Below, one piece after another: positions 1 through 64,000 of a stretch of DNA of 64,000 nucleotides. Positions within the stretch are counted from its first letter, which is position 1. Each line of letters starts with the position of its first letter. Origin of the DNA: Halobaculum sp. MBLA0143 (GTDB lineage Archaea > Halobacteriota > Halobacteria > Halobacteriales > Haloferacaceae); NCBI RefSeq assembly GCF_041361465.1, contig NZ_JBGKAC010000002.1:525227-589226 (forward strand), written 5' to 3'. Made by a program: the position numbers and the translations under genes. A model generated the notes under the pieces. That model ran no database searches and had not been told where the DNA came from. It was given only the letters and a program-made list of their open reading frames with translations.

Positions 1-261
1 GTTCTCGCCGGCCGGGAGCGCCAGCGGAACGACCGCGAGATCACCCACCGTGACGGTCGTGTCGCGGGTCTCGTTCACCACGGCGGGGGTGAGTGTCGTC
101 GGGGATGGATCGGCGACGGTGGCGGCGTCGCTCTCTACCGGACAGCCCGCGGCGCTGGCTTCTGGCGCGACGGGCGACGCGGCCGTGCCGCCGGCGACGG
201 CCGCGAGGACGAGCAGCACTCACAGCGTCACCACACGAGCGGCGGGGAGAGACGGGGACAC
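1..261 (-). pseudogene. N-terminal part of a secreted protein, interrupted by an in-frame TGA
   Basis: The reverse strand encodes a typical export signal: a GTG start at 261, residues SPSLPAARVVTL, an in-frame TGA at 220-222, then VLLVLAAVAGGTAA and a Thr/Ala-rich segment that runs off the window edge. The hydrophobic core is split by the stop exactly where one residue (for example Trp from TGG) would be expected. The reading frame on both sides fits one signal peptide. Either the gene has a nonsense mutation or sequencing error, or translation starts at the GTG directly after the stop (219), which would leave a signal peptide without a positive N-terminus. The mature part seen is too short to name. 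No family is recognised. Confidence 0.5.
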
Positions 262-429
262 GCACCCTGCGTCGACACCGCAGCCTGTCAGTCTTGTGTT
301 GCCGTGCCGCTCCGCCGTCGCACTCGCTCACTCTCCCTCGTCGTCGAGGCGTCTCGGTCACCACCGAGCCACCCCCCAATCACGCCACTCCACAGCATTC
401 AAAACGCCACCTCCGCAAGCCCGACCGAT

Positions 430-1821
430 ATGATGCCCGCTACGGCCGTCGAGGCGGTGGTGCCGTTGTACACCGTTCCGTTCGTCGGGGTCGAACTCGG
501 GAGACCGGCGTTCACGGCACTGGGAGTGACGGCGATTCTGTTTCTGATCATGTGCTCGGGGTTCTTCTCGTCGTCGGAGATCGCCCTGTTCTCACTGCCG
601 GCCCACCAGGTCGACGCGATGGTCGAGCAGGGGAAGCGGGGCGCGGCGCTCGTGCAGTCGTTGAAGGACGACCCGCACCGGTTGCTCGTGACGATTCTCG
701 TCGGCAACAACCTGGTCAACATCACGATGTCGTCCATCTCGACGACCGTCGTCGGCTTCTACTTCGACGCGGGCGCGGCGGTGTTGGTCTCCTCGCTGGG
801 GATCACGTCGCTCGTGCTCCTGTTCGGCGAGAGCGCGCCGAAGTCGTACGCCGTCGAGAACACGGACTCGTGGGCACGCACGGTCGCGCCGGCACTGAAG
901 CTCGTCGGCAAGCTGCTGTGGCCGCTCGTCACGGTGTTCTACTACCTCACGAAGATCGTCAACAAGGTGACGGGCGGCAGCTCCGCCATCGAGTCGTCGT
1001 ACGTCACGCGCGAGGAGATCCGGAACATGATCAAGACGGGCGAGCGCGAGGACATCCTCGACGAGGAGGAACGGGAGATGCTGGACCGGACGCTGGCGTT
1101 CAACGACCGGACGGTCAAGGAGGTGATGACACCCCGGCTGGACGTGGTCGCGGTGTCGACGGACACGAGCGTGGAGGCGGCCATCGACAAGTGTCTCGAC
1201 GCCGGCCACGCCCGCCTCCCGGCCGTCGACGACTCGCTGGACAACGTCGTCGGCGTGTTCGACGTTCGGGACCTGTCGGCCGCGGACCGTGACTCCGACC
1301 GGACGGTCGGCGACGTGGCCGGCGAGGCGCTGCACGTCCCGGAGTCGAAAGACGTCGCGGAACTGCTGTCGGAGATGCGGGAGCGTCGCCTCCAGATGGC
1401 GATCGTCGTCGACGAGTTCGGCGCGACGGAGGGGATCGCCACCCTGGAGGACGTCTCCGAGGAGATCCTGGGAGAGATCTTAGACGACGACGAGGAACGA
1501 CCGATCGAGTGGATCGACGACGACACCGTGGTCGTGGACGGCTCCGTCACCGTCGACGCCGTCAACCAGGAGCTCGACATCGTCCTGCCGGAAGGCGAGG
1601 AGTTCGAGACGATCGCGGGGTTCGTGTTCAACCGCGCCGGGCGTCTGGTCGAGCAGGGGGAGTCGTTCGAGTACGAGAACGTCACCTTGCGCGCCGAGCG
1701 GGTGGAAGACACCCGGATCAAGAAGGCGCGCGTGACAGTCGATCGCGGGGACGACGACCCGGTGACGACCGAGATAGACGAGGACACCACGGACCTCGAG
1801 ACGGCCGAAGACGAGGAGTGA
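430..1821 (+). CDS. CNNM/CorC-type membrane protein with CBS pair
   Basis: A 463-residue protein of the hemolysin C/CorC/CNNM family, in which members are implicated in Mg2+/Co2+ or Na+ handling at the cytoplasmic membrane. Domains in order: an N-terminal DUF21 (CNNM) membrane region, residues about 20-190, with the characteristic segments GFFSSSEIALFSL and GNNLVNI; two CBS domains, about 215-345, including VMTPRLDVVAV and a DEFG motif; and a C-terminal CorC/HlyC-associated domain, about 360-440, containing EFETIAGFVFNRAGR. The C-terminus is very acidic. The start is the first of two adjacent ATG codons. The upstream in-frame extension is Arg/Pro/Ser-rich and not like coding sequence. The transported ion cannot be told from sequence. 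Confidence 0.9.
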   Translation: MMPATAVEAVVPLYTVPFVGVELGRPAFTALGVTAILFLIMCSGFFSSSEIALFSLPAHQVDAMVEQGKRGAALVQSLKDDPHRLLVTILVGNNLVNITMSSISTTVVGFYFDAGAAVLVSSLGITSLVLLFGESAPKSYAVENTDSWARTVAPALKLVGKLLWPLVTVFYYLTKIVNKVTGGSSAIESSYVTREEIRNMIKTGEREDILDEEEREMLDRTLAFNDRTVKEVMTPRLDVVAVSTDTSVEAAIDKCLDAGHARLPAVDDSLDNVVGVFDVRDLSAADRDSDRTVGDVAGEALHVPESKDVAELLSEMRERRLQMAIVVDEFGATEGIATLEDVSEEILGEILDDDEERPIEWIDDDTVVVDGSVTVDAVNQELDIVLPEGEEFETIAGFVFNRAGRLVEQGESFEYENVTLRAERVEDTRIKKARVTVDRGDDDPVTTEIDEDTTDLETAEDEE

Positions 1822-2055
1822 GGTCGACGAGACGTAGGAACCGTTGGACTCTGTCCGTGATCGGACTGACCGTGATCCCAGCGTAGAGTAGCAGTTCACA
1901 TTAGATACGTCTCGACAACAACTCGTAATAATGAGTCTCACTATACAAACACTGGATCGAGAACTGGCAATCTTTTCCGGTAGTAAAATCTTCGATCCGT
2001 TTCACTGTCTGTGGGGTAACACGGTTATTATCTCTACGAGTTACCTGCTGTCGTT

Positions 2056-2439
2056 GTGCAGTCCGAAGGTAACGCCGAGTTCAGAGAAGAGAGCGGAGTA
2101 CTGATCGTCGATCTCACCGAGTGGGACGGGACAGTCGAGGACAGTTCGAACCTCAGCGCGGACGAAGAACAGTTCCTCTCGCTGGCACAGACGAACGACT
2201 ACAGAGGAGTCGTCACGGACGTCAGTGGAGTGTCGCTGTCGGCGGAGACGCAGTCGTACATCGAGAGCTCGTGGGCAGAGTTGATCTCCGCGACCGACAT
2301 CGCTCGGTTCGCGTACCTCTCGGACGGGATCAAAGCGATGGCAGTCACTGCCAAGCTGGACGCTCCCGCGGAAGTCGACAACTTCAGCTCGATCGAAACG
2401 GCATCGAGTGGGCTAGCAACGCCTGAGTACACGAGTTAG
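2056..2439 (+). CDS. Small acidic protein, possibly STAS-like
   Basis: A 127-residue acidic soluble protein starting at GTG. A TATA-like GTTATTATC lies about 27 bp upstream, as for a leaderless transcript, which supports this start. The pattern of beta strands and helices (VLIVDLTEWDG, then YRGVVTDVSGVSLSAETQSY, then IARFAYLSDGIKAMAV) is reminiscent of small STAS/SpoIIAA-like domains used in signalling, but no diagnostic motif is present. There is no signal peptide or membrane segment. It stands alone between the CorC-like gene and a universal stress protein. The function is unknown and the STAS comparison is tentative. Confidence 0.6.
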   Translation: MQSEGNAEFREESGVLIVDLTEWDGTVEDSSNLSADEEQFLSLAQTNDYRGVVTDVSGVSLSAETQSYIESSWAELISATDIARFAYLSDGIKAMAVTAKLDAPAEVDNFSSIETASSGLATPEYTS

Positions 2440-2835
2440 CCCTCCGCCGGGCACTACAGCAGTCACCTAGAGTCGTCTGTGGTCGGCTGCTCGTGCACGT
2501 CGACGGCCAGCGACGGATTCAGTCACCAGCAGCCGACTGTCCTCGGGGCGACAGTCGCACCGTTCACCCGAGAGTACACACCACCGCCGCCACCGAGTTC
2601 ACCGACTCCGTCACGACCACCCAGCCGAGTGTGGAGCCGGCGGGAGTACAGTCGAGCCCGCCGAGGCCGTTCGCTCCCCTCTCGTCGGTCGCGTCGATCA
2701 CCGGCGTCCGACCGCGCGGAGGCCCGGGGTGGTCCGGACCCACCCCTCGCGTCGGTGTGAACGGGGTGCACGGCGGTGGACATCCCCCGAGGAGTGGAAG
2801 TATTATCCGTCCGACAGCCGTAGCCGGCGGGTGAG
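2440..2835. other. Intergenic region without a supported gene
   Basis: Open frames exist on both strands but are Arg/Pro/Ser-rich, overlap one another and have no plausible start signals, as expected for GC-rich non-coding DNA. The last about 60 bp carry a short A/T-richer stretch (AAGTATTATCC near 2798-2810) that is the likely promoter of the following universal stress protein gene. Confidence 0.5.
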
Positions 2836-3699
2836 ATGTACGACGAGATCCTCGTTCCGTACGACGGCAGCGACGGTGCGGCGGAGGTCCTCCACTACGC
2901 GGCGTCGGTAGGGCTGTGGGCCGACGCACAGCTCCGGATCCTCTACGTCGCCGACACCACCCGTGACAGCGTCACAGTCGTCGAGGGACAGACGGTCGAC
3001 GCGCTCGTCCGACAGGGCGAAGACGTGCTCGACGAGGCGGCGGCGACGCTCGACAGCCTCGGCGTGGACTACGAGACGGACGTGGTCCAGGGCAACCCCG
3101 CGCCCACCATCGTCGACTACGCCGACCGCTACGGGATGGATCTCGTCGTGATGCCGACGCACGGCCGCGAGGGGGTGTCGCGGTACCTCGCCGGCAGCGT
3201 GACGGAGAAGGTGGTCCGGCTCGCCTCCGTCCCCGTGGTGAGCGTCCGGATGGCCGACGACGAGTCGCTCCAGTTCCCGTACGATCGGGTGCTCGTCCCG
3301 ACGGACGGCAGCGACGACGCCGAGCGAGCCGCCGACCACGTCCTGGCGCTCGCCGCGGCGATGGACGCGACCGTCCACGTCCTGTCCGTCGTCGACGACG
3401 CCGGTCTCGCGCCGGACCTCCGCGAGGGTGACGCCGGCGCCGAGAACGAACGGGCCGCCGAGGCGGCCGTCGACAGCGTCGTCGACGCCGCCGCCGACCA
3501 CGGTGTCGACACCGTCCGCCACGTCGCACACGGTGACCCCGTCGAGACGATCGTCGAGCACGTCGAGTCGGAGGCGGTCGACGCAGTGGGGATGGGGACG
3601 ACCGGCCGCACCGGCACTGACCGCATCCTGCTCGGCAGCGTCGCCGAGCAGACCGTCCGGTCGGCGCCCGTGCCGGTCGTGACCGTCGCAGAGGACTGA
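2836..3699 (+). CDS. Tandem-domain universal stress protein (UspA family)
   Basis: A 287-residue cytoplasmic protein made of two UspA domains, residues about 1-140 and 150-285. Both begin with the usual beta strand (YDEILVPYDGSDGA and YDRVLVPTDGSDDA). Both carry the ATP-binding signature near their ends (GREGVSRYLAGSVTE and GRTGTDRILLGSVAE, matching G-2x-G-9x-G-S/T). Members bind ATP and modulate stress tolerance. Tandem forms are common in haloarchaea. The ATG start directly precedes the first strand, so little N-terminal uncertainty exists. The gene stands alone with its own promoter region. Its specific stress or partner cannot be inferred. Confidence 0.93.
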   Translation: MYDEILVPYDGSDGAAEVLHYAASVGLWADAQLRILYVADTTRDSVTVVEGQTVDALVRQGEDVLDEAAATLDSLGVDYETDVVQGNPAPTIVDYADRYGMDLVVMPTHGREGVSRYLAGSVTEKVVRLASVPVVSVRMADDESLQFPYDRVLVPTDGSDDAERAADHVLALAAAMDATVHVLSVVDDAGLAPDLREGDAGAENERAAEAAVDSVVDAAADHGVDTVRHVAHGDPVETIVEHVESEAVDAVGMGTTGRTGTDRILLGSVAEQTVRSAPVPVVTVAED

Positions 3700-3851
3700 G
3701 GGCCTGTCAGCCTCTGGACGTGCGGGGTGACGGGTGTGCGCCTGTGGCATATTAGGATGATTAAAATTAAAAAATTTCTAAAGTGCTGTAGAAGCATGAA
3801 TCGCCACAAATCTCCTGAGGTTTTTACCTTTTCCAGTGAACACGCTGGAGC

Positions 3852-4340
3852 GTGAACACTGGACTGTTGACGGCACTCGTAGGGGGGGTCGTAGGAGGGC
3901 TCGTGACACAGTCGCTTGCCCACGTTCTCGGAGCACGGCGATCGAGGCGAGACAGAAGACGAAAGTGGTGCCGGGAGGTACAGGCTCTTGCGAAGCGTGT
4001 CGAATCGAGAGCGAAAGCGCTCGACGCAACGGAGCCGGTCAGCCAAGATATCCGGTCAAAATCACCCGACGAAGCCGAGAGTGAAGCCATCGGTCGGATA
4101 CTGTCAGATATCGAGGAGCTTCGCCAGAAGCGGTACTCAACGCCCGTCTCGCTGGACGACACTGAGGTAGAGCAAGCACTGGAGAGACTCACTAGACCTT
4201 ACCCGAGAGAGGCGAAGATGGATGCCCCGAAAAGAACCTCAGAGTTTAAAAATGAACTTGCAGAAGAGGCGAAAAGGACCACCGACAAAGTTGAAGAAGT
4301 GTACCCAGAACCGCTCTTACAGCGACTGTCGAAAGCTTAG
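3852..4340 (+). CDS. Membrane-anchored coiled-coil hypothetical protein
   Basis: A 162-residue protein starting at GTG. A TATA-like GTTTTTACC lies about 28 bp upstream in an A/T-rich region. The N-terminus is one glycine-rich membrane helix (residues about 4-26, LLTALVGGVVGGLVTQSLAHVL) followed by a cluster of Arg (ARRSRRDRRRK), so the remainder should be cytoplasmic. The rest is charged and helical, possibly coiled coil (about 30-75 and 130-160). No family is recognised. It is convergent with the two-gene unit that follows on the other strand. Codon use is less GC-rich than the conserved genes, like other accessory genes here. Confidence 0.6.
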   Translation: MNTGLLTALVGGVVGGLVTQSLAHVLGARRSRRDRRRKWCREVQALAKRVESRAKALDATEPVSQDIRSKSPDEAESEAIGRILSDIEELRQKRYSTPVSLDDTEVEQALERLTRPYPREAKMDAPKRTSEFKNELAEEAKRTTDKVEEVYPEPLLQRLSKA

Positions 4341-4350
4341 CGTTGAATGA

Positions 4351-5070
4351 TCAGTTCGAGGCACCCGCGTGGCGTCGCCTGACTCCTTCTGGTGTCTCGA
4401 CCTCTACGTCGTGTGACCCACCGTTCGTCAGCTCAGACGCAACTGCATCGAAGTCGTATCCCCCACGTTCACCTGTGCGAATCAGTATCAGGTCTCCTGA
4501 CGACTTCGACCAGTAGTGCCCATCGACGAGGCTAGTACAGTGGGTGTCGGAGGCTGCGAACCTCTCGAAGTTGTTCTTCGCCCAGAACCGGTTCGCTGAC
4601 GGTGTCTCACACGACCCTGTTATCCCGTCGAGTCTGCTGTGGAGAGTCGATACGTTTCCGAGCGTCGTATTGAGGTAGACGATGTATTTCTTCAATCCCC
4701 GTTCTCTCACGTAGTTACGTGCCTCCTCGATATCTGTCTCGAACGATTCAGGGATGTTCATTCCGATCCCGTCACCGATTGACTCTCTCGTTAGGACAGA
4801 CTGACAGAATTCGGTTTCGGGATCGTCGTGGTTTTCCTCGTAGACGAGATCTTTTGCACAGTCGCGGAGAAACTCGAGCATTCCCTGGAGAGCGAATATC
4901 CTCTCGTCCAGTTCGTCTTCGACGTTTTCGCTGATCTCGAGCCGTGCCCTCCACTCGTTGTGGAGAGTGTCGATGGAAACTTTGGCTGAATTGTACGCTT
5001 CGGAGTACACTCGACAGTAGTCTACTGCTACCGGAAAGTCGATATACACACCGTGTTCGTCAGTCTCCAT
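4351..5070 (-). CDS. Hypothetical protein, second gene of a two-gene unit
   Basis: A soluble protein of about 239 residues from the ATG at 5070. A longer frame begins at 5115, but that would overlap the upstream gene by 56 bp, while 5070 overlaps its stop by only 11 bp. The protein is mostly helical and acidic, with scattered Cys and a segment NRFWAKNNFERFAAS followed by HYWSKSSGDLILIRTG that could be a small beta domain. I recognise no motif. The short overlap with the gene at 5060-6103 implies co-transcription and translational coupling. The lower GC and more varied codon use suggest accessory DNA. Confidence 0.6.
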   Translation of the reverse strand: METDEHGVYIDFPVAVDYCRVYSEAYNSAKVSIDTLHNEWRARLEISENVEDELDERIFALQGMLEFLRDCAKDLVYEENHDDPETEFCQSVLTRESIGDGIGMNIPESFETDIEEARNYVRERGLKKYIVYLNTTLGNVSTLHSRLDGITGSCETPSANRFWAKNNFERFAASDTHCTSLVDGHYWSKSSGDLILIRTGERGGYDFDAVASELTNGGSHDVEVETPEGVRRRHAGASN

Positions 5071-6103
5071 CACTGAGTCGTACGCTTGCGTCGAACATCT
5101 GGCTCCCCATTCCATCTTCCATCACCACCGACTGGCGTTCGCTGACTGTCGGTGTGAGCCTGTCGTCAGTGAGGTCGGTCTCCCAGTTCGTCTTCTCCGT
5201 CTCCGAATCTGACTTGAGTTGGCTACGGATCCCTCGCCCTTTGTTTCGGTAACGCTCGGCGTCGGGACCTTCGACCTCTTCGATAGAGATTGACATCGCG
5301 GTAATCGGCCAGAAGGTTTGATGATAGTAGTCTCTCGCCCGTTCGAGGTGGTCGGTGGCCGAAGTGAGCGGGCCGCCAGAACACTCAATAGAGATCAATA
5401 GATCCGCCAGCGTGTCGACGAACCAGTTGAGCCGCTCGGCTGCGTACGCTGGGAGGTAGTCGATAGCTCCGGTGGCGTACTCGATGTCGAGTGCCGCCTC
5501 TTGTATCTGCTCTCGCCACTCGAGAACTCGGGAACGGATCTCTTCTTCAGCCGCCTCAGCCGCCTCTTGTAGGACCCTGATGATCTCGGTGCTGGCCAAG
5601 TACACCTGCTCTACCCCATCTGGGGCGAACCCCCGGTAGTTCGTCCGGAGGAACTCGTACGTGTCCATCTGGAATAGTTCCGCGAGATTGAACTCCAAGA
5701 GTGCATTGACCAGGTCACCGACCTGTAGATCCTGTTTCTGCCTGCTATGCACGTACTCCCCGAGGTTGTTGATCGGGCCAACCTCGAGTTTGCCTGCTCT
5801 CAGTTCTTCGTACGGCTCATACTGCCCGTATTTGTACCAGGTTCGTACCGCAGATAAATCGTACTTGTCGATCACCGCGTACGCGAGCTTGTTGACGCGG
5901 ATGTTGTCCGCATAGAAGCCAGTGACGCCGGTGTACTCCTCGGGGATATCGAGAGAAACACCGGCCTTGTAAAGCGCATGCTCTAACGCCTTCTTCGTGG
6001 ATGCGACCGCAGCGTTAGCTTCTCGATCGATATAGTACGGCGATTTCATGTCTGGGAGTCCGCTTCTCTCAACTGCACTGTCCGACCCTACAGGTATAAG
6101 CAT
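5060..6103 (-). CDS. Hypothetical helical protein, first gene of a two-gene unit
   Basis: A 347-residue acidic, mainly helical protein without membrane segments. The ATG at 6103 has a TATA-like ATATTACG about 25 bp upstream, supporting a leaderless start. A long helical stretch near residues 175-215 (LQEAAEAAEEEIRSRVLEW) could form a coiled coil. No catalytic motif or known family is recognised. It overlaps the downstream gene, and the two probably act together. Their position beside a membrane-anchored hypothetical gene and their atypical composition are compatible with an accessory or defence function, but nothing in the sequence proves this. Confidence 0.6.
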   Translation of the reverse strand: MLIPVGSDSAVERSGLPDMKSPYYIDREANAAVASTKKALEHALYKAGVSLDIPEEYTGVTGFYADNIRVNKLAYAVIDKYDLSAVRTWYKYGQYEPYEELRAGKLEVGPINNLGEYVHSRQKQDLQVGDLVNALLEFNLAELFQMDTYEFLRTNYRGFAPDGVEQVYLASTEIIRVLQEAAEAAEEEIRSRVLEWREQIQEAALDIEYATGAIDYLPAYAAERLNWFVDTLADLLISIECSGGPLTSATDHLERARDYYHQTFWPITAMSISIEEVEGPDAERYRNKGRGIRSQLKSDSETEKTNWETDLTDDRLTPTVSERQSVVMEDGMGSQMFDASVRLSDGD

Positions 6104-6337
6104 TTCTATGGCTGTAGAGCACGTAATATTCTACTGAAACGAACTGCTGTAGCTGAGCACCCCACGGTGAACGACACAACTATTTTATTTTTCTTGCTAT
6201 CAGATGTGTTCATGTGTTGCCGCGCTTCGACCAGTAGACAGGGAAGTCGCTGTGGTCGCACTCGCCAGCCGAGAGACGAGTGGGACAGTCTATAGCTTCC
6301 TCCTCTCTCCGGAGTGTACCTGTTACTGCGTTCTGTG

Positions 6338-7087
6338 ATGGGACTCGAAACGTTCGTATGGCCGACAGTCGCGGTCCCGCCCGTGTCGACACTCACCACG
6401 GTCGCCGGCGTCGGGATCGCGGCGCTCGGCTACCAGACGACCTCGGAGATCGACGCTCGACTCGGCCCGGTCGGCGAGATGGACGACTGGCTCCGGAGTG
6501 ACGTTCGGAAGTGGGTCGCGGGGCTCGCGCTCGTCGCGTTCGTGCTCGGAGTCGAGGGGCGTTCGCTCGCCTCCGTCGGCGTCCGCCCACCCGTCGCCTT
6601 CCCGGTCGTGAGCGAGTTCGTCCCGACGTTCGGACTCGGGGGTGTCACCGGCGACGCCGTCACCGCCCTCGCGTGGTCTGCGACGGGGTTCGTCGGTCTG
6701 TTCGTCGTGACGACTGCCGTCTACAACGTCTACGAGCGACTCGACCTGAACACGCCGGAGGGGTTCGTCTCCGAGCAGGCCAGTCGTGGCGTCGCGGGCT
6801 ACACGGTTACGGCACTGTCTGCTGGCGTGGTAGAGTCACTCGCGTACCAGGGGTACGTCGTCCCACGCGTCGCCGGACTCTCGGGGAGCGTCACGTTCGC
6901 GGCCGTCGTCTCCTGGCTGGCGTTCACGCTCGTCCACGGGATCGGCGACACGTTCGACGCCGAGCAGACGTTCTACATCGGAGTTCCCGCGGCCGTTCTC
7001 ACGGCGCTGTTCGTCGCCTGCGACAGCGTGATCGTCGTCTGTCTGGTCCACTTCGCGGTGAATCTAGTGAGTTTCCTGTCGGAGTGA
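6338..7087 (+). CDS. CPBP-like intramembrane protease homologue with degenerate first motif
   Basis: An approximately 249-residue protein with six or seven predicted membrane helices. The C-terminal half matches the CPBP/Abi (Rce1-like) glutamic protease family: VESLAYQGYVVPR at the EExxxR position, FTLVHG for FxxxH, and HFAVNLV for the third motif. In the first motif the paired Glu is only partly kept and the Arg is Gln, so activity is uncertain. Family members cleave prenylated or membrane substrates or act in bacteriocin immunity. An in-frame GTG at 6314 would add eight residues and has a weak TATA-like TATAGC 22 bp upstream, so the start is uncertain. Confidence 0.7.
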   Translation: MGLETFVWPTVAVPPVSTLTTVAGVGIAALGYQTTSEIDARLGPVGEMDDWLRSDVRKWVAGLALVAFVLGVEGRSLASVGVRPPVAFPVVSEFVPTFGLGGVTGDAVTALAWSATGFVGLFVVTTAVYNVYERLDLNTPEGFVSEQASRGVAGYTVTALSAGVVESLAYQGYVVPRVAGLSGSVTFAAVVSWLAFTLVHGIGDTFDAEQTFYIGVPAAVLTALFVACDSVIVVCLVHFAVNLVSFLSE

Positions 7088-7109
7088 GAAGGGGGGGTGA
7101 CACCCAGTC

Positions 7110-8201
7110 GTGGCCCACCCACAGAGACGCCCCGCCAACGTTCAAGTGCCGGAGCGTGCCACCGTCGCCGTGACAGTCCGTCGTTCGCTCGTCGCCGCGC
7201 TGGGTGCGCTCCGGGCCACGCCGTCGTTGTTCGCCGTCGGGTTCCTGGTCGCCGCCGGGCAGTTCGCGCTCGTCGTCGCACAGCAGTACGTCCCGTCCGG
7301 GGCCGTGTCGCCGTACTCTACGGCGACCTCGGTCGTCGTGTTCCTGTCCCTGCCGGTGATGTTCTCCGGCGGCGTGGCGTTGTCCGCGGCGGCGCTGGAC
7401 GGTGACGGCAACCTCGGGACGTTCCTGCGCGGCGTCCGCGAGCACGTCCTCCGGGTGTTCGTTGGCTGCCTCGGGCTCGGGGTCCTGGCGGCCCTCCTGG
7501 GCGTCGGCGGTGGCTTCGGGTTCGTCGTCGTCGGAGCGCTGGTCGCACTGACGGTCGGGGGCGTCGCCGGCGGGTCGGCGGCCTTCGTCACCGTCGTGGT
7601 GGCGTGGGTGGTGTGGTACTTCCTGTTGGCGCTCCCGTTGGTCGCACTCCACTTCTTCGCACACGCCGTCGTTCTGGACGGGTCGAGCCTCGGTGACGCC
7701 TTCCGGCGCAGCGTCGCGGTCGTTCGCGGAAATCTCGGCACTGCGACGGGGTACGCCTTCGTCCTGTTGTGTCTGGGGGTCGTCGGGCTGTTCACCGTCG
7801 TCGCCGGGTCGTTGGACGGCACCGTCCCGCCGGCGGCCGATGTGGCCGAACGGGCGGAGTCGGTCGCGGTGTTCACGCCGACACAGGCGTACGTGATCCA
7901 GGCCGTCGGCTACCTCTTCGTGGTCCTCGCCAGCACCGCTCTCTGGCCGTTCTCCGTCGCGGTGTACCGGGATATGCGCGACCGTGTCGTCGAGAGCGAT
8001 GACGACGCGAGTGGCGCCAACGGCACCGACAACACCAGCGATATCAGCGACGCCGACAACACCGGCGACATCGGCGACGCCGACAACACCGGCGATATCA
8101 GCGACGCCGACAACACCGGCGACATCGGCGACACCGACAGCAACAACGACACCGACAGCAACAACGACAGCGGTGACGGGGGCGACACTCCCGCCGTGTG
8201 A
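7110..8201 (+). CDS. Multi-pass haloarchaeal membrane protein, paralogue 1
   Basis: A 363-residue protein with about six membrane helices and an acidic C-terminal tail built of NTGDIGDAD-type repeats. It is clearly homologous along its length to the next gene, sharing RRPANVQVPERAT, SAAALDGDG, GTFL.GVREHVLRVFVG, LVALHFFAHA, GDAF.RSVAVVRG and LWPFSVAVYR. The family resembles uncharacterised haloarchaeal membrane proteins (DUF7847-like). The GTG start at 7110 is preferred over GTG 7170: the two paralogues differ in this segment almost only at third codon positions (GTG/GTA, CCG/CCA, GAG/GAA, CGT/CGA), which suggests it is translated. No transport or catalytic motif is visible. Confidence 0.8.
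   Translation: MAHPQRRPANVQVPERATVAVTVRRSLVAALGALRATPSLFAVGFLVAAGQFALVVAQQYVPSGAVSPYSTATSVVVFLSLPVMFSGGVALSAAALDGDGNLGTFLRGVREHVLRVFVGCLGLGVLAALLGVGGGFGFVVVGALVALTVGGVAGGSAAFVTVVVAWVVWYFLLALPLVALHFFAHAVVLDGSSLGDAFRRSVAVVRGNLGTATGYAFVLLCLGVVGLFTVVAGSLDGTVPPAADVAERAESVAVFTPTQAYVIQAVGYLFVVLASTALWPFSVAVYRDMRDRVVESDDDASGANGTDNTSDISDADNTGDIGDADNTGDISDADNTGDIGDTDSNNDTDSNNDSGDGGDTPAV
8031..8138 (+). repeat. Four tandem 27-bp units encoding an Asn/Thr/Gly/Asp tail
   Basis: Four direct copies of a 27-bp unit (8031-8057, 8058-8084, 8085-8111, 8112-8138) differ at a few positions and encode NTSDISDAD, NTGDIGDAD, NTGDISDAD and NTGDIGDTD. A shorter related repeat (SNNDTDSNND) follows. The array lies inside the 3' end of the paralogue-1 gene, stays in frame and gives a disordered acidic tail. 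The unit length is a multiple of three, so copy-number change by slippage would keep the frame. Confidence 0.9.
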
Positions 8202-8238
8202 CTACCACCCGCACGCTCACTGTCTCGCGCCACGGGTA

Positions 8239-9186
8239 GTGAGACGCCCCGCCAACGTTCAAGTACCAGAACGAGCCACGGCCGCTGTGACACTCAGTCG
8301 TTCGCTCGTGGCCGCAGTCGGCGCCGTCAGGAAGTCCCCCGCGTTGCTCGCCGTCGCGGCCGTCTTCACGGTGGTCCAGATCGGAGTCGTCGCCGCACAG
8401 GGGCTCGTCCCCGCGAGTGCCCTCCCGTTGTACTCCACGGCGACTTCGCTCGTCAGCTTCGTCACGACGCCGTTGTTGCTCGCCGGCATCGTTCCGCTGT
8501 CGGCGGCGGCGCTGGACGGTGACGGCGGCTTCGGAACGTTCCTGGCGGGCGTCCGCGAGCACGTCCTCCGGGTGTTCGTCGGGTTCCTCGGCCTCGGCGC
8601 CGTCGGGGCCGTCGTCGGTGTCGTCGGAGTTGTCGTGTTCGTGATCCTCTCGTTCGTCGTCGGCGTCGGGGTGCTCGCGGTCGCGGACGGCCTGACGGCG
8701 GGTCTCGCCCTCTTGGCCTTCGCGCTCCTGTTCGTCACACTGCTGACCGTCCCGCTCGTGGCCGTCCACTTCTTCGCGCACGCCATCACGCTGGACGGCC
8801 TGGGAGTCGGCGACGCCTTCGGCCGCAGCGTCGCGGTGGTTCGCGGGAGTCTACTCACGACACTCGGCTACACCGTGGTCCTGATGGCGTTCGGCACCGT
8901 CGGGTTTCTCGTCGGAATCGTCGGGTCGTTGGACGGCACGCCCGGCACGTTCACGTCGACACCGGGGGGAGCCGACGCCGCCGCCGCCCAGCTAGACTGG
9001 TACCCGTTGCTCTCCACGACGGAGGCGGTGGCGCTCCAGGCCGTCGGCGCCGTCTTCCTCGCCGTCGTCACGGCCGTGTTCTGGCCGTTCTCCGTCGCGG
9101 TGTACCGCGAGCTGCGCGACCGGGTCGTCGAGGACGGTGGCGACGCGAGTGACACGGGCGACACGCGGGACGCTCGGCCGCTGTAG
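8239..9186 (+). CDS. Multi-pass haloarchaeal membrane protein, paralogue 2
   Basis: A 315-residue membrane protein with about six helices, duplicated from the preceding gene. It shares the N-terminal RRPANVQVPERAT, the central SAAALDGDG and REHVLRVFVG, and the C-terminal WPFSVAVYRELRDRVVE. It lacks the long repeat tail of paralogue 1 and ends in a short acidic tail. The GTG at 8239 gives an N-terminus that matches the paralogue. The longer frame upstream reads through the repeat DNA of the neighbour in another frame and is not coding. The function is unknown and the gene pair is probably the product of a local tandem duplication. Confidence 0.8.
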   Translation: MRRPANVQVPERATAAVTLSRSLVAAVGAVRKSPALLAVAAVFTVVQIGVVAAQGLVPASALPLYSTATSLVSFVTTPLLLAGIVPLSAAALDGDGGFGTFLAGVREHVLRVFVGFLGLGAVGAVVGVVGVVVFVILSFVVGVGVLAVADGLTAGLALLAFALLFVTLLTVPLVAVHFFAHAITLDGLGVGDAFGRSVAVVRGSLLTTLGYTVVLMAFGTVGFLVGIVGSLDGTPGTFTSTPGGADAAAAQLDWYPLLSTTEAVALQAVGAVFLAVVTAVFWPFSVAVYRELRDRVVEDGGDASDTGDTRDARPL

Positions 9187-9244
9187 GCCTCGGGAAGTAG
9201 CGACTCGTGACTGGCGGCTGGAAAGTCTCCTGTCGTTGTTGACG

Positions 9245-9520
9245 ATGGTCGCCGAGCTGTGGACCGGTTCCCAGCGGTTGTTCGAGACGCTGTATCCCGG
9301 TGTGCTGTACGTCGGACCGTTGAACGATGTCCCGCTCTTCGACTTCGCGGGTGTCACCGCGGCGGCGGACGGAATCGTCCCACTGGCGTTCGCCGTTGCC
9401 GGACTCGTCGGCCTCGCGGCCGCGATCCGACACTGCCGGGTGTACGGTGGTTACCCTCGGGTAGCTGACCGTCAGGTGGTACTCTCAGGGAAGCCCGCCG
9501 TCAGGCCCGTCTCCGAGTAG
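9245..9520 (+). CDS. Small single-helix membrane protein
   Basis: A 91-residue protein from the ATG at 9245. The in-frame sequence upstream is Arg-rich and unlike protein. It has a hydrophobic helix near residues 49-70 (IVPLAFAVAGLVGLAAAIR) and a weaker hydrophobic segment before it, so one or two membrane passes are possible. It lies 58 bp after the duplicated membrane genes on the same strand and ends 7 bp before the convergent peptidase gene. No family is recognised. Confidence 0.55.
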   Translation: MVAELWTGSQRLFETLYPGVLYVGPLNDVPLFDFAGVTAAADGIVPLAFAVAGLVGLAAAIRHCRVYGGYPRVADRQVVLSGKPAVRPVSE

Positions 9521-9527
9521 TCGACCG

Positions 9528-11327
9528 TCAGGAGTCCTCGCCGACGTGTCGGTCGAAGAACTCGGCCACGCGGCCGAACGCGGCGACGCGGTCGTCGTTC
9601 GCGGTGAGTCCGTGGTCGGCACCCTCCAGGAACTCGTAGTTGACATCTACGTCGTGTTCCGCGGCCGTCTCGACGGCCCGCTTCGACTGCGTCGGTGGCA
9701 CTGTCGAGTCCCCCGTCCCGTGGATGAACAGGAGCGGACACGCGGCGTTCCCGAGATCGTCGGTCGGGCTAAGACGACGGAGGAGATCCCGGTCGTCGTC
9801 CAACGAGCCGTACTCTGCCTCGCGGTTTGCCCGCCGCCACGGCTCGGTCTCTTGGAGGAACGTCTCGAAGTCGGTGATGGGCGCGAGCGCGGCCGTTGCG
9901 CCGACGGCGGCACCAGTTGTTGCTGCTGCGAGCGCCAGGAAGCCGCCGTATGAGTGGCCCAACAACACCACCCGATCGTCGTCGACGGACGGACGGTCGG
10001 CGACCCAGTCGACGGCCCGCCGGGCGTCGGCGACGGCGTCGAACCGTCCCTCGCCGTGGTCAAGTCGGCGGAACCGTCGACCGTAGCCGGACGACCCGCG
10101 GTAGTTCGGCTCGAAGTAGGCGTACCCTTCGCCGACGAAGTATCGCCGGAGCGGATTGAACGTCCGGTGTGCCTGCTGTGTCGGGCCGGGGTGAAAGTAA
10201 ACGATCGCCGGGCGTGGGCCGTCGGTCGACGGTGTCGTGTGGAAGCCGTGTACGTCGACACCGTCGGAGTCGTACCGGACGGACGACGGCACCGGTGGAT
10301 CGTCAGTCATCGACGGGTTCGTCAGGTACGTCCACTGTGTCGTCTCGCCGGTCGCCAACTCGACGGTGTACACCTGTGGCGGAGCGACTCCTCGGTAGTA
10401 GACGACAGCCGCACGTTCACCGTCCGGTCCGAGAGCGATCGGCCCGAAGTACCCGGAGTCGAGCGCCGGCTCCGGGAGTGACTCGACAGTCGTCGTGTCT
10501 TTCAACATCCCGGTCTGGAGGCGCGCTGTCCCGTCATGTTCTCGTTCGTAGACGACCCGACCACTGTCTGGGTCGACAGACAGCGACTTGAGGTTCGCGT
10601 CGGTGGTGACGACCGGTGTGGTCTGGGCGTTCTGGAGGTCGATTCGGTAGATTCCCCTACGGTCGGAGTCGTGTTCTGTTACAGCGTACACTGCGTCCTC
10701 CCCTGGCGCGGGCGCGAGTGATCTGAGCCGTCGAGAGTCGGTCTCGTCCGTACCGACGCGGGTGAGCGTCCCGCTCCCCGTCTCGACCACCGCGAGTGTC
10801 TCGTCCCCGTTGGCTCGTGTCTCGAGCACGAGGAGCCGACCGGTGTCCGGGCCCCACCCGACCGGCGTGATCTGCGAGTCTCCACCGTGTTCGTACAGTC
10901 GGGTACGGTCGTCGCCAGCGACTCGGACCACGTCGAACGTCGCCCGGTCTCGACCGTTGGCGGCACAGACGACGCCACTGCCGTCCGAAAGCCACAGTCC
11001 CCACCGGTGGACGACGCCCGGCTCGTCGGTGAGCCGCCGAGACGCCCCCGACGACGGGTCGACGGCGAACAACTGACGACCGCTGTCGGCTCCGGCTGCC
11101 GAGAACGACAGCCAATTCGTCGCCGTGTGCAACGAGCCAGGGGCGACACCACCGCGAAAGGTGAGCTGGCGGGGTGGCGCTCCCGGCTCGTCGATGCACC
11201 ACAACTCGTAGTCGCCGGTTACGTCGGTGAGGTATGTCAGTGTGTCGGCACCGTCACCGATGTGGACCGACCTGAGGTTCCGTACACTGAAAAGTCGTCT
11301 CAGGTTATATTTTACGTTGTTTCTCAT
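9528..11327 (-). CDS. S9 family prolyl oligopeptidase-type peptidase
   Basis: A 599-residue two-domain serine peptidase, probably cytoplasmic since no signal peptide is seen. Residues about 15-350 form a WD40/beta-propeller-like region with repeats such as GDYELWCIDEPG and QLFAVDPSSG. Residues about 360-599 form the alpha/beta hydrolase domain. The catalytic triad is visible: Ser about 459 in GHSYGG, Asp about 540 in HGTGDSTVPP, and His about 572 in ADHGL. The oxyanion-region sequence YFHPGPT replaces the more usual HGGP. Such enzymes cleave short peptides or acyl-amino acids. The substrate is not evident. A TATA-like motif lies just inside the frame, so the exact start is slightly uncertain. 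Confidence 0.9.
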   Translation of the reverse strand: MRNNVKYNLRRLFSVRNLRSVHIGDGADTLTYLTDVTGDYELWCIDEPGAPPRQLTFRGGVAPGSLHTATNWLSFSAAGADSGRQLFAVDPSSGASRRLTDEPGVVHRWGLWLSDGSGVVCAANGRDRATFDVVRVAGDDRTRLYEHGGDSQITPVGWGPDTGRLLVLETRANGDETLAVVETGSGTLTRVGTDETDSRRLRSLAPAPGEDAVYAVTEHDSDRRGIYRIDLQNAQTTPVVTTDANLKSLSVDPDSGRVVYEREHDGTARLQTGMLKDTTTVESLPEPALDSGYFGPIALGPDGERAAVVYYRGVAPPQVYTVELATGETTQWTYLTNPSMTDDPPVPSSVRYDSDGVDVHGFHTTPSTDGPRPAIVYFHPGPTQQAHRTFNPLRRYFVGEGYAYFEPNYRGSSGYGRRFRRLDHGEGRFDAVADARRAVDWVADRPSVDDDRVVLLGHSYGGFLALAAATTGAAVGATAALAPITDFETFLQETEPWRRANREAEYGSLDDDRDLLRRLSPTDDLGNAACPLLFIHGTGDSTVPPTQSKRAVETAAEHDVDVNYEFLEGADHGLTANDDRVAAFGRVAEFFDRHVGEDS

Positions 11328-11386
11328 TCGGGTTGCCAGATAGTGAGAATTATTTGGCCAAAAACGTTTTCATTGCAGAGTTACTC

Positions 11387-11527
11387 ATGTGCTGGCAGGA
11401 GGAAACTCCTGAATCTCGAATGAGTGACACCGACGTGGGGCTGAAGATGCCCAATCTGACAGAATCGGTCGACGAGAACAAGCAGACGGAACAGGACGGT
11501 TCCTGGGCTCTCATCTCCTTCGACTGA
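11387..11527 (+). CDS. Short peptide upstream of a DUF6895-like gene and an exporter
   Basis: An open frame of 46 codons from ATG 11387, or 35 codons from the internal ATG at 11420 (MSDTDVGLKMPNLTESVDEN...). The C-terminus reads GSWALISFD. The peptide is acidic, with a hydrophobic end, a composition like RiPP or bacteriocin precursors (charged leader, hydrophobic core). The downstream genes are a DUF6895-like protein and an MFS exporter on the same strand. There is no Cys in the C-terminal part, so it is not an ordinary lanthipeptide precursor. It shares a short SVDE string with the precursor at 37928-38023, which may be chance. The start choice is unsettled. Translation is inferred from context only. 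Confidence 0.4.
   Translation: MCWQEETPESRMSDTDVGLKMPNLTESVDENKQTEQDGSWALISFD
11396..11411 (+). promoter_or_regulatory. GAAA-tetraloop hairpin containing an AGGAGG sequence
   Basis: The bases CAGGAG-GAAA-CTCCTG form a perfect 6-bp stem with a GNRA-type loop. The stem and loop include a full Shine-Dalgarno-like AGGAGG (11397-11402). It ends 8 bp before the ATG at 11420 of the short peptide frame. If the transcript starts upstream, the hairpin could mask a ribosome site. If the peptide starts at 11387 it would simply be coding. Its role is inferred. Confidence 0.35.
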
Positions 11528-11582
11528 GTAGCTACAGTAGTCGACAGGGAGCTGACAGCCCTCAATCCAAGTTTTAAACAAA

Positions 11583-12878
11583 ATGAAAGAACAAGTGCAG
11601 AAGATTAGCGACCGAGCCGAGACGTATCTGTCCGACACGCTCGATCTCTTCGAGCCACTGGCGTGGACAGAGAGACAACAGTCGGAGACACTACGGAAGG
11701 CTTTCATCGAACTGGGACTCTTCGAGTACGTGGGTCGTCTCGCGGGCGAGTCGGTACCAGAAGTGCGAGCACATCTGGTAGAGCGAACGAACGACCCTCG
11801 GTACGCGGAACTGTTCGATCGGTACCCGACGTTGTTCAGGAGCTACGGGCTGCCGGCCGTCTCCCTCCGCCAGACGGGTGACTTGGAGCAACGGACCGAG
11901 AACGCCGTGGACCGTGTTCTCCGTGGTGACACAGTCTGGGGAGTCGAACGACAACCCAACTCTTTGTTGGATCTCCTGCTCGAAGCGGAGCTGTGGGGGT
12001 ACCACGACCACGGGTACGACATCGAAGAGATCGTGTCTCACTCAGCGGTCGCGTACCCGCCGGACCCCGTAGAGGCGACGTTCAGCGACTACTACGCACT
12101 AACGCACTCTGTGTTCGCGCCGACTAACTTCGGCTGGGGTGGGGACCGACTCCTCGCCCCGCCACTGCCGTACGAGCTGGAGACGACGATCACGGCTGGC
12201 GTGATCAGAGGGATCGCCGCCGGTCACTCCGACATCGTCGTCGAACTGTTGTGGATCGGGGCCATCCAGGAGCAACTTCACCCAACCGTGTTCGAGCACG
12301 CTGTTCGGTGGCTCGTCGACGAGCGAAGCGTCCCTGGCCGAGTACTCCAACCGGACATGGACATGACCGAGTCCGACCGGGAGGGCTTCGCCGTCCCGAT
12401 GGACGACACGGAGGCGTCGACGTGGACCGGTGATCAGTTGACCTGGCTCCGTCACTACCACGTCAATATCGTCACAGGGTGCATGTCACGGTACCTTCTG
12501 GACCGCGTCGACCTCGGCGAGTACGATACCACGACGGTCGACACAGACCCGGAGTCGTTTGCCGCGCTCGCGTCGTACGGTAGCCTCCTGAACGCGCTCC
12601 ACGACTACGACCTCGGCGCAGCAGCCGAGCAGGCGGTGGCAATCGACGAACAGTGGTTCCAGAGGTTCGACAGTCTCACAGAGCGTGTTTTGAAGTTCTT
12701 CCGCGCACAGGAACGCGGCGATCGGTTCGGTTACTGGCCGGACGAACAACGGCTGTTCGAGCTCGAACACGGAGACGCAGCGGCGTTCCAGTCGGAACTC
12801 GTCGAGCCAATCGCCTCGAAGTGCCAGCAGGCGATAACTCACCTCGAGGACTCCCTCGAACGGGCGGACCATGCGTGA
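11583..12878 (+). CDS. DUF6895-like protein linked to a peptide and an MFS exporter
   Basis: A 431-residue soluble helical protein. The central region (about 170-310), with DYYALTHSVFAPTNFGW, VVELLWIGAIQ and WLRHYHVNIVTGCM, resembles the DUF6895 family, whose function is unknown to me. No catalytic motif is obvious, although conserved His and Trp occur in the HYHVN segment. A TATA-like GTTTTAAAC lies immediately before the ATG, so a start at the GTG 11595 is also possible. The frame overlaps the following MFS gene by 8 bp, indicating co-translation. With the short upstream peptide and the exporter, it is a candidate peptide-modifying or immunity protein. That role is inference. Confidence 0.6.
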   Translation: MKEQVQKISDRAETYLSDTLDLFEPLAWTERQQSETLRKAFIELGLFEYVGRLAGESVPEVRAHLVERTNDPRYAELFDRYPTLFRSYGLPAVSLRQTGDLEQRTENAVDRVLRGDTVWGVERQPNSLLDLLLEAELWGYHDHGYDIEEIVSHSAVAYPPDPVEATFSDYYALTHSVFAPTNFGWGGDRLLAPPLPYELETTITAGVIRGIAAGHSDIVVELLWIGAIQEQLHPTVFEHAVRWLVDERSVPGRVLQPDMDMTESDREGFAVPMDDTEASTWTGDQLTWLRHYHVNIVTGCMSRYLLDRVDLGEYDTTTVDTDPESFAALASYGSLLNALHDYDLGAAAEQAVAIDEQWFQRFDSLTERVLKFFRAQERGDRFGYWPDEQRLFELEHGDAAAFQSELVEPIASKCQQAITHLEDSLERADHA

Positions 12879-14121
12879 GGTGTTCGCCAACGCGAAGTTC
12901 CGCAGGCTGTTTGCCGGTCGGCTTGTCACCAACCTCGGCGACAGTCTCTATTTCGTCGCGGCGACGTGGTTCGTCCACGAACTGTCGAACGACCCGTTTC
13001 TCACCGGCCTGGCGGGGTTCCTCACGCTGTTGCCCGGTGCCTTCCAGTTCGTCGCCGGTCCGCTCGTCGACGACTGGGACGTGCGGCGCGTGCTCGTAGC
13101 CACGCAGTTGCTCCAGGCAGTCGTCGTCTCCGTGATTCCACTCAGCGCTCACTTCGGCGTTCTCCGGGTGGAGGTGATCCTGATCGTCATGCCGGTGTTG
13201 GCGAGTATGAACGAGTTCGCCAACCCCGCGATGTCGGCCGCGCTGCCGCGACTACTCGACGAAGACCGGCTCGTCGCCGCCAACTCGGCGTTCTCGTTGG
13301 CGTCTGACGGGACGGACTTCGTCGGCAACGGGTTGTCCGGGCTGGCGATCGCCGCCTTCGGCGCCGTGTCGTTGTTCGTGTTTGACGCCGTCTCCTTTCT
13401 CGTCACCACGGCGTTGTTCGCCACAGTCGCCGTCCCCGAGGCCGACGGAGAGACTGTGACAGAGACTGAAGAGACACCGTACCTAGAGCGACTCCGGGTC
13501 GGGTTCGACTACATCCGGGAGTCGTTCCTGTTGTCACTGCTGGCCGGCGCGGCCGTGGCGAACCTCGCAGTCGGAGTCGCGCTGGCGACAATGCCGTCGT
13601 TCGCGGAGACGATGCAGGTGCCACAGGTACCCGTGGTCGACCTCGGCGGCGCCGGTGCGTACGGCGTCCTGATTGCGGCCTTCACGCTCGGCAACGTCGC
13701 TGGCGCCGTGACAGCGGGCCTGATCGACGACATCCCGTTCGGAGCCGTCGCCGTCGGCACCGGTCTGCTGTCGGCTGTGCTGTGGGCTGCTGGCGTACTC
13801 GCCGGGTCGCTGACCCTCACCGCACCGTTGTTGGCGCTGGCGTTCGTCCCTGTTGGCGCGTTCAACATTCAGGTCGTCGCGTTGGTCCAGTCGGCACCGC
13901 CAGAGGAGATTGTCGGTCGCGTCACCTCGGTGTTGGGTTCGTTGTCGGTTCTGGCGCTTCCTGCCGGGTCGTTACTCGGTGGCACTGTCGGCCGGTTCAC
14001 CACCCCCTCGACGGCGATGCTGTGCGTTCCGGTCGGACTCGCGTCGTTCGCCGTCTACGTCGCCGTCTCCTCCGAACTCCGGTCACTCCCCTGCGTTGGC
14101 GAGGTGGAGCTGGACGGGTGA
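12871..14121 (+). CDS. MFS exporter (peptide/siderophore-exporter type), paralogue of the RiPP-cluster MFS
   Basis: A 416-residue major facilitator transporter with 12 predicted helices. Its N-terminus (FRRLFAGRLVTNLGDSLYFV) and the segment MSAALPRLLDEDRLVAANS are typical of the MFS_3 group, which includes drug and enterobactin exporters. It is clearly related to the MFS at 41725-43008 (shared pattern FRRLF.GRL.TN.GDS, ALPRL.D..RLV.ANS.LSLA, SLFVFDA). It overlaps the DUF6895-like gene by 8 bp, so the two form an operon. Export of the product of the short peptide locus is the simplest role. The actual substrate is unknown. Confidence 0.85.
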   Translation: MREVFANAKFRRLFAGRLVTNLGDSLYFVAATWFVHELSNDPFLTGLAGFLTLLPGAFQFVAGPLVDDWDVRRVLVATQLLQAVVVSVIPLSAHFGVLRVEVILIVMPVLASMNEFANPAMSAALPRLLDEDRLVAANSAFSLASDGTDFVGNGLSGLAIAAFGAVSLFVFDAVSFLVTTALFATVAVPEADGETVTETEETPYLERLRVGFDYIRESFLLSLLAGAAVANLAVGVALATMPSFAETMQVPQVPVVDLGGAGAYGVLIAAFTLGNVAGAVTAGLIDDIPFGAVAVGTGLLSAVLWAAGVLAGSLTLTAPLLALAFVPVGAFNIQVVALVQSAPPEEIVGRVTSVLGSLSVLALPAGSLLGGTVGRFTTPSTAMLCVPVGLASFAVYVAVSSELRSLPCVGEVELDG

Positions 14122-14205
14122 CCGAACTGCCGTACGGCCCTGCGAAGGTACTTGCGGACTGTCCAGAAACAAGTCTGTGAAGCGGGTGCGACTCGGAGCC
14201 TTCCC

Positions 14206-15039
14206 TCAGTCGTCGGCGGGCGTGCCGGACCCCGCCTCGCGCTGTGAGGTCGTGATCGTCCGCTCGTTGTCGGCGACCCACCGGAGGAGCAGGAACGCGA
14301 AGACGTACTTCGCCAGCACGTCCAGCGCGGAGTAGGCCCACGAGGTGAGGCCGACGGACTGGATCACGGCCAGCCCCTCGATCCCGAGCGCCCAGACGAT
14401 CGGGTAGCCCAGCCAGAGGACGACCGTGAGGATCCGGAGCGTGTCGAAGATCTCGCCGGTGCCCGCTGCGGCGGCGGAGTCGGCCCACTCGGTCAGCAGG
14501 GCGTACAGGACCACCACGAAGAACGCACAGCTCACGGCGTAGAACAGCCACCGGACGGCGTACGACGACGTGACGAGCGCGGCCGCGAGGCCGGTGACAC
14601 ACATCCCGATGTCGGCCGCGATCACGGTGAACAGACTCCCACGGTCGACGTCGGCCAGGAGACCGAGCGCGAGCAGGATCATCGGCGTCGACAGCGCCCA
14701 GGTGAGGTACCGACCCCACTGGCTGAGCACCTCCTCGCCCGCCAGCGCGTGACCGGCCGGCATCTCGATCAGTCCGACCGTCAGCCCGGAGGCGAGCCCG
14801 AGATAGCTGGAGATCGACACCAACGGGATCATCAGCGTCGCTCCCCAGATCAGCTTCGTCCGGCCGTCCGTGATGTTGCGACCCATGTACACGAACAAGA
14901 GGATCGACAGCCCCGCTAAAGCGATGTTCACCCACAACGAGGAACTCAGTAACACGTCGTCTCTGATCTGTGAGAACACGTCCGACTGTGTCGCCTGTTG
15001 GAGTAGCACTGCTGCGGATACTGGTTCGATTGTCGTCAT
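14206..15039 (-). CDS. hop: Halorhodopsin, light-driven chloride pump
   Basis: A 277-residue seven-helix retinal protein of the cell membrane. The helix C signature GRYLTWALSTPMILLALG has Thr at the position of the bacteriorhodopsin proton acceptor Asp85 and Ala in place of the proton donor Asp96, the hallmark of inward chloride pumping. The retinal Schiff-base Lys lies in helix G, in DVLAKYVF (residue about 243). A TATA-like TTTAAGTATCC is centred 27 bp before the ATG, so the transcript is probably leaderless. It is convergent with the MFS gene and stands alone. Assignment as halorhodopsin rather than bacteriorhodopsin or sensory rhodopsin is firm. Confidence 0.95.
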   Translation of the reverse strand: MTTIEPVSAAVLLQQATQSDVFSQIRDDVLLSSSLWVNIALAGLSILLFVYMGRNITDGRTKLIWGATLMIPLVSISSYLGLASGLTVGLIEMPAGHALAGEEVLSQWGRYLTWALSTPMILLALGLLADVDRGSLFTVIAADIGMCVTGLAAALVTSSYAVRWLFYAVSCAFFVVVLYALLTEWADSAAAAGTGEIFDTLRILTVVLWLGYPIVWALGIEGLAVIQSVGLTSWAYSALDVLAKYVFAFLLLRWVADNERTITTSQREAGSGTPADD

Positions 15040-15419
15040 CTAGTGGGGTTTCGTCCCCAGGATACTTAAACCGTTAGACAGCCCACGAGGTCACGGAGAT
15101 TATGAGTGACAAATCGTCGGAGGAACGGTAGATGCTGTCTTCGTTGGTACAGCGTCAGGTCGCGTACGGCAGAACGACTACATTGAGAAACTGAGCGAAC
15201 TCCTCTGACCTGACATCTGGCTCGTACAGCCTGACCTAGACCCTGACAGTAAATAATTTAGAAATTTTATTTTACCATAATTTTTAGATACTAAATGAAG
15301 TATTGAGTCAGAGTTGAACCCCGACGGTAGATTTGTTGTATAATACATTAATTTAATTATTCTTAAAAATAAACTATTCCGAGTTAATAAGGTGTTCCGT
15401 GCGAGGCCGGAGTGGTCGG
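15040..15419. other. A/T-rich intergenic region between hop and the OLD-type nuclease gene
   Basis: The part next to hop holds its promoter. From about 15240 to 15390 the DNA is unusually A/T-rich for this genome, with runs such as AATAATTTAGAAATTTTATTTTA. A short frame starting MSDKSSEER at 15102 ends at once. In another frame VFVGTASGR...NDYIEKLSELL follows, which might be a decayed gene remnant. I see no intact gene, tRNA or clear repeat. Confidence 0.4.
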
Positions 15420-17066
15420 TCAGACGTGACGTTGCAGGAACTGCTCAACTTCGTCAATAGAGCGTCCGCGATGGTACATCTCTTCAACGATCCGTCGCCC
15501 GTGATCACGCTTGTCGTAGCAGTTGAGCCGCTCAGGCCCATCTGGTGTTCTGTGATCCGCCGCGCGTCGCTCAACGCGCTCTTCTACATCACAGTAGTCG
15601 TCAATTTCCAACGCAGCTGCCGGGAGGTCCACCACGTCCGCAACCACGTCGCTGTCGAAGTAGTTCTCAATCTCACGCCTTTTCAGAATGTGACACGGCA
15701 CGTCGGCATTTGCGGCTCGGTTACGCAGCTCCACGGACTCTTGCTTGGGATCCTCGGCCCCCTCCTTTCGATCACTGTCAAGGAGAATTGCAAAGTTTTG
15801 GTTGATTTTCTTTAACTTCGCCGGATCACAGTGCTGCATATTGCCCGTTCCACCCAGGGGAAGAATCGTGACCCCACGATTGTGCCAGTCGTCGATCACC
15901 TCCTCTGCAATTCGTTTGAGAATTTCCACGTCGGACTGCCCTTCGACGTAAATGACGAAATCGCTCTGTAGAATATCACTATTACGAGCACCAATCTCGC
16001 GGACTGCCTCAAACCCTTCGTCGGCCACCCGTTCGAACTCTGTTGCACCGTCTTCGCGCCGCGTGACATAAATGTCCGCGTTGGCGCGGTTGTCGATGAA
16101 CACCTGTGAGTGGGTCGTGAGGACCACTTGACCGCCCCCGCCAGCAATCTCTCTGAGGGCATCGAGCATCTTCCGCTCGGCTGACGGGTGGAGGAAGTTC
16201 CCTGGCTCCTCGAACAAGAGGATGTACCCTTCACTCACCTCGAAGTCGACGTACGCCTGCATCATCGACAACTGTAGAAGACTCCCGACACCAGACCCGC
16301 GCTCTCGAACGTCGACGCTCTCAGAGAGGTGTTCGTCGTGGAGTTCGATACTCGGTGTAATTGCTTTGTCGACGCGGATGTTGCCAGGAGACATCTCCAC
16401 CTGCTCGATACTCTCCAGATGTGTCTCAAGATAGTTTGTCAGATGACTCCCGACTTTTTCAGTCGTCTCGGTTAGAGACTCTCGAAGCTCGGCCTTCTTG
16501 TTGGCGACCTCATTGTCGAATCCACCAGACTCTAGAATCGGGGAGAGCAGCTTGTCCATGTGGGTGCCGCCCTTGAGTTTCGTCTCCTCGCTCACGTCTC
16601 GCTCCGCGAAGATGGGGACTGGCTCTGGGAAGAAGTCCCAGACGCGATCACGAGATTTAGCCTTCGTGAGGCGGGTGTCATCCTCATTGATGGCACCCTT
16701 CGAGAACGTCTCGCCGTTCAGGTAGGTCTCTGAGCCTGGAGTTCTTCCGCTCCGACGGCTGAACTCCCGAAGAACGGTTACTGTGTCGTTGTCTTCCGGA
16801 ACGTACTCCTCCCGGAGCAGACCACAGAGTTCCTCCGGAAGTCGAACCTCGGCCTCGAAGCAAATCTCCTCGGCCTCTTGCATGTGAAAATGCTCGTCGT
16901 CGGGTTTGCCACAGTCGAGAAACAGTTCCAGTGCTTCAAGAAACGACGACTTCCCGGCGTCGTTCTTCCCGATGAACGTCGTCATGTCTCCGAGTTCCAT
17001 GTCACCGGAGTCCTTGATAGGCTTGTAGTTCTTGACGCGGAAGGTCTCGATGTCGATGACGGACAT
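15420..17066 (-). CDS. OLD-family ATPase/TOPRIM nuclease
   Basis: A protein of about 548 residues with an N-terminal SMC-like ABC ATPase and a C-terminal TOPRIM domain, as in overcoming-lysogenization-defect (OLD) and Gabija GajA-type nucleases. Walker A is GKNDAGKSSF (about 33-42). The signature region is RGSGVGSLLQLS, Walker B is ILLFEEPGNFLHP and the H-loop is TTHSQVF. The TOPRIM motifs are VIYVEGQSDVEIL (about 369-381) and LLDSDRKE (about 425). The ATG at 17066 sits 26-30 bp after a TATA-like AAAAGTAATACC. A GTG at 17081 would add five residues. No UvrD-like GajB partner is adjacent, so it is a class 1 OLD-type protein. The presumed role is antiphage DNA cleavage. Confidence 0.88.
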   Translation of the reverse strand: MSVIDIETFRVKNYKPIKDSGDMELGDMTTFIGKNDAGKSSFLEALELFLDCGKPDDEHFHMQEAEEICFEAEVRLPEELCGLLREEYVPEDNDTVTVLREFSRRSGRTPGSETYLNGETFSKGAINEDDTRLTKAKSRDRVWDFFPEPVPIFAERDVSEETKLKGGTHMDKLLSPILESGGFDNEVANKKAELRESLTETTEKVGSHLTNYLETHLESIEQVEMSPGNIRVDKAITPSIELHDEHLSESVDVRERGSGVGSLLQLSMMQAYVDFEVSEGYILLFEEPGNFLHPSAERKMLDALREIAGGGGQVVLTTHSQVFIDNRANADIYVTRREDGATEFERVADEGFEAVREIGARNSDILQSDFVIYVEGQSDVEILKRIAEEVIDDWHNRGVTILPLGGTGNMQHCDPAKLKKINQNFAILLDSDRKEGAEDPKQESVELRNRAANADVPCHILKRREIENYFDSDVVADVVDLPAAALEIDDYCDVEERVERRAADHRTPDGPERLNCYDKRDHGRRIVEEMYHRGRSIDEVEQFLQRHV

Positions 17067-17455
17067 GCTAGCTTGGTCCACCGCTTCTGGTATTACTTTT
17101 GTCCTGAGAGATGGTAGCTGTGGTCTGCAATTTTCTCGATTGCAGTCTGATTAGCCGACGAAATAGAGGGGAAAAATTTCCAGGCACTCGGTCGGTTTGA
17201 GGCATCGAAAGCGGCTATGTGGTTGTTCCCTGTGCTGATCTCGACTAAGCATATTACTTGCGCTAACAGTCCAATCGCGCCCGGCAGCACTCACCTCCGT
17301 GACGCCGGCGATGGGATGCGCACATCTACGAGATGGTGGTCACGGACCTCTCGCGGCGCCCAGGGCTCACCGCAACCAACGAGGTGATTAATACGCAGAG
17401 AGCGGCGACCCTCCACCAACGTTCACCCTCCGAGACTGTGCGAAACCCTCTTACT

Positions 17456-17475
17456 GACTGACTGTTCAGTTAGTC
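17456..17475. promoter_or_regulatory. Operator-like inverted repeat GACTGACTG-TT-CAGTTAGTC
   Basis: Two 9-bp arms separated by TT match at eight of nine positions. Sites of this form are typical of TetR-family dimers, but no TetR-type gene is in the window near it. It could be an orphan operator left by gene loss or serve a regulator elsewhere. Its use is unproven. Confidence 0.4.
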
Positions 17476-17536
17476 GTGGGGCCGCACCCCGTTACCCCAC
17501 ACCGAAGCCCTCGGTCGCTCGGCCCCGTGCCTGTCG

Positions 17537-17559
17537 CCCGACCGCTCCCGTCGGTCGGG
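17537..17559. terminator. GC-rich hairpin downstream of the methylase operon
   Basis: The bases CCCGACCG and CGGTCGGG pair in an 8-bp stem around a 7-base loop. It lies about 60 bp beyond the end of the four-gene minus-strand operon and may help end or protect its transcript. No U-run follows, so it is not a classical intrinsic terminator. Confidence 0.35.
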
Positions 17560-17621
17560 CGCGCTGTCCTCTCGTGACTCGTCTGATGGAGACCGGACGA
17601 GAGGGATCCTCGCCCCCGGCG

Positions 17622-18011
17622 TCACTTCCTGGCGAACGCGTGGGCCGCACCGACTCGGTTCGGCGACTCGACGAACAGGTTCCCGACCGGGAGGTACGCC
17701 GTTCCGCGGTCGCCGTCCACGTCGACACTGAGCACGTCGGCGTCGACGAGTCGACCGTCGAACACGAACTGGACGACCTGCGGCCCGTCCAGCGAGTCCG
17801 TCTCCCGGAGTGTCTCGTGGAGGTCGTCGACTACCGTCTCTCGCTCCGAGTCCGCGACCGCGTACAGCAGCGTCTCGAGCCCGGTGACCGTCACTCGAGT
17901 CTCCACCGGTCGGTCGTGGGCGACCCGGCGGAAGAAGCTCAGGGCGCCCAGTTCTGCGTCGGTCGACTCGATGGGGTCCGTCACGAGGTTGTAGCCCGGT
18001 CGGAGCGACAT
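17622..18011 (-). CDS. Small hypothetical protein, last gene of the PglZ/methylase/ATPase operon
   Basis: A 129-residue acidic soluble protein beginning with ATG 1 bp after the methylase stop codon, hence co-transcribed with it. The sequence contains VETRVTVTGLETLLYAVADSERE and ends NLFVESPNRVGAAHAFARK. It looks like a small alpha/beta domain without catalytic motifs. DUF499 and DUF1156 genes are often accompanied by small unknown proteins (for example DUF3780), but I cannot assign this one. It is probably an accessory component of the same defence-like system. Confidence 0.6.
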   Translation of the reverse strand: MSLRPGYNLVTDPIESTDAELGALSFFRRVAHDRPVETRVTVTGLETLLYAVADSERETVVDDLHETLRETDSLDGPQVVQFVFDGRLVDADVLSVDVDGDRGTAYLPVGNLFVESPNRVGAAHAFARK

Positions 18012-18012
18012 C

Positions 18013-20652
18013 TCAGAACTGCTCCAGGCTCATCGCCATCACGTTCTCGTACCGTTCGTCTCCGGTCGCGTCCGCCAGGAACTCCGCGAGAGCTACCAGA
18101 TCGTCCGATCGCCACTCTCGGAGGAACTCCACGGTGTTCTGGTCCGTCACGTAGCGGTGGTGGAGGTAGTGGACCTTGTCCACGTCGAGGAGATTGTCCG
18201 CGCCGAGATCGTCGCCGTCGGCGTGTAGCTTCCGTTCGACGTGGTCGACGCGCTCGTCGGCCGGAACGGGCACCTTCTGTCCGTCGACGTCTCTCACGAG
18301 CCGTTCGTCCTCGAAGTCGGCCAGACTGAGGTTCTTCGCCAGGAGCTGTTTGTTCAGGGCGTCGTACGGCTCCGGGCCACGGTCGACGAACGCCGCGAAC
18401 GCCTCGCTCGTCGTGTCGATACTGCTCGGGAGGTCGACAGCCCCCGACAGCACCTGCTCGATGACGCCGTCGACAGTCGCCAACGCGTCGTCGATCCCAG
18501 CCCGCTCGCCGTCGTCGTACACCTCGGGGTAGTGGCGGGAGTAGTAGTACAGACACTTTCCGCGGAGGATCACCCCCAGATCTGCCTTCGAGAGGTCGTC
18601 GTGGCGCGCCTGTTCTTCGTCTGCCATCTCCTGGAGCTCGAAGAACAGGTCGCGCTGTAGCTCCGAGAGGGTCGTCCGTTCGTCGACGCGTTCCTTGTTG
18701 GCGTACACGAGAATATCGTACTCCGCGTTGTCGAGCTCGGAGATGTGAGGGTTGTTCGGCATCTCCGACTGGACGGGATACGCGCCGGTGATCGTGAACC
18801 CACTGTCGACGAGTGCCGCCAGGATCACCGACCACGCCTCGTTCTCGTTGTGGTGGTAGGTGAACACCATCTCCCCGTCGTCCTTCAGTACCCGGTGACA
18901 CTCCGAGAATACGTTCGACAACGACTCCACGAAGAACGACTCGTCTTTGTTCGCGCTGTTGTTGGCGACGATCTCCCGCGCCTTCGGCACCAACTCCGGT
19001 CGGAACTCCTCGTAGTCGTCGGCCAACGCCTCCCGCAGCCAGACGTAGAAGTAGTCCGACAGCTCCGAGTACTGGACGTTGTCGTAGTACGGCGGGTCCG
19101 TGATCACGTAGTCGACGGACTCGTCCGGCTGTTCGAGTCGCTCGGCGGTCTGGCAGTGGAGTCCCGCCACCCGGTCTTCCGAGACGGACTCGTCGGAGAC
19201 GTGAAACTGCTCCACGTCGCCGGTCTCGTAGTTCTTCACCTTCTCGAAGGGCTCCTGGCAGAACTGTTTGCCGTCGTGGAGTTTGTCGAAGAAGTTCCTG
19301 ATCGCAACAGAGTTGCTCTCGTGGTTCAGTGGATTCGGTTCAACCGGCTGAACCCGAGGGACGAATGCGTGCCTGTTGAACGTATTCATACCCTTCAGAT
19401 CACGGTAGTGCCACTTCGTCAGCTTCGAGTTGTACTCCAGACAGTTTGACACCCCCGTCACCAGAAACTCCGACACGTTCTGTGCGTCCGCGTCCTCGAA
19501 CGTGCGGTCGGCCACCGCGATCGCCTTCTGCAACAACGTCCCGAACGTGAGGAGGTGCCGTTCGGTGAACAGCTCCGAGAACCGATCGTAGTTGTAGTTC
19601 AACAACGCCTGTGTCTTGTCACCCGACGGAATCTCCTGCTCGGGAATCGGCAACTCCTCGCGCACCGCCGTGAGTCGCTCACGTGCCTCCGCGACCCGCT
19701 CGGCGTCGCGGTCGTCGAACTCCTTCATTTGCTTGGTGCCATGCGGGTCGACGTACTGGAGCGCGAACCGCTCGAACGTCGGCTTCTCGTCGTGGCGTTG
19801 CAGCGTCTCTTTCACGTCGTGTTTGTGCCCGTTCGAACAGGTGTACTTCCCGTAGCCGTACGTCCCGTCGTTCGGATCGAACTGGTGGCCGCAGTTGGGA
19901 CACACCTCGTTGCCGTCTTCCTCGACGGTCACCGTCTCGCCGTCGACCGTCACCGTCGTCCCGGCGTCCAGCCCCTTCCCGCGATCTTCGAGTTCGACTA
20001 TCCGGTCGTCACAGTCCTGATTCGGACAGTAGAGGTAGCCGGACATCGTCTTCTTCGTCTTGGCGAGTTGGTACCGAGGGAACAGTTGGACGTCCTCGCC
20101 ACACTCCAGACAGGGGATTCGCTGTGACTGGAAGTAGTACAGCACCTCACACTCCTGGCCAGTCTCGGGGTCGACGGTCGTGTAGAGTTCGTCCAGTTCC
20201 TCGCGGGTCTCCGCGAGGATGCGGTCGAACTCCCGTTCGAGCACGTCCAGGTCCACCTCGTCGGTGGACTTCTTCTCGACCCACCACGCGACCGGGTTGA
20301 GTTCGTAGCCGATCACGTCCGCGCCGAGTCGGTTCAGCTCGACGAGCGTCGTCCCGCCGCCGGCGAACGGGTCCAACACCGTCGCGTCCGTCTCCATCCG
20401 GTCCGCGTCGGGCGTGATGTACAGCCCGTCGTGGCTCCCGCTCGACCGCTCGGTGAGGATGTCCGTCCTGTCGACCGTATCGTCGGTGAGTGCCGCGAGC
20501 CCGAGCATCCGGAACGTCGACCCCGGGCGACGCGCCCACCACTTGTGCAGTGAGTAGACGGGTCGATACACGTCGCGTCGGTACGTCTCCTTCTCTGCCA
20601 GTTCGTCCATCAGCCGCAAGGGGAGTTTGTCCCAGGAGTCTGTCGTGTTCAC
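18013..20652 (-). CDS. DUF1156-type adenine-specific DNA methylase with zinc ribbons
   Basis: An 879-residue protein. The N-terminus (YSLHKWWARRPGSTFRMLGL) matches DUF1156-type methylases, also seen as PglXI in some BREX systems. An SAM-binding motif DPFAGGGTTLVEL lies at about 89-101 and the catalytic DPPY at about 519-522 (VDYVITDPPYYDNV), in the order expected for amino-methyltransferases acting on adenine N6 or cytosine N4. Several CxxC pairs between about 178 and 275 (PCLECGED, CPNCGH) form zinc ribbons. It starts with GTG 6 bp after the PglZ-like gene and is followed 1 bp later by a small gene. It probably marks self DNA in a restriction-like or BREX-like system. Confidence 0.85.
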   Translation of the reverse strand: MNTTDSWDKLPLRLMDELAEKETYRRDVYRPVYSLHKWWARRPGSTFRMLGLAALTDDTVDRTDILTERSSGSHDGLYITPDADRMETDATVLDPFAGGGTTLVELNRLGADVIGYELNPVAWWVEKKSTDEVDLDVLEREFDRILAETREELDELYTTVDPETGQECEVLYYFQSQRIPCLECGEDVQLFPRYQLAKTKKTMSGYLYCPNQDCDDRIVELEDRGKGLDAGTTVTVDGETVTVEEDGNEVCPNCGHQFDPNDGTYGYGKYTCSNGHKHDVKETLQRHDEKPTFERFALQYVDPHGTKQMKEFDDRDAERVAEARERLTAVREELPIPEQEIPSGDKTQALLNYNYDRFSELFTERHLLTFGTLLQKAIAVADRTFEDADAQNVSEFLVTGVSNCLEYNSKLTKWHYRDLKGMNTFNRHAFVPRVQPVEPNPLNHESNSVAIRNFFDKLHDGKQFCQEPFEKVKNYETGDVEQFHVSDESVSEDRVAGLHCQTAERLEQPDESVDYVITDPPYYDNVQYSELSDYFYVWLREALADDYEEFRPELVPKAREIVANNSANKDESFFVESLSNVFSECHRVLKDDGEMVFTYHHNENEAWSVILAALVDSGFTITGAYPVQSEMPNNPHISELDNAEYDILVYANKERVDERTTLSELQRDLFFELQEMADEEQARHDDLSKADLGVILRGKCLYYYSRHYPEVYDDGERAGIDDALATVDGVIEQVLSGAVDLPSSIDTTSEAFAAFVDRGPEPYDALNKQLLAKNLSLADFEDERLVRDVDGQKVPVPADERVDHVERKLHADGDDLGADNLLDVDKVHYLHHRYVTDQNTVEFLREWRSDDLVALAEFLADATGDERYENVMAMSLEQF

Positions 20653-20658
20653 GCGTGA

Positions 20659-21585
20659 TCACCTCGTGTCGATCCGGAGCACGGGCGTCAGCGCCTCCGG
20701 AATGCTCAACCCGCCGTGAGCGACTCGTTTCGACGCGCCACGGGTCGTCGGTCTGTAGTGACCGGTGACCACGTAGCGCCCGCCGGTGCGTCTGATCACG
20801 TTCGCCTCTCGCAGTCGATCGTAGGCGTACCCCGCCTCGACGTCCGTGTACCGCCCGCCGACGGCGTCCGCGAGCGCCGTCTCGTCGTCGTCAGACAGTC
20901 GGAACGGGTTCCTGCCGACGAAGTTGACGTAGCCGTGGTCGGAGCTGACGAGAAACTCCTCGTGGACGCTCTCGGTGACGACTCGCTCCAACAACCCCTT
21001 CGTGTCCGCGTAGATGTCGGCGAAGCGCTCGACGGAGTAGTTCCCCTTCGTCGACGCTTCGAGCCGCCGGTCGGGGTGGCGGGTCCAGACGAACGCCGGG
21101 TCCGTCCCGGGGAGCTGTGGCACGTCCGTGTCCCCGACGTACCGGAAGTCGTCCCGGGAGACGGCAGACGGGCTCCGTGCGTCGAACCACGCCCGACAGA
21201 CGAACTTCGTCTCGGAGGGCAGCCGTTCGACACCTGCCCAGTCGAGCGACACCGTCCAGTCGTGGTCCGCCCGGAGGTCGCGTTCGAGCGCGAACCCCTC
21301 GCGGAGACTCAGTCCGTCCATCACCACGCCGCAGCCGTGGTCGAGACTCCCGATCGGGTGGTCGCCCGCCGCCGCCTCGAGCGTGTCGTACAGGTCGACA
21401 CCCTGGTCGGCGAGCAGGTGCTCCAACTGTCGTGTCCGGTACTCCGAGTCGCCCAACTCGCGTTCCCTCGTCGCAGACGCCGGCCGCCAAATCCGCCCGA
21501 GACAGTCGAACACGCCGTCGAGCACGGATTCGGAGTGGATCAACGACGCCACCCCGTCCGCGTCGAACAGTGCGTCGTCGGTCAC
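20659..21585 (-). CDS. PglZ-like alkaline phosphatase-superfamily protein
   Basis: A 308-residue protein from the GTG at 21585, which overlaps the ATPase stop by GTGA. Two segments resemble the PglZ core: GCGVVMDGLSLREGFALE (about 80-97), like the metal-binding VVxxDGLR motif, and FLVSSDHGYVNFVGRN (about 208-223), like the TDHG motif. It is far shorter than BREX PglZ proteins (about 800 residues), so it is a minimal PglZ-domain form. The C-terminal part (about 250-290) looks like a winged helix. The longer frame upstream belongs to the opposite frame of the ATPase gene. The call rests on two motifs and on the operon partners. Confidence 0.6.
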   Translation of the reverse strand: MTDDALFDADGVASLIHSESVLDGVFDCLGRIWRPASATRERELGDSEYRTRQLEHLLADQGVDLYDTLEAAAGDHPIGSLDHGCGVVMDGLSLREGFALERDLRADHDWTVSLDWAGVERLPSETKFVCRAWFDARSPSAVSRDDFRYVGDTDVPQLPGTDPAFVWTRHPDRRLEASTKGNYSVERFADIYADTKGLLERVVTESVHEEFLVSSDHGYVNFVGRNPFRLSDDDETALADAVGGRYTDVEAGYAYDRLREANVIRRTGGRYVVTGHYRPTTRGASKRVAHGGLSIPEALTPVLRIDTR

Positions 21586-24380
21586 CGCTCGACCTCCAGC
21601 GTCACTTCGAACGTCGCGTCCTCGGGGGTCGACAGCCCGAGCAACACCTCGTTGAACAGGCGATCCCTGGCGACGGGCTCCCCGAACTCGATGTCGAGCG
21701 TCTCGTCGGTCTCGACCGTGTCGACGACGCCGTCGGTCCCGAGTCCGCGCGTCTCTACCGCCGCCGCCGAGAGCGTCCCCGAGTACCCGACCTCCGCACG
21801 GTGTACCTCGGCGGACACACTCACCTCTCGTTCCAGCGTGTCGATCAGCGTCGGCAGGTCGGTCGCCTCCAACCGTCCGTACGCCGGAACCCGTTCGAGA
21901 GTCTGCTCGTCGTCCGTGCCGTCGGCCCCACCGAGTCCGTCGAGGAGTTCGTCCACGTCTCCGTCTTCCACCTCGACGGTGCCGTCCTCGAGGTCGGTGA
22001 CGTCGAACTCGAAGCCACACGCACAGGTCGTCCCGTCGAGCCGGTCGCCACACTGTGGACACTCGAAGGCAGTCTGCTCCGGCGACCCACCCGAGACGCC
22101 GACGGTGCCGCCGGACCCCCCGCCCGTCGACGTCGACCCGCCGCCGGACTCGCTCGGGGTCGTCGTGTCGATCGTGATCGTCTCTCCGCCTCCGTCGTCC
22201 GGGTCGTCGACGTACTGCTCGTGGACGATCGTGGTCTCGCTCCCGAGACTCCCGACCGACTCGCCGAAGTAGTTCCCGACCTTGATACGCTCCTCTCGAC
22301 AGAGCCGGTCGATCGCATCTTCGAGGTCGGACTCGTCTGTGAGCGTCGGGAGCGTCTCCGAGCGGTAGAAGTCGTTGCGGAGGAACCGGTACTGGACACC
22401 CCCCTGCTCGTGTTCGACGTTCTCGATCACCGCGCCCTCTAGCTCCGAACGGCCGGGAGCGACCACCTCCCGGACGGCCTCGTAGTAGTCGCCGTCGCTC
22501 GACAGTTCCTGCGGGAACAGCCCTCGCTCCGTCGGAACGTGTACCTCGCCGTACTTGTCCGACACCCGGTCGAGTAGGTTCTGGTGGTTCTGTTCGTGGA
22601 CGTCTTCGAACCCCTCTGGGAGCGCTCGTCGTTCCTGCCGCAGCAGTTCCTCTCCGGCGACCACCTTCCGTGCGAGCTCCCGGATCCCAGTGTTGGTGTC
22701 GACGCTCCCCCCGCTCTCCGGCGTCACCAGGACGATAGTGTTGCTGTACTCTCGCTCCTGGCCCGTCGTCAGTGCCTCGAACTGCTCGTCGTAGCTCCGG
22801 TGTGCCGACAGCGAGACGACCAGCTTCAGACGCTTGGTGTCCGGAACGTCCTGTTCCGTGTTGACCGGGTCGAGAACGAACACGTCGTTCTGGCCGTCGA
22901 ACAGTTCCTCGGAGACGAGCCGTTCGACTCGGTGGATCGCGTCGTCCCTGTGGACGTCTTCCGCCTTCTTCTCGATTCGCGCCGCGGGGTTCTCGTCCGT
23001 GTCGAACGCGTACTCGCCGTTGATCCGGAAGACGTGCCAGGCGTGCCCGTACACCCGGTTCTTGAACGTCTGAACTATCTTGTGTGCATTTCCCCCCTTC
23101 CGGAGCGTCCCCATCAACATCCGGTGTCTGTTCGCGCCCTCCTCGCCGCCGCGCGCGAGACTGTGGAGCAACACCGTGTTCAACAGCTCTTCCACGTACT
23201 CGTCGAACGTCCGGTCCTCGCCGTCGCCCGCCGGCTCCCCCAGTCTGTGGTAGTCGTTGAGGTACTTCCCGACGAGTTCGCCGTCGACGAACCGGAACCA
23301 CCCGGAGAACCCGACGACGTCGACGTCTCCGGTGAGGATCAGATCCGTCTCGTGGTAACAGTCCGCCAGGAGTTTCGTCAGGAGTTCGAGCAGACCGCGT
23401 GCGTCCTGGTTCCCCTGTTGTTCGGCGAACTTGTCCATCAGCGTGTCGAGCGTGGTCGGGTGGAAGGGGTAGTACCGCTCGACCCGCGACTCCATCTCCT
23501 GGTAGTCCGACAGTTCGACCTGTTTGTTGTTCCTGTAGACGTCCGTGTACTCCTCGGCGAGCGCCGTGAGTCCCTCCGGGTCAGTTACCTCGCCGACGAG
23601 TCGGTGGAGGATGAACCGGATCTTCTCGTCACGACTCTGTGAGAGGTCGTGTCGGAAGGGGTTCGTCCGTGGGAGAACGTCCGTGACCTCGGGTTCTTCG
23701 AACAACAACGAGACGTAGACCGTGAGTGGCGTGTCCTCGCGCCCGGCCGCTTCGAGCAGATTCTGGAGGAACGCCAGGTTGTCCGCCGTGTAGTCGACTC
23801 GACTGCTCATCCCGAACCAGCGCTCGAACTCGTCGACGAAGATCGCAGTCGGCCGGTCGCCGACGGCGTCGCGGATCTCCCGTGCGCCCGGGGGGTCGCC
23901 GTCGACGTCCAACTCGTCGAGCCCCAGGTAGTCGGCGACCGTGGTGTCGAGCCGTTCGTAGTCGGTATCGAGATTCAGCATCTGGAGCGCCGCCGTCCGG
24001 GTGTCGCTCGGCAGCGTCGCGTCGATTCCGTGTTCGTCGAGCCAGTCGCGGGCGGCCGCCGGCGCGTCGAGCAGGTGGTACACCGCGAGTTCGACGTGGC
24101 TCTTCCCGCTGCCGTACTCGCCCCCGACGACGTGTGCGCCGTCGGTGACGTTGGAGCTCGGGTCGAACTTCTCGGCCGTCTTCTCGACGATCCTCTCCAA
24201 CGTCCGCGTCGGGTACGTGATCCCGAGAATCCGCCGTGCGTCCCGTTCCGGCGACGCCGTGTCGTCGTAGACGTTGTACAGGTTCACCTCGTCTAGGAGG
24301 TCGGCCGTGGTGATGCCGCCCGACTCGTCGCGTATCTCGTCGGACGGCTCGATCAGCTCCGAGATTCGTCTTGCCGTCAC
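21582..24380 (-). CDS. DUF499-type AAA+ ATPase
   Basis: A 932-residue ATPase from the GTG at 24380, with a TATA-like CTTAATC about 25 bp upstream. Walker A is GGEYGSGKSHVEL (about 87-99) and Walker B is TAIFVDEFERWFG (about 177-189). The helical middle and the C-terminal zinc ribbon (ECPQCGDRLDGTTCACGFE, about 771-789) fit DUF499 proteins, which co-occur with DUF1156 methylases in defence islands. An acidic linker rich in Gly/Ser precedes the ribbon. It is the first gene of the operon and overlaps the PglZ-like gene by 4 bp. It likely powers DNA or complex remodelling, as BrxC/PglY does in BREX. Confidence 0.82.
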   Translation of the reverse strand: MTARRISELIEPSDEIRDESGGITTADLLDEVNLYNVYDDTASPERDARRILGITYPTRTLERIVEKTAEKFDPSSNVTDGAHVVGGEYGSGKSHVELAVYHLLDAPAAARDWLDEHGIDATLPSDTRTAALQMLNLDTDYERLDTTVADYLGLDELDVDGDPPGAREIRDAVGDRPTAIFVDEFERWFGMSSRVDYTADNLAFLQNLLEAAGREDTPLTVYVSLLFEEPEVTDVLPRTNPFRHDLSQSRDEKIRFILHRLVGEVTDPEGLTALAEEYTDVYRNNKQVELSDYQEMESRVERYYPFHPTTLDTLMDKFAEQQGNQDARGLLELLTKLLADCYHETDLILTGDVDVVGFSGWFRFVDGELVGKYLNDYHRLGEPAGDGEDRTFDEYVEELLNTVLLHSLARGGEEGANRHRMLMGTLRKGGNAHKIVQTFKNRVYGHAWHVFRINGEYAFDTDENPAARIEKKAEDVHRDDAIHRVERLVSEELFDGQNDVFVLDPVNTEQDVPDTKRLKLVVSLSAHRSYDEQFEALTTGQEREYSNTIVLVTPESGGSVDTNTGIRELARKVVAGEELLRQERRALPEGFEDVHEQNHQNLLDRVSDKYGEVHVPTERGLFPQELSSDGDYYEAVREVVAPGRSELEGAVIENVEHEQGGVQYRFLRNDFYRSETLPTLTDESDLEDAIDRLCREERIKVGNYFGESVGSLGSETTIVHEQYVDDPDDGGGETITIDTTTPSESGGGSTSTGGGSGGTVGVSGGSPEQTAFECPQCGDRLDGTTCACGFEFDVTDLEDGTVEVEDGDVDELLDGLGGADGTDDEQTLERVPAYGRLEATDLPTLIDTLEREVSVSAEVHRAEVGYSGTLSAAAVETRGLGTDGVVDTVETDETLDIEFGEPVARDRLFNEVLLGLSTPEDATFEVTLEVER

Positions 24381-24576
24381 GACCGCTAGAGCGACGGCTT
24401 CTGGATTAAGCGCTCGTAGCTTATCTAGCAACTGAGGTGAGAATACTAGATGTCGTCGCAGTCGAGGCGACACGCTCGTCGGTGTCGGCCCGCCGCAGCC
24501 CCCGTCGCTGCCACCGAGCCGTCGCCGACGTGACGGTCGAGCGGCGACAGCACAGCGGCGAGTTCTCCCGACCGCC

Positions 24577-24975
24577 TCACTCCACGGCGTCGACGCTGTC
24601 GTGCGCGAGGTACGCCGTGAGGTCGGTCGCGGAGACGAGCCCGACGACACCGCCGTCGACGACCGGGAGGTGTTGTACGTCGGCGGCAGCCATCCGGCCG
24701 GCGGCGCTCGCAATCGGGGTGTCGACTCCGACCGTCTCGACGTCCGTCGTGGCGTAGTCCGTCACGGGCGCGTCGGGGTCCGTCTCCCCGGCGACAACGT
24801 CCGACAGGAAGTCGGTCGCTGTCACGACCCCGACGAGCTCGTCGTCGTCGGTGACCAGCAGCGAGCCGATCTCTTCTTCCAACAGCGTCGCGGCGGCGTG
24901 GCTCGCGGTCGCGTCCGGCGAGACGGTCACGACCGGGGTCGTCATCAGACTCTCGATTGGCGTCGTCTCTGACAT
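24577..24975 (-). CDS. CBS-pair signalling protein
   Basis: A 132-residue soluble protein made only of two CBS domains: PIESLMTTPVVTVSPDATASHAA through GVVTATDFLSDVV, and PVTDYATTDVETVGVDTPI through GLVSATDLTAYL. CBS pairs bind adenosine nucleotides and regulate partner proteins. Free-standing ones are common in archaea. The ATG start is followed at once by the first domain. The gene lies alone between the defence operon and the phototaxis operon. Its target cannot be identified. Confidence 0.88.
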   Translation of the reverse strand: MSETTPIESLMTTPVVTVSPDATASHAAATLLEEEIGSLLVTDDDELVGVVTATDFLSDVVAGETDPDAPVTDYATTDVETVGVDTPIASAAGRMAAADVQHLPVVDGGVVGLVSATDLTAYLAHDSVDAVE

Positions 24976-25148
24976 CGTGTGTCGAACTGTGGCGCCAGCC
25001 AGTTATCACCACCGGGCGCCGGAGTGAGTGTGGACGACACACGAACGGATACGGTGTTTCGGACGCCAACGGCCTCTCACACAGGTTTATATCACAAGTG
25101 GTATTCACAGGTCATAAGTGACTAGGTACACTAACGTTGTCAGAACGG

Positions 25149-27476
25149 ATGCAGGGGTTGATCGCTCGTATCAGGGGACAGTACGCGGCAAAGTTGCTCG
25201 TCGTATTCGCACTGATCGCGGTTCTCGTCGGGGGGTTCTCGTTGGGGGCAGCACAGGCGGTGTCCGACACAGCAGCGTCCGACGCCCGAGCGGGGCTGTC
25301 TGCGACGGCGACGGACCGTGCGACGGCAGTCGAGCAGTGGGCCGCTGGGATCGAGGCGGAGACAGCCAGGCTGGCGACGCGGCCGGCGGTGACCGAGGGG
25401 TCGACGGCGGAGATCGAGGCGGTGTTGTCGCGGTACGGGACAGACACGTCGCCGGGCGTCGTCGGGGTCGTCTACCTCGCGGACGGTGACGTGGTCGCGT
25501 CGACGGACGGTGTGACACTCCCGACCGCGGTCGCGGACGCCGCCGCCGGGGGCCAGGGGTACACGGAGTCGTTCCAGCAGAGTGACCGTAGGCTCGTCGG
25601 CTACGCCCACGCCGCCGGCGACGGAACGATCGTGACCGTCGTCGACCCGACGCGGGCCGTGCCGGCGGCCGGCGGCGACGCACAGCGGACCCTCCTCGTC
25701 GACGACACGACCGTCGTCGGGGCCGTCGGCGCCGACGCCGCCGGCGCGACGCTCGCGTCCGGGGTCGACCTCGATACGAGCGGCACGAACGGTGCGGACG
25801 GCGGCGCAGCCGACCACGACGGGGCGACGGTCCAGCGCGTCACCGGCGACATCCTCGTGGACGACACGGCGGGCGGCGCGGGCGACGCGAGCGCTGCGGG
25901 CGACACGAGCGGCGCGAGCGGCGACCAGTTCGTCGCGGCAGCGTCGGTCGGCGACGCGCCGTGGACGCTCGTCGTGGCCGGCGCGACACAGACGGGCACG
26001 GGGAGTCTCGCCGTCTCCGCCATCGGCGGCGTGGCGTTGCTCGCGCTCGTGAGTCTCCTCCTGTTCGGGAGCACCGTCGGGTCGACGACGGTGATCCAGA
26101 CGTCGGACCTGGAGCACCGGGCGGGCCGCGTCGCGGACGGGGAACTCGACGTGGAGTTCCCGACCCGGCGGGCAGACGAGTTCGGTGTCGTCCGGGACAG
26201 CATGGACCAGATGCGGAAGGGACTGATAGAGAAGATCGAAGCGGCAGAGTCGGCACAGACGGACGCCGAACGGGAGCGACAGCGTGCAGAGACGCTGTCG
26301 ACGGCAGTCGGAGAGATCGCCGAAGACTACGCGAGCGAACTAGAGCGGGCCGCGGACGGTGACCTCACCGTTCGGGTGGACGTGACCGGGTCGGCGGACG
26401 ACACGGACGCAGACGCCATCCAGGATATGCGACGGATCGGGGAGGCGGTCAACACACTCCTCGCGGAGTACGAGTCGCGGGTGCGCGAGGTGTCGGCGTT
26501 CGCCGACGACGTGGCGACGGCGAGCCGCGACATGACGGACGCCACCGAGGAGGCGACGGCGATCTCCAGTGAGATGTCCGAGCAGTTGAGTGACATCCAG
26601 ACGGACGCCAGCCAGCAGCGCGACGAGATCGCCGGCCTGGAGTCGGAGATCGACCAGCTGTCGGCGACGGCAGAGGAGGTGGCGGCGACGGCTTCCGAGG
26701 TGGAGACGGTGTCGCAGACGGCTGCGGAGGCGGCCCGCGAAGGGGCGTCGTCGGCCGAACGGGCGCTGTCCGAACTGGACGAGACGGTCGCCACCATCAA
26801 CGACACGGTCGGTGCGATCGACGAGCTGGCCGACCGAGTCGATCAGGTGACGGCCGTCGTCGAGACCATCGCCGGTATCGCCGACGAGACGGACATGCTG
26901 GCAGTCAACGCGACTATCGAGGCGGCCCACGCCGGCAGCGGGAACGGCGGCGACGGGTTCGCCGTCGTCGCCGAGGAGGTCAAGAGCCTCGCAGAAGAGA
27001 CGAAGGAGTCGGCCGCAGAGATCGAGTCACAGTTGGAGGCGATCCGCGAGCAGACGGCGACGGCCGTCGAGTCGGCCGACGAGGCGGACGCGACGGTGAG
27101 TGAGGCGTCCGAGACGATTCAGACCGCCCTCGGACGGTTGGACGATATCCGCGACAGCGTCGAACAGACGGACGACAGCGTCTCCGAGATCGCCCGGGCC
27201 ATCGAGGAACAGGCGGAGTCGACACAGACCGCCTCCAGCGTCGCCCGCGACGTGCGCGAGATCAGCGAACGCACCGCGGCGGACGCCGACGAGTCCGCCG
27301 CGGCCGCGAGCGAGCAGACGGAGATCATCCGCACGGTCGCGGAGCTGTCCGACAGTGTCGCCGACGACGCCGACGATCTGACGGCGTCGCTGGCAGATCT
27401 CACTGTCTCCGACGGGGACGGGACGACGAGCCGCACGGGCCGCGCCGGCTCTCCGGTGACCGTAGACGACGACTGA
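25149..27476 (+). CDS. htrI: Sensory rhodopsin transducer (Htr) with large extracellular domain
   Basis: A protein of about 775 residues from the ATG at 25149. A TTG at 25137 would add four residues. TM1 covers about 15-37 and TM2 about 278-302. The 240 residues between are extracellular and Gly/Ala/Asp-rich. A HAMP region follows (LEHRAGRVADGELDVEF), then a long methyl-accepting signalling domain with the conserved hairpin region (IAGIADETDMLAVNATIEAAHAG). It transmits the rhodopsin signal to CheA/CheW. The rhodopsin gene starts 70 bp downstream, the same order as htrI-sopI in Halobacterium. HtrI of that species lacks a large extracellular domain whereas HtrII has one, so this protein mixes the two types. 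Confidence 0.85.
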   Translation: MQGLIARIRGQYAAKLLVVFALIAVLVGGFSLGAAQAVSDTAASDARAGLSATATDRATAVEQWAAGIEAETARLATRPAVTEGSTAEIEAVLSRYGTDTSPGVVGVVYLADGDVVASTDGVTLPTAVADAAAGGQGYTESFQQSDRRLVGYAHAAGDGTIVTVVDPTRAVPAAGGDAQRTLLVDDTTVVGAVGADAAGATLASGVDLDTSGTNGADGGAADHDGATVQRVTGDILVDDTAGGAGDASAAGDTSGASGDQFVAAASVGDAPWTLVVAGATQTGTGSLAVSAIGGVALLALVSLLLFGSTVGSTTVIQTSDLEHRAGRVADGELDVEFPTRRADEFGVVRDSMDQMRKGLIEKIEAAESAQTDAERERQRAETLSTAVGEIAEDYASELERAADGDLTVRVDVTGSADDTDADAIQDMRRIGEAVNTLLAEYESRVREVSAFADDVATASRDMTDATEEATAISSEMSEQLSDIQTDASQQRDEIAGLESEIDQLSATAEEVAATASEVETVSQTAAEAAREGASSAERALSELDETVATINDTVGAIDELADRVDQVTAVVETIAGIADETDMLAVNATIEAAHAGSGNGGDGFAVVAEEVKSLAEETKESAAEIESQLEAIREQTATAVESADEADATVSEASETIQTALGRLDDIRDSVEQTDDSVSEIARAIEEQAESTQTASSVARDVREISERTAADADESAAAASEQTEIIRTVAELSDSVADDADDLTASLADLTVSDGDGTTSRTGRAGSPVTVDDD

Positions 27477-27545
27477 ACCGTACTGCACTGAACGAACTGA
27501 CCGAGCGACAGACGACACACCGAAATCGAAACACGGAGACACGAC

Positions 27546-28313
27546 ATGAGCGCACACACGTCGATCATCGCAGAGAGCATCACCTACAGTATCGGAGCGT
27601 TCGGGCTGGCGGTCGGGACCATCGTCGCGCTGGTGGCGTGGCGGTTGGACGACCAGGAGACGGTGCCGTACGACGACGCGGGGTACGCGATGCTGATCGC
27701 CATCCCGGCGCTGGCGGCACTGGCGTACGTCGGTATGCGCTTCGACACGTTCGCAATCACCACGAACGGGATCCAGATCCAGACACTGCGGTACGTCGAC
27801 TGGGCGGTGACCACCCCGTTGTTGGTCGGCTACATGGCGTACGCGGCTCAGGCGGACCGCCGGACGGTCGTCGGCGTGATCGTCGCAGACCTCCTGATGG
27901 TCCTCCTGGGGTTCGTCGCCGTCCTCCAGACTGGGGTCGCCGTGTACGTTCTCGGGGGGCTGTCGACGATCGCGTACTTCTGTCTCGTCTACTACCTGTT
28001 CGGTCCGCTCGACCGGCTCGTCCGTGACCGCGGCGGCGCGGACAAGTGGGCCGTCTACGCGAAGCTGCGGAACCTCGTCGGCTTCCTCTGGTTCGCGTAC
28101 CCGGTCGTCTGGGTGCTGTCGCCCCCGGCGCTCCAGGTGCTCACTCGACAGACCACGGGCGTCCTCATCACGTACATGGACGTGGCCGCGAAGCTCGGGT
28201 TCGTCCTGATCGCCACCAACACCGCCGGCGTGTTCGACAGCCTCCTGACGGGCGACGACGACTACGATACGGAGTTGACGACCGACGGCGGCCGGGAGAC
28301 CGGCGAGTCGTAG
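27546..28313 (+). CDS. sopI: Sensory rhodopsin I-like phototaxis receptor
   Basis: A 255-residue seven-helix retinal protein. YVGMRFDTF...NGIQIQTLRYVDWAVTTP and LLVGYMAYAA closely follow the sensory rhodopsin I pattern. Asp about 84 is kept at the counterion position and Tyr replaces the proton donor of pumps. The Schiff-base Lys is in TYMDVAAKLGFV (about 216). The SRI-like helices C and D distinguish it from SRII, although YPVVWVLSPP also occurs in SRII. It lies directly after its transducer, consistent with one operon and a complex in the membrane. The C-terminal tail is short and acidic. The colour and sign of the response cannot be read from sequence. Confidence 0.85.
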   Translation: MSAHTSIIAESITYSIGAFGLAVGTIVALVAWRLDDQETVPYDDAGYAMLIAIPALAALAYVGMRFDTFAITTNGIQIQTLRYVDWAVTTPLLVGYMAYAAQADRRTVVGVIVADLLMVLLGFVAVLQTGVAVYVLGGLSTIAYFCLVYYLFGPLDRLVRDRGGADKWAVYAKLRNLVGFLWFAYPVVWVLSPPALQVLTRQTTGVLITYMDVAAKLGFVLIATNTAGVFDSLLTGDDDYDTELTTDGGRETGES

Positions 28314-28541
28314 GGACCGACACGATCACTCGGTGCCGACCTCCCGTCGTCGTGGTCGTCGCCGGTGTTCTCACGCACCTCGCCGAGCACGGACCGATTC
28401 GTGTCTGCCAGCCGCCCACGGTCGCCCACGACCCGGACTCGGCGTGACGGGACTCTCGACCCGGTAGCGCAGCATGGTTGTTCCGAATCGGGACGCAGAG
28501 CCAGGGTCAGCCTCAAGTGTCCGACACGGGAACGTGCGAGC

Positions 28542-30629
28542 GTGCCTGACACGGAGGTGGTCCGGCTGCGGGAGCTGTTCCGTAACGAGCTTCGGCCAGC
28601 CGACGGCCACTCCGGCTACGACTGGACGCCCGCGACCGTTCGAGACCTGCTCGCCGATTTCCGCCGACTCCACGAGCGACGACAGGCCGCCGACGGGGAT
28701 CTTCGTGACCCTGGTGTCGATGGACCGAAACACCACCTCGGCACGGTCGTGCTTCGGGAGACGGACGACGGGCTCGCGGTCGTCGACGGGTACGCACGAC
28801 TCCTCGTCGTTGCCGTGGTCCTCGATATAGTGACGGGCGATCCGCCGGTGGAGACACTCATCACGTCGATCACTCGACACGGGGGCGTCGATTCGTCGTC
28901 GGGCGGTTCCTGGTTCACGCACGCGGTATCGGGAGAGATGGTGACTCGTCTGGACGACACGTACGAGGCAGTCTGGAGCTGGATCGCCCCCGACCAGGGC
29001 CACTACGGTATCGAAGACACACTTCTGCATGGGGTAACTGTCACGATCCACCGCGTGGACAGTCGAGCCGAAGCGACAGCGGTGCGGGCAGCCGCCACGC
29101 GGCCCGGGACGGCGACGACGGAGGCTGAACGGGTTACAAACGGCCTCGCGGCGCGGTGCCGACGGACAGACGCCTCGTTGACTGTCCAGGAGGTCGCAGG
29201 CGTCCGCGGTGAACTACGCCAGGCGACCTCTGGCGGTCCTGTCGAGTCAGATGATCTCCTCCGAGCACACTGGCGACTGTACTGGGAGCCGAACTGGGAC
29301 CCCGACAGCGACGGGAGTGTGAGCGAACGAGTCTTGCAGGGCGAGCAGTACGCCGCGAACGAGCGAGCTGACGACCCGACGGCTGACTGGATCACCGCCT
29401 ATCTCGACGGGCTCCGAGCAGTGACGAAAGCACACGGCAAACTCGTGACCCGACCCGACGAGGCACAAGTGCGGCTCGTGGATTTTTTGTCGGACTCAGC
29501 CGTCGTCCAGGCCGACCGACTCCAGCGTCTTGTCACCGACCGTCGCGTCGCCACGTCGCCCCTCGCGCTTGCGGCGGCAGTGAGGTTCGACGCTAGCGAC
29601 CGAGTGCTCGACCTCCTCGATCTCTTACAGACGACGCTCCTCCGGGCGAAGTGGGTCCGCGGCGACGGTACCGTCCCCGAGGCCGTCGAGTCGCGTCGTC
29701 GCCGGGGGGCGTTCGAACTCGTCTGGGCCGGCCGCGCAGAGGAGTACCGGAGCGCCGACCGCGACCCGCCGTTCGAGATTCCCAACTCGCCGGTGGCGGG
29801 CTACGAGCGAGCTTGGTGGCGACTCCAGAGTGCCGTCGGGCGCGTCGCTCCCGACGCCGCGTTCGAGCAAGCGCTGAGCCGTGAGAACGTGCGCGAGGGA
29901 ACACGCGCCGCCGACGGCTGGCTCGGCGTCGACGACGACACCCTCGCCGCCCTGTTGGCATCGTACGAGCGACACGAACTCGACGACGACCGCGTCGGTC
30001 GAGAGTCGCCGGACGACCGCGAACTCGATCAGGTGTGGGAGCGCACCGCCGCCGAGCTTCCGGTCGACGAGGCACAACGCTACCGCGCCACACGCCGCCA
30101 GTTGGGCAACTTCGTTCTCTTCCCGGCCACGGAGACACCGACCGACTCGCTCCCGTACGACCTGAAACACTCCCGGTACTACCAGGGAGTCGACAAGTCG
30201 CCGCTCGTGCGAGCCCTCCCGTCGCCGGCGTCGACGGACGGCCGTGCGTGGGGTCCCCCGGAGATCCGGAACCGGACCGAAGCGATCGCCGACTTCGCGC
30301 GCCGTCAGTACCGCGTCGTCACGGGGGCGAACGTGACACTCGCCGCCGACGAGACGCTTTCGCCGACGGTGGAACACCGTCTGCGTCGACTCGTCCGCGA
30401 GCGGTTCGACCCGTCGGCGTCGTTCGTCCCAGACGGACTCGACGCGCTCCCGCGGGTGACGGTCGATGCCCGGGAAGCGTACCCGCCCGCGAGCTACGAA
30501 CGGACCTGTCCCGCCTGTGGTGACGGAGCAGTGCGTGTGACTGACGACGACGGCGTGGTCTCGTTCGAGTGCGCGTGCGGAGAGTCGCTCGACGGTCCGT
30601 TAACCTCGTTCCACTTCGACGATCCCTGA
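28542..30629 (+). CDS. DUF262-like protein with C-terminal zinc ribbon
   Basis: A protein of about 695 residues from GTG 28542. The N-terminal part has a DUF262/GmrS-like layout: HLGTVVLRETDDGLAVVDGYARLLVVAVVLD (split here) occupies the place of the DGQQR motif, which is degenerate (VDGYARL). The region RRQLGNFVLFPA with YDLKHSRYYQG resembles DUF1524/GmrD sequences but lacks a clear HNH triad. The C-terminus carries a zinc ribbon, CPACGDGAVRV...FECACGES. GmrSD proteins are type IV restriction enzymes for modified DNA. The upstream in-frame extension is not protein-like. It starts a run of same-strand probable defence genes. The catalytic state is doubtful. Confidence 0.6.
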   Translation: MPDTEVVRLRELFRNELRPADGHSGYDWTPATVRDLLADFRRLHERRQAADGDLRDPGVDGPKHHLGTVVLRETDDGLAVVDGYARLLVVAVVLDIVTGDPPVETLITSITRHGGVDSSSGGSWFTHAVSGEMVTRLDDTYEAVWSWIAPDQGHYGIEDTLLHGVTVTIHRVDSRAEATAVRAAATRPGTATTEAERVTNGLAARCRRTDASLTVQEVAGVRGELRQATSGGPVESDDLLRAHWRLYWEPNWDPDSDGSVSERVLQGEQYAANERADDPTADWITAYLDGLRAVTKAHGKLVTRPDEAQVRLVDFLSDSAVVQADRLQRLVTDRRVATSPLALAAAVRFDASDRVLDLLDLLQTTLLRAKWVRGDGTVPEAVESRRRRGAFELVWAGRAEEYRSADRDPPFEIPNSPVAGYERAWWRLQSAVGRVAPDAAFEQALSRENVREGTRAADGWLGVDDDTLAALLASYERHELDDDRVGRESPDDRELDQVWERTAAELPVDEAQRYRATRRQLGNFVLFPATETPTDSLPYDLKHSRYYQGVDKSPLVRALPSPASTDGRAWGPPEIRNRTEAIADFARRQYRVVTGANVTLAADETLSPTVEHRLRRLVRERFDPSASFVPDGLDALPRVTVDAREAYPPASYERTCPACGDGAVRVTDDDGVVSFECACGESLDGPLTSFHFDDP

Positions 30630-30678
30630 AGCCAGTCGTAACACGAACTACTTTATCCAATACCGCACGACTCGTACT

Positions 30679-31608
30679 GTGCCCACGGTCACGGAACTCT
30701 CGGTCGAGAACTTCAGGGGGATTGCGGAGTGTGCCGAGCCCGTTCCGCTCGGGGATCCGACAATCCTGATCGGGCGAAACAACGCCGGCAAGACCTCGCT
30801 GTTGGAGGCGCTTTATCTCCTCGCTGGGGACACGGATCCGGTGTTGCAGGAAATGAGGTACACCCGCATCGCTGGCGCACACGGCCGGCACCTTGCCCAC
30901 CAGTACACCGGGGAGTCTAGAATAAACGCGACAGTCGACGAGAGTGAGATGGAAGCAATCGTCAAGTCTGGCGGCATTGAATCGACTATCGACGGCCGCG
31001 ACCGCAGGATAACGCCAGAGACGGACGACCAGTTCGGTATTGTCGGCGAGCCCTTCTCACTCCTGTTCGACACGGAGACGCCACAGGCCAGACACACGGA
31101 CGCGCTGGCCGAGCGATTCGAAGAGATCCAGACGGCGGGGATTCACGCGGCGGTCGCGGAGTTCGTCGGCGAGAGCGTCGACGAGCGGTTCACCGAGGTG
31201 TTGTTCGACCGCGGGGAGATCCGGAAGGCGCCCGCGGACGGCACACCGTTCATGCTGGACCTAGACGATCTGGGGCGCGGTGTGGTGAAGACCATCCCGG
31301 TGTACACGGCCGTCGAACTGTTAGAACCAACGTTGACGCTGTGGGACGACCTAGAGTCGTCTCTCCACCCGACGCTGACGGAGAATCTGATCCAGTGGCT
31401 CGTCGACAGCCCGACACAGGCGGTCGTGTCGACACACAGTCTGGATGTCGTCACCGCCGCGCTCCAGGCGGATGCCGACGAGATGCAGTTCCTCAGCGTG
31501 GCGACCGACGACGGACGGCTCCGCGTCCGCGAATTCGACCGCGAACAACTCCGGCGAACGATCGAGAACGCGGGCCACGACCCGCGGTACCTCCCCGTCG
31601 ACGGATGA
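30679..31608 (+). CDS. AAA/OLD-like SMC-type ATPase, two-gene unit with 31605-32276
   Basis: A 309-residue ATPase of the AAA_15/AAA_21 type. Walker A is ILIGRNNAGKTSLLEALY (about 30-47), Walker B is TLWDDLESSLHP (about 216-227) and the H-loop is VVSTHSLDVV. It lacks a TOPRIM domain, unlike the OLD protein at 15420-17066. Its stop overlaps the ATG of the next gene (ATGA), so the two are translationally coupled. ATPase plus separate effector pairs of this kind occur in defence systems such as PARIS (AriA/AriB). Which effector type applies here is unclear. Confidence 0.8.
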   Translation: MPTVTELSVENFRGIAECAEPVPLGDPTILIGRNNAGKTSLLEALYLLAGDTDPVLQEMRYTRIAGAHGRHLAHQYTGESRINATVDESEMEAIVKSGGIESTIDGRDRRITPETDDQFGIVGEPFSLLFDTETPQARHTDALAERFEEIQTAGIHAAVAEFVGESVDERFTEVLFDRGEIRKAPADGTPFMLDLDDLGRGVVKTIPVYTAVELLEPTLTLWDDLESSLHPTLTENLIQWLVDSPTQAVVSTHSLDVVTAALQADADEMQFLSVATDDGRLRVREFDREQLRRTIENAGHDPRYLPVDG

Positions 31609-32276
31609 GATTCGTTCGAGACGCCACTGAAGCCGATGACCTCTCCAGGCTCGTCGTGACCGGTGACGGGCAGGCGGAAAGCCGACGATTGGCTGCCGTC
31701 GCGCCGAAGTACGACGACGATCAGGTGTTGTTCTGTCCGTCGTCGAACGGGGGCGAGATCGAGCAGGGTGCGTTACGGATAGTTGGCAGCAAGAAACGGG
31801 GGACGGACCCTGGGGGGGCGACCGGAACGAAGGTGATCGACGGTCTCCGCGGGCGGCTCAAGCACTACGACGATGTGGTATTCGTCGTAGACGCCGAGCA
31901 CTTCCGCGAGAACCCCAAGACGGAGCTGACGACGAAGTTCCGGGATCTCAACTGGAACGTGGAGACGACGACGACACTCGGCGACGGCGCGTACGAGTTC
32001 TCTCTGTCCGTCGGCTCGACTCGGGTGACGGTGTACGCTGCGGTCGTAGGCGACCGGTTCGACTGCTTCGAGGACGGAATCGCCGCGTTGCTCCAGCGTC
32101 GGCGCGACATCTCCCAGAGGAGCCTCTACGACGGTGTCGACGACCGTGACGACCTGAAGCAACGGATCGACGGGATCCTCGACTGTTCCGACGACAAACT
32201 CGTACGCGAGGCGAACCGACACGAGATCGGCGAGTGTCTCCCGGCGCTCGCGGCGGTGCTCTGTCAGTTCGAGTGA
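31605..32276 (+). CDS. Partner protein of the AAA ATPase, possible effector
   Basis: A 223-residue soluble protein starting at the ATG that overlaps the ATPase stop. It has an alpha/beta pattern: LVVTGDGQAESRRLAAVA, then YDDVVFVVDAEHF (about 85-97), then CLPALAAVLCQFE. The GDGQAE and VVDAEH segments could be distant TOPRIM-like acidic motifs, but the second lacks the usual DxD, so this is only a suggestion. Strict coupling to the ATPase and the neighbouring defence-like genes make an antiviral effector likely. Confidence 0.6.
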   Translation: MRFVRDATEADDLSRLVVTGDGQAESRRLAAVAPKYDDDQVLFCPSSNGGEIEQGALRIVGSKKRGTDPGGATGTKVIDGLRGRLKHYDDVVFVVDAEHFRENPKTELTTKFRDLNWNVETTTTLGDGAYEFSLSVGSTRVTVYAAVVGDRFDCFEDGIAALLQRRRDISQRSLYDGVDDRDDLKQRIDGILDCSDDKLVREANRHEIGECLPALAAVLCQFE

Positions 32277-32688
32277 CTGTGCCGTCGTACCCCGGACAGA
32301 GTTCTCGGTGCCCAGCCGTCGACCCCGATCCAGTGTGTGGGTTGGCGAGCGGGCTCTCGACTTCGGGCTGCTGGACCGGACGGCTCTGACAGGCGGTCGA
32401 GAACGCCGTCGCTCTCGGGCCGGGGGCCGCCCGGGAAGTACTCTGGCCCGGTTCTCGTTGTGGATTCCTTCGGTAGGTAACACTCCCGTGTAGACCTCGA
32501 CGGAGAGACTACGCAACACCCACCGACTACTGGAGTGCGAAGACTCCCCGGCCGCACATCCACCACTCTCTCCGCCACGGCCGTCGTGCTGATGACTGAC
32601 ACGTCGGCCAGTCACGACCACGAGCCGAGCGTCGTGGCGTCGAGCGAACCCCCCGCCGGAGTGGCCGGACCCACCACCACGGACCCGA
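32277..32688. other. Intergenic region between convergent genes, no supported gene
   Basis: Frames on both strands are Arg/Gly/Pro-rich and lack start signals. No repeat or RNA is recognised. It separates two convergent transcription units. Confidence 0.45.
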
Positions 32689-33408
32689 TCAGACGACGTT
32701 GAACGACTCCGCGAACAGCCCGCGAATCAGTCGGGATCGCTCCGTGTCGACGAACGGGCTCCGGTCCGGCGCGCCGCAGACGACGGGGTAGGCGGCGACG
32801 GAGTCGGTCGCCGGACGGACGCCGGCGGCGACGTAGCCGATCGGGAGGTCGAAGGCGTCGATCAGCTGACAGACGTTGTCGGCGTACGTCTGTGTCACCT
32901 CGTGGTGTGCAGCCAGGTGTTCAGAGTCGTCTCGGTCGCTCCACAGTTCCGGGTGGAAGTGGACGAAGTGGACGAGCGTGACGTAGCTGACGCCCATCGA
33001 CAGCAACGACATCGCCTGTCCGAGCCCGGCGTAGAATCCGTCGCCGTCGGCGAGCTTCGGCATCACACCGCCGTCACCGGTCTGTGCCGAGAAGTACTTC
33101 ACCTCGGCTGCCGCGAGCGGGCTCTCACGGCTCCCGTCGGCCGTCTCACAGTACAACAGGTCGACGTCCGGCTGCAACAAGTGGCCGAACTGCTCGGCTA
33201 TCTCGTCCGGACGCGCCCGCCCGTACGACACCCTGACGAGCTCCCAGAGGTTCACCTCCTGACGCGCCCACACCTCGCGGTCGCGGAGCCGCTGTGCGAG
33301 GCCACGCACGAGCGTCGACTCGGTGGGGTGGTCTGGCGGCTCCCAGTCGCACAGCTTCGACGGTGACGACTCGAACAGTTCGGTCAGCCGAGTCGATACG
33401 TCCGACAC
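32689..33408 (-). CDS. PD-(D/E)XK-like hypothetical protein
   Basis: A 239-residue protein from GTG 33408, with a TATA-like CTTTTTATTACGG about 26 bp upstream. The segment QPDVDLLYCE followed by PLAAAEVKYFSAQ has the spacing of a PD-(D/E)XK nuclease core (D then ExK), and the flanking YAGLGQAMSLL helix fits that fold. No further domain is seen. It is convergent with the ATPase pair and close to other defence-like genes, so a nuclease or restriction-related function is plausible but unproven. Confidence 0.55.
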   Translation of the reverse strand: MSDVSTRLTELFESSPSKLCDWEPPDHPTESTLVRGLAQRLRDREVWARQEVNLWELVRVSYGRARPDEIAEQFGHLLQPDVDLLYCETADGSRESPLAAAEVKYFSAQTGDGGVMPKLADGDGFYAGLGQAMSLLSMGVSYVTLVHFVHFHPELWSDRDDSEHLAAHHEVTQTYADNVCQLIDAFDLPIGYVAAGVRPATDSVAAYPVVCGAPDRSPFVDTERSRLIRGLFAESFNVV

Positions 33409-33470
33409 AGTGTGCAATCTCACGCCCGTAATAAAAAGACTCTCGACGAGTCTCGCTCGCGCTCGGTGAT

Positions 33471-33689
33471 TCACTCCCGGATCGCGCCCAGAATCTCTCG
33501 CTCCACGGCTGCCCAGCGGCTCGGGAGTCGGCCGGCGATGGCGGCGAACACCGTCGCCATCGACAGTCCGAGCGTAACGAGCGGCGACAGCGACCACCCG
33601 AGCGTGTTTGCGACGGCGGCGACGAGGTAGTAGGCAACGAGAACGTACACGAGCGTCTCGGCCGTGCTCGGCTCCGGGTACTCCGACAT
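33471..33689 (-). CDS. Small two-helix membrane protein
   Basis: A 72-residue protein from ATG 33689. A TATA-like GATTTTTGACC lies about 26 bp upstream. Two hydrophobic helices (LVYVLVAYYLVAAVANTLGW and LVTLGLSMATVFAAIAG) are followed by a short charged tail. The same frame stays open far upstream, but the intervening sequence is Arg/Ser-rich and does not look translated. No family is recognised. Confidence 0.6.
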   Translation of the reverse strand: MSEYPEPSTAETLVYVLVAYYLVAAVANTLGWSLSPLVTLGLSMATVFAAIAGRLPSRWAAVEREILGAIRE

Positions 33690-33843
33690 TTCGAGCCCAC
33701 GTACGGCGATTTCGGTCAAAAATCCTGCGGCAGCGTGTCGTCGGCGGTGACACGGGTGGCGTCCCGCCGCGCTGACTTCCCGGCGTCGTCTCGGGGCAGC
33801 AGCCGTGATCGATCTCCGTCGCCGAACTCGTCGGTGTGCCGTC

Positions 33844-34487
33844 TCAGACTCCCTCGACGGTGAATCTGCCACGGTGGTGAACGTGTAGCTCGGGGCGGAC
33901 GGATCGGTCTCGGGTTCGTTCTCGCGTCCGGCGGGCACGGAGGTGTTCCGGAACGTCCGACGCGTCGACGGTTCTGTCGAGCACAATCGTCTCCCAGAGC
34001 CGGAGCGTCTGTGCCGGAAGCGTGGCGCTGTCGAGACTCTGCCGACGGTGACCTCTCGATCATCAACGCGGACGACTGCCTCACCACCCGACAGTCGTGC
34101 CGACAGTTCAGGGACGGGAATAGGCTCGTCGAGCACGTACGCGGCAGCCGGCTCGACGCCAGCGCCCAGTTCTGCCACGGCGAACATCGCTCGTCCACCG
34201 CCGAGGTCCGTCCACGGGAGCGGCGATGCCTCCTCGAAGTTGACAATCGCGTGATTGTCACGGAGGAGACTGTCGACGGGCATCTCGCCGGGTTTCTGGG
34301 CGGGCCGAATCGTCCGTGTCTCCCGGTCTGCGACGTAGTCCGGGTGACTACACGGCGGCGTAGTCTCGTAGTGGGTGTTCTCCTCTGTCGGTGAGGGTAC
34401 ATCGTACAGCAGCGTCGTCTTGACCAGTTCGACGGTCGCCGCGTCACTCACCGTGACTACCTGTGTACCCGCGTCACCCGGCCTCAT
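33844..34487 (-). pseudogene. Unknown protein gene with a probable frameshift
   Basis: From ATG 34487 (alternative GTG 34451, MSDAATVELVKTTLLYDV) the frame gives convincing acidic protein up to DREVTVGRVSTAPR near 34020. It then turns into Arg/Ser-rich sequence. A shift of one frame near 34018-34024 restores protein-like sequence (LPAQTLRLWETIVLDRTVDASD, then HVHHRGRFTVEGV) ending at a TGA at 33844. Joined, the product would be about 214 residues. No family is recognised. The change could be a real inactivation or a sequencing error. Confidence 0.5.
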
Positions 34488-34549
34488 CCACCGCACGCCG
34501 ATAAATACCCAAAATGTGAAATGTTAGAACCCAACACCGGGCTATTGGG

Positions 34550-35767
34550 ATGGGGACTCGACACGCAGCCGACGGAAAACGAGTACCGGCGTACCTGGGG
34601 GGCGTCGCCGCCGCGGTGACACTCGTCGCAGTCGTAGAGGCAGTCAATCGGATTGCCTCGGGGACGGGTGGCATGCTGTTGACGCCGGCGTACCTCGTCA
34701 GCTTCGGGATCACACTCCCGTTCGTCGTGACGATCGCGTACGGCGCGTGGTACCTCGCCGACGAGCCGTTTCCCCCCGCGCGGAATCGCCGCATTCTGGG
34801 GTGGTGCGTCGCGGCCTCGGGGCTGTGGACGGTCGCCAACCTCCTCACGATGGCCGTCTTGGGGTTCACGAGCACTTGGGTGGTGATCGCGTGGATTCGA
34901 GGGGCGGTCGCGTTCGGCTTCGGGACGGGACTCGTCGTCGGGGTGATGGAGGCGCGGGCGGTGACGCAGGCGGTCGCGGCCGAGCAGGCACGGCTCCGGG
35001 CGGAGCACGCCGCCCGACAGCGTGACCTCGTCGACTACGTCAACAGTCTCCTCCGGCACGAGGTGCTCAACGGTGTCAACGTCGTCCAGGGCAACGCCCA
35101 ACTGTTGGCCGAGAGCGACGACGCTCCCGACCGACACGTCGATCCGATCCTCCGGCGAAGCGAGGAGCTCCAGACCGTCGTACGGGAAGTCCGGACCGTC
35201 GTAGAGTCGCTGGACGCCGACGGCACCCCAGAGGCGACGGACCTCGCAGACGCCGTCCGGACGGAGGCGACGAAGGCGGCGGATCTGGTGCCGGACGCGA
35301 CGGTGACGGTCGACGTTCCCGAGGAGACGACCGTCTACGGCGACAACACGATCGGCCCGATTGTGGGGAACCTCCTGGAGAACGCGGTGAGACACGGGGG
35401 AGAGGCGCCACACGTCCGGCTGTCCGGGAGTGTCGACGGCGACTACGCTCGGCTCCGCGTCGCGGACGACGGTCCGGGAATCGCCGACCACGACCGCGAG
35501 GGACTGTTCGAGCGCCCCGCGAGCGGCACCGGCGACCACGGCTACGGGCTCTACCTCGTCGACGTGTTGTGCGAGCAGACTGGCGGCAGCGTGGAACTGG
35601 TCGAGACCGGTCCGGACGGCACCGTGTTCGAGGTGACGCTCCCCCGTGCCGACGCCGCCGACAGCTTCGACGCCGACGGTGCCCTCAGAGGCACCGACAC
35701 CGGTGACACTGCCCTCACGGACGACTCCGTCGCGGTGGTCGACGCCGGCGACGACACGGCGAAGTGA
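34550..35767 (+). CDS. Membrane sensor histidine kinase
   Basis: A 405-residue protein. The N-terminus has four or five membrane helices (about 13-140), then a HisKA dimerisation helix with the phospho-acceptor His at about 169 (LLRHEVLNGVNVVQGNAQLL). A HATPase_c domain follows, with N-box NLLENAVRHGG (about 272-282), G1 DDGPGI and G2 GYGLYLVD. The architecture is typical of haloarchaeal kinases with a 4-5 TM sensor. The C-terminal tail is acidic and disordered. No response regulator gene is adjacent. It lies next to the RiPP cluster and transcribes toward it, so a role in regulating that cluster is possible but unsupported. Confidence 0.88.
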   Translation: MGTRHAADGKRVPAYLGGVAAAVTLVAVVEAVNRIASGTGGMLLTPAYLVSFGITLPFVVTIAYGAWYLADEPFPPARNRRILGWCVAASGLWTVANLLTMAVLGFTSTWVVIAWIRGAVAFGFGTGLVVGVMEARAVTQAVAAEQARLRAEHAARQRDLVDYVNSLLRHEVLNGVNVVQGNAQLLAESDDAPDRHVDPILRRSEELQTVVREVRTVVESLDADGTPEATDLADAVRTEATKAADLVPDATVTVDVPEETTVYGDNTIGPIVGNLLENAVRHGGEAPHVRLSGSVDGDYARLRVADDGPGIADHDREGLFERPASGTGDHGYGLYLVDVLCEQTGGSVELVETGPDGTVFEVTLPRADAADSFDADGALRGTDTGDTALTDDSVAVVDAGDDTAK

Positions 35768-35787
35768 GTGATCTGCTGCACAACGGA

Positions 35788-37056
35788 TCACGGTATCGGA
35801 TGGGGCTCGTCGACGAGCCCCGCCTCGTAGCTGAGCCGCTCTGGAACGGTGTACAGCCGATCGCAGCCGAGCTGTCTGGCGTTGTACCGAGCGTTGATGT
35901 CGACCAACTCCGGCGCGACGACGGCAGCAGTCCTCACCCCGATCTCACGGAGGTCTCCAGATGTCGTCTCGTGGAAGTACGTGTCGATGCCCGCGTCGTC
36001 GAGGCAGTCGACGACACTTGCGAGCAACTCTGGTGTCGTGGCGTCCCGGTGACAGAGGTCAGAACGGAGCGACACCGTCTCGTCGGGCACGCGGTCGAGG
36101 AGAATCCGTCGGCGGTCGCCCTGGTAGTACATCAGGTGGTGATTCAATCTTTCGAGTGCTGTCGGGTCGGCCACGTCGTCCGGCTCGACGTCGTACACCT
36201 CCCGCAGGCTGTAGTAGGTGTGCATCACCTCTTCGAGCGCCTCCGAGACGGCGGTTTCGGCCAACGGGTGACAGCTGCCGCCGACACTGAGCCAGGTGCC
36301 GTCGGTTGCGAACGCGAAGTACGACGGCACAGGGAGGTCGGAAGTGACATCGACGACGGTGACGTTCAATCCGGCGTCCGACAACGCCGCGAACCGGGCG
36401 GGGGCAGCGTCGGCGACGACCCGGGTCGAGAGTCGCTGTCTTGGGAGCCCGTTGAGCAACGAGATGGCCGCGGCGTCACGTTCGATCGCCTCCAGAAGTC
36501 CACCGAGAACTGCTCGCGGGAGCGTCGTGTGGCAGGCCGCTCCGGTGCTCGTCGCCTCCTTCAGTGGGCCGTACCCGGAGGCTCCGAGGTAGACAGTGCT
36601 CGCAGGGACCCGACGTGTGGTCCCGTCTCGGATGTGAGTGACGCCGATCCACTCCCGCTCGTCGTTCGGTGTGGGCCGGCAACTGAACAGTGCACTGTCG
36701 TCGTACTGGGCGTCCGTGTGTGGCTCCCACCAGAGTGCTCCGTCGACCGTCTCGGCCGTACCGACGACGGTTTCAGTGGGAGGACGTTCGATAGAGTACC
36801 GTTCGAGTGCCTCACCAACCGCTCGGTCACGCGCCTGCTGTCGGCTGTGCTCAACTGCTGCACCGCCCGTGGTCAACTGTTTGCTCGTGTCGAACAATGC
36901 CGTCAGATCGGAGACGACTGATCGCACGACGAGGTAGCCGTCGAACAGGTGAGAGAGGTCAGTCTCGACCGTCCGGGTGACGATACCCGTGCGGTCACTG
37001 ATCGCCAGCCCGTGGGCCGCTGTTGGGTCGGACTCCGACTGTAGACGATCAATCAC
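35788..37056 (-). CDS. YcaO-family azoline-forming cyclodehydratase
   Basis: A protein of about 422 residues from the GTG at 37056, which overlaps the upstream partner's stop by 8 bp. A longer frame from 37098 would overlap by 50 bp. It shows YcaO ATP-binding features: GGAAVEHSRQQARDRAVGEALERY (split motif, about 64-87) and STGAACHTTLPRAVLGGLLEAIERD (split motif, about 175-199), plus EALEEVMHTYYS. The C-terminus ends PHPIP, the proline-rich end typical of TOMM cyclodehydratases. YcaO phosphorylates backbone amides to cyclise Cys/Ser/Thr to (thi/ox)azolines. Together with the E1-like partner it should act on the nearby precursor peptide. Confidence 0.88.
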   Translation of the reverse strand: MIDRLQSESDPTAAHGLAISDRTGIVTRTVETDLSHLFDGYLVVRSVVSDLTALFDTSKQLTTGGAAVEHSRQQARDRAVGEALERYSIERPPTETVVGTAETVDGALWWEPHTDAQYDDSALFSCRPTPNDEREWIGVTHIRDGTTRRVPASTVYLGASGYGPLKEATSTGAACHTTLPRAVLGGLLEAIERDAAAISLLNGLPRQRLSTRVVADAAPARFAALSDAGLNVTVVDVTSDLPVPSYFAFATDGTWLSVGGSCHPLAETAVSEALEEVMHTYYSLREVYDVEPDDVADPTALERLNHHLMYYQGDRRRILLDRVPDETVSLRSDLCHRDATTPELLASVVDCLDDAGIDTYFHETTSGDLREIGVRTAAVVAPELVDINARYNARQLGCDRLYTVPERLSYEAGLVDEPHPIP

Positions 37057-37867
37057 AGGTCTCACACCCCGGAACCGGAAAGACACCGTGTGTCTCACTC
37101 TCGAGCGTGACTGGATCGACCGTGACCTGCCGTGTTGCGAGCGGCCCTCCGTCCGGGCGACGACTACAGATCACGGCGATGGAGGCGAGGCCGGCGGCTG
37201 CGCCGGTGAGGCCACCGAGGGTGGATGGAGTCCCGCGACTCCGCTCGAACTCGGCTGGACTCTCTCGTGTCGATGCGCGACGGCGACGATAACAGTCGTC
37301 ACAGACGGTCTGGGTCGAAATCACTGGTCCGACACACACCTCCCCCTCGTCGTCGAACACGGGGACGAACGGGGTGGCTGGCGACGCGGCGAACTGGTCG
37401 CTGAACTCGGGGACGACACCGACCGTCACGTTGGCCGCCTCGGGCTCGTCGGTCACGTCGGCGACTCCGAACGAGCGAAGTAACGGCTCCAACGAGCAGT
37501 CACCGACGACAGCGACCACCGTGTCGACGGCTGTCTCGTACACCCTCGCCGGCTGTCGGTGGTAGCGTGCCAGCTCCCTGACGGCGTTCGTGTCGACTGC
37601 GCCCGGTGGTCTGTCGACGGCGACCGCGGCGCCGTTCTCCAACAGCTGTTCTAACAGGTCTGCCGCTCGCTCGTCGAGTTCGGCGACCGCCGTCGGCCGA
37701 CAGCCGTCTGCGAGTCGCTCGACGACGGCGTCGAGGTCGAACCCATCGGGGAGATTCCCGAGCCTGTACGAGCCACTGACAGTGTTCAAAAACAGCACGC
37801 CGTCGTGTCGCTCGACGTTGCCCCCCGGTACGACTACAGTCGAGTCTGTCTGTGTTGCTTCTTTCAA
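37049..37867 (-). CDS. TOMM E1-like precursor-binding partner of YcaO
   Basis: A 272-residue protein. Residues about 1-90 resemble a RiPP recognition element: VLFLNTVSGSYRLGNLPDGFDLD followed by a winged-helix-like segment LLEQLLENGAAVAV (split here). The rest fits the E1-like/cyclodehydratase partner family, with CVGPVISTQTVCDDCYRRR (about 170-190) and a C-terminal HGVFPVPGCETCD giving two CxxC pairs for zinc. It has no Rossmann GxGxxG, so it is a non-adenylating E1-like scaffold that presents the leader to YcaO. The start is TTG 37867; a TATA-like AATAAAT is centred 27 bp upstream, which supports this unusual codon in a leaderless transcript. Confidence 0.75.
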   Translation of the reverse strand: MKEATQTDSTVVVPGGNVERHDGVLFLNTVSGSYRLGNLPDGFDLDAVVERLADGCRPTAVAELDERAADLLEQLLENGAAVAVDRPPGAVDTNAVRELARYHRQPARVYETAVDTVVAVVGDCSLEPLLRSFGVADVTDEPEAANVTVGVVPEFSDQFAASPATPFVPVFDDEGEVCVGPVISTQTVCDDCYRRRRASTRESPAEFERSRGTPSTLGGLTGAAAGLASIAVICSRRPDGGPLATRQVTVDPVTLESETHGVFPVPGCETCD

Positions 37868-37890
37868 AGTAATGTGGTGTGGGGTGTGCG

Positions 37891-37897
37891 ATTTATT
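37891..37897 (-). promoter_or_regulatory. TATA-like element for the E1-like/YcaO operon
   Basis: The reverse strand reads AATAAAT, centred 27 bp before the TTG start at 37867. It lies between the precursor gene and the modification genes, so these can be transcribed separately from the precursor. Confidence 0.5.
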
Positions 37898-37927
37898 GCT
37901 GGCTACTACGACGACTCGGCCGTCACC

Positions 37928-38023
37928 TCAGTTGCTGAACGTCACCGAGCAGCACAGCAGGTCAGTTGTCTCTTCCTCGTCGACGCTCCGGGTCTCGTCC
38001 GCGGATTCGATTTCGAAGTCCAT
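37928..38023 (-). CDS. RiPP precursor peptide, core CCSVTFSN
   Basis: A 31-residue peptide gene. The leader, residues 1-23, starts MDFEIESADETRS, is rich in Asp/Glu and ends EETTDLL. The core, residues 24-31, is CCSVTFSN: two Cys, two Ser and one Thr in eight residues. This layout (acidic leader, Cys/Ser/Thr-dense end, stop directly after) is what YcaO and LanM enzymes act on, and genes for both flank it. The ATG is 29 bp after a strong TATA element. Haloarchaeal proteins rarely contain CC pairs, which makes chance unlikely. Modification pattern and exact leader cleavage site are inferred. Confidence 0.8.
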   Translation of the reverse strand: MDFEIESADETRSVDEEETTDLLCCSVTFSN

Positions 38024-38046
38024 CGCGTGTAGTACATAGAACATAG

Positions 38047-38055
38047 ACCTTATAT
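38047..38055 (-). promoter_or_regulatory. Strong TATA box of the precursor peptide gene
   Basis: The reverse strand reads CATATAAGG, centred about 28 bp before the ATG at 38023. This is the canonical distance for leaderless haloarchaeal transcription and is one of the best TATA boxes in the window, as expected for a highly expressed precursor. Confidence 0.65.
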
Positions 38056-38080
38056 GTCTTATGGAGCATTTCACATTATT

Positions 38081-40939
38081 CTATAGCACTAACAATCTCG
38101 GGGGCGGGTCGGACGACAGCGTGCGACACAGGGTGTACCCGATGCCAGCGCCGCCGTACGCGAACGTCGGGTCGGGCACCGCTTCGGTTCGGGCGGCAGA
38201 CCGAAACTCACCTCGACGGCGGAGTGACACCAACTGTTCGGCTCGGTGGCGGGCGAGTGCCGGATCGCCGGCCGCGAGCGCTCGGGCGACTCGGGCGGCG
38301 TTGCCAGTCCAGCGATCGTCCGTGTTCGTCCGATCGATCACCGGCCCAGCGACCGGTGTCGGTACCTCCCCGGAGTAGCCGAACCTCTCGGCTACGACTC
38401 CGACGCCGTGACTACCAGGTACCGGCGGCAGCCGCCGTCGTGTCGCTGTTCTCGGCGTCTCTAACTCGGCGGCACACTCGACTGCTGTCTCCCGAACGCC
38501 GCCGGTGTCTGTCAGATCGGCGACCGTTGCGAGCGCGTCCGCGACCCCAGCCGACTCCCCGACAGTGTCCACCTCGGTCGCGTCGACTGTGGTCGCCAAC
38601 TCGACCGCCGCCTCGCGTATCTCGCCGTCACCGATCAGGTCGGCCGTCACCGCAAGCGCACGAGCGATCCGAGCGACTGCGAGCGTGTCGTGGCAGTCGA
38701 CCCGACGAGCTGTGGCCTCGTCGTCGGCTGGATTGTCCGCCCCGTCCGTTTCCGAGACCGACAAAGCGAGTGTCTTCCGCACCGCAGTCGTCGTGTCCCG
38801 ATCGAGCACCGAGCCAGCAGCAGCGAAGAAGGCCGCCACACCCGCCCGTCCGACTGCCACCGAGTCGTCGACAGTCCCGACAGTGAGACGACCGTCCGAC
38901 GACGCAGGCGAGAGACAGCCCCACGTCCACCCCCCGTGACCGTCGGCGACTGCTGTCGTCCGCAACACTGTGGCCTGACGAGCGACAGCCGAGCGGATCT
39001 CCGCCTCGGACGCCGCTCCGTCCACATCGGCCGCGGGTTGGCCGACTGGTGCGGGTGTCTGGCCTACGCCGCCACGGATCAGCTCTATCTGCCGCCGGCT
39101 GTCGGCGGCGTCCGTCTCCTCGGTTCGCCTCCGTGCGGCCGTGACCCCGCTCACAGCCGCCGTGAGAACGGAATCGCCGTCCGGTGTCTTCACCTCCCGC
39201 TCGTCACCGGCGGCGACGAACCGCGGCGTCCGGAACCGTTCGATCGCCCGTCGCTCTGCGTCTACGATCCCCCACGGCGGGGCGGCGACTCTGTCACCCG
39301 ACAGCGAAACAGCGAGCTCGTCCACCACTCGACCGTAGGTGGCCCCGTCTGCGAGCGTGTCGAGTCGACCGAGCCTGTCGCGGAGCCGGTCTTGGTTCCC
39401 TCGGTAGACGTATCTGACCGTCGTCTCGTCGAACTCCGCTGGCGACACGAGCGTATCGTCGGTGACGACAGCGCGGTGAACGCGGCGGAATCCCTCGACG
39501 ACGGCCGACACGTACGGCTCCACCGACTGCGGCTCTCCGTCGACGACTGGCGCCGCGTGAGCCGTCGACACCGACCGCCGAGTCCGTCCGACGATCACTT
39601 CGCCCGTGCCGAGTCGATCGAACGTCGGCCGAGTGTCGTTGAGTCGCCCCGTCGTCTCCACGCTCAGTACGCCAGCCGTCTGGACGACCGTGTCGTCCGC
39701 CGACTCGTACGGGTGTCCAGTGCAGTACGGAATCAGGAGCGTCGACAACACTGATCGGTGACACAGCCCCGTTACCCCCGTCGGCGTCGGCCGACGCCGC
39801 GGCTCGACCGCCGGCGCGACGGCAGTTTCGGCGTCGATCACGACCGGGTGTTCGCCGGCTGCAACCACGTTCGTGACGGTGAGGTCACGCGATCCAAGTA
39901 GGTAGGCGATACACGCCAGCCCACCGACACGCCTGTAGTACCGCCGTACGGCCGCCCGGTCGGCACACGGCTCTGCGTCGATCCACTCCACCCAGCCGTG
40001 TGTCCCGCAGTCGAGCACGGCCGGTGTTCTGGCCGACCACCCGACTGCCCCGAACACTCGATCGACGGTGTGGTAGAACGTCGCGTCTGCGTCGACGGGA
40101 CGCGGCTTGTACGCGACCGAGAGTCGGTCGTCGAACGTCACCCGAAGTGTCGCACCGCCGTTGCCAGTCTCGGCGTCGTCTAGTGGCTCAACTGCCGTCA
40201 CGGTCTCCAGAGGCCCCGTCCCGAACGTGTCTGCGAGGCGATTGCGATCCGTACGGACCCGTCTGGCGACCCGCCGCACCGTTGCCAGCCAGTCGTCGAC
40301 GTGTGCGACGAGCAGCCTGGCGTAGACGGGGTACTCGACGCAGAGCCGGGCGAACCCGCCGTCGAACAGAAAAGAGAGGAACGCCGGCCGCACTGTCGAC
40401 GGATCGTCGTCGTCCGACACGTTCTCACGGAACGACGCCAACGGCGGCTGCCACAGCCAGCGTTCAATCCGCTCCCGGAGCCACCGCTGGAGCCGATCGA
40501 CCGCGCCGGACGCCAGTCCCGCCGTGTCGTCGTCATCTAGCTGATCGGCGGCATAGGCCGCGACGGCCGCCGCGAGTTCCGTGAACGGTCCTGTCCGTCT
40601 CTCGACTCTCGATGGCTCCGTCAGACCGGACAGCATCGCTCGCAGCCGGTCGACCCACGGCGGGAGCGTCGCGTCTGCCGACAGCCGGTCGTGAGCGACG
40701 AGTTCGACACAGGTGGACCGGTCGAGGCCGAGCGCGTCGAGCCGTCGCTCGAACTCCCGACCCGTGCGGAACTGTGCCTCCCAGTCGGCGACGACTTCGG
40801 CTCCAACCGTCCAGGTGCCGTCGACGGCCGATGTCGTTGTGTCCGTCAGTCGGTCGTGGAGTGTCCGAGCGCGCCCGGCAACCCGCCGGGCCGTCGGGTC
40901 GTCGAGCGCTGTACTGTCGCCGCTGTCGTCGCACGTCAC
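38081..40939 (-). CDS. lanM: LanM-like synthetase 1, cyclase zinc ligands missing
   Basis: A 952-residue class II lanthipeptide synthetase homologue. The dehydratase half (about 100-620) keeps SVAYKPRPVDAD (about 272), the Arg-rich YYRRVGGLA and VVIDAETAV (about 362-370), but the usual DxHxxN catalytic motif reads DLTVTN (about 351-356), with Thr for His. The C-terminal LanC-like half ends in FAYGGAGIGYTLCRTL as in real cyclases. The CHG position is WTGNAA (about 875), and no partner Cys is seen, so the zinc site for thioether formation appears lost. It probably phosphorylates and eliminates Ser/Thr, or acts as a pseudoenzyme. The precursor gene lies 57 bp downstream. Confidence 0.85.
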   Translation of the reverse strand: MTCDDSGDSTALDDPTARRVAGRARTLHDRLTDTTTSAVDGTWTVGAEVVADWEAQFRTGREFERRLDALGLDRSTCVELVAHDRLSADATLPPWVDRLRAMLSGLTEPSRVERRTGPFTELAAAVAAYAADQLDDDDTAGLASGAVDRLQRWLRERIERWLWQPPLASFRENVSDDDDPSTVRPAFLSFLFDGGFARLCVEYPVYARLLVAHVDDWLATVRRVARRVRTDRNRLADTFGTGPLETVTAVEPLDDAETGNGGATLRVTFDDRLSVAYKPRPVDADATFYHTVDRVFGAVGWSARTPAVLDCGTHGWVEWIDAEPCADRAAVRRYYRRVGGLACIAYLLGSRDLTVTNVVAAGEHPVVIDAETAVAPAVEPRRRPTPTGVTGLCHRSVLSTLLIPYCTGHPYESADDTVVQTAGVLSVETTGRLNDTRPTFDRLGTGEVIVGRTRRSVSTAHAAPVVDGEPQSVEPYVSAVVEGFRRVHRAVVTDDTLVSPAEFDETTVRYVYRGNQDRLRDRLGRLDTLADGATYGRVVDELAVSLSGDRVAAPPWGIVDAERRAIERFRTPRFVAAGDEREVKTPDGDSVLTAAVSGVTAARRRTEETDAADSRRQIELIRGGVGQTPAPVGQPAADVDGAASEAEIRSAVARQATVLRTTAVADGHGGWTWGCLSPASSDGRLTVGTVDDSVAVGRAGVAAFFAAAGSVLDRDTTTAVRKTLALSVSETDGADNPADDEATARRVDCHDTLAVARIARALAVTADLIGDGEIREAAVELATTVDATEVDTVGESAGVADALATVADLTDTGGVRETAVECAAELETPRTATRRRLPPVPGSHGVGVVAERFGYSGEVPTPVAGPVIDRTNTDDRWTGNAARVARALAAGDPALARHRAEQLVSLRRRGEFRSAARTEAVPDPTFAYGGAGIGYTLCRTLSSDPPPRLLVL

Positions 40940-40961
40940 TGTCTGTAAAATCCCTCACGCA

Positions 40962-40971
40962 CTCTTTTATC
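40962..40971. promoter_or_regulatory. Shared A/T element between LanM1 and the metalloprotease gene
   Basis: CTCTTTTATC on the plus strand (GATAAAAGAG on the minus) is centred 27 bp from the LanM1 GTG at 40939 and about 30 bp from the protease GTG at 40997. It could serve as TATA box in both directions, linking expression of the two divergent genes. Confidence 0.5.
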
Positions 40972-40996
40972 TTTGGGCACACGACGTACAGTTGTC

Positions 40997-41689
40997 GTGG
41001 CTGGAGACGAATTCGAACTCGAAGTGGCGACCGAAGCGGAGCTCGCGTCACTGACGGACACCGTCAGGCAGACGCTGATGGCGTGTATCGAGACCGCGCC
41101 ACCGGCGGAGAGACCCGTCGTCAGGCTCTTTCCGTTGTCGGCGCTCGCCAATCACGACCACGTCGTCGGGAGCGAGACACGACGCCAGCGCATTCAGACG
41201 CTGTTTCGAGAACGGCTGTCGGGTGTCGGTGGAGCGACGACCGACGACGGCGTGTGGATCTACGTCGACACGGCGGTCGACGGCCACCGCGAGGCGCTGG
41301 CGAACGCCGTCGCACACGAGTACGCTCACGCCCGCCGGCACGTCAGTACCAGTCGGCTGGCCGACCGGCTCGTCGACGAGGGGCTCGCACAGTGCTTCGA
41401 GGCTGCCATCACGGATCAGCAGCCGCCACAGACGGAGTGGGCGACTGTCGCCGACGCCGAGCGACTGCTCCAGGCAGTCGTGGACCGTATCGAGAGCCGA
41501 GATCCAGCGGTCCACCGGCGAGTTCTGTACGGCAGCTTCGACGACAACGACGTGTTCGTCCCCGGCGCAGGCTACGTTCTCGCACACGAGGTCGTCGCCA
41601 GGAGTGGACTCACGAGCGAGCACCCGTGGTCGACGGCGCTGTCAACACCGACACACCGGTTCTTCGAGGAGACGACGTTCCCGCCGTAG
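40997..41689 (+). CDS. HExxH zinc metalloprotease (DUF2268-like), candidate leader peptidase
   Basis: A 230-residue soluble protein from GTG 40997. It has an HEYAH zinc motif at residues 107-111 (ANAVAHEYAHARR) and a third ligand candidate Glu in VDEGLAQCFE (about 128), the arrangement of gluzincin-type DUF2268 predicted proteases. The C-terminal part contains FVPGAGYVLAHEVV, which resembles the DUF2268 end region. It shares a divergent promoter region with LanM1, and no other protease (such as a C39 domain) is present in the cluster, so it is the best candidate for removing the precursor leader. A role in housekeeping proteolysis cannot be excluded. A TTG at 40973 would add eight residues. 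Confidence 0.75.
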   Translation: MAGDEFELEVATEAELASLTDTVRQTLMACIETAPPAERPVVRLFPLSALANHDHVVGSETRRQRIQTLFRERLSGVGGATTDDGVWIYVDTAVDGHREALANAVAHEYAHARRHVSTSRLADRLVDEGLAQCFEAAITDQQPPQTEWATVADAERLLQAVVDRIESRDPAVHRRVLYGSFDDNDVFVPGAGYVLAHEVVARSGLTSEHPWSTALSTPTHRFFEETTFPP

Positions 41690-41724
41690 GCGACACGACG
41701 GTAGTTGCTGCGTCGACTCCAGCA

Positions 41725-43008
41725 TCACCCGCCGAACCCCAGCGTCTCGGCGTCTGCCTCTGTGACCGGCGGGAGCGTCCGGATCCCCTTGTCGACCAGA
41801 CAGCCCACCCCGAACAGGAGCAACAGTCCTGCGTAGCCGTAAAGCAGCGTGTCGACGCCAACGACGGCGGCGGCAGCGCCGCCGACGAGACTCCCGAGCG
41901 GGAACGTCGCTGCTGTCAGACTGGACACCGTCGCCGACACGCGCCCGACGAACTCGGTGTCGGCCGCAGACTGGATCACGGAGAAGAACAGGATGTTGAA
42001 CACGCCGACGGGAACGAAAGCGAGGAACAACAGCCCGGCAGTCCCGACGAGTCCGGACACTGCGACGGCGCCAGCGAGTGACAGCCCGCTGATGAGAAAC
42101 GCCGCGACGCCAACTGTCCCGTAAGGAACGTCCTCGAACACCGTCGCAGACACCGACCCCACTAGTGTCGAGGCCGCGAGGGCGGCCATCAGGGTTCCGA
42201 AGGCGCTCGCAGACCCCAGCGCTGCCCCCAGTTCCGGCAACACTGCTGTCATCGCCCCCGATCCGAAGTTGACTGCTGCCGCTCCGAGCAGGAACGGAAC
42301 GAGCCGTGAGCCCCGGATGTAGCCGACGCCTGCTCGAAGCCGGTCGCCGTACGACGAGCCGTCGTCGCCCAACGAGTCGCCGGTCTCCGCTGGATCGGTG
42401 TCGTCGTCCGTGTCCGACGTGACCGTCACTCCGGCGAACAGCACCGCCGCCAGCACGAACGTCGCGGCGTCGAAGACGAACAGACTCGCCGCTCCGACCA
42501 CCGCGAGCACGACGCCACTTCCCGCCTGGAACGCGACATCTGTCCCACTCTTGGCCAGCGACAGCAGCGAGTTCGCACGAACTAGTCGCTCGTCGTCGAC
42601 GAGACGCGGGAGCACCGCCTTCTCCGCGGGGGAGACGAACTGTTCGATCCCGGACACGAACGGGAGCACGGCCAACAACAGCCACACGGACAGCTCACCC
42701 AGCAACGCCGTTCCCGCCAGAACGGCGACCAACGCACCTTGGAGCAGTTGGGCCCACACCAGGATCTGGTGCGGGGGGCGCCGGTCGACGACTGGTCCAG
42801 CGAGAACCCGCAGGACCCGCGGCCCCCGAATCAGGAAGCCAGCGACACCGGTGTACAGTGACGACCCCGTGAGGTCGAACACGAGCCACAGAGCGGCAAT
42901 CAGGTACGCGCTGTCGCCGGCGTTCGTCGCCAGTCGTCCGGTGAACAACCGCCGGAACCCGACGTTTCGCCACAGACTCCCGTCGGTCTCGTCGTCCACG
43001 GCCGTCAC
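41725..43008 (-). CDS. MFS exporter coupled to leucyl-tRNA synthetase gene
   Basis: A 427-residue major facilitator transporter with 12 predicted helices of the MFS_3 exporter group: FRRLFTGRLATNAGDSAYLI at the N-terminus, AVLPRLVDDERLVRANSLLS and SLFVFDAATFV. It is paralogous to the exporter at 12871-14121. Its GTG overlaps the stop of leuS (GTGA), so it is translated from the same message. Its placement between a protease and an aminoacyl-tRNA synthetase inside the RiPP cluster suggests export or immunity. The substrate is inferred to be the cluster product. Confidence 0.85.
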   Translation of the reverse strand: MTAVDDETDGSLWRNVGFRRLFTGRLATNAGDSAYLIAALWLVFDLTGSSLYTGVAGFLIRGPRVLRVLAGPVVDRRPPHQILVWAQLLQGALVAVLAGTALLGELSVWLLLAVLPFVSGIEQFVSPAEKAVLPRLVDDERLVRANSLLSLAKSGTDVAFQAGSGVVLAVVGAASLFVFDAATFVLAAVLFAGVTVTSDTDDDTDPAETGDSLGDDGSSYGDRLRAGVGYIRGSRLVPFLLGAAAVNFGSGAMTAVLPELGAALGSASAFGTLMAALAASTLVGSVSATVFEDVPYGTVGVAAFLISGLSLAGAVAVSGLVGTAGLLFLAFVPVGVFNILFFSVIQSAADTEFVGRVSATVSSLTAATFPLGSLVGGAAAAVVGVDTLLYGYAGLLLLFGVGCLVDKGIRTLPPVTEADAETLGFGG

Positions 43009-45671
43009 GAGTCTGCGGGCGTGATGTCAATTGCCGGTCGGCCGGGCTCGGCGTCCGTCGCGGTCGGATCGTCCGGAGTCGACACGGCCACTGTCGCGTC
43101 GAACTCGTCTTCCAACAGCCACCGGGCGCGCTCCAACGCCTCGTGCTCCCGTTCCGACGACAGCTGTGGCTCAAGCGCATTTGCCTCCGGCGCGAGCTGT
43201 TTGGCGTAGTCGGCTGCCGCCGATCCGACTGCTCGGAGGTCTTCGTCGGCCATCACCGTTCCGACGATGTCGTCGTCCGCCTCGCGCGCGAGGCGGTAGA
43301 CGCGGTGACGCCACGTCGGCGCGACAGTGAGATTGATCCGCTCGGGGTTGTCGATCCCGACCGTGTCCAGAATGTTGTGAACGTCGTCACGGGTGGCGTC
43401 GACGAGCGCCTGCTCCGTCTCGTAACCCTCGGGAACGTCCGTGTCCGGCCAGTCCCCGGTCGCCAGCAGCGCGTCGTTGCCTAGGGTGGCCCACGCCTCC
43501 TCGCAGACGTGCGGTGCCACCGGCGACAGAACCGTCAGCACCGCGGTCAGCCCGTGCTCGAACGTCTCGTGGTCGGGCGTCGTCGCGTCCCGGTAGCGCC
43601 GGAGAAGCGACAGGAGCTGTCTGACCGCCCGGACGGCGTGGTTGAACCTGAACGCCTCGTACTTCGACGCCGCCTCCTCGACGGTCGCGTCCACGGACAG
43701 CCGGACGGACTCGTCGACTGTCCGGTCGGCGTCCGTCGTCTCGAACTCCCCGTCGGCGAACGACGACACCAGACTGTACACCCCGTCGAGGAACTGCCTG
43801 GCGCTCTCGACCCCTTCCGGGTCCCAGGCGAACTCCGTCTCCGGCTGAGCCACCTCACTGACGAACGTCCGGGCGGTGTCGGCGCCGTACTCCTCGACGA
43901 GTTCGGTCGGTGAGACGCCGTTCCCCTTGCTCTTCGACATCTTCTCGCCGTCCTCGCCCAACACCATCCCTTGGGTCGTGAGGTGGTCGAACGGCTCGCG
44001 GACGCCGTCCAACAGGTCCAGATCCGCGAGGACCTTCGTGAAGAACCGCGCGTACAGGAGGTGCATCACGGCGTGTTCCGATCCCCCAACGTAGCGGTCG
44101 ACCGGCAGCCAGTCGCTCGCCCGCTCGCGGTCGAACGGCGCCGTCTCCAGCCCCGGGGAGACGTACCGCAGGAAGTACCACGAAGAGTCCACGAACGTGT
44201 TCATCGTGTCCGTCTCCCGAACGGCTGGCCCGCCACACTCCGGACAGGCCGTCTCCTGCCAGTCTGTCGCCGCGTCCAACGGGTTGCCGGCGGTGTGGAC
44301 GAACTCCGGCAGTTCGACCGGGAGTCGATCGTCTGGCAGCGGCACTGTCCCACAGTCGTCACACTCCACCAACGGGATCGGTGTCCCCCAGTAGCGCTGT
44401 CTGGAGATCGCCCAGTCCCGGAGATCGTACTCCGTCCGTTCCCGGGCGTCGAACGCCTCCGCGAACCGCTCGCGGGCCGTCTCGCTGTCCGTCCCGTCGT
44501 ACTCTCCCGAGTCGACGAGCACACCGTCGTCGGTGAACACCTCGTCGTCGGCGTCGTCCCTCTCGCCGTTGTCGGGCACGACGACCCGTCTGATCGGAAC
44601 ATCGTGGGCCTCGGCGAAGGCGTGATCGCGTTCGTCGTGCGCCGGGACGGCGAAGATCGCACCCGTCCCGACATCGTCCAAGACGTAGTCCGCGACGTAC
44701 ACGGGCAGCTCCTCACCGGTCGCGGGGTTGATCGCCCGCGCGTCGGTCTCGACCCCGCTGGTCTGTGCGAGCCCGTCGTCGCTCGCAGCCGCACGGTCGC
44801 AGTAGTCGGCGACGGCCTCGTCCGCCTCGCCCAGCCGCTCGGCCAACGGGTGGCCCGGCGAGAGGACGACGAACGTCGCGCCATACAGCGTGTCCAGCCG
44901 CGTCGTAAACACGTCTACTGTCGTCTCCCCGTCCGGGTGTTCGGTGTCGAGACCGAGGATGTGGCCCGTCTGTCGACCGATCCAGTTGCGTTGCATCTCC
45001 CGGACGTTCGCCGGCCAGTTGTCCAGCCGATCCAACTCCGCGAGTAGTTCGTCGGCGTAGTCGGTGATGGTGAAGAACCACTGTCCGAGCTCTCGCTGTC
45101 GGATCGGCGTATCACACCGCCAACACCGCTCGTCGTCGCCCTCTACCTGTTCGTCCGCCAGGACGGTCTCACAGGAGTCACACCAGTTCAGCTCCGTCTC
45201 CTGACGCTCGACCAGCCCAGCGTCCCAGAACCGCCGGAAAAGCCACTGGTTCCACCGGTAGTACTCCGGGTTACACGTCTTCACCTCGCGGTCCCAGTCG
45301 TAGCCGAACCCCATCCGCTGGAGCTGTTCGCGCATCGAGTCGATACACGACTCGGTGAAGCTCCGTGGATCCGTGTCGCGTTCTTCGGCCGCGTTCTCCG
45401 CCGGGAGTCCGAACGCATCCCACCCCATCGGGTGGAGCACTGCTTCCCCTCGCAGCCGCTCGAACCGAGCGTACGAGTCGGTGATCGTGTAGTTCCTGAC
45501 GTGACCCATGTGGAGGTTCCCGGAGGTGTACGGGAACATCGCCAACACGTACGCCGGATCGTCGATGTCGTCCGGGACAGTGAACGCTGATGCCGTCTCC
45601 CAGGCTCGTTGCCACTCTGTCTCTACCTCTCGGTGGTCGAACGCCCGGCTGTCGTTTTTGTCGTTGGCCAC
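43005..45671 (-). CDS. leuS: Leucyl-tRNA synthetase, embedded in the RiPP cluster
   Basis: A full-length 888-residue class I synthetase. It has HMGH (about 54) as the HIGH motif, zinc-binding CDSC...CWRC (about 160-190), a CP1 editing domain with TTRLDTLYGATF and VPAHDERDHAF, a second zinc site, KMSKSKGN (about 573) and an anticodon-binding C-terminus. The domain order is bacterial-like, as found in some haloarchaeal LeuRS. It starts at GTG 45671, with TATA-like TTATAAAAA about 29 bp upstream. It is coupled to the MFS gene. Some haloarchaea carry two LeuRS, and antibiotic producers may carry a resistant copy. Whether this is the only copy in the genome cannot be known here. Confidence 0.93.
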   Translation of the reverse strand: MANDKNDSRAFDHREVETEWQRAWETASAFTVPDDIDDPAYVLAMFPYTSGNLHMGHVRNYTITDSYARFERLRGEAVLHPMGWDAFGLPAENAAEERDTDPRSFTESCIDSMREQLQRMGFGYDWDREVKTCNPEYYRWNQWLFRRFWDAGLVERQETELNWCDSCETVLADEQVEGDDERCWRCDTPIRQRELGQWFFTITDYADELLAELDRLDNWPANVREMQRNWIGRQTGHILGLDTEHPDGETTVDVFTTRLDTLYGATFVVLSPGHPLAERLGEADEAVADYCDRAAASDDGLAQTSGVETDARAINPATGEELPVYVADYVLDDVGTGAIFAVPAHDERDHAFAEAHDVPIRRVVVPDNGERDDADDEVFTDDGVLVDSGEYDGTDSETARERFAEAFDARERTEYDLRDWAISRQRYWGTPIPLVECDDCGTVPLPDDRLPVELPEFVHTAGNPLDAATDWQETACPECGGPAVRETDTMNTFVDSSWYFLRYVSPGLETAPFDRERASDWLPVDRYVGGSEHAVMHLLYARFFTKVLADLDLLDGVREPFDHLTTQGMVLGEDGEKMSKSKGNGVSPTELVEEYGADTARTFVSEVAQPETEFAWDPEGVESARQFLDGVYSLVSSFADGEFETTDADRTVDESVRLSVDATVEEAASKYEAFRFNHAVRAVRQLLSLLRRYRDATTPDHETFEHGLTAVLTVLSPVAPHVCEEAWATLGNDALLATGDWPDTDVPEGYETEQALVDATRDDVHNILDTVGIDNPERINLTVAPTWRHRVYRLAREADDDIVGTVMADEDLRAVGSAAADYAKQLAPEANALEPQLSSEREHEALERARWLLEDEFDATVAVSTPDDPTATDAEPGRPAIDITPADS

Positions 45672-45694
45672 AGTGACACATCTACTCTACGTTC

Positions 45695-45705
45695 ATTTTT
45701 ATAAT
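45695..45705 (-). promoter_or_regulatory. TATA-like element of the leuS-MFS operon
   Basis: The reverse strand reads ATTATAAAAA, centred about 29 bp before the leuS GTG at 45671, fitting a leaderless transcript. Confidence 0.6.
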
Positions 45706-45854
45706 CTTCTGTTCCACCGGTGGGAGTCCCCGACGGTGCTGTGTCACGACGAGGCGAGACCACCCGCACCCGGCAGGGTCGGTTTCGTCTCAGTGTTGGT
45801 GATTGTTCAGAGCAGAGGAAAAAAGTTGATACGAGATGTCAAATAGTTACAGAT

Positions 45855-45923
45855 ATGGCAGCGACACGAGCCTCTCGGCACGGCGGACTGGTGACGGACA
45901 ACAGCAGTGAGGCGTCGCAGTGA
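45855..45923 (+). CDS. 22-residue peptide overlapping the start of LanM2
   Basis: ATG 45855 opens a 22-codon frame (MAATRASRHGGLVTDN, then SSEASQ) whose TGA overlaps the GTG of LanM2 as GTGA. An A/T-rich AAAAAAGTTGAT lies about 29 bp upstream. The peptide has a Gly-Gly pair followed by a Thr/Ser-rich end but no Cys, so it cannot form thioethers. It could be a second substrate for Ser/Thr dehydration or a leader peptide that couples ribosomes to LanM2. Either reading is speculative. The overlap makes translation likely. Confidence 0.4.
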   Translation: MAATRASRHGGLVTDNSSEASQ

Positions 45924-48900
45924 GCGGATTCACCCCCACCCAACGACGACGGCTCGCGGCCAAGGCGGCGACCATTCCCGAGCGTCTCGAGGCAGGACTG
46001 CTCGCCGACGAGCCCGCGTCCGACGCGCCGGCTGTCGACGACTGGGCGGCCATGTACGGCGGTGCCTTCGACGAGCGGCTCCAGTTGCTGGAGACGACAC
46101 GGGCGGAGTGTCGCCGTGCCGCCGCAGTCGATCAGGCCGCGGAGGTGCCTGAGTGGATCACTCGGTTGGAGACGGTGGTGACCGGTGTCACGGCCCGTGA
46201 CCTCCGTGTCGACGGTGCTGACACCGTCGACACGTACACCGTCGACGACAACGACGACCGACCACACGTCGACGGCCCGCCGCGCCCGTTCGGATCGCTG
46301 ACGGCCGCGATTGCGGCAGAGGCGAGAGACGGCCTCCCGACGCTGTCGCTGTCGGAGTCGGCTGTCGACTCGTTCGCGGCTGCGTTGCAGTCGCGGGTCG
46401 AACGAAACTCTCTGCAACTCCTGTACGAGCAGTTTGACCGAGCCAGACGGCGTCACGCGCCGGACGCCCGGGCGTCGGTCGGCGGCGACAGTGAGCCGGA
46501 GACGGCCGTGTACGAGAAGTTCCTCGCGTATCTCCTCGACGACGGACTCGTCGAGTTGTGTCTGACGTACCCCGTGTTCGGACGCCTGCTGTCGACGCAG
46601 GTGCGACAGTGGCGCAGTGCAGTTGTGACGTTCGCCGAGCGGCTGAACGACGACCGTGCGGCGTTGGCCGAGCAGTTCGCGGACCGTTCCGCTCTCGGGC
46701 GCGTCACTGCCGTTCGACCTCTCACCCGCGACAGACACGGTGACGGCCGTGTCACCCGTCGGGTCGAGTTCAAGTGTGGCGTCACCGTCGTCTACAAGCC
46801 GCGCACGGTTCGACCAGAGGCTGCACTTGCAGCACTCACCACGGATCTGGCGGCCGACGGTGACCTGCCGCGACTCCGACAGCCGCAGTGCCTCGTCCGC
46901 GACGGCTACGGGTGGACATCTCTGCTCGATACCGATCCGCCGACGGGTGAGACGGCGGCACGGCGCTACTACCGTCAGTTCGGCGCTCGGTGTTGCCTCG
47001 CTCGACTCACCGAGACGACGGACTGTCACACCGACAACGTCGTCGCCACCGACGACGGTCCAGCACTCGTCGACGCCGAGACGATCTGTCACCCGTACCT
47101 CGACCCGAACCGACGGCCGTACGACTGGGGGTTCGGACGGGCCGTCGACGAGACGCCGCTGTCGACGGCGATGCTGCCGTACCAGATTCGGACAGAGGAG
47201 GGATCGCTGAACCGGAACCCCGTCGGACCATCTGCGGCACCGACGCCAGACACCGAGGAGTCGAGGACGGAGACGGTCGTCCGAGCGGTCGCCACGGACG
47301 CGATGTGTCTGGAGACGGTTACCCGCGACCTCGACGGCGTCGCCGCCGATGCGCCCGTGGTCGACGGTGAGCCAGCACTCCCGTCCGAGTACGTCGACGC
47401 CGTCGTCGCGGGGTTCGAACGCACTCACCGTGCGGTGCGTGCCCAGTGTCTCTCCGGCGACACTCCGCTGACCGATCACCTCGGCGGGCTGCCCGTCCGG
47501 TTCGTTTACCGACCGACTGGATCGTACCGCCGGATACTCGACCGGCTGCGTGAGCCAGCCACGCTGGCCGACGGTGCCCGGTTCGGAGTCGTCCTCGACC
47601 GGCTCACCGTGCCTGCGTTCGACGGCACGGCCGACCGACACCCGCTCTCAGTGCTCAACGCCGAGCGGACGGCGCTGAAGCGGCTCGACCACCCACGATT
47701 CACGAGTCGGTCGGACGCGACGGTGGTCGAACACGACGGTGTCCCGCTGTGTGATCTCGCCGACGTGTCGGGACTGGACAGAGCGCGTGCACGGGTCACC
47801 CGTGGCGACGACCGTCGACTCGCCGAGGAGGTTGCCGTCGTCCGTGCGGCGCTGGGCGAGGACGGCAGACAGCCGCTCGGCGAGCACACGACCGCTCACG
47901 ACCCACACGATCAGACGAACGAGACGATACCTCCGTCTTCCGGCGATGCCGACTGGACGACACCGTCGACTGCCGCGCAGGCGTCGTTCGAGCGCGCCGT
48001 CGCCGCCGGAGAGACACCGGCCGGCCGGTCGTACGTGTGGAGTCGGTTCGACCCGACAGCGACACGACTACCGACCGTCGCGGGCGTCGGGTTGGGTCTC
48101 GAACGCGGACGAACTGGCGTCGCCATCCTCGGTGCTGCACTGTCCGCTCTCGACGGGACCGGAGCGTACTACAGCCGGACGCGGTCGCTCCTTGACCCAG
48201 TCCTGACAGCGACGGCGGACGCTCTCGACGACCCGGCGACCATCGGGTACGGACTGGTCGTCGCCGGCTCTCTCCTGAACGACGACCGGATACTGTCGAC
48301 CGGGACAGTGTTTGCTCGGGCGGCCGATCCCGGGCCCTCCTCTGTGATGGACGGTGGCCTTGCCGGAACTGTTGCTGCCGCGACCGGTGTCGCCCGGGCG
48401 ACGGACGACGAGCGTGTTCGGTCGCAGGTGGTCGCTTTCGGCGACCGACTGCTTGATCGGAGTGAGGAGTGGCAGTGTGCTCCCCCGACGTACGATCGAG
48501 GCTCTGGCGGCGTCGTGTACGCCCTCGCACACGCATGGGCCGAGACTGGCTGTGAGCGGTTCCGCGAGGCGGCAGCCGAGACCGTCGCGTCGTGGGAACA
48601 GCCCCCGGACGCACCAACCCAGGTCGGACTTGACGCCAGGCTCCCCGGTGTCACGTTCGATTCCCCCACCAGCGAACGCCGTGGAGACGAGTACCGGGGC
48701 GGGACGGCCGGCCGGATCACTCTCCAGATCGCCGCAGGGCGTGAAACTGCCGCTGCCGAGACCGCGGATCGACTCCTCACCCGAGTCGTCCGCGACGGTC
48801 GGTACACGCTCCCGACGGACGCCAGCGGAGTCGTCGATCCTACCCTCCGAGACGGCTACGCCGGTGTCGGGTACGCTCTCGCCCGGTGTGTCTCCCCGAC

Positions 48901-48928
48901 GCTACCGTGTCTGGTGCTGCGTGGCTAA
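45920..48928 (+). CDS. lanM: LanM-like synthetase 2, intact dehydratase motif, cyclase zinc ligands missing
   Basis: A 1002-residue class II lanthipeptide synthetase homologue. The dehydratase half keeps TVVYKPRTVRPE (about 289-300), TTDCHTDNVVATDDG (DxHxxN, about 368-373) and ALVDAETIC (about 381-389), so phosphorylation and elimination of Ser/Thr phosphates are plausible. The C-terminal LanC-like half keeps the helix pattern and ends RDGYAGVGYALARCV, but the CHG motif position is YRGGTAGR (about 924) and no WCxG motif is found, so zinc-dependent cyclisation is doubtful. The GTG start overlaps a 22-residue frame. It faces away from leuS and is the last recognisable gene of the cluster. Sequence identity with LanM1 is low. 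Confidence 0.85.
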   Translation: MSGFTPTQRRRLAAKAATIPERLEAGLLADEPASDAPAVDDWAAMYGGAFDERLQLLETTRAECRRAAAVDQAAEVPEWITRLETVVTGVTARDLRVDGADTVDTYTVDDNDDRPHVDGPPRPFGSLTAAIAAEARDGLPTLSLSESAVDSFAAALQSRVERNSLQLLYEQFDRARRRHAPDARASVGGDSEPETAVYEKFLAYLLDDGLVELCLTYPVFGRLLSTQVRQWRSAVVTFAERLNDDRAALAEQFADRSALGRVTAVRPLTRDRHGDGRVTRRVEFKCGVTVVYKPRTVRPEAALAALTTDLAADGDLPRLRQPQCLVRDGYGWTSLLDTDPPTGETAARRYYRQFGARCCLARLTETTDCHTDNVVATDDGPALVDAETICHPYLDPNRRPYDWGFGRAVDETPLSTAMLPYQIRTEEGSLNRNPVGPSAAPTPDTEESRTETVVRAVATDAMCLETVTRDLDGVAADAPVVDGEPALPSEYVDAVVAGFERTHRAVRAQCLSGDTPLTDHLGGLPVRFVYRPTGSYRRILDRLREPATLADGARFGVVLDRLTVPAFDGTADRHPLSVLNAERTALKRLDHPRFTSRSDATVVEHDGVPLCDLADVSGLDRARARVTRGDDRRLAEEVAVVRAALGEDGRQPLGEHTTAHDPHDQTNETIPPSSGDADWTTPSTAAQASFERAVAAGETPAGRSYVWSRFDPTATRLPTVAGVGLGLERGRTGVAILGAALSALDGTGAYYSRTRSLLDPVLTATADALDDPATIGYGLVVAGSLLNDDRILSTGTVFARAADPGPSSVMDGGLAGTVAAATGVARATDDERVRSQVVAFGDRLLDRSEEWQCAPPTYDRGSGGVVYALAHAWAETGCERFREAAAETVASWEQPPDAPTQVGLDARLPGVTFDSPTSERRGDEYRGGTAGRITLQIAAGRETAAAETADRLLTRVVRDGRYTLPTDASGVVDPTLRDGYAGVGYALARCVSPTLPCLVLRG

Positions 48929-49018
48929 CGACTGACGCGCCGACACACCCCCTCGCGGCCGTCCCCTCGCTCGACAGAATCCCGAGAAGTCAAACCCCCC
49001 TGGAGAGAAGGGGGTGGC

Positions 49019-49276
49019 GTGAGCCTCTCCGAGGATCGAACCCGGGCGTACACACTGGGTGCGCTGACGGGCGCGTTCGCGGCACTGGCGGTCGTCGCCG
49101 AGGAGCGACGGCGAGCACTGTTCGGCAGCGTCTCGTTGGTCTGTGGCGCGCTGGCCGTCGTCTACGAGGAACGCGCCGACCGCATGTCCGGCTACGACGG
49201 CCCCGCACCCGAGACCGACTTCGGCGAACAAGAGGAGGCGGTCGGCGACGGCGGCGACGAAGGGGCGGCAGAGTAG
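49019..49276 (+). CDS. Small membrane protein
   Basis: An 85-residue protein from GTG 49019. Two hydrophobic segments (YTLGALTGAFAALAVVAEE and LFGSVSLVCGALAVVYEE) are separated by an Arg-rich turn, RRRA, so it likely forms a membrane hairpin. The tail is acidic and Gly-rich. It lies 90 bp after LanM2 on the same strand, but nothing links it to RiPP chemistry. Small immunity proteins can look like this, which is a possibility only. Confidence 0.5.
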   Translation: MSLSEDRTRAYTLGALTGAFAALAVVAEERRRALFGSVSLVCGALAVVYEERADRMSGYDGPAPETDFGEQEEAVGDGGDEGAAE

Positions 49277-49389
49277 CAGGAGAGTCGCCGTAGAGGTCAC
49301 CGTCACGCCTGCTATCGGTTTACGACGCTCCAGTTCGTCTGTCGACGGAGGGGGTGATTCTCCCGTCGCAGTGGTCGGTGCCGACGGTG

Positions 49390-51135
49390 TCACTCTGCCG
49401 TTGACTCGTCTTGGTATTCTGCCTGTTCCATCACGGTCTCACGAAGAGTCTCGACACACTCGGGGTAGTCGTCGCGGACGTTCAGAGGTGGTCGCTGCGT
49501 GTTGATCCCGCTCCGATAGTACTCTCCGTCGACTTTGTACAACCACGGGTCTGGCTTTTCAGAGTCTGGATCTCTCGGTTCGTACTGGAGAATCTGGTCG
49601 AAGGCCGATTCGACGTGTTCGGGAGTCTCACTCGCAACACGGACGAGAAAGCGTTCTCCCTCCCCGTAGATCAGGACGAGTTCGATCAGAAGCCTGCACG
49701 TCGCAGTGGTGAACTCCCCACCGGCTTCTTCGGCTGCTTTCGTACACAGTTCGCGCCAGTGTCCCAGAACGTGAGCAGGGTCGATGGAACTCTCGTCGTG
49801 GTTTTTGTGTCCACGGACGACTGCGCCCGTAATCTCACGATACGCACTGAGGAGGTGCTGGGCTATCTCGATACTCTCGTTACCGTCTTCCACTGCTGTC
49901 CGTGCCCAGTCACGCTCGGCATCACCGATCACGGGCCCGTTCGCTTTGAGGTGAAGAGACAAACTGGTCTGTAAACTGTTGAAAGCCTCTCTCGTAACGT
50001 CGTCGAGCCTCTCGTCGGTCATGTTTCCGGAGACTTGTCCGGCGAGAGCGTTCCTGAACCCACGTGTAGCTTCTCGCACCGCCTCGGTCTGGCTGTGTGC
50101 AGCAGCCTCTTTCAGGAGTTCTCCGGCTTCATTCCAGATAACTCTCTGTACGGCTGTCTGCTCACTCGGATCTGCTTTTCGAGCCTGTCCTCGGAGGGCC
50201 TGGATCACCGTTCTAGCTACCGCTTCGTCACCCACCTCGATTCCGTACGCGCCGATCTCTCTCTGTGCCTCGATTGTCTGCCGCATCAGACTGTACTCGT
50301 CTCGCTCGTCGGCGTGGAAGAGGAAATTGTGGAAGTGGTCGGCAACGACAGGCTTCATTTGCTTCCGTTTCACCGAGCGGTCGAGATTACCGAGCCGTCC
50401 TTCCTCACTAAGTGACCGGTGATGCTGAATCGCAAGCTCTCGTTCCTTCGAGAGCGCCGTCTCGGCTGCTGCGGTGTCGTGTTCCGAGACGGCTGCCATC
50501 GCCATCGTGTGGAGTGGTCGGAGTGGGTGCGTCTCGCGGTCACCCGCGTCGAATTCCTGGACCTGGCCGAGGTACGTCTCCGTGTCGAGATCCTGCTCGA
50601 ACAGCCTAACCATCCCCTCGGGGGTCGCAGTGGCGGTCAGGCGCCGGACGAACTCGTACAGCGTGATGGCGGCACCCGCCGCAAGTCCTCCGGCGAAGTA
50701 CACCCAGCCGCGGTACCAGACTGTTCCGTTCAGCGGCATGTTGAACAGGAGTACAACATCAAGCCCGACGGAAACCACGAAGACGAAGAAGGTGAACCGG
50801 AGCGCCGGCGATCGGGTGTACAACGGCCCGATCCGGGAGGAGTAGCGCGTCGTGAGCTGGATTGCAACGAGCGCGACAGAGAAGACAATTGCCAGTACGC
50901 CACTCTGGACGGTTGCGAGCGTCCCGAGGAACGCTCGCAGCGTCCTGTCGTCTGGTGTTCCGAGATAGAGCCCAGCGGCTGCGGTGGCAACCGAGACGGC
51001 GAGAACGGCCGCGATCACCAGCCAGGGTACCTTCCCGACTCGCGTTTGGGCGTCCTGAAGACCCCAATTGCGCTCCCCTATCATGTCGTTCGGATCGTCC
51101 TCCGTCTGTTCGTCGTCACCCTCCGAGTCGGTCAC
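49390..51135 (-). CDS. DUF2254-like membrane protein
   Basis: A 581-residue protein. After an acidic N-terminus it has four membrane helices (about 36-165). The segment TLATVQSGVLAIVFSVALVAIQ and LTTRYSSRIG match DUF2254 membrane proteins. The remaining 400 residues are cytoplasmic and helical (ADHFHNFLFHADERDEYS, then many short helices), longer than usual. The GTG start overlaps the stop of the upstream winged-helix gene (GTGA), so they form an operon. The function is unknown. Confidence 0.7.
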   Translation of the reverse strand: MTDSEGDDEQTEDDPNDMIGERNWGLQDAQTRVGKVPWLVIAAVLAVSVATAAAGLYLGTPDDRTLRAFLGTLATVQSGVLAIVFSVALVAIQLTTRYSSRIGPLYTRSPALRFTFFVFVVSVGLDVVLLFNMPLNGTVWYRGWVYFAGGLAAGAAITLYEFVRRLTATATPEGMVRLFEQDLDTETYLGQVQEFDAGDRETHPLRPLHTMAMAAVSEHDTAAAETALSKERELAIQHHRSLSEEGRLGNLDRSVKRKQMKPVVADHFHNFLFHADERDEYSLMRQTIEAQREIGAYGIEVGDEAVARTVIQALRGQARKADPSEQTAVQRVIWNEAGELLKEAAAHSQTEAVREATRGFRNALAGQVSGNMTDERLDDVTREAFNSLQTSLSLHLKANGPVIGDAERDWARTAVEDGNESIEIAQHLLSAYREITGAVVRGHKNHDESSIDPAHVLGHWRELCTKAAEEAGGEFTTATCRLLIELVLIYGEGERFLVRVASETPEHVESAFDQILQYEPRDPDSEKPDPWLYKVDGEYYRSGINTQRPPLNVRDDYPECVETLRETVMEQAEYQDESTAE

Positions 51136-51665
51136 GCCGGCGCCTTACTCCCCCGACGCGCTCGGTCAACGGCCCGCCGGACCACGCGCACGTCCCGGCG
51201 AACGGTCTCCCACTCCGACATCGCCTCCCAGCGTGCTTCGACCGTCTTGTGGTCGTCGACCGGTGTCCCGACAGCACCGACGGCGTCCGGCGCCAGCGCG
51301 TCGAACCGCTCCCGGAACTCCCGGCCCCGTTCCGTCAGCTCCGCCAGCCGCGACCGCAGCGTCTCCTCGCTCGTCTCCGTGGCGAGCCGTTCCACCTGCT
51401 TCCAGGTGAGGTACGACTCGTTTCGGCGGTACGTCGCCGACCGTCCGTCGCGGCGTTTGGCGACGCCCACCTCCACGAGCTGGGCCAGCGCGTCTCGCGC
51501 CGCCGTTGAGGAGTGGGCTCGCTCGGCAACCGTCTCCACCGGCACGTACTCCGTCGTCCCGACGACCGTGTCGTAGACGCGCTGGAACGTCGTCCGCCGC
51601 TGAACCCACTCGCCCAACGCGCTCGTGTCGTCCGTCACACCGTCGCGTACCGCAGCCAGTCGCAT
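51132..51665 (-). CDS. Winged-helix transcription regulator
   Basis: A 177-residue protein from ATG 51665, chosen because TATTTAAGC is centred about 25 bp upstream. The longer frame from 51749 would begin before the TATA box. The core (about 30-100: VPVETVAERAHSSTAARDALAQ, LVEVGVAKRRDG, ATYRRNESYLTW) is a MarR/ArsR-like winged helix followed by a helical tail (about 105-175), as in haloarchaeal DUF7342-like regulators. It is followed directly by the DUF2254-like gene, which it may regulate. Confidence 0.7.
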   Translation of the reverse strand: MRLAAVRDGVTDDTSALGEWVQRRTTFQRVYDTVVGTTEYVPVETVAERAHSSTAARDALAQLVEVGVAKRRDGRSATYRRNESYLTWKQVERLATETSEETLRSRLAELTERGREFRERFDALAPDAVGAVGTPVDDHKTVEARWEAMSEWETVRRDVRVVRRAVDRARRGSKAPA

Positions 51666-51776
51666 ATCTGTTCTGCAGCTTAAATACGTGAGTGTCTGTG
51701 ACAGCGAAGTGGACGAAATCTCCTGTAGGAGACGAACGGGAACTTTCATTAATCTAGTTGTCTCAGACTACAAGTA

Positions 51777-52622
51777 GTGGCATCGCCAACGCTTCCAAGT
51801 ATCGGTGTCGTTGGGCTGATTCTGTTCGTTTTGCCGGGGCTGGCGGGGATCAAGCTCGCTCTTCGCCTCTCCAGGCGGGGCGACTGGCTCGGCCGAATCG
51901 ACACTGTCGTCGCCAGTTTCGGCTTGGCCGTCGGCTCACTCGTCGGGTTCTATCTGATCGAGTCTCTGGCGATTGGGGTCCTGAGGTTCGTACACCACAG
52001 ACAGGTTCGAACGATGGAGTTCGCAGACGTAGAAGCCATCGTTGGAAACCTCGACGTACTGATCCTCTCGTACACGATGCTCTTCTTGCTCAACCTTCTC
52101 GGCGGTACTCTCATCTACCATACTGGCTTCCTGTACGACACGTTCAGCTCGAATCGGACGTGGCAGGCGTACCAGCGGATGGTGTCTCGTGTCGACGACT
52201 CGGGTGCATACGTCGTTCGACTTCGAACGACGGCCAGCGACGAAATCAGGGGAGTGGTCCAAGACGAGAAGGACGTGTCGCTGAACGGGGACGTGTTCCT
52301 CTACGAACCGAAGGTCGTACGATACAGCGACAACGGAAATGCGGCAGAGCGGTACCGATGGGAGGACGGCGTGCTCGTCAAGGCCAAACAGATTGTTCAC
52401 GTCGAGTTCGAGGGGCTGGCGAACGCCGATAGAATCACCGCGAAGGAGTCCTCGAAGGAGACGACGACAGACGAAGCAGAAGAGGAAATGGACGAACTCC
52501 GTTCCGTCCGTGAGTCCGGTGACACCGGCCGGACGAGCGACGCAGATGGACCGAACGATGTGGAGAAGACCGGAGAGCTGGGAGAGGCGAGCGAGACAGG
52601 CGAGATAGACGACGGGCCGTAG
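51777..52622 (+). CDS. DUF6338-like membrane protein
   Basis: A 281-residue protein from GTG 51777. It has three membrane helices (about 8-28, 43-68, 88-112) followed by a cytoplasmic beta domain (RTWQAYQRMVSRVDDSGAYVVR, split here, and EIRGVVQDEKDVSLNGDVFLYEP) that fits DUF6338 proteins, and an acidic disordered tail of about 70 residues. The family function is unknown. It is convergent with the next gene and divergent from the winged-helix regulator, about 110 bp apart. Confidence 0.6.
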   Translation: MASPTLPSIGVVGLILFVLPGLAGIKLALRLSRRGDWLGRIDTVVASFGLAVGSLVGFYLIESLAIGVLRFVHHRQVRTMEFADVEAIVGNLDVLILSYTMLFLLNLLGGTLIYHTGFLYDTFSSNRTWQAYQRMVSRVDDSGAYVVRLRTTASDEIRGVVQDEKDVSLNGDVFLYEPKVVRYSDNGNAAERYRWEDGVLVKAKQIVHVEFEGLANADRITAKESSKETTTDEAEEEMDELRSVRESGDTGRTSDADGPNDVEKTGELGEASETGEIDDGP

Positions 52623-52637
52623 TCGCAGGCCTCGAAG

Positions 52638-53099
52638 TCAGATGTTCAGCTTACTGTTCTTCGCCATGCCGGGGTGCTCGCTGTAGACGTACTTCAGAAG
52701 TTCGTAGAGATCGGTATCTTCGTAATCACCGAGTGTCGCTCGAACGCTCGCTTCGAGTTCCTCGGGCATGTCGAGTTCGTCGCCGCCGTTCGCGGCGTGT
52801 TCGACGACCTGACGACCGTCCTCCGTCAATCGGTAGACTTGCTTGTCGTTGTCCGCGCTCTCGGCCGTCTGTTCTTCTCCCTCCTCGACGAACCCCTCGT
52901 CGACGAGTCGGTCGATGTCGTCGTACAGCGCTTTCGAGAACGGCCCGTAGCTGTGTGGGACGAAATCGTACCCCTCCTCGATCTCACCCTCCTCCTGCGC
53001 GAGGAAGACGAGCTTCTGGAACCGTGTGATCCCGTCCATCTCGTCTGTCTCCGCCTCGTGTAGGAGTGTCAACGGGAGGAGCTTCTTGTTCATCGTCAT
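52638..53099 (-). CDS. YwgA/Panacea-like small helix-turn-helix protein
   Basis: A 153-residue acidic soluble protein. The N-terminal half, GITRFQKLVFLAQEE, then FVPHSYGPFSKALYDDIDRLVDEGFV (split), matches the layout of YwgA/SocA-like (DUF4065-type) proteins, in which a winged helix is fused to a helical domain. Such proteins act as antitoxins or regulators. QVYRLTEDGRQVVEH gives the wing. No toxin partner overlaps it. The start is the second codon pair MTMNKK with no strong TATA. Confidence 0.55.
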   Translation of the reverse strand: MTMNKKLLPLTLLHEAETDEMDGITRFQKLVFLAQEEGEIEEGYDFVPHSYGPFSKALYDDIDRLVDEGFVEEGEEQTAESADNDKQVYRLTEDGRQVVEHAANGGDELDMPEELEASVRATLGDYEDTDLYELLKYVYSEHPGMAKNSKLNI

Positions 53100-53303
53100 C
53101 CCGGTGTATGCACGTCACATACTTAGGCACTTACGGTACCAGTGGTTCGAACGGTCGTCAAATACGCTCTCGTGTCGGCCAGTGGGGTGTCACCGAGACG
53201 GCGGTACTCGGTCCGTTCCGGGGTGTTCACGCCCGTCGTGATCCCGTCCCGGCCCGCGAACACCCACCCACAGTTTCAATTCCGTCGCCACAGACGACCG
53301 ACT

Positions 53304-53960
53304 GTGGACGAACTCCTCGCAGCGCTCGGGACCGACGTCGGCGCGCTCGTCCGTGGTGCGGCGCGTCTCGATCTCCCGGGACTCCGGTCGGAGGCGCACG
53401 TCCTCGCGCGAGCAGTCCGGCGGTTCTTCCGCGAACACGACCGGCTCCGCGAGGCCGCAGCGGTCCAGCGACACTGCTCGGGGGCGGCGACGGACGCAGA
53501 CCTCCTGCGTCTCGCCGGGCGGCGCGACCCGACCGCCGTCGCGGACCTCCGGGCGACACACGCCGACGCCGCCGGGCCGACTGTCGCGCCGTGTGCCTCT
53601 CTGGGCCCGGTCGCCGCTGTCGACCGCGACGTCCCCGCGCTGGCCGTCGGGGCCGCCAGCCTGAGGTGGCGCGACGCCGTGGCCGTCGTCGAGGTGTTGG
53701 ACGGTGCCGTCGTCGAGTTCTTCGACGCACACGAGACCGTCCGACACGCGGCGGCCGCCCAACGGTACGCCGCCTCTCGGACGATGACCCGCGGCGGCGC
53801 CGCCCGACTCGCAGACGTGCCCCGGGGTGAGATCCGGACGCTGCTGCGCGACCACGGCGTCACACCCTGGAAGGGGGGTGTGGAGGGTGGGACCGGCGAC
53901 GATTCAGAAGACAGTGACGGTCGCGTCGTACACGACGAACTGCCGTCCGACGAGGAGTAG
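53304..53960 (+). CDS. Protein with two related helical repeats, HTH-like
   Basis: A 218-residue Ala/Arg-rich soluble protein from GTG 53304. It seems internally duplicated: residues about 33-85 (VRRFFREHDRLREAAAVQRH...DLLRLAG...AVADLRATH) and about 137-192 (VVEFFDAHETVRHAAAAQRY...GAARLADV...EIRTLLRDHGV) align. The second half of each repeat looks like a helix-turn-helix. It may bind DNA. The C-terminal tail is acidic. No family is recognised. The upstream extension of the frame has Arg/Pro-rich sequence and was rejected. Confidence 0.5.
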   Translation: MDELLAALGTDVGALVRGAARLDLPGLRSEAHVLARAVRRFFREHDRLREAAAVQRHCSGAATDADLLRLAGRRDPTAVADLRATHADAAGPTVAPCASLGPVAAVDRDVPALAVGAASLRWRDAVAVVEVLDGAVVEFFDAHETVRHAAAAQRYAASRTMTRGGAARLADVPRGEIRTLLRDHGVTPWKGGVEGGTGDDSEDSDGRVVHDELPSDEE

Positions 53961-54089
53961 CTCGAAGCCGACACGTCCGACGGCCCGTCGGGGAGAGCCG
54001 ATACGTCGGCTCGCCCGCCGAATTCACGACCACGTCGTCGACCGGGCCCGCGAGGGTGGCGTCTACACCCGTGACGGTCCACGCCCCGA

Positions 54090-54803
54090 TCAGAACCGCA
54101 GTTCGTCGTTCGGGTGTCTGAGGTCGATCTCGCTCGCGTGAACCGTCTCGGGGTCGTCCGCGAGGTCGCGGTACAGCCGGGCGATCTCGTCGGGGTCCAT
54201 CCAGTCGTCGTGGTCCGGGTAGCGCTCTCGGAGGCTGGGGTTCTCGATCCAGCCGTCGACGACGACGTGGATCGACTGGACGCCGTGCTCGCCGAGGTTG
54301 TCGGCCATCGCCCGTGCGGTGCCGCGAGCGGCCTGGCGGGCGGTGACGGACGCGACGCTGCCGCGCGGCACCCGCGCCTGCTGTGAGGTGGTCCAGAGGA
54401 TCGTCCCGCCGTCGCCGTCGGCCATGTCTTGGGCGGCCCGCCGGGCACACTGGTACTGCCCGGCGACTCGGACGCTCCACGCCTCCGTCAGTTCCGCGCG
54501 GGTCGTCGACAGGGTGTCGCCGCCGACGTTCGCGCCGGCGACGTTGTTGATCTGCACGTCGACGCCGCCGAACCGCTCGTGGATCGTGTCGTACGTCGCC
54601 GCCACGGCCTCGGTGTCGCTCACGTCCGTCGGCGCCGCCAACGCCTCGCCGTCCGTCTCCGTCGTGATCTCGTCTGCGAGCGTCTCCAGGAACGCCTCCG
54701 AGCGCGCGAGCATCGCCACCCGGTCGCCCGCCTCTGCGAACTCCCACGCGAGTGAGGAGCCGAGCCCTTCGCCGACGCCCGCGACGACGACAGTTCGTGT
54801 CAC
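54090..54803 (-). CDS. SDR-fold protein with altered catalytic motif
   Basis: A 237-residue short-chain dehydrogenase/reductase homologue from GTG 54803. The Rossmann motif VVVAGVGEGLGSSLAW (about 5-20) and QINNVAGANVGG (NNAG-like, about 85-96) are present. The Ser of the catalytic triad may be in TTSQQ, but the YxxxK motif is VxxxQ (SVTARQAARG), so Tyr and Lys are missing. It could be a pseudoenzyme or bind NAD(P) only. A start at 54917 would add 38 residues not typical of SDRs. It is monocistronic. Confidence 0.75.
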   Translation of the reverse strand: MTRTVVVAGVGEGLGSSLAWEFAEAGDRVAMLARSEAFLETLADEITTETDGEALAAPTDVSDTEAVAATYDTIHERFGGVDVQINNVAGANVGGDTLSTTRAELTEAWSVRVAGQYQCARRAAQDMADGDGGTILWTTSQQARVPRGSVASVTARQAARGTARAMADNLGEHGVQSIHVVVDGWIENPSLRERYPDHDDWMDPDEIARLYRDLADDPETVHASEIDLRHPNDELRF

Positions 54804-54940
54804 GGACTGTCCTGTGGGCGGCGACGTATTCAGTCCCTCGGGGCATTGCGAGGGGTGGAACTGTGCGAGACCGCTCAGAGGCTGTCGTTCGTCTCTGGGT
54901 ACCACTGTGCTCGACACCGAGTGATCCTGAGAGTCGAGCC

Positions 54941-55606
54941 TCAGATTCGCGTGCGCAGTTTGTGGTTGGTGTTGCTCACTTCGATCTCCCAGCCGTTCTC
55001 CTCCAGCAGTTCAGAGAGCTGTTCCAGGTGTCGTTCCCCACAAGACACGACGACGGTCTCGTAACCGTTCTCGGTTGCGATTCTGTCGATGTTGTCTGCC
55101 ATGTCCCGGTCCCGGCTCCCGAGACGCCTCAGGTCGAGTCCGATCAGGGTCCCGGAGAACAACACCGGTGTGCCACCGAGGATCACGAACTTCACCACCA
55201 CCGTGTAGACCGCCGAGGTGGCCGGTGACACTTCTATCAACGGCGGGCCGAAGCTCGGCGCGAACAGCGCAAGCGACAGTGCCACGAGTGAGAGTAGTCC
55301 AACAGTAGCGATCCAGACTCGGGGAAATCGATCGTACAGTACCGGAATGGTAGTGTCGATCTCGTCGTGAACGGGGACCGACGAGAGCTGTTCGACATCT
55401 GGCTCGTCGCGCAGAACCTCCTGAACCCAGTAGATCGTGAAGACTCCGGTCAGGAAGACCACGTACCCCAGAGACCAGCACTCCGGACTGACAGAGTCCG
55501 CCCGACGCTCCACGAACAACGCGTCGACATCCCTGTCCAACTGAGATTCGAGGGACTTTCGGTCGGCTGAAGAGGTGTGGACCTCTCCTTGGAGTATCGC
55601 CTTCAC
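54941..55606 (-). CDS. TraB/PrgY-like membrane protein, short form
   Basis: A 221-residue protein. The N-terminus (ILQGEVHTSSADRKSLESQL, VDALFVE) resembles the GxxH...VE start of the TraB/PrgY/GumN fold. The middle has three membrane helices (about 45-65, 95-116, 130-155). The C-terminus returns to a TraB-like strand-helix (GYETVVVSCGERHLEQLSELL). Family members are membrane proteins of unclear catalytic role, one linked to pheromone shutdown. The TM segments in the middle are unusual. The call is tentative. Confidence 0.45.
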   Translation of the reverse strand: MKAILQGEVHTSSADRKSLESQLDRDVDALFVERRADSVSPECWSLGYVVFLTGVFTIYWVQEVLRDEPDVEQLSSVPVHDEIDTTIPVLYDRFPRVWIATVGLLSLVALSLALFAPSFGPPLIEVSPATSAVYTVVVKFVILGGTPVLFSGTLIGLDLRRLGSRDRDMADNIDRIATENGYETVVVSCGERHLEQLSELLEENGWEIEVSNTNHKLRTRI

Positions 55607-55864
55607 CGGCTCCAGTTTCGAATTCCGGTCACAAATACGACGGGAAAAACGACCAGGAACCTCACTGCGAGGTTCGATCAGTTCGAAACCTCACACCATC
55701 GGGAGCTCGCAGTCGTCGACACACTGCCCACTCTCCTCAACCACTCCACACCGCCACGCTGGCGGCGATGACGCCCCCGACCGACAGCGTGTACTTCGTC
55801 GCGTCGGTAACGGCGTGCAACACGGCACTCCTGCGTCGGGGTTGTGTTCGTCCGACTGCACCGT

Positions 55865-56065
55865 CTAGCGGTCGTCGTACTCCCGGACCTGAAAGCTGTC
55901 CGTCGGCTGGTCGTCGCGGTACACCTCGTTAGCGCACAGCGACAACGGTGACGGCTCAAACCACGACGACAACGGCCCGACAGCCGTCTTCAGCACCGTG
56001 ACTTTCTCGCCGTACGCTTTCCCGGCGGCGTAGAGCGCGCCGTCCCAAGATTCAGCCCGTACCAC
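55865..56065 (-). CDS. Small hypothetical protein
   Basis: A 66-residue protein from GTG 56065. AATTATAC is centred about 28 bp upstream, a good leaderless promoter that supports it as a real gene. It reads WDGALYAAGKAYGEKV, then WFEPSPLSLCANEVYRDD and ends VREYDDR. It may be a short regulatory or toxin-antitoxin-type protein or the stump of a longer gene. No family is recognised. It precedes the McrBC genes convergently in space but shares their strand. Confidence 0.45.
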   Translation of the reverse strand: MVRAESWDGALYAAGKAYGEKVTVLKTAVGPLSSWFEPSPLSLCANEVYRDDQPTDSFQVREYDDR

Positions 56066-56138
56066 TGCATCAGTCTCGATAGCGAGAGAGTATAATTGTG
56101 CGGCGTATTCCGAGCGGTAGGACCTCTGAAACCGGAGA

Positions 56139-57500
56139 TCACCACTCGTCGAGCACCGCCGCGAGACGATCCGCTACCGCGGCCTCGATTCCCTCGGTGT
56201 AAGTCTCCAGCGTTTCGGGCTCCTCGTTGGTCGGGAGCCTACAACTGTGGATCTCGTGTTCGCTAGCGACGATCGAGGGCTCGTCGGGGGCGTTCGCAGC
56301 GTCGTCTAGGTCGTCCGTCGCCGGCAGCGCAAACACCCCGGGCGCTTCGGTGACGAGACAGTAGCCCGCCATCTGGGTCGCGTCGCGGCCGGACACGCCG
56401 CCGGGCTTCCACTTCGCGTCCACCACGGCGACGGCACGGTCTGCGGGCGTGGGGACGTCGCCGCCGTCACCACCGTTGTTGCTCGCATCACGTTCGCGCG
56501 CTACGACCACGTCCGGGCGGACGGTGTCGCCGCCGTGAGGCCCTTGGACGAGCGCCGGCAGAGTCTCCTGCCCGAGAACGGTGTACGGGCGGTCGGCGAC
56601 GGCCGCGCGAGTCGCGCGCTCAACCACCCGCTCGAACAGAGCGTTCATGTCGACAAACAGGGCTCGTGCCCGGCGGTCGCCCGGCTGGAGGTCGTCGAAG
56701 AACGCTCCCAACAGCACCGTCCGGGTGAGCGCCAACAGCCTGTCGTAGTGGTCGGTGAGCCGCGACAGTTCGATCCGTTCGACTGCGTCCGGGGGAACCG
56801 TCCGCGGCACCGAGCCGTCGATACGGTCACGGAACGCCCGCGCCGTCTGTGTGAGCCTGGCCGCGATCTGGTCGGTCCGTGTCGCCGTCCCGTCGGCGAT
56901 GCCGTCGCCGTGCGCAAGCAGCCGCCGGAGGCGACGCGCCGCGACGGCGACCACACGGTTGAGCGTCGTTCCGGTCGTCGCCGCTCGGTAGTCGACCGCG
57001 AACGTCGTCGGCGTCGGACCGGTCGGGCGCCGGAGCTGTCGCTGGCGGTCCAGTCGGCCTCGAATCTGGTCCCAGACCCCTTCGCGGTCCGTGTACGTCT
57101 GATCGACTCCGCGGGCCAACACCGTCTGCAGTTCGCGCTCGAACAACACCGCCAGCACGCGGTGGAACTGGGCGCCGTCCCCCAACTCCGCCGGCGTCGA
57201 CAGCGTCGGCGCCGGCGTGTCGTGGGCGTACACCAACAGCCACAGCAGTCGGCCGACGGTCTCCTTCGGCGTGACCGTCACCCGACGGCCGCTCGGGAGC
57301 CGCACCGTGCCGACAGCCGAACCGCTGTGGAGCCGCGCCGACAACGCTCCGTCCCGACGATCGTAGGCCACCGACAACGGCGTCGCCTCCGTGTCGGCCA
57401 CGCGGAGATCCTCGATTGCCTCCGCGTCCGCCCGTGGCAGTTCGTCGAGTTCGCGCTCGTCGTGTTCCGCGAGCGACACGTCCGGCGGCGACTCACTCAT
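56139..57500 (-). CDS. mcrC: McrC, nuclease subunit of McrBC
   Basis: A 453-residue protein. The N-terminal part (about 40-110, LSARLHSGSAVGTVRLPSG) is the McrC beta domain. The C-terminal part holds the PD-(D/E)XK core, with RPDVVVARE (about 325) and AVAVVDAKWKPG (about 360), and an upstream Glu in the helix MNALFERVVERA. McrC cleaves modified DNA when bound to McrB hexamers. It overlaps McrB by 8 bp. Low-complexity insert NNGGDGGDVP interrupts the core. The end lies 73 bp from a short unrelated gene. Confidence 0.88.
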   Translation of the reverse strand: MSESPPDVSLAEHDERELDELPRADAEAIEDLRVADTEATPLSVAYDRRDGALSARLHSGSAVGTVRLPSGRRVTVTPKETVGRLLWLLVYAHDTPAPTLSTPAELGDGAQFHRVLAVLFERELQTVLARGVDQTYTDREGVWDQIRGRLDRQRQLRRPTGPTPTTFAVDYRAATTGTTLNRVVAVAARRLRRLLAHGDGIADGTATRTDQIAARLTQTARAFRDRIDGSVPRTVPPDAVERIELSRLTDHYDRLLALTRTVLLGAFFDDLQPGDRRARALFVDMNALFERVVERATRAAVADRPYTVLGQETLPALVQGPHGGDTVRPDVVVARERDASNNGGDGGDVPTPADRAVAVVDAKWKPGGVSGRDATQMAGYCLVTEAPGVFALPATDDLDDAANAPDEPSIVASEHEIHSCRLPTNEEPETLETYTEGIEAAVADRLAAVLDEW

Positions 57501-60006
57501 CGGGGGTCGTTCTCGTCGCTGTCGGGTCGTCGGCCGTCGCGTCTACCGGGGCGTTCTCCGTCGCCTCTGATGCGTCGCCCGTCGTCGCGCCCCCTGCCGC
57601 TGTGCCGTCGCCCACGCTAGTGTCGAGTGGCACGGCGTCGTCGCCGTCGGTGCCACCAATCTCGCACAGTGACTCGTACAGCGTCTCCAGGTCGAGATCG
57701 ACCGGGACGCCGTGCCCCCAGTCGAACAGATCTGTTCCGCCGTCCTCGAACAGTTCCCGCCGGAGTGCGTCCGTCTGACCGTAGTAGTACTCCGCCAGCT
57801 GTGGCAACAGTTCGAACTGCCAGGCGTCGGCGACGGCGCAGGCGTCGTCGTGACCCAGCAGTGCGGTGTGGCCGAGCTGTTGGCCGCGTTCGAGTCGGGC
57901 GGCGTCCCTGCGGATTCGCTCGTTCAGCGCCGCCAGCGCCGCCACGCTCGCCGCGAGCAGCCGGTCGCGGTCCGACGCCGACTCGTCGGTGACCACCGCG
58001 GACGGCGTCTGAACGTCGCCTTCGTCCCCCCCAAGTTCGAGCGCCAACACCCGCTCGGGCTCCGGGGAGACACGGAGGAAGCGGAATCGCCGGCGCAGCG
58101 CGGCGTCGACGAGCGCGATGGACTGGTCGGCGGTGTTCATCGTCCCGATTAGATAGAGGTTCGGCGGCAGCGAGAACGAGTCGCCGGAGTGGGCCAGCGA
58201 CACCTCGTGACGGTCACGCTCGCCTGGCTCCAACAACGTGATCGCCTCGCCGAGGACCTGTGGGAGGTCGCCGCGGTTGATCTCGTCGATCACGAGCACG
58301 TACGGCGGCGCGTCGCTCGGGTCGCTGTCGTCGCCGACCGCCTCGTCGTACGCTGCCCGGGCGTCCTCGGCGACTTCGCGCAGGAGTCCCGGCTCGATCT
58401 CGTAGGTGACGCCCGTGGCGCCGGCGTTCGCGTCGGCCTCGGCGTCCGCTCCAGGCTCGTTCCCGTCGTCGTCGACGGTCGTCGCCGTCAGTCCCTCTAG
58501 GAAGTCCTCGTACGCGAACGCGGGGTGGAAGGTGACGGTTCGGACCTGTTCTTCCGTCGGCTCGTCCGTCCGGTCGTCGACCCACCACCGCGCGAACGTC
58601 GTCGCGGTGTGGGTCTTCCCTGTCCCGGGCGGCCCAGTGAGGACGACCTGGCCCGTCGCGTCGAGTTGGCGGGCGATCTCCTCGTGGCGCGCTGGGGGTG
58701 AATCGGGGATCGAGATAGTGTCAGTGGCGTCGTCGTCGGTGCTGCCGTTCGGGTCGGTCCCGTCCGTGTCGACTCCCGACGGCGGCCACTCGAACGTCTC
58801 CCAATCCGGATCTTCGACCCCCAACTCCGCCAGCAGCCAGTTCGCGGCCGGACGGGAGAGTTCGAAGAGGTACCCCTGGTTCAGATTGCCGTTGCTGTTC
58901 ACGGGATAGTGCTTGTCCGGCCGAAACGGCTCGTGGTCCAGCGCGGCGAGGATTTCGTCTTTTGATACCGGTGTATCCAATCTGTGGGTTCGTACTCGTG
59001 CGATCTCGTAGTCTGTGCCGTCGTCCTGAGTGATCCGTAGATTCCCCGTTGCTTGTGAGACAGCACAGATCTCCCCATCGAAGTTGTGGAAGATCAAGTC
59101 TCCCTCAGCGAGGCGGGTAGCCCGGTGCGTGGCCCTGCCGTCGTGCTTCGCTCGAAGGTAGCCGTTCTCAAACTCGTGTTCGTTGCTCTGAGTGACCCAG
59201 TAGGTGTCTGCTCGCTCGCGTGTTACGTCTGGAACAACTGGATCTGCGGGGTCGCCCGTCGGATTCTCCGGCGCCCACTGGAAGAAGTAGTCGAGGTGGC
59301 GGTAGTTGTCATCGAAGTCGTAGTCTTTCCTCACAAAGTGAAACTCTGTCGAATCTCCATACCTTTCGTCAGACTCTATCTCGGATATAAAAGACTCGTA
59401 GCTACTAGATGGATGAACTCTGCTTCCGTCCCCAGGTCTAACGTAGCCCGACAACTGACTGCTCACCCCTCGGCCGAAGTACTTCTCCATCCCCTCGCGG
59501 GCGGGGGAGTTTGCGATGGGGAACTCCTCCGGAGCCATCGCGTACACGATTGGCGAGACGATTCCAGCCTGTACCCCGGACACGTCACGTCTGGCGAACT
59601 TCTCGACAGCTTCGATTCGCCCCTCGGTGGACGCCGCTCGGACGAAGTCACGCAGAAACTCCGTCACCGCCTCCTCGCCACCATCGACGTTCACCGTGTT
59701 CGTCCCGCTCCCGACGATCCCGATCGGACCGTCGAAACACGTGAAAATCCGGTCGCGCGTCTCGTCGTCGAGATCGAACTGTTCGACCGCCTCGCGTTTC
59801 TCTTCGCGTCCGAAGGTGTTCTCGTGTTGGACGAGATTGTACAGTACGGTCAGCTCTTCGCTGCCGATCTCCTCGCGGGTCTCCACCAACGCCTCCGCGA
59901 GCGTCCGCACCGCCTCGCTCGTGTTCTCGGCTCGCTCGCGCTCGTGTTCCCAGTCGGCGTGCTCGAAGTACGCCTCAACGAGTTCATCAGTGTCGGGGAC
60001 GCTCAC
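57493..60006 (-). CDS. mcrB: McrB, GTPase subunit of McrBC with EVE-like domain
   Basis: An 837-residue protein from GTG 60006, with AAACTTTTG centred 27 bp upstream. Residues about 1-220 are a helical N-terminal region. About 260-345 resemble an EVE/PUA-type reader: DTYWVTQSNEHEFENGYLRA, then GDLIFHNFDGEICAVSQ. The AAA+ domain has Walker A TGPPGTGKTHTA (about 455-466), VLVIDEINRGDLP (about 570-582) and the McrB hallmark IGTMNTADQSIALVD. The C-terminal tail is acidic and Thr/Ala-rich. McrB recognises modified cytosine in DNA and activates McrC. The EVE-like part suggests recognition of a modified base. Confidence 0.88.
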   Translation of the reverse strand: MSVPDTDELVEAYFEHADWEHERERAENTSEAVRTLAEALVETREEIGSEELTVLYNLVQHENTFGREEKREAVEQFDLDDETRDRIFTCFDGPIGIVGSGTNTVNVDGGEEAVTEFLRDFVRAASTEGRIEAVEKFARRDVSGVQAGIVSPIVYAMAPEEFPIANSPAREGMEKYFGRGVSSQLSGYVRPGDGSRVHPSSSYESFISEIESDERYGDSTEFHFVRKDYDFDDNYRHLDYFFQWAPENPTGDPADPVVPDVTRERADTYWVTQSNEHEFENGYLRAKHDGRATHRATRLAEGDLIFHNFDGEICAVSQATGNLRITQDDGTDYEIARVRTHRLDTPVSKDEILAALDHEPFRPDKHYPVNSNGNLNQGYLFELSRPAANWLLAELGVEDPDWETFEWPPSGVDTDGTDPNGSTDDDATDTISIPDSPPARHEEIARQLDATGQVVLTGPPGTGKTHTATTFARWWVDDRTDEPTEEQVRTVTFHPAFAYEDFLEGLTATTVDDDGNEPGADAEADANAGATGVTYEIEPGLLREVAEDARAAYDEAVGDDSDPSDAPPYVLVIDEINRGDLPQVLGEAITLLEPGERDRHEVSLAHSGDSFSLPPNLYLIGTMNTADQSIALVDAALRRRFRFLRVSPEPERVLALELGGDEGDVQTPSAVVTDESASDRDRLLAASVAALAALNERIRRDAARLERGQQLGHTALLGHDDACAVADAWQFELLPQLAEYYYGQTDALRRELFEDGGTDLFDWGHGVPVDLDLETLYESLCEIGGTDGDDAVPLDTSVGDGTAAGGATTGDASEATENAPVDATADDPTATRTTPDE

Positions 60007-60032
60007 GACCGCAGTGTGAGCCGTGCCCGAAC

Positions 60033-60042
60033 AAAAGTTTAT
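60033..60042 (-). promoter_or_regulatory. TATA-like element of the mcrBC operon
   Basis: The reverse strand reads ATAAACTTTTG around these positions, centred about 27-30 bp before the McrB GTG at 60006. It supports that start. Confidence 0.5.
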
Positions 60043-60215
60043 CCCGTCGCAGATTTCGACGTGTCCCGACCTGCAACGGTTCGGGTTTCGACTCGGCTGG
60101 CAGTGCGGAGCCCTGTCGATCCTCGCTACCGAACGACGACGACTCCAGCCGGAAGTAACTCCCAATCACTGCGACCCACAGAAGACGTTTACCGATTCGC
60201 ACGACCGACACGAAC

Positions 60216-60707
60216 GTGCCCTCCGAACACTCACCGACCGCGTGGCTCCCGACGCTCGCTTGTCTCGCCGTGGTCGTGCTCGCCGGCTGTGTCGCCGGCC
60301 CGGCGGCACCGTCGTCGTCGACGACGACGGCACCGACGCCGGGGGCGACCCCACTCCCGGACCGGGTCGTCGAACTCCCCGACGGGCCGAAGACGCTCCC
60401 GGAGCGTCCCGACCGGCTCACCGCCGAGACGGTCGGGCAGTACGCCCAGACGGTGGAGTACCGCTACGCATACAACGGGCTGTACTACAGTCAGTACTCC
60501 AACGTCACCCTGAGCTGTTGGACGGAGTCGACCGACCGGACGGCCGTCGGCTGGGAGGTCGTCGTCTCCTGTCGGGGGTACTCCAACACCCGGCCGCCGA
60601 CGGAGTCGACCGCGTCTGCCGTCCACGCGGACTGGTTCACTCAGACGTTCCGGTACTACGTCGACGAGGACTCGACGATTCGTGGGGACCGGGTCGACAC
60701 GCGGTGA
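60216..60707 (+). CDS. Secreted lipoprotein
   Basis: A 163-residue protein from GTG 60216. TATA-like GTTTACC lies about 26 bp upstream. The signal peptide ends in a lipobox VVLAGC (Cys about 25), followed by a Ser/Thr/Pro-rich linker, as in haloarchaeal membrane-anchored lipoproteins. The mature part (about 65-160) contains YRYAYNGLYYSQYSNVT and two Cys that could form a disulphide. No family is recognised. It is divergent from McrBC. Confidence 0.7.
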   Translation: MPSEHSPTAWLPTLACLAVVVLAGCVAGPAAPSSSTTTAPTPGATPLPDRVVELPDGPKTLPERPDRLTAETVGQYAQTVEYRYAYNGLYYSQYSNVTLSCWTESTDRTAVGWEVVVSCRGYSNTRPPTESTASAVHADWFTQTFRYYVDEDSTIRGDRVDTR

Positions 60708-60824
60708 GTCGGCGACACGGACGAGGCCGTCGCTCCGTGGTCGGCGTCCGCAGCCCCCCGAGTCGCCGCACACGCTGCGGCCGTAGTCGGTACTGCTATT
60801 CGCCTCGCGTCGAGGCGTAGTGAC

Positions 60825-61805
60825 GTGCGAGAGATCCTCGCGGAGGCACTGGCGGACACAGACGCCCGAGCGGACGGCCGGCCCGACGACGCGACAGCCG
60901 AGCGTCGTGGGGACGACCCGGACGACCACGACGAGTTCGGCCCGCCGCGGGTTGCCGTCGTCGCCGTCGGTGCCGGAGCGACGGCCGTCGTCCGCCCGTC
61001 TGCGAGTGGTCCCGACGGTGTCGAGACAGTGGCTGTCGACGGAAACGACTGTTCTGTCGTCGCCTCGGTCGACGGGGACGAGGGGCGCGCCGCCACCGAG
61101 AGAGCCGCCGCGACGGTCGCGGACGCAGATCTCGTGTTCCTCGTCGTCGCCCCGGCGTCGGAGCAGTCCGACGCGACCGCGAGCGCCACCGACACGGCGA
61201 CGGGGGTCGTCGAGACAGCGACGAGCGTCGCCGACACGGCGGCGGCGGACACGCCGGTCGTCGGGTTCTGCCGGGCGTCCGCGTCTGTCGGGAGCGGCGA
61301 CCCCAGTCGAGTGACGCGAGCACGGCTCGCGGCACCGTCGTCGCCAGTCGACACGACAGTCGTCGCCCCGGTCGGCGCCGAGCGGCTGGGAGCGGCGCTG
61401 GCGCGTCTCGCAGCGACGATCACGCAGCCGGGTCTCGTCGGACTGGACTACGGTAGGCTGTACACGATTCTCGGCGCCGGCGGCGTCGGCCTGTCGGTCG
61501 TCGCCACCGTCCCGGACGACCGCCGACCGTCACCCGTCGTCGCCGACGCGACGGCGCCCGACGCGACGGCCCCGGGACCGGACCCCGACGACGCGAGCGG
61601 GGCGTTCGTCCACCTCGCTGGCGGCCCGGACCTCACCCTCCGGACGGCCGAACGAGTGTTCGAGACGGCGACGCGAGGGCTCGACCCGGACGCGACGACG
61701 GCTTGGAGCGCCGACACACGACCGGCGACCGCTCCCGACCGACTCCGGGTGACGTGTCTGTACACCGACGCGACGGCCGCTCCCGTGAACGCCACGAGAG
61801 AGTGA
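60825..61805 (+). CDS. Non-canonical FtsZ/CetZ-like protein
   Basis: A 326-residue acidic protein from GTG 60825. RVAVVAVGAGATAVV (about 42-56) resembles the first Rossmann strand of tubulin/FtsZ proteins, and VADADLVFLVVAP sits at the ADMVF strand position. The pattern GLVGLDYGRLYTILGAGGVGLSV (split here) resembles the FtsZ helix after the T7 loop (LINLDFADVRTVM...GG). The tubulin signature GGGTGTG and the T7 NxDxxD loop are not visible, so GTP hydrolysis is doubtful. Haloarchaea carry divergent FtsZ-like proteins of this sort. The role is unknown. Confidence 0.5.
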   Translation: MREILAEALADTDARADGRPDDATAERRGDDPDDHDEFGPPRVAVVAVGAGATAVVRPSASGPDGVETVAVDGNDCSVVASVDGDEGRAATERAAATVADADLVFLVVAPASEQSDATASATDTATGVVETATSVADTAAADTPVVGFCRASASVGSGDPSRVTRARLAAPSSPVDTTVVAPVGAERLGAALARLAATITQPGLVGLDYGRLYTILGAGGVGLSVVATVPDDRRPSPVVADATAPDATAPGPDPDDASGAFVHLAGGPDLTLRTAERVFETATRGLDPDATTAWSADTRPATAPDRLRVTCLYTDATAAPVNATRE

Positions 61806-62001
61806 CGCACTCCGACCCACTCGACGACGGTGTCTGCCTCCTCCACCGACACTTGATCTGCGCTGGGCTCGTCCTCGGAGTTTCTGCCGACCGACACCGC
61901 CGATCCGGGCTCGCGTAGAGATAATTGTTCAGTTTTGTCCTTCAAGACGCTCTCTACACACTTCCGGTCAATTTAAAGAATAGGAGAGAGTAGTTCAGAG
62001 T

Positions 62002-63690
62002 ATGTCGAACAGCGTCGGTAAGCTGCCGTTCGTCGGGCGATCCGACGAAAACTCGGGGAGTGGGGGAGAGCGGGAGTCGAACGAACGGCGTGAGTCTGGA
62101 GTCCAGGGGGGTGGATCGTCGGCGTCCGACGGTGAAGGTAGGGAGATTCGGTCCGACGGCGGGACGGACCTCGGCGGTCGTGACTCGGCAGACGAGTCGA
62201 TCGACATCAGTGCGGTGGCGATGCTGAACACGCTCCCACGGCCGGCGTTCCTGCTCGACGCGAACCACCAGGTGATCGGCTGGAACGAGGAGCTAGCGGA
62301 GCTGACGGGCGTCGAGGCGGCGTCCGTGCTGGGCGAGCGGGACAGCGGGCGCTTCTACGGTGTCGACGAGAAGACAGAGACGCTCGCGGACGCCGTGGTC
62401 TCCGACCCGGAGAACGCACACCGGACGACGGACGCCGAGCGATCGGGCCGCGATCAGCGGGCGTACGAACTCGACGAGGTGTTGGTGAACGACGACGGCC
62501 AGGAGCTTCGCGTGCAGTCGGTAGCGACGCCGATCTACGAGGACGGCGCGTTCGCGGGCGTGATCCAGCTCGTCAACGACGTGACGGAGAAGATCGAGCG
62601 CCAGGAGGCGATGCGAGCGTTGGTGCGCCAGAGCGCCGAGACCGGCGACGAACTCACCGACGGCAACCTCGACGCTCGCGTCGAGTTCACTGGCAACAAC
62701 GAGGTGCTCGACGAGGAGGTGCTGGAACTGGTGAACGTCATCAACGACGTAGCCGAGAGCACCCAGGAGATGGTCTCTGGGTTCGTCACCGAGGTGAACG
62801 GGGTGTCCGAGTCGGCGGCGGAGATCGCCGAGTCCGCCGTGGAGGTGGACGAGCAGGTGGACACACAGAACGAGTCGATCGAGCAGATCGCCGAGGAGAT
62901 GGAAGAGTTGAGCGCGACGATGGAGGAGGTGGCCGCCACCTCCGACCAGGTCGCCTCGGCGGCCGAACAGGCCCGCGAGGCCGCGGGCGACGGGATGGAC
63001 GCCAACGAGAGCGCCCGGGACACCGTCGACGACGTACGGTCGGTCGCCGAGGAGTTGGCCGACACGGTCGACGAGCTGAACGACCGGATGGACGCCGTCG
63101 GCGAGGTGGTAGAGGTGATCGCCGAGATCGCAGAACAGACGGATATGCTCGCGCTCAACGCCTCTATCGAGGCCGCTCGCGCGGACGTGGACGGCAGCGG
63201 CTTCGAGGTCGTCGCAGACGAGGTGAAGTCGCTGGCCAACGAGACGAAAGAACACACCGACGAGATCGCCGCGCAAATCGACGAACTCCGCGAGCAGACG
63301 ATCGCCACCGTCGAGGCGACGGAGACGACGACCGAGTACGTCCGGCGGGCCGACGACGAGATCGACGACGCCGTCGAGTCGCTGGCGGCCATCGACGACG
63401 CCGTCGAGGAGGTGGCGACCGGGATCGACCAGGTCGCCCGCGCGACGGACGATCAGGCCGCCTCCATCGAGGAGAGCACTGCCACCGCAACGGACGTGTT
63501 GACCGACGCCCAGGAGATCGCCGACGCCGTCGGCGAGATCACCGCGGAGACGGCCGAACAACGCGACGCCGTCGACGACATCGTGGACTACATGTCGGAG
63601 CTGGCGGGCTCGGACGCACTCGACCGCGTCGACGACGACATCGACGCCGTGGAGACTGCGCGGGACGAAGTGGACGAGGCGACGTTGTAG
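62002..63690 (+). CDS. Soluble PAS-containing Htr-type transducer
   Basis: A 562-residue cytoplasmic chemotaxis transducer without membrane helices. The first 70 residues are disordered and acidic. A PAS domain (about 72-195: MLNTLPRPAFLLDANHQVIG, ELTGVEAASVLG) is followed by a coiled region and a methyl-accepting signalling domain with hairpin EIAEQTDMLALNASIEAARA (about 374-393). It should sense a soluble ligand, redox state or cofactor and drive CheA. Upstream TTTAAAGAATAGG lies about 30 bp before the ATG. It stands alone. The PAS ligand is not evident. Confidence 0.9.
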   Translation: MSNSVGKLPFVGRSDENSGSGGERESNERRESGVQGGGSSASDGEGREIRSDGGTDLGGRDSADESIDISAVAMLNTLPRPAFLLDANHQVIGWNEELAELTGVEAASVLGERDSGRFYGVDEKTETLADAVVSDPENAHRTTDAERSGRDQRAYELDEVLVNDDGQELRVQSVATPIYEDGAFAGVIQLVNDVTEKIERQEAMRALVRQSAETGDELTDGNLDARVEFTGNNEVLDEEVLELVNVINDVAESTQEMVSGFVTEVNGVSESAAEIAESAVEVDEQVDTQNESIEQIAEEMEELSATMEEVAATSDQVASAAEQAREAAGDGMDANESARDTVDDVRSVAEELADTVDELNDRMDAVGEVVEVIAEIAEQTDMLALNASIEAARADVDGSGFEVVADEVKSLANETKEHTDEIAAQIDELREQTIATVEATETTTEYVRRADDEIDDAVESLAAIDDAVEEVATGIDQVARATDDQAASIEESTATATDVLTDAQEIADAVGEITAETAEQRDAVDDIVDYMSELAGSDALDRVDDDIDAVETARDEVDEATL

Positions 63691-64000
63691 GCTGGAAGTG
63701 CATGCGGGCCTGCCGTCGGGACGCCGACTGCTGCCCGCACCCCCGCGAGAACGGACCGCTTTCTGCTGGCGACTCGACGCTCACTCGGGCCGGCCAGGCG
63801 AGGACGGCGACTCGAACGGGCGGCAGCCAGAGACGCAGTTGGTGAGGGCAGCACTCGGCGTTGGGTAGTGTGAGTTACTGTGTCATATTTATTCATATAA
63901 TGAAAGTATGTGTATTGTCACACTAGAACTGTCGTATTCACTTTCTCACGTCCGTTCGCCTCCATTATACTCAAGTGGTAGTTAGTTCTCTAGCACCCCA
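63691..64000. other. Downstream region at the window edge, no supported gene
   Basis: The first 170 bp are GC-rich without plausible frames. From about 63875 the DNA turns A/T-rich (CATATTTATTCATATAATG), which probably holds promoter elements for a gene beyond the window. Confidence 0.4.

Follow-up and report, generated by a model that had tools for sequence, protein, structure and literature searches.

A conserved haloarchaeal gene block joining a YcaO/E1-like pair and two zinc-less LanM homologues to a second leucyl-tRNA synthetase, with a predicted role in self-immunity

Introduction

The closest described relatives of the gene block studied here are the dehydrazoles, reported in 2023, on which a zinc-less DUF4135 protein and a YcaO enzyme generate Dha and azoles with no lanthionine; the enzyme requires a Ser directly preceding Cys (PMC10676384). 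For leucyl-tRNA synthetase (LeuRS) the nearest comparison is AgnB2, the self-immunity LeuRS of agrocin 84, which carries Thr where other LeuRSs carry Pro45 (PMC5059758). Bacterial-type LeuRS genes are reported to have spread by transfer among haloarchaea and to have no conserved neighborhood (Andam et al., 2012; PMC3436685). The same authors suggest, with no agent known, that two forms of LeuRS may be kept against natural antibiotics.

We have studied a stretch of 64,000 nucleotides of Halobaculum sp. MBLA0143 (the window), in which a sequence-only reading had proposed a hybrid RiPP cluster. The parts that it named were a YcaO with a PHPIP end, an E1-like protein that has two CxxC pairs, a precursor of 31 residues, two LanM homologues, an HExxH protease, an MFS exporter and leuS. 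All are indeed present, within approximately 13 kb at positions 35788-48928.

Results

The gene block is conserved in a second species

The entire block is present in one further genome of the same genus, a metagenome bin that is 74% complete (loci L119 and L126), with gene order and relative strands preserved. This recurrence is beyond chance. Seven of the encoded proteins share between 66.5 and 82.5% identity with their counterparts, and dN/dS values of 0.07-0.29 over the block genes (a Nei-Gojobori-type count between the two species) indicate purifying selection on each of them. Co-conservation of the YcaO, E1-like and LanM genes, which the sequence-only reading had made its test, is therefore seen in a second species, though inside one genus only.

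The distribution of the block is narrow in the genomes searched. The cluster E1 was detected in 2 of 170 genomes of the family, both of this genus (E 1e-8), and at the same threshold it is absent from the other two of the four genomes compared in the genus. A survey of 392 genomes sampled from the order, which scored at most four DUF4135 candidates per genome and missed both LanMs of the window, gave no further YcaO adjoining a LanM among the matches listed. Eleven other E1/YcaO loci (L099-L109), chosen from the matches listed, had no LanM match within the stretch examined. Further hybrid loci may exist elsewhere in the order. A sigma-70 promoter scan, a method unsuited to archaea, gave no match.

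A YcaO/E1-like pair adjoins a short precursor

The YcaO protein, a predicted azoline-forming cyclodehydratase (35788..37098, minus strand), matches PF02624 with 158.8 bits and TIGR03604 with 192.9 bits, the latter below its cut-off of 219.25. It ends in DEPHPIP, a PxPxP-like tail that becomes PHPMP in the L119 copy, with which it is 71.8% identical. Its E1-like partner (37049..37867, minus strand), the predicted leader-peptide binder for YcaO, exceeds the TIGR03882 cut-off of 36.9 with 41.4 bits. The two CxxC pairs are CDDC and CETC, and all four cysteines (C189, C192, C268 and C271) are kept in the L119 protein, which is 66.5% identical. The AlphaFold model of the E1-like protein has a pLDDT of 38, too low for any statement about its fold. 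The starts given for both genes are the first in frame, and the real ones possibly lie further in; for YcaO an internal GTG at position 37056 is the likely start, its overlap with the stop codon of E1 reading GTGATTGA, and the overlap is found in both species.

The precursor (37928..38023, minus strand) is a peptide of 31 amino acids with the core CCSVTFSN, and has the sequence MDFEIESADETRSVDEEETTDLLCCSVTFSN; that of its near-identical L119 copy is MEFEIQSADETRSVDEEETTDLLCCSVTFS. In both species it is 30-31 amino acids long, with an acidic leader of about 23 residues, and 28 of 30 residues are identical. The 90 bases compared differ by 12 third-position changes and only three at first or second positions, giving a dN/dS of 0.069 by the Nei-Gojobori-type count, the strongest purifying selection within the block. 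In the core LLCCSVTFS a Leu stands before the first Cys and a Ser after the second, and no Ser directly precedes a Cys. A ring may be derived from Thr or Ser further along the core. A degenerate DNA pattern of the core found no match among viral contigs.

A YcaO with a proline-rich tail, an E1-like partner and a core containing Cys, Ser and Thr are together the features of a linear azol(in)e peptide (TOMM) cluster. The flavin dehydrogenase that oxidizes azolines, an optional feature, was not detected by profile scan among the cluster proteins or 20 flanking ORFs. The HEYAH protein (40973..41689, plus strand), a predicted zinc protease of the DUF2268 family (PF10026, E 7.9e-9) that is 71.8% identical to the L119 copy, is a candidate leader peptidase. 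The MFS exporter (41725..43008, minus strand; PF05977 and PF07690) is 79.0% identical to its counterpart.

The block contains a second LeuRS of bacterial type

The sequence-only reading merely listed leuS; it missed that the genome has two LeuRSs, and that the one in the block differs in evolutionary type from the one elsewhere. The gene (43005..45671, minus strand; TIGR00396, 845 bits) encodes a bacterial-type LeuRS with HMGH, KMSKS and the editing motif, so that by its residues the enzyme should be catalytically competent. The archaeal-type LeuRS of the same genome lies elsewhere (G000:C1:1479955-1483023). Both genomes that carry the cluster have this arrangement of a bacterial-type enzyme in the cluster and an archaeal-type enzyme outside it. 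Such a disposition, a second copy of the presumed target gene in the cluster and the housekeeping copy elsewhere, is that of AgnB2. The cluster leuS is likely to be a target-copy self-immunity gene, from which a RiPP that inhibits LeuRS is predicted.

It is possible, at rather less than even chances, that a hybrid peptide of the kind proposed is produced and yet acts on a target other than LeuRS, the leuS gene being a co-transferred spare or a resistance to the inhibitor of a third party. Transfer of bacterial-type leuS genes among haloarchaea in the absence of a conserved neighborhood, as reported in PMC3436685, would be consistent with this. So would the presence of a bacterial-type LeuRS in 92 of the 170 family genomes, and the finding that the cluster enzyme has no excess of unusual residues: it has 13 specific substitutions shared by the two species, D491N among them, where seven other enzymes have from 0 to 24 private ones. 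Against it, leuS is flanked within the block by LanM-B and the exporter, with the exporter start overlapping its stop (GTGA) in both species; it has been kept in both at 82.5% identity; and within the genus the bacterial-type copy is confined to the two cluster-bearing genomes of four, neither cluster-free genome having a bacterial-type LeuRS at E 1e-200.

A point against the self-immunity reading is that three of nine genomes with an archaeal-type LeuRS, the window genome included, have a second LeuRS copy, and haloarchaea without such clusters are among them. The neighborhoods of other bacterial-type LeuRSs (L136-L139) gave no YcaO, E1 or LanM match. The resistance residue of AgnB2 was set aside as evidence: the cluster LeuRS has Thr at this position, but so do three of the seven other haloarchaeal bacterial-type enzymes. 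We also considered a locus on contig C4 of genome G008 (L099), where an E1-like gene, leuS and the 3' part of a YcaO gene adjoin, as a second case. That leuS is of archaeal type and is the sole LeuRS seen in a genome 81% complete, and since it is therefore not a spare the locus was not counted.

Both LanM homologues have lost the cyclase zinc site

LanM-B (45920..48928, plus strand), a predicted Ser/Thr dehydratase, matches DUF4135 with 265 bits and TIGR03897 with 346 bits, above the cut-off, alongside a weak match to NF038151 (E 2.4e-4), and is 67% identical to the L119/L126 copy. It keeps all nine of the kinase and lyase residues, taken in CylM numbering from PMC4550811. LanM-A (38081..40939, minus strand; DUF4135, 231 bits) has the kinase core residues K274, D347, N352 and D364, and also R506, while the lyase residues D252, H254 and T512 are replaced in both species. 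Its AlphaFold model retains the LanM fold (pLDDT 83.4), and its C-terminus aligns with the LanC domains of CuvL and LanCL2. The NF038151 match of LanM-B and this alignment bear on how far either protein resembles the dehydrazole LanMbC, in which DUF4135 is fused to a class III (LanKC-type) cyclase domain. In a tree the two proteins are sisters (support 0.953), both on long branches, and nest among haloarchaeal LanMs in a set that contained no bacterial dehydrazole enzymes. Three of 141 other LanMs (P0005, P0063 and P0090) have also lost at least two lyase residues.

The zinc ligands of the cyclase, C875, C911 and H/C912, are absent from LanM-A and LanM-B in both species, and neither protein has the zinc-dependent LanC domain of a class II lanthipeptide synthetase. 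All three ligands are present in 106 of 127 other LanMs of at least 900 amino acids, a comparison in which some control frames, taken from 4-kb loci, are possibly clipped at the edge. Since 14 of the 127 are zinc-less, loss of zinc is not by itself a sign of a YcaO partner. Given the missing zinc ligands in both and the lost lyase residues in LanM-A, the two LanM-like enzymes are not a pair of functional lanthipeptide synthetases, and enzyme-made lanthionine rings are not expected.

The residues of LanM-A raise the question of divided labor, in which LanM-A would only phosphorylate and the product would be partly a phosphopeptide, or LanM-B would eliminate the phosphate added by LanM-A. The retained kinase core in both species is in keeping with this, as is the CylM T512A mutant, reported in PMC4550811 to phosphorylate without eliminating. 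H349 is also replaced in LanM-A, although a different residue stands at this position in 35 of 141 other LanMs, and a pure docking pseudoenzyme would also account for the residues observed. We regard divided labor as unlikely.

Still less probable is that the product is an ordinary class II lanthipeptide, with thioethers from Cys24 and Cys25 to dehydrated residues and the YcaO pair as an accessory. The core has the Cys and Ser/Thr required, LanM-B scores above the TIGR03897 cut-off, and ring closure may occur without catalysis; yet neither LanM has the zinc ligands in either species, and two adjacent Cys are the usual substrate of a YcaO.

Aminoacyl-tRNA is used by some RiPP pathways, and a charging enzyme within a RiPP block could supply Leu-tRNA for tRNA-dependent addition to the peptide, but we give this very little credence: no aminoacyl-tRNA-using peptide ligase or LanB-type tRNA-dependent dehydratase was found among the cluster proteins scanned, and the housekeeping LeuRS already makes Leu-tRNA. 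A microcin C-like route, in which the E1-like protein adenylates a C-terminal Asn and a synthetase is the target (as outlined in PMC7136475), was rejected on two grounds: the C-terminal residue of the L119 peptide is Ser, with no Asn, and TIGR03882, to which the E1-like protein belongs by its match, is a TOMM family.

Discussion

The genes, their conservation, the active-site residues kept and missing, and the two types of LeuRS per genome are directly established. From these we propose, at about even chances of being right, that the block makes a peptide that is azoline-containing, dehydrated and ring-free, and that, as this product would inhibit LeuRS, the second LeuRS shields the producer from it. 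The E1-like protein would bind the acidic leader, and YcaO would make two thiazolines at Cys24-Cys25, which would remain azolines since no flavin dehydrogenase is seen in the cluster. LanM-B would phosphorylate and eliminate at Ser26, Thr28 and Ser30, giving Dha, Dhb and Dha; LanM-A would assist as a docking partner or as a kinase deficient in lyase activity. Cleavage of the leader close to Leu-Leu would fall to the HEYAH protease and export of the product to the MFS protein, while the bacterial-type LeuRS would go on charging tRNA-Leu as the archaeal-type enzyme is hit. In its most specific and distinctly doubtful form, the product would be H-Leu-Thn-Thn-Dha-Val-Dhb-Phe-Dha, with a Leu-azoline head that mimics leucyl-adenylate; this would be the first RiPP to jam LeuRS, and the archaeon would survive through a LeuRS of the other domain. 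Were this true, peptides of this sort would help to explain the retention of two LeuRS types by some haloarchaea.

The idea of azoline and dehydroamino-acid chemistry on one peptide, put forward from the sequence, survives in part: the neighborhood is real and co-conserved, but both LanMs have lost the cyclase zinc ligands, and LanM-A three lyase residues besides. The use of LanM in place of LanB beside YcaO is not a novel logic, being found already in the bacterial dehydrazoles (PMC10676384). Like the carnazolamide (cca) cluster of that class, the block has a zinc-less DUF4135 protein adjoining a YcaO and one short core of Cys, Ser and Thr, and dehydroamino acids and azol(in)es are expected together with no lanthionine. 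The dehydrazole clusters are bacterial and have a long nitrile-hydratase-like leader, a dehydrogenase, a radical SAM epimerase, a methyltransferase and an S8 protease, and the Ser directly before the azole is dehydrated, where the core order here is CCS. The block has instead an acidic leader of about 23 residues, an E1-like partner, two LanMs of which one is lyase-deficient, a DUF2268 protease and a LeuRS, with no dehydrogenase seen. Relatives of LanM in haloarchaea have thus lost the cyclase zinc site, and one copy also its lyase residues, beside a YcaO, which we read as a parallel to the bacterial dehydrazoles.

The haloarchaeal class II lanthipeptides (archalan and others; PMC10105419, PMC12144867) have related LanMs and a short acidic precursor, but those LanMs contain LanC domains, whereas both LanMs of the block are without zinc ligands and are accompanied by the YcaO pair. 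Goadsporin and the thiopeptides combine azol(in)es and dehydroamino acids on one peptide, as predicted here, using tRNA-dependent split LanB dehydratases (PMC10676384), none of which was found among the block proteins scanned. The YcaO of haloazolisin (PMC9953058) is also haloarchaeal, but it is a fusion protein that all haloarchaea have and that is not clustered with RiPP genes; a second YcaO of the window genome, in a frame of 593 amino acids, is of about that size, while the one in the cluster is a short, unfused protein. AgnB2 (PMC5059758) resembles the cluster LeuRS in being a second LeuRS, in its case in a host that makes a LeuRS inhibitor, although agrocin 84 is an adenine-nucleotide antibiotic and not a RiPP, and AgnB2 has KQSKS in place of KMSKS. 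Set beside these systems, the block would be the first archaeal cluster to join azoline and LanM dehydration chemistry, none having been found in the open-licence literature. With a second LeuRS inside a cluster resembling those of peptide antibiotics, there are named candidates for the target, the sensitive enzyme and the resistant enzyme that assays can address, and the question of why haloarchaea hold two forms of LeuRS becomes testable.

Organization of the gene block

The window forms the end of the 589-kb second contig of a haloarchaeal genome (3.58 Mb, 97.2% complete) that contains two YcaO genes and seven DUF4135 genes, two of the latter (LanM-A and LanM-B) being in the window. Transcribed in order from the minus strand are leuS (45671-43005), the MFS exporter (43008-41725), whose start overlaps the leuS stop, LanM-A (40939-38081), the precursor (38023-37928), the E1-like gene (37867-37049) and YcaO (37098-35788). 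LanM-B (45920-48928) is divergent from leuS and thus on the plus strand, which also encodes the HEYAH protein, a predicted zinc protease (40973-41689). A histidine kinase gene (34550-35767, plus) is convergent with YcaO.

Elsewhere in the window, on the minus strand, an HmaB-like DNA methylase (144 bits) and an HmaC/DUF499-like ATPase (58 bits) at 18013-24713 are likely to constitute an Hma-type defense system, and overlapping reading frames at 56139-60165 encode a PF10117 protein and an AAA_5 protein, a restriction pair of the McrBC type. OLD/GajA/AriA-like ATPases are found at 15420-17081 (minus, with a TOPRIM domain) and 30679-31608 (plus).

Conservation in a second species

Apart from the E1-like protein itself, a protein search yielded a single relative (7,997 candidates scored, from a database of 5.8 billion proteins). 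Scanning genome contigs gave a single find, L119 (JAHENP010000194.1, bin "Haloferacaceae archaeon"), a contig of a 74% complete genome of the same genus. L119 carries the whole block, with identical gene order and relative orientation. Protein identities are 71.8% for YcaO, 66.5% for E1, 66.7% for LanM-A, 71.8% for HEYAH, 79.0% for MFS, 82.5% for leuS and 67.1% for LanM-B. Outside the block, alignment at the DNA level is limited to a piece of the histidine kinase (35311-35643), the frame of which appears short in the L119 flank. The comparison confirms the block that had been delineated from sequence at 35788-48928, the conserved region having the same limits.

The precursors are 93.3% identical (28/30), the final Asn of that in the window being absent from L119. 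The dN/dS ratio is lowest for the precursor (0.069), reaches 0.156 for leuS and is highest for LanM-B (0.286), and therefore all genes of the block are under purifying selection. The precursor is the most constrained of these, including its leader.

The sequence-only reading depended on co-conservation of YcaO and LanM across haloarchaea. This is borne out in part: a second species has the whole block, but only within the genus, the E1-like protein being found at E 1e-8 in 2 of 170 family genomes, both of that genus, and not in the two other genomes of the genus examined. At E 0.001 there are matches in 10 of 392 genomes of the order, its own included, the others being weak. YcaO matches occur in at least 302 of these 392 genomes and DUF4135 in at least 38; no further YcaO adjoins a LanM gene among the matches listed.

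Other LanM proteins were also seen. Alignment shows that two more LanMs of the genome to which the window belongs (L003 and L008, contig G000:C1) resemble LanM-A and LanM-B in lacking all three zinc ligands. A metagenome protein of 1056 aa (P0005), 32% identical to LanM-A, lacks the zinc ligands and two or more lyase residues. A genome with 11 DUF4135 matches (G008) has a pair of adjoining LanM genes (L110, G008:C7, 9076-15576).

A second LeuRS

The cluster leuS encodes a bacterial-type LeuRS (TIGR00396, 845 bits), and a separate archaeal-type enzyme (TIGR00395, 904 bits) is encoded on the main contig. In the L119 genome, too, an archaeal-type LeuRS (870 bits) is encoded apart from the cluster copy. 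The bacterial type is common in the family (92 of 170 genomes); it was not found at E 1e-200 in the two other genomes of the genus examined, one of which (G296) has the archaeal type. Both types occur in three of nine archaeal-type genomes examined (this one, G140 and G264). The cluster LeuRS shares 53-65% identity with seven bacterial-type LeuRSs from other haloarchaea, retains HMGH and KMSKS, and has no excess of unusual residues; as judged from sequence, this count is neutral on resistance, neither for nor against.

Within a peptide cluster, self-immunity is usually signalled by a second, conserved gene for the target, such as one in a two-gene overlap with that of the exporter, and we infer that the cluster LeuRS is a self-immunity copy. 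In another family, an E1-like gene, an archaeal-type leuS and the 3′ part of a YcaO gene adjoin (L099, G008:C4, 5122-10589); this leuS is the sole LeuRS seen in that incomplete genome.

Proposed pathway and comparison with known systems

E1 and YcaO would form azolines at Cys24-Cys25, and LanM-B would dehydrate Ser26, Thr28 and Ser30, with ring closure expected from neither LanM. The leader would be removed by the HEYAH protease, the product exported by MFS, and protection provided by the cluster LeuRS.

In the open-licence literature we found no archaeal YcaO/LanM cluster, and no paper bringing together LeuRS, self-resistance and RiPPs. The proposed azol(in)e and dehydroamino-acid hybrid stands in part: the YcaO/E1-like/LanM block is kept in L119, but the pairing of YcaO with LanM is already known from the bacterial dehydrazoles, as described in the main text of PMC10676384, where no word begins with 'archaea' or 'halo'. 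According to that text, the substrate of the dehydrazole DUF4135 enzyme is only the Ser preceding the azole. In contrast, the precursor here has no Ser before the Cys pair, and therefore either the dehydration rule differs or YcaO cyclizes Thr/Ser too.
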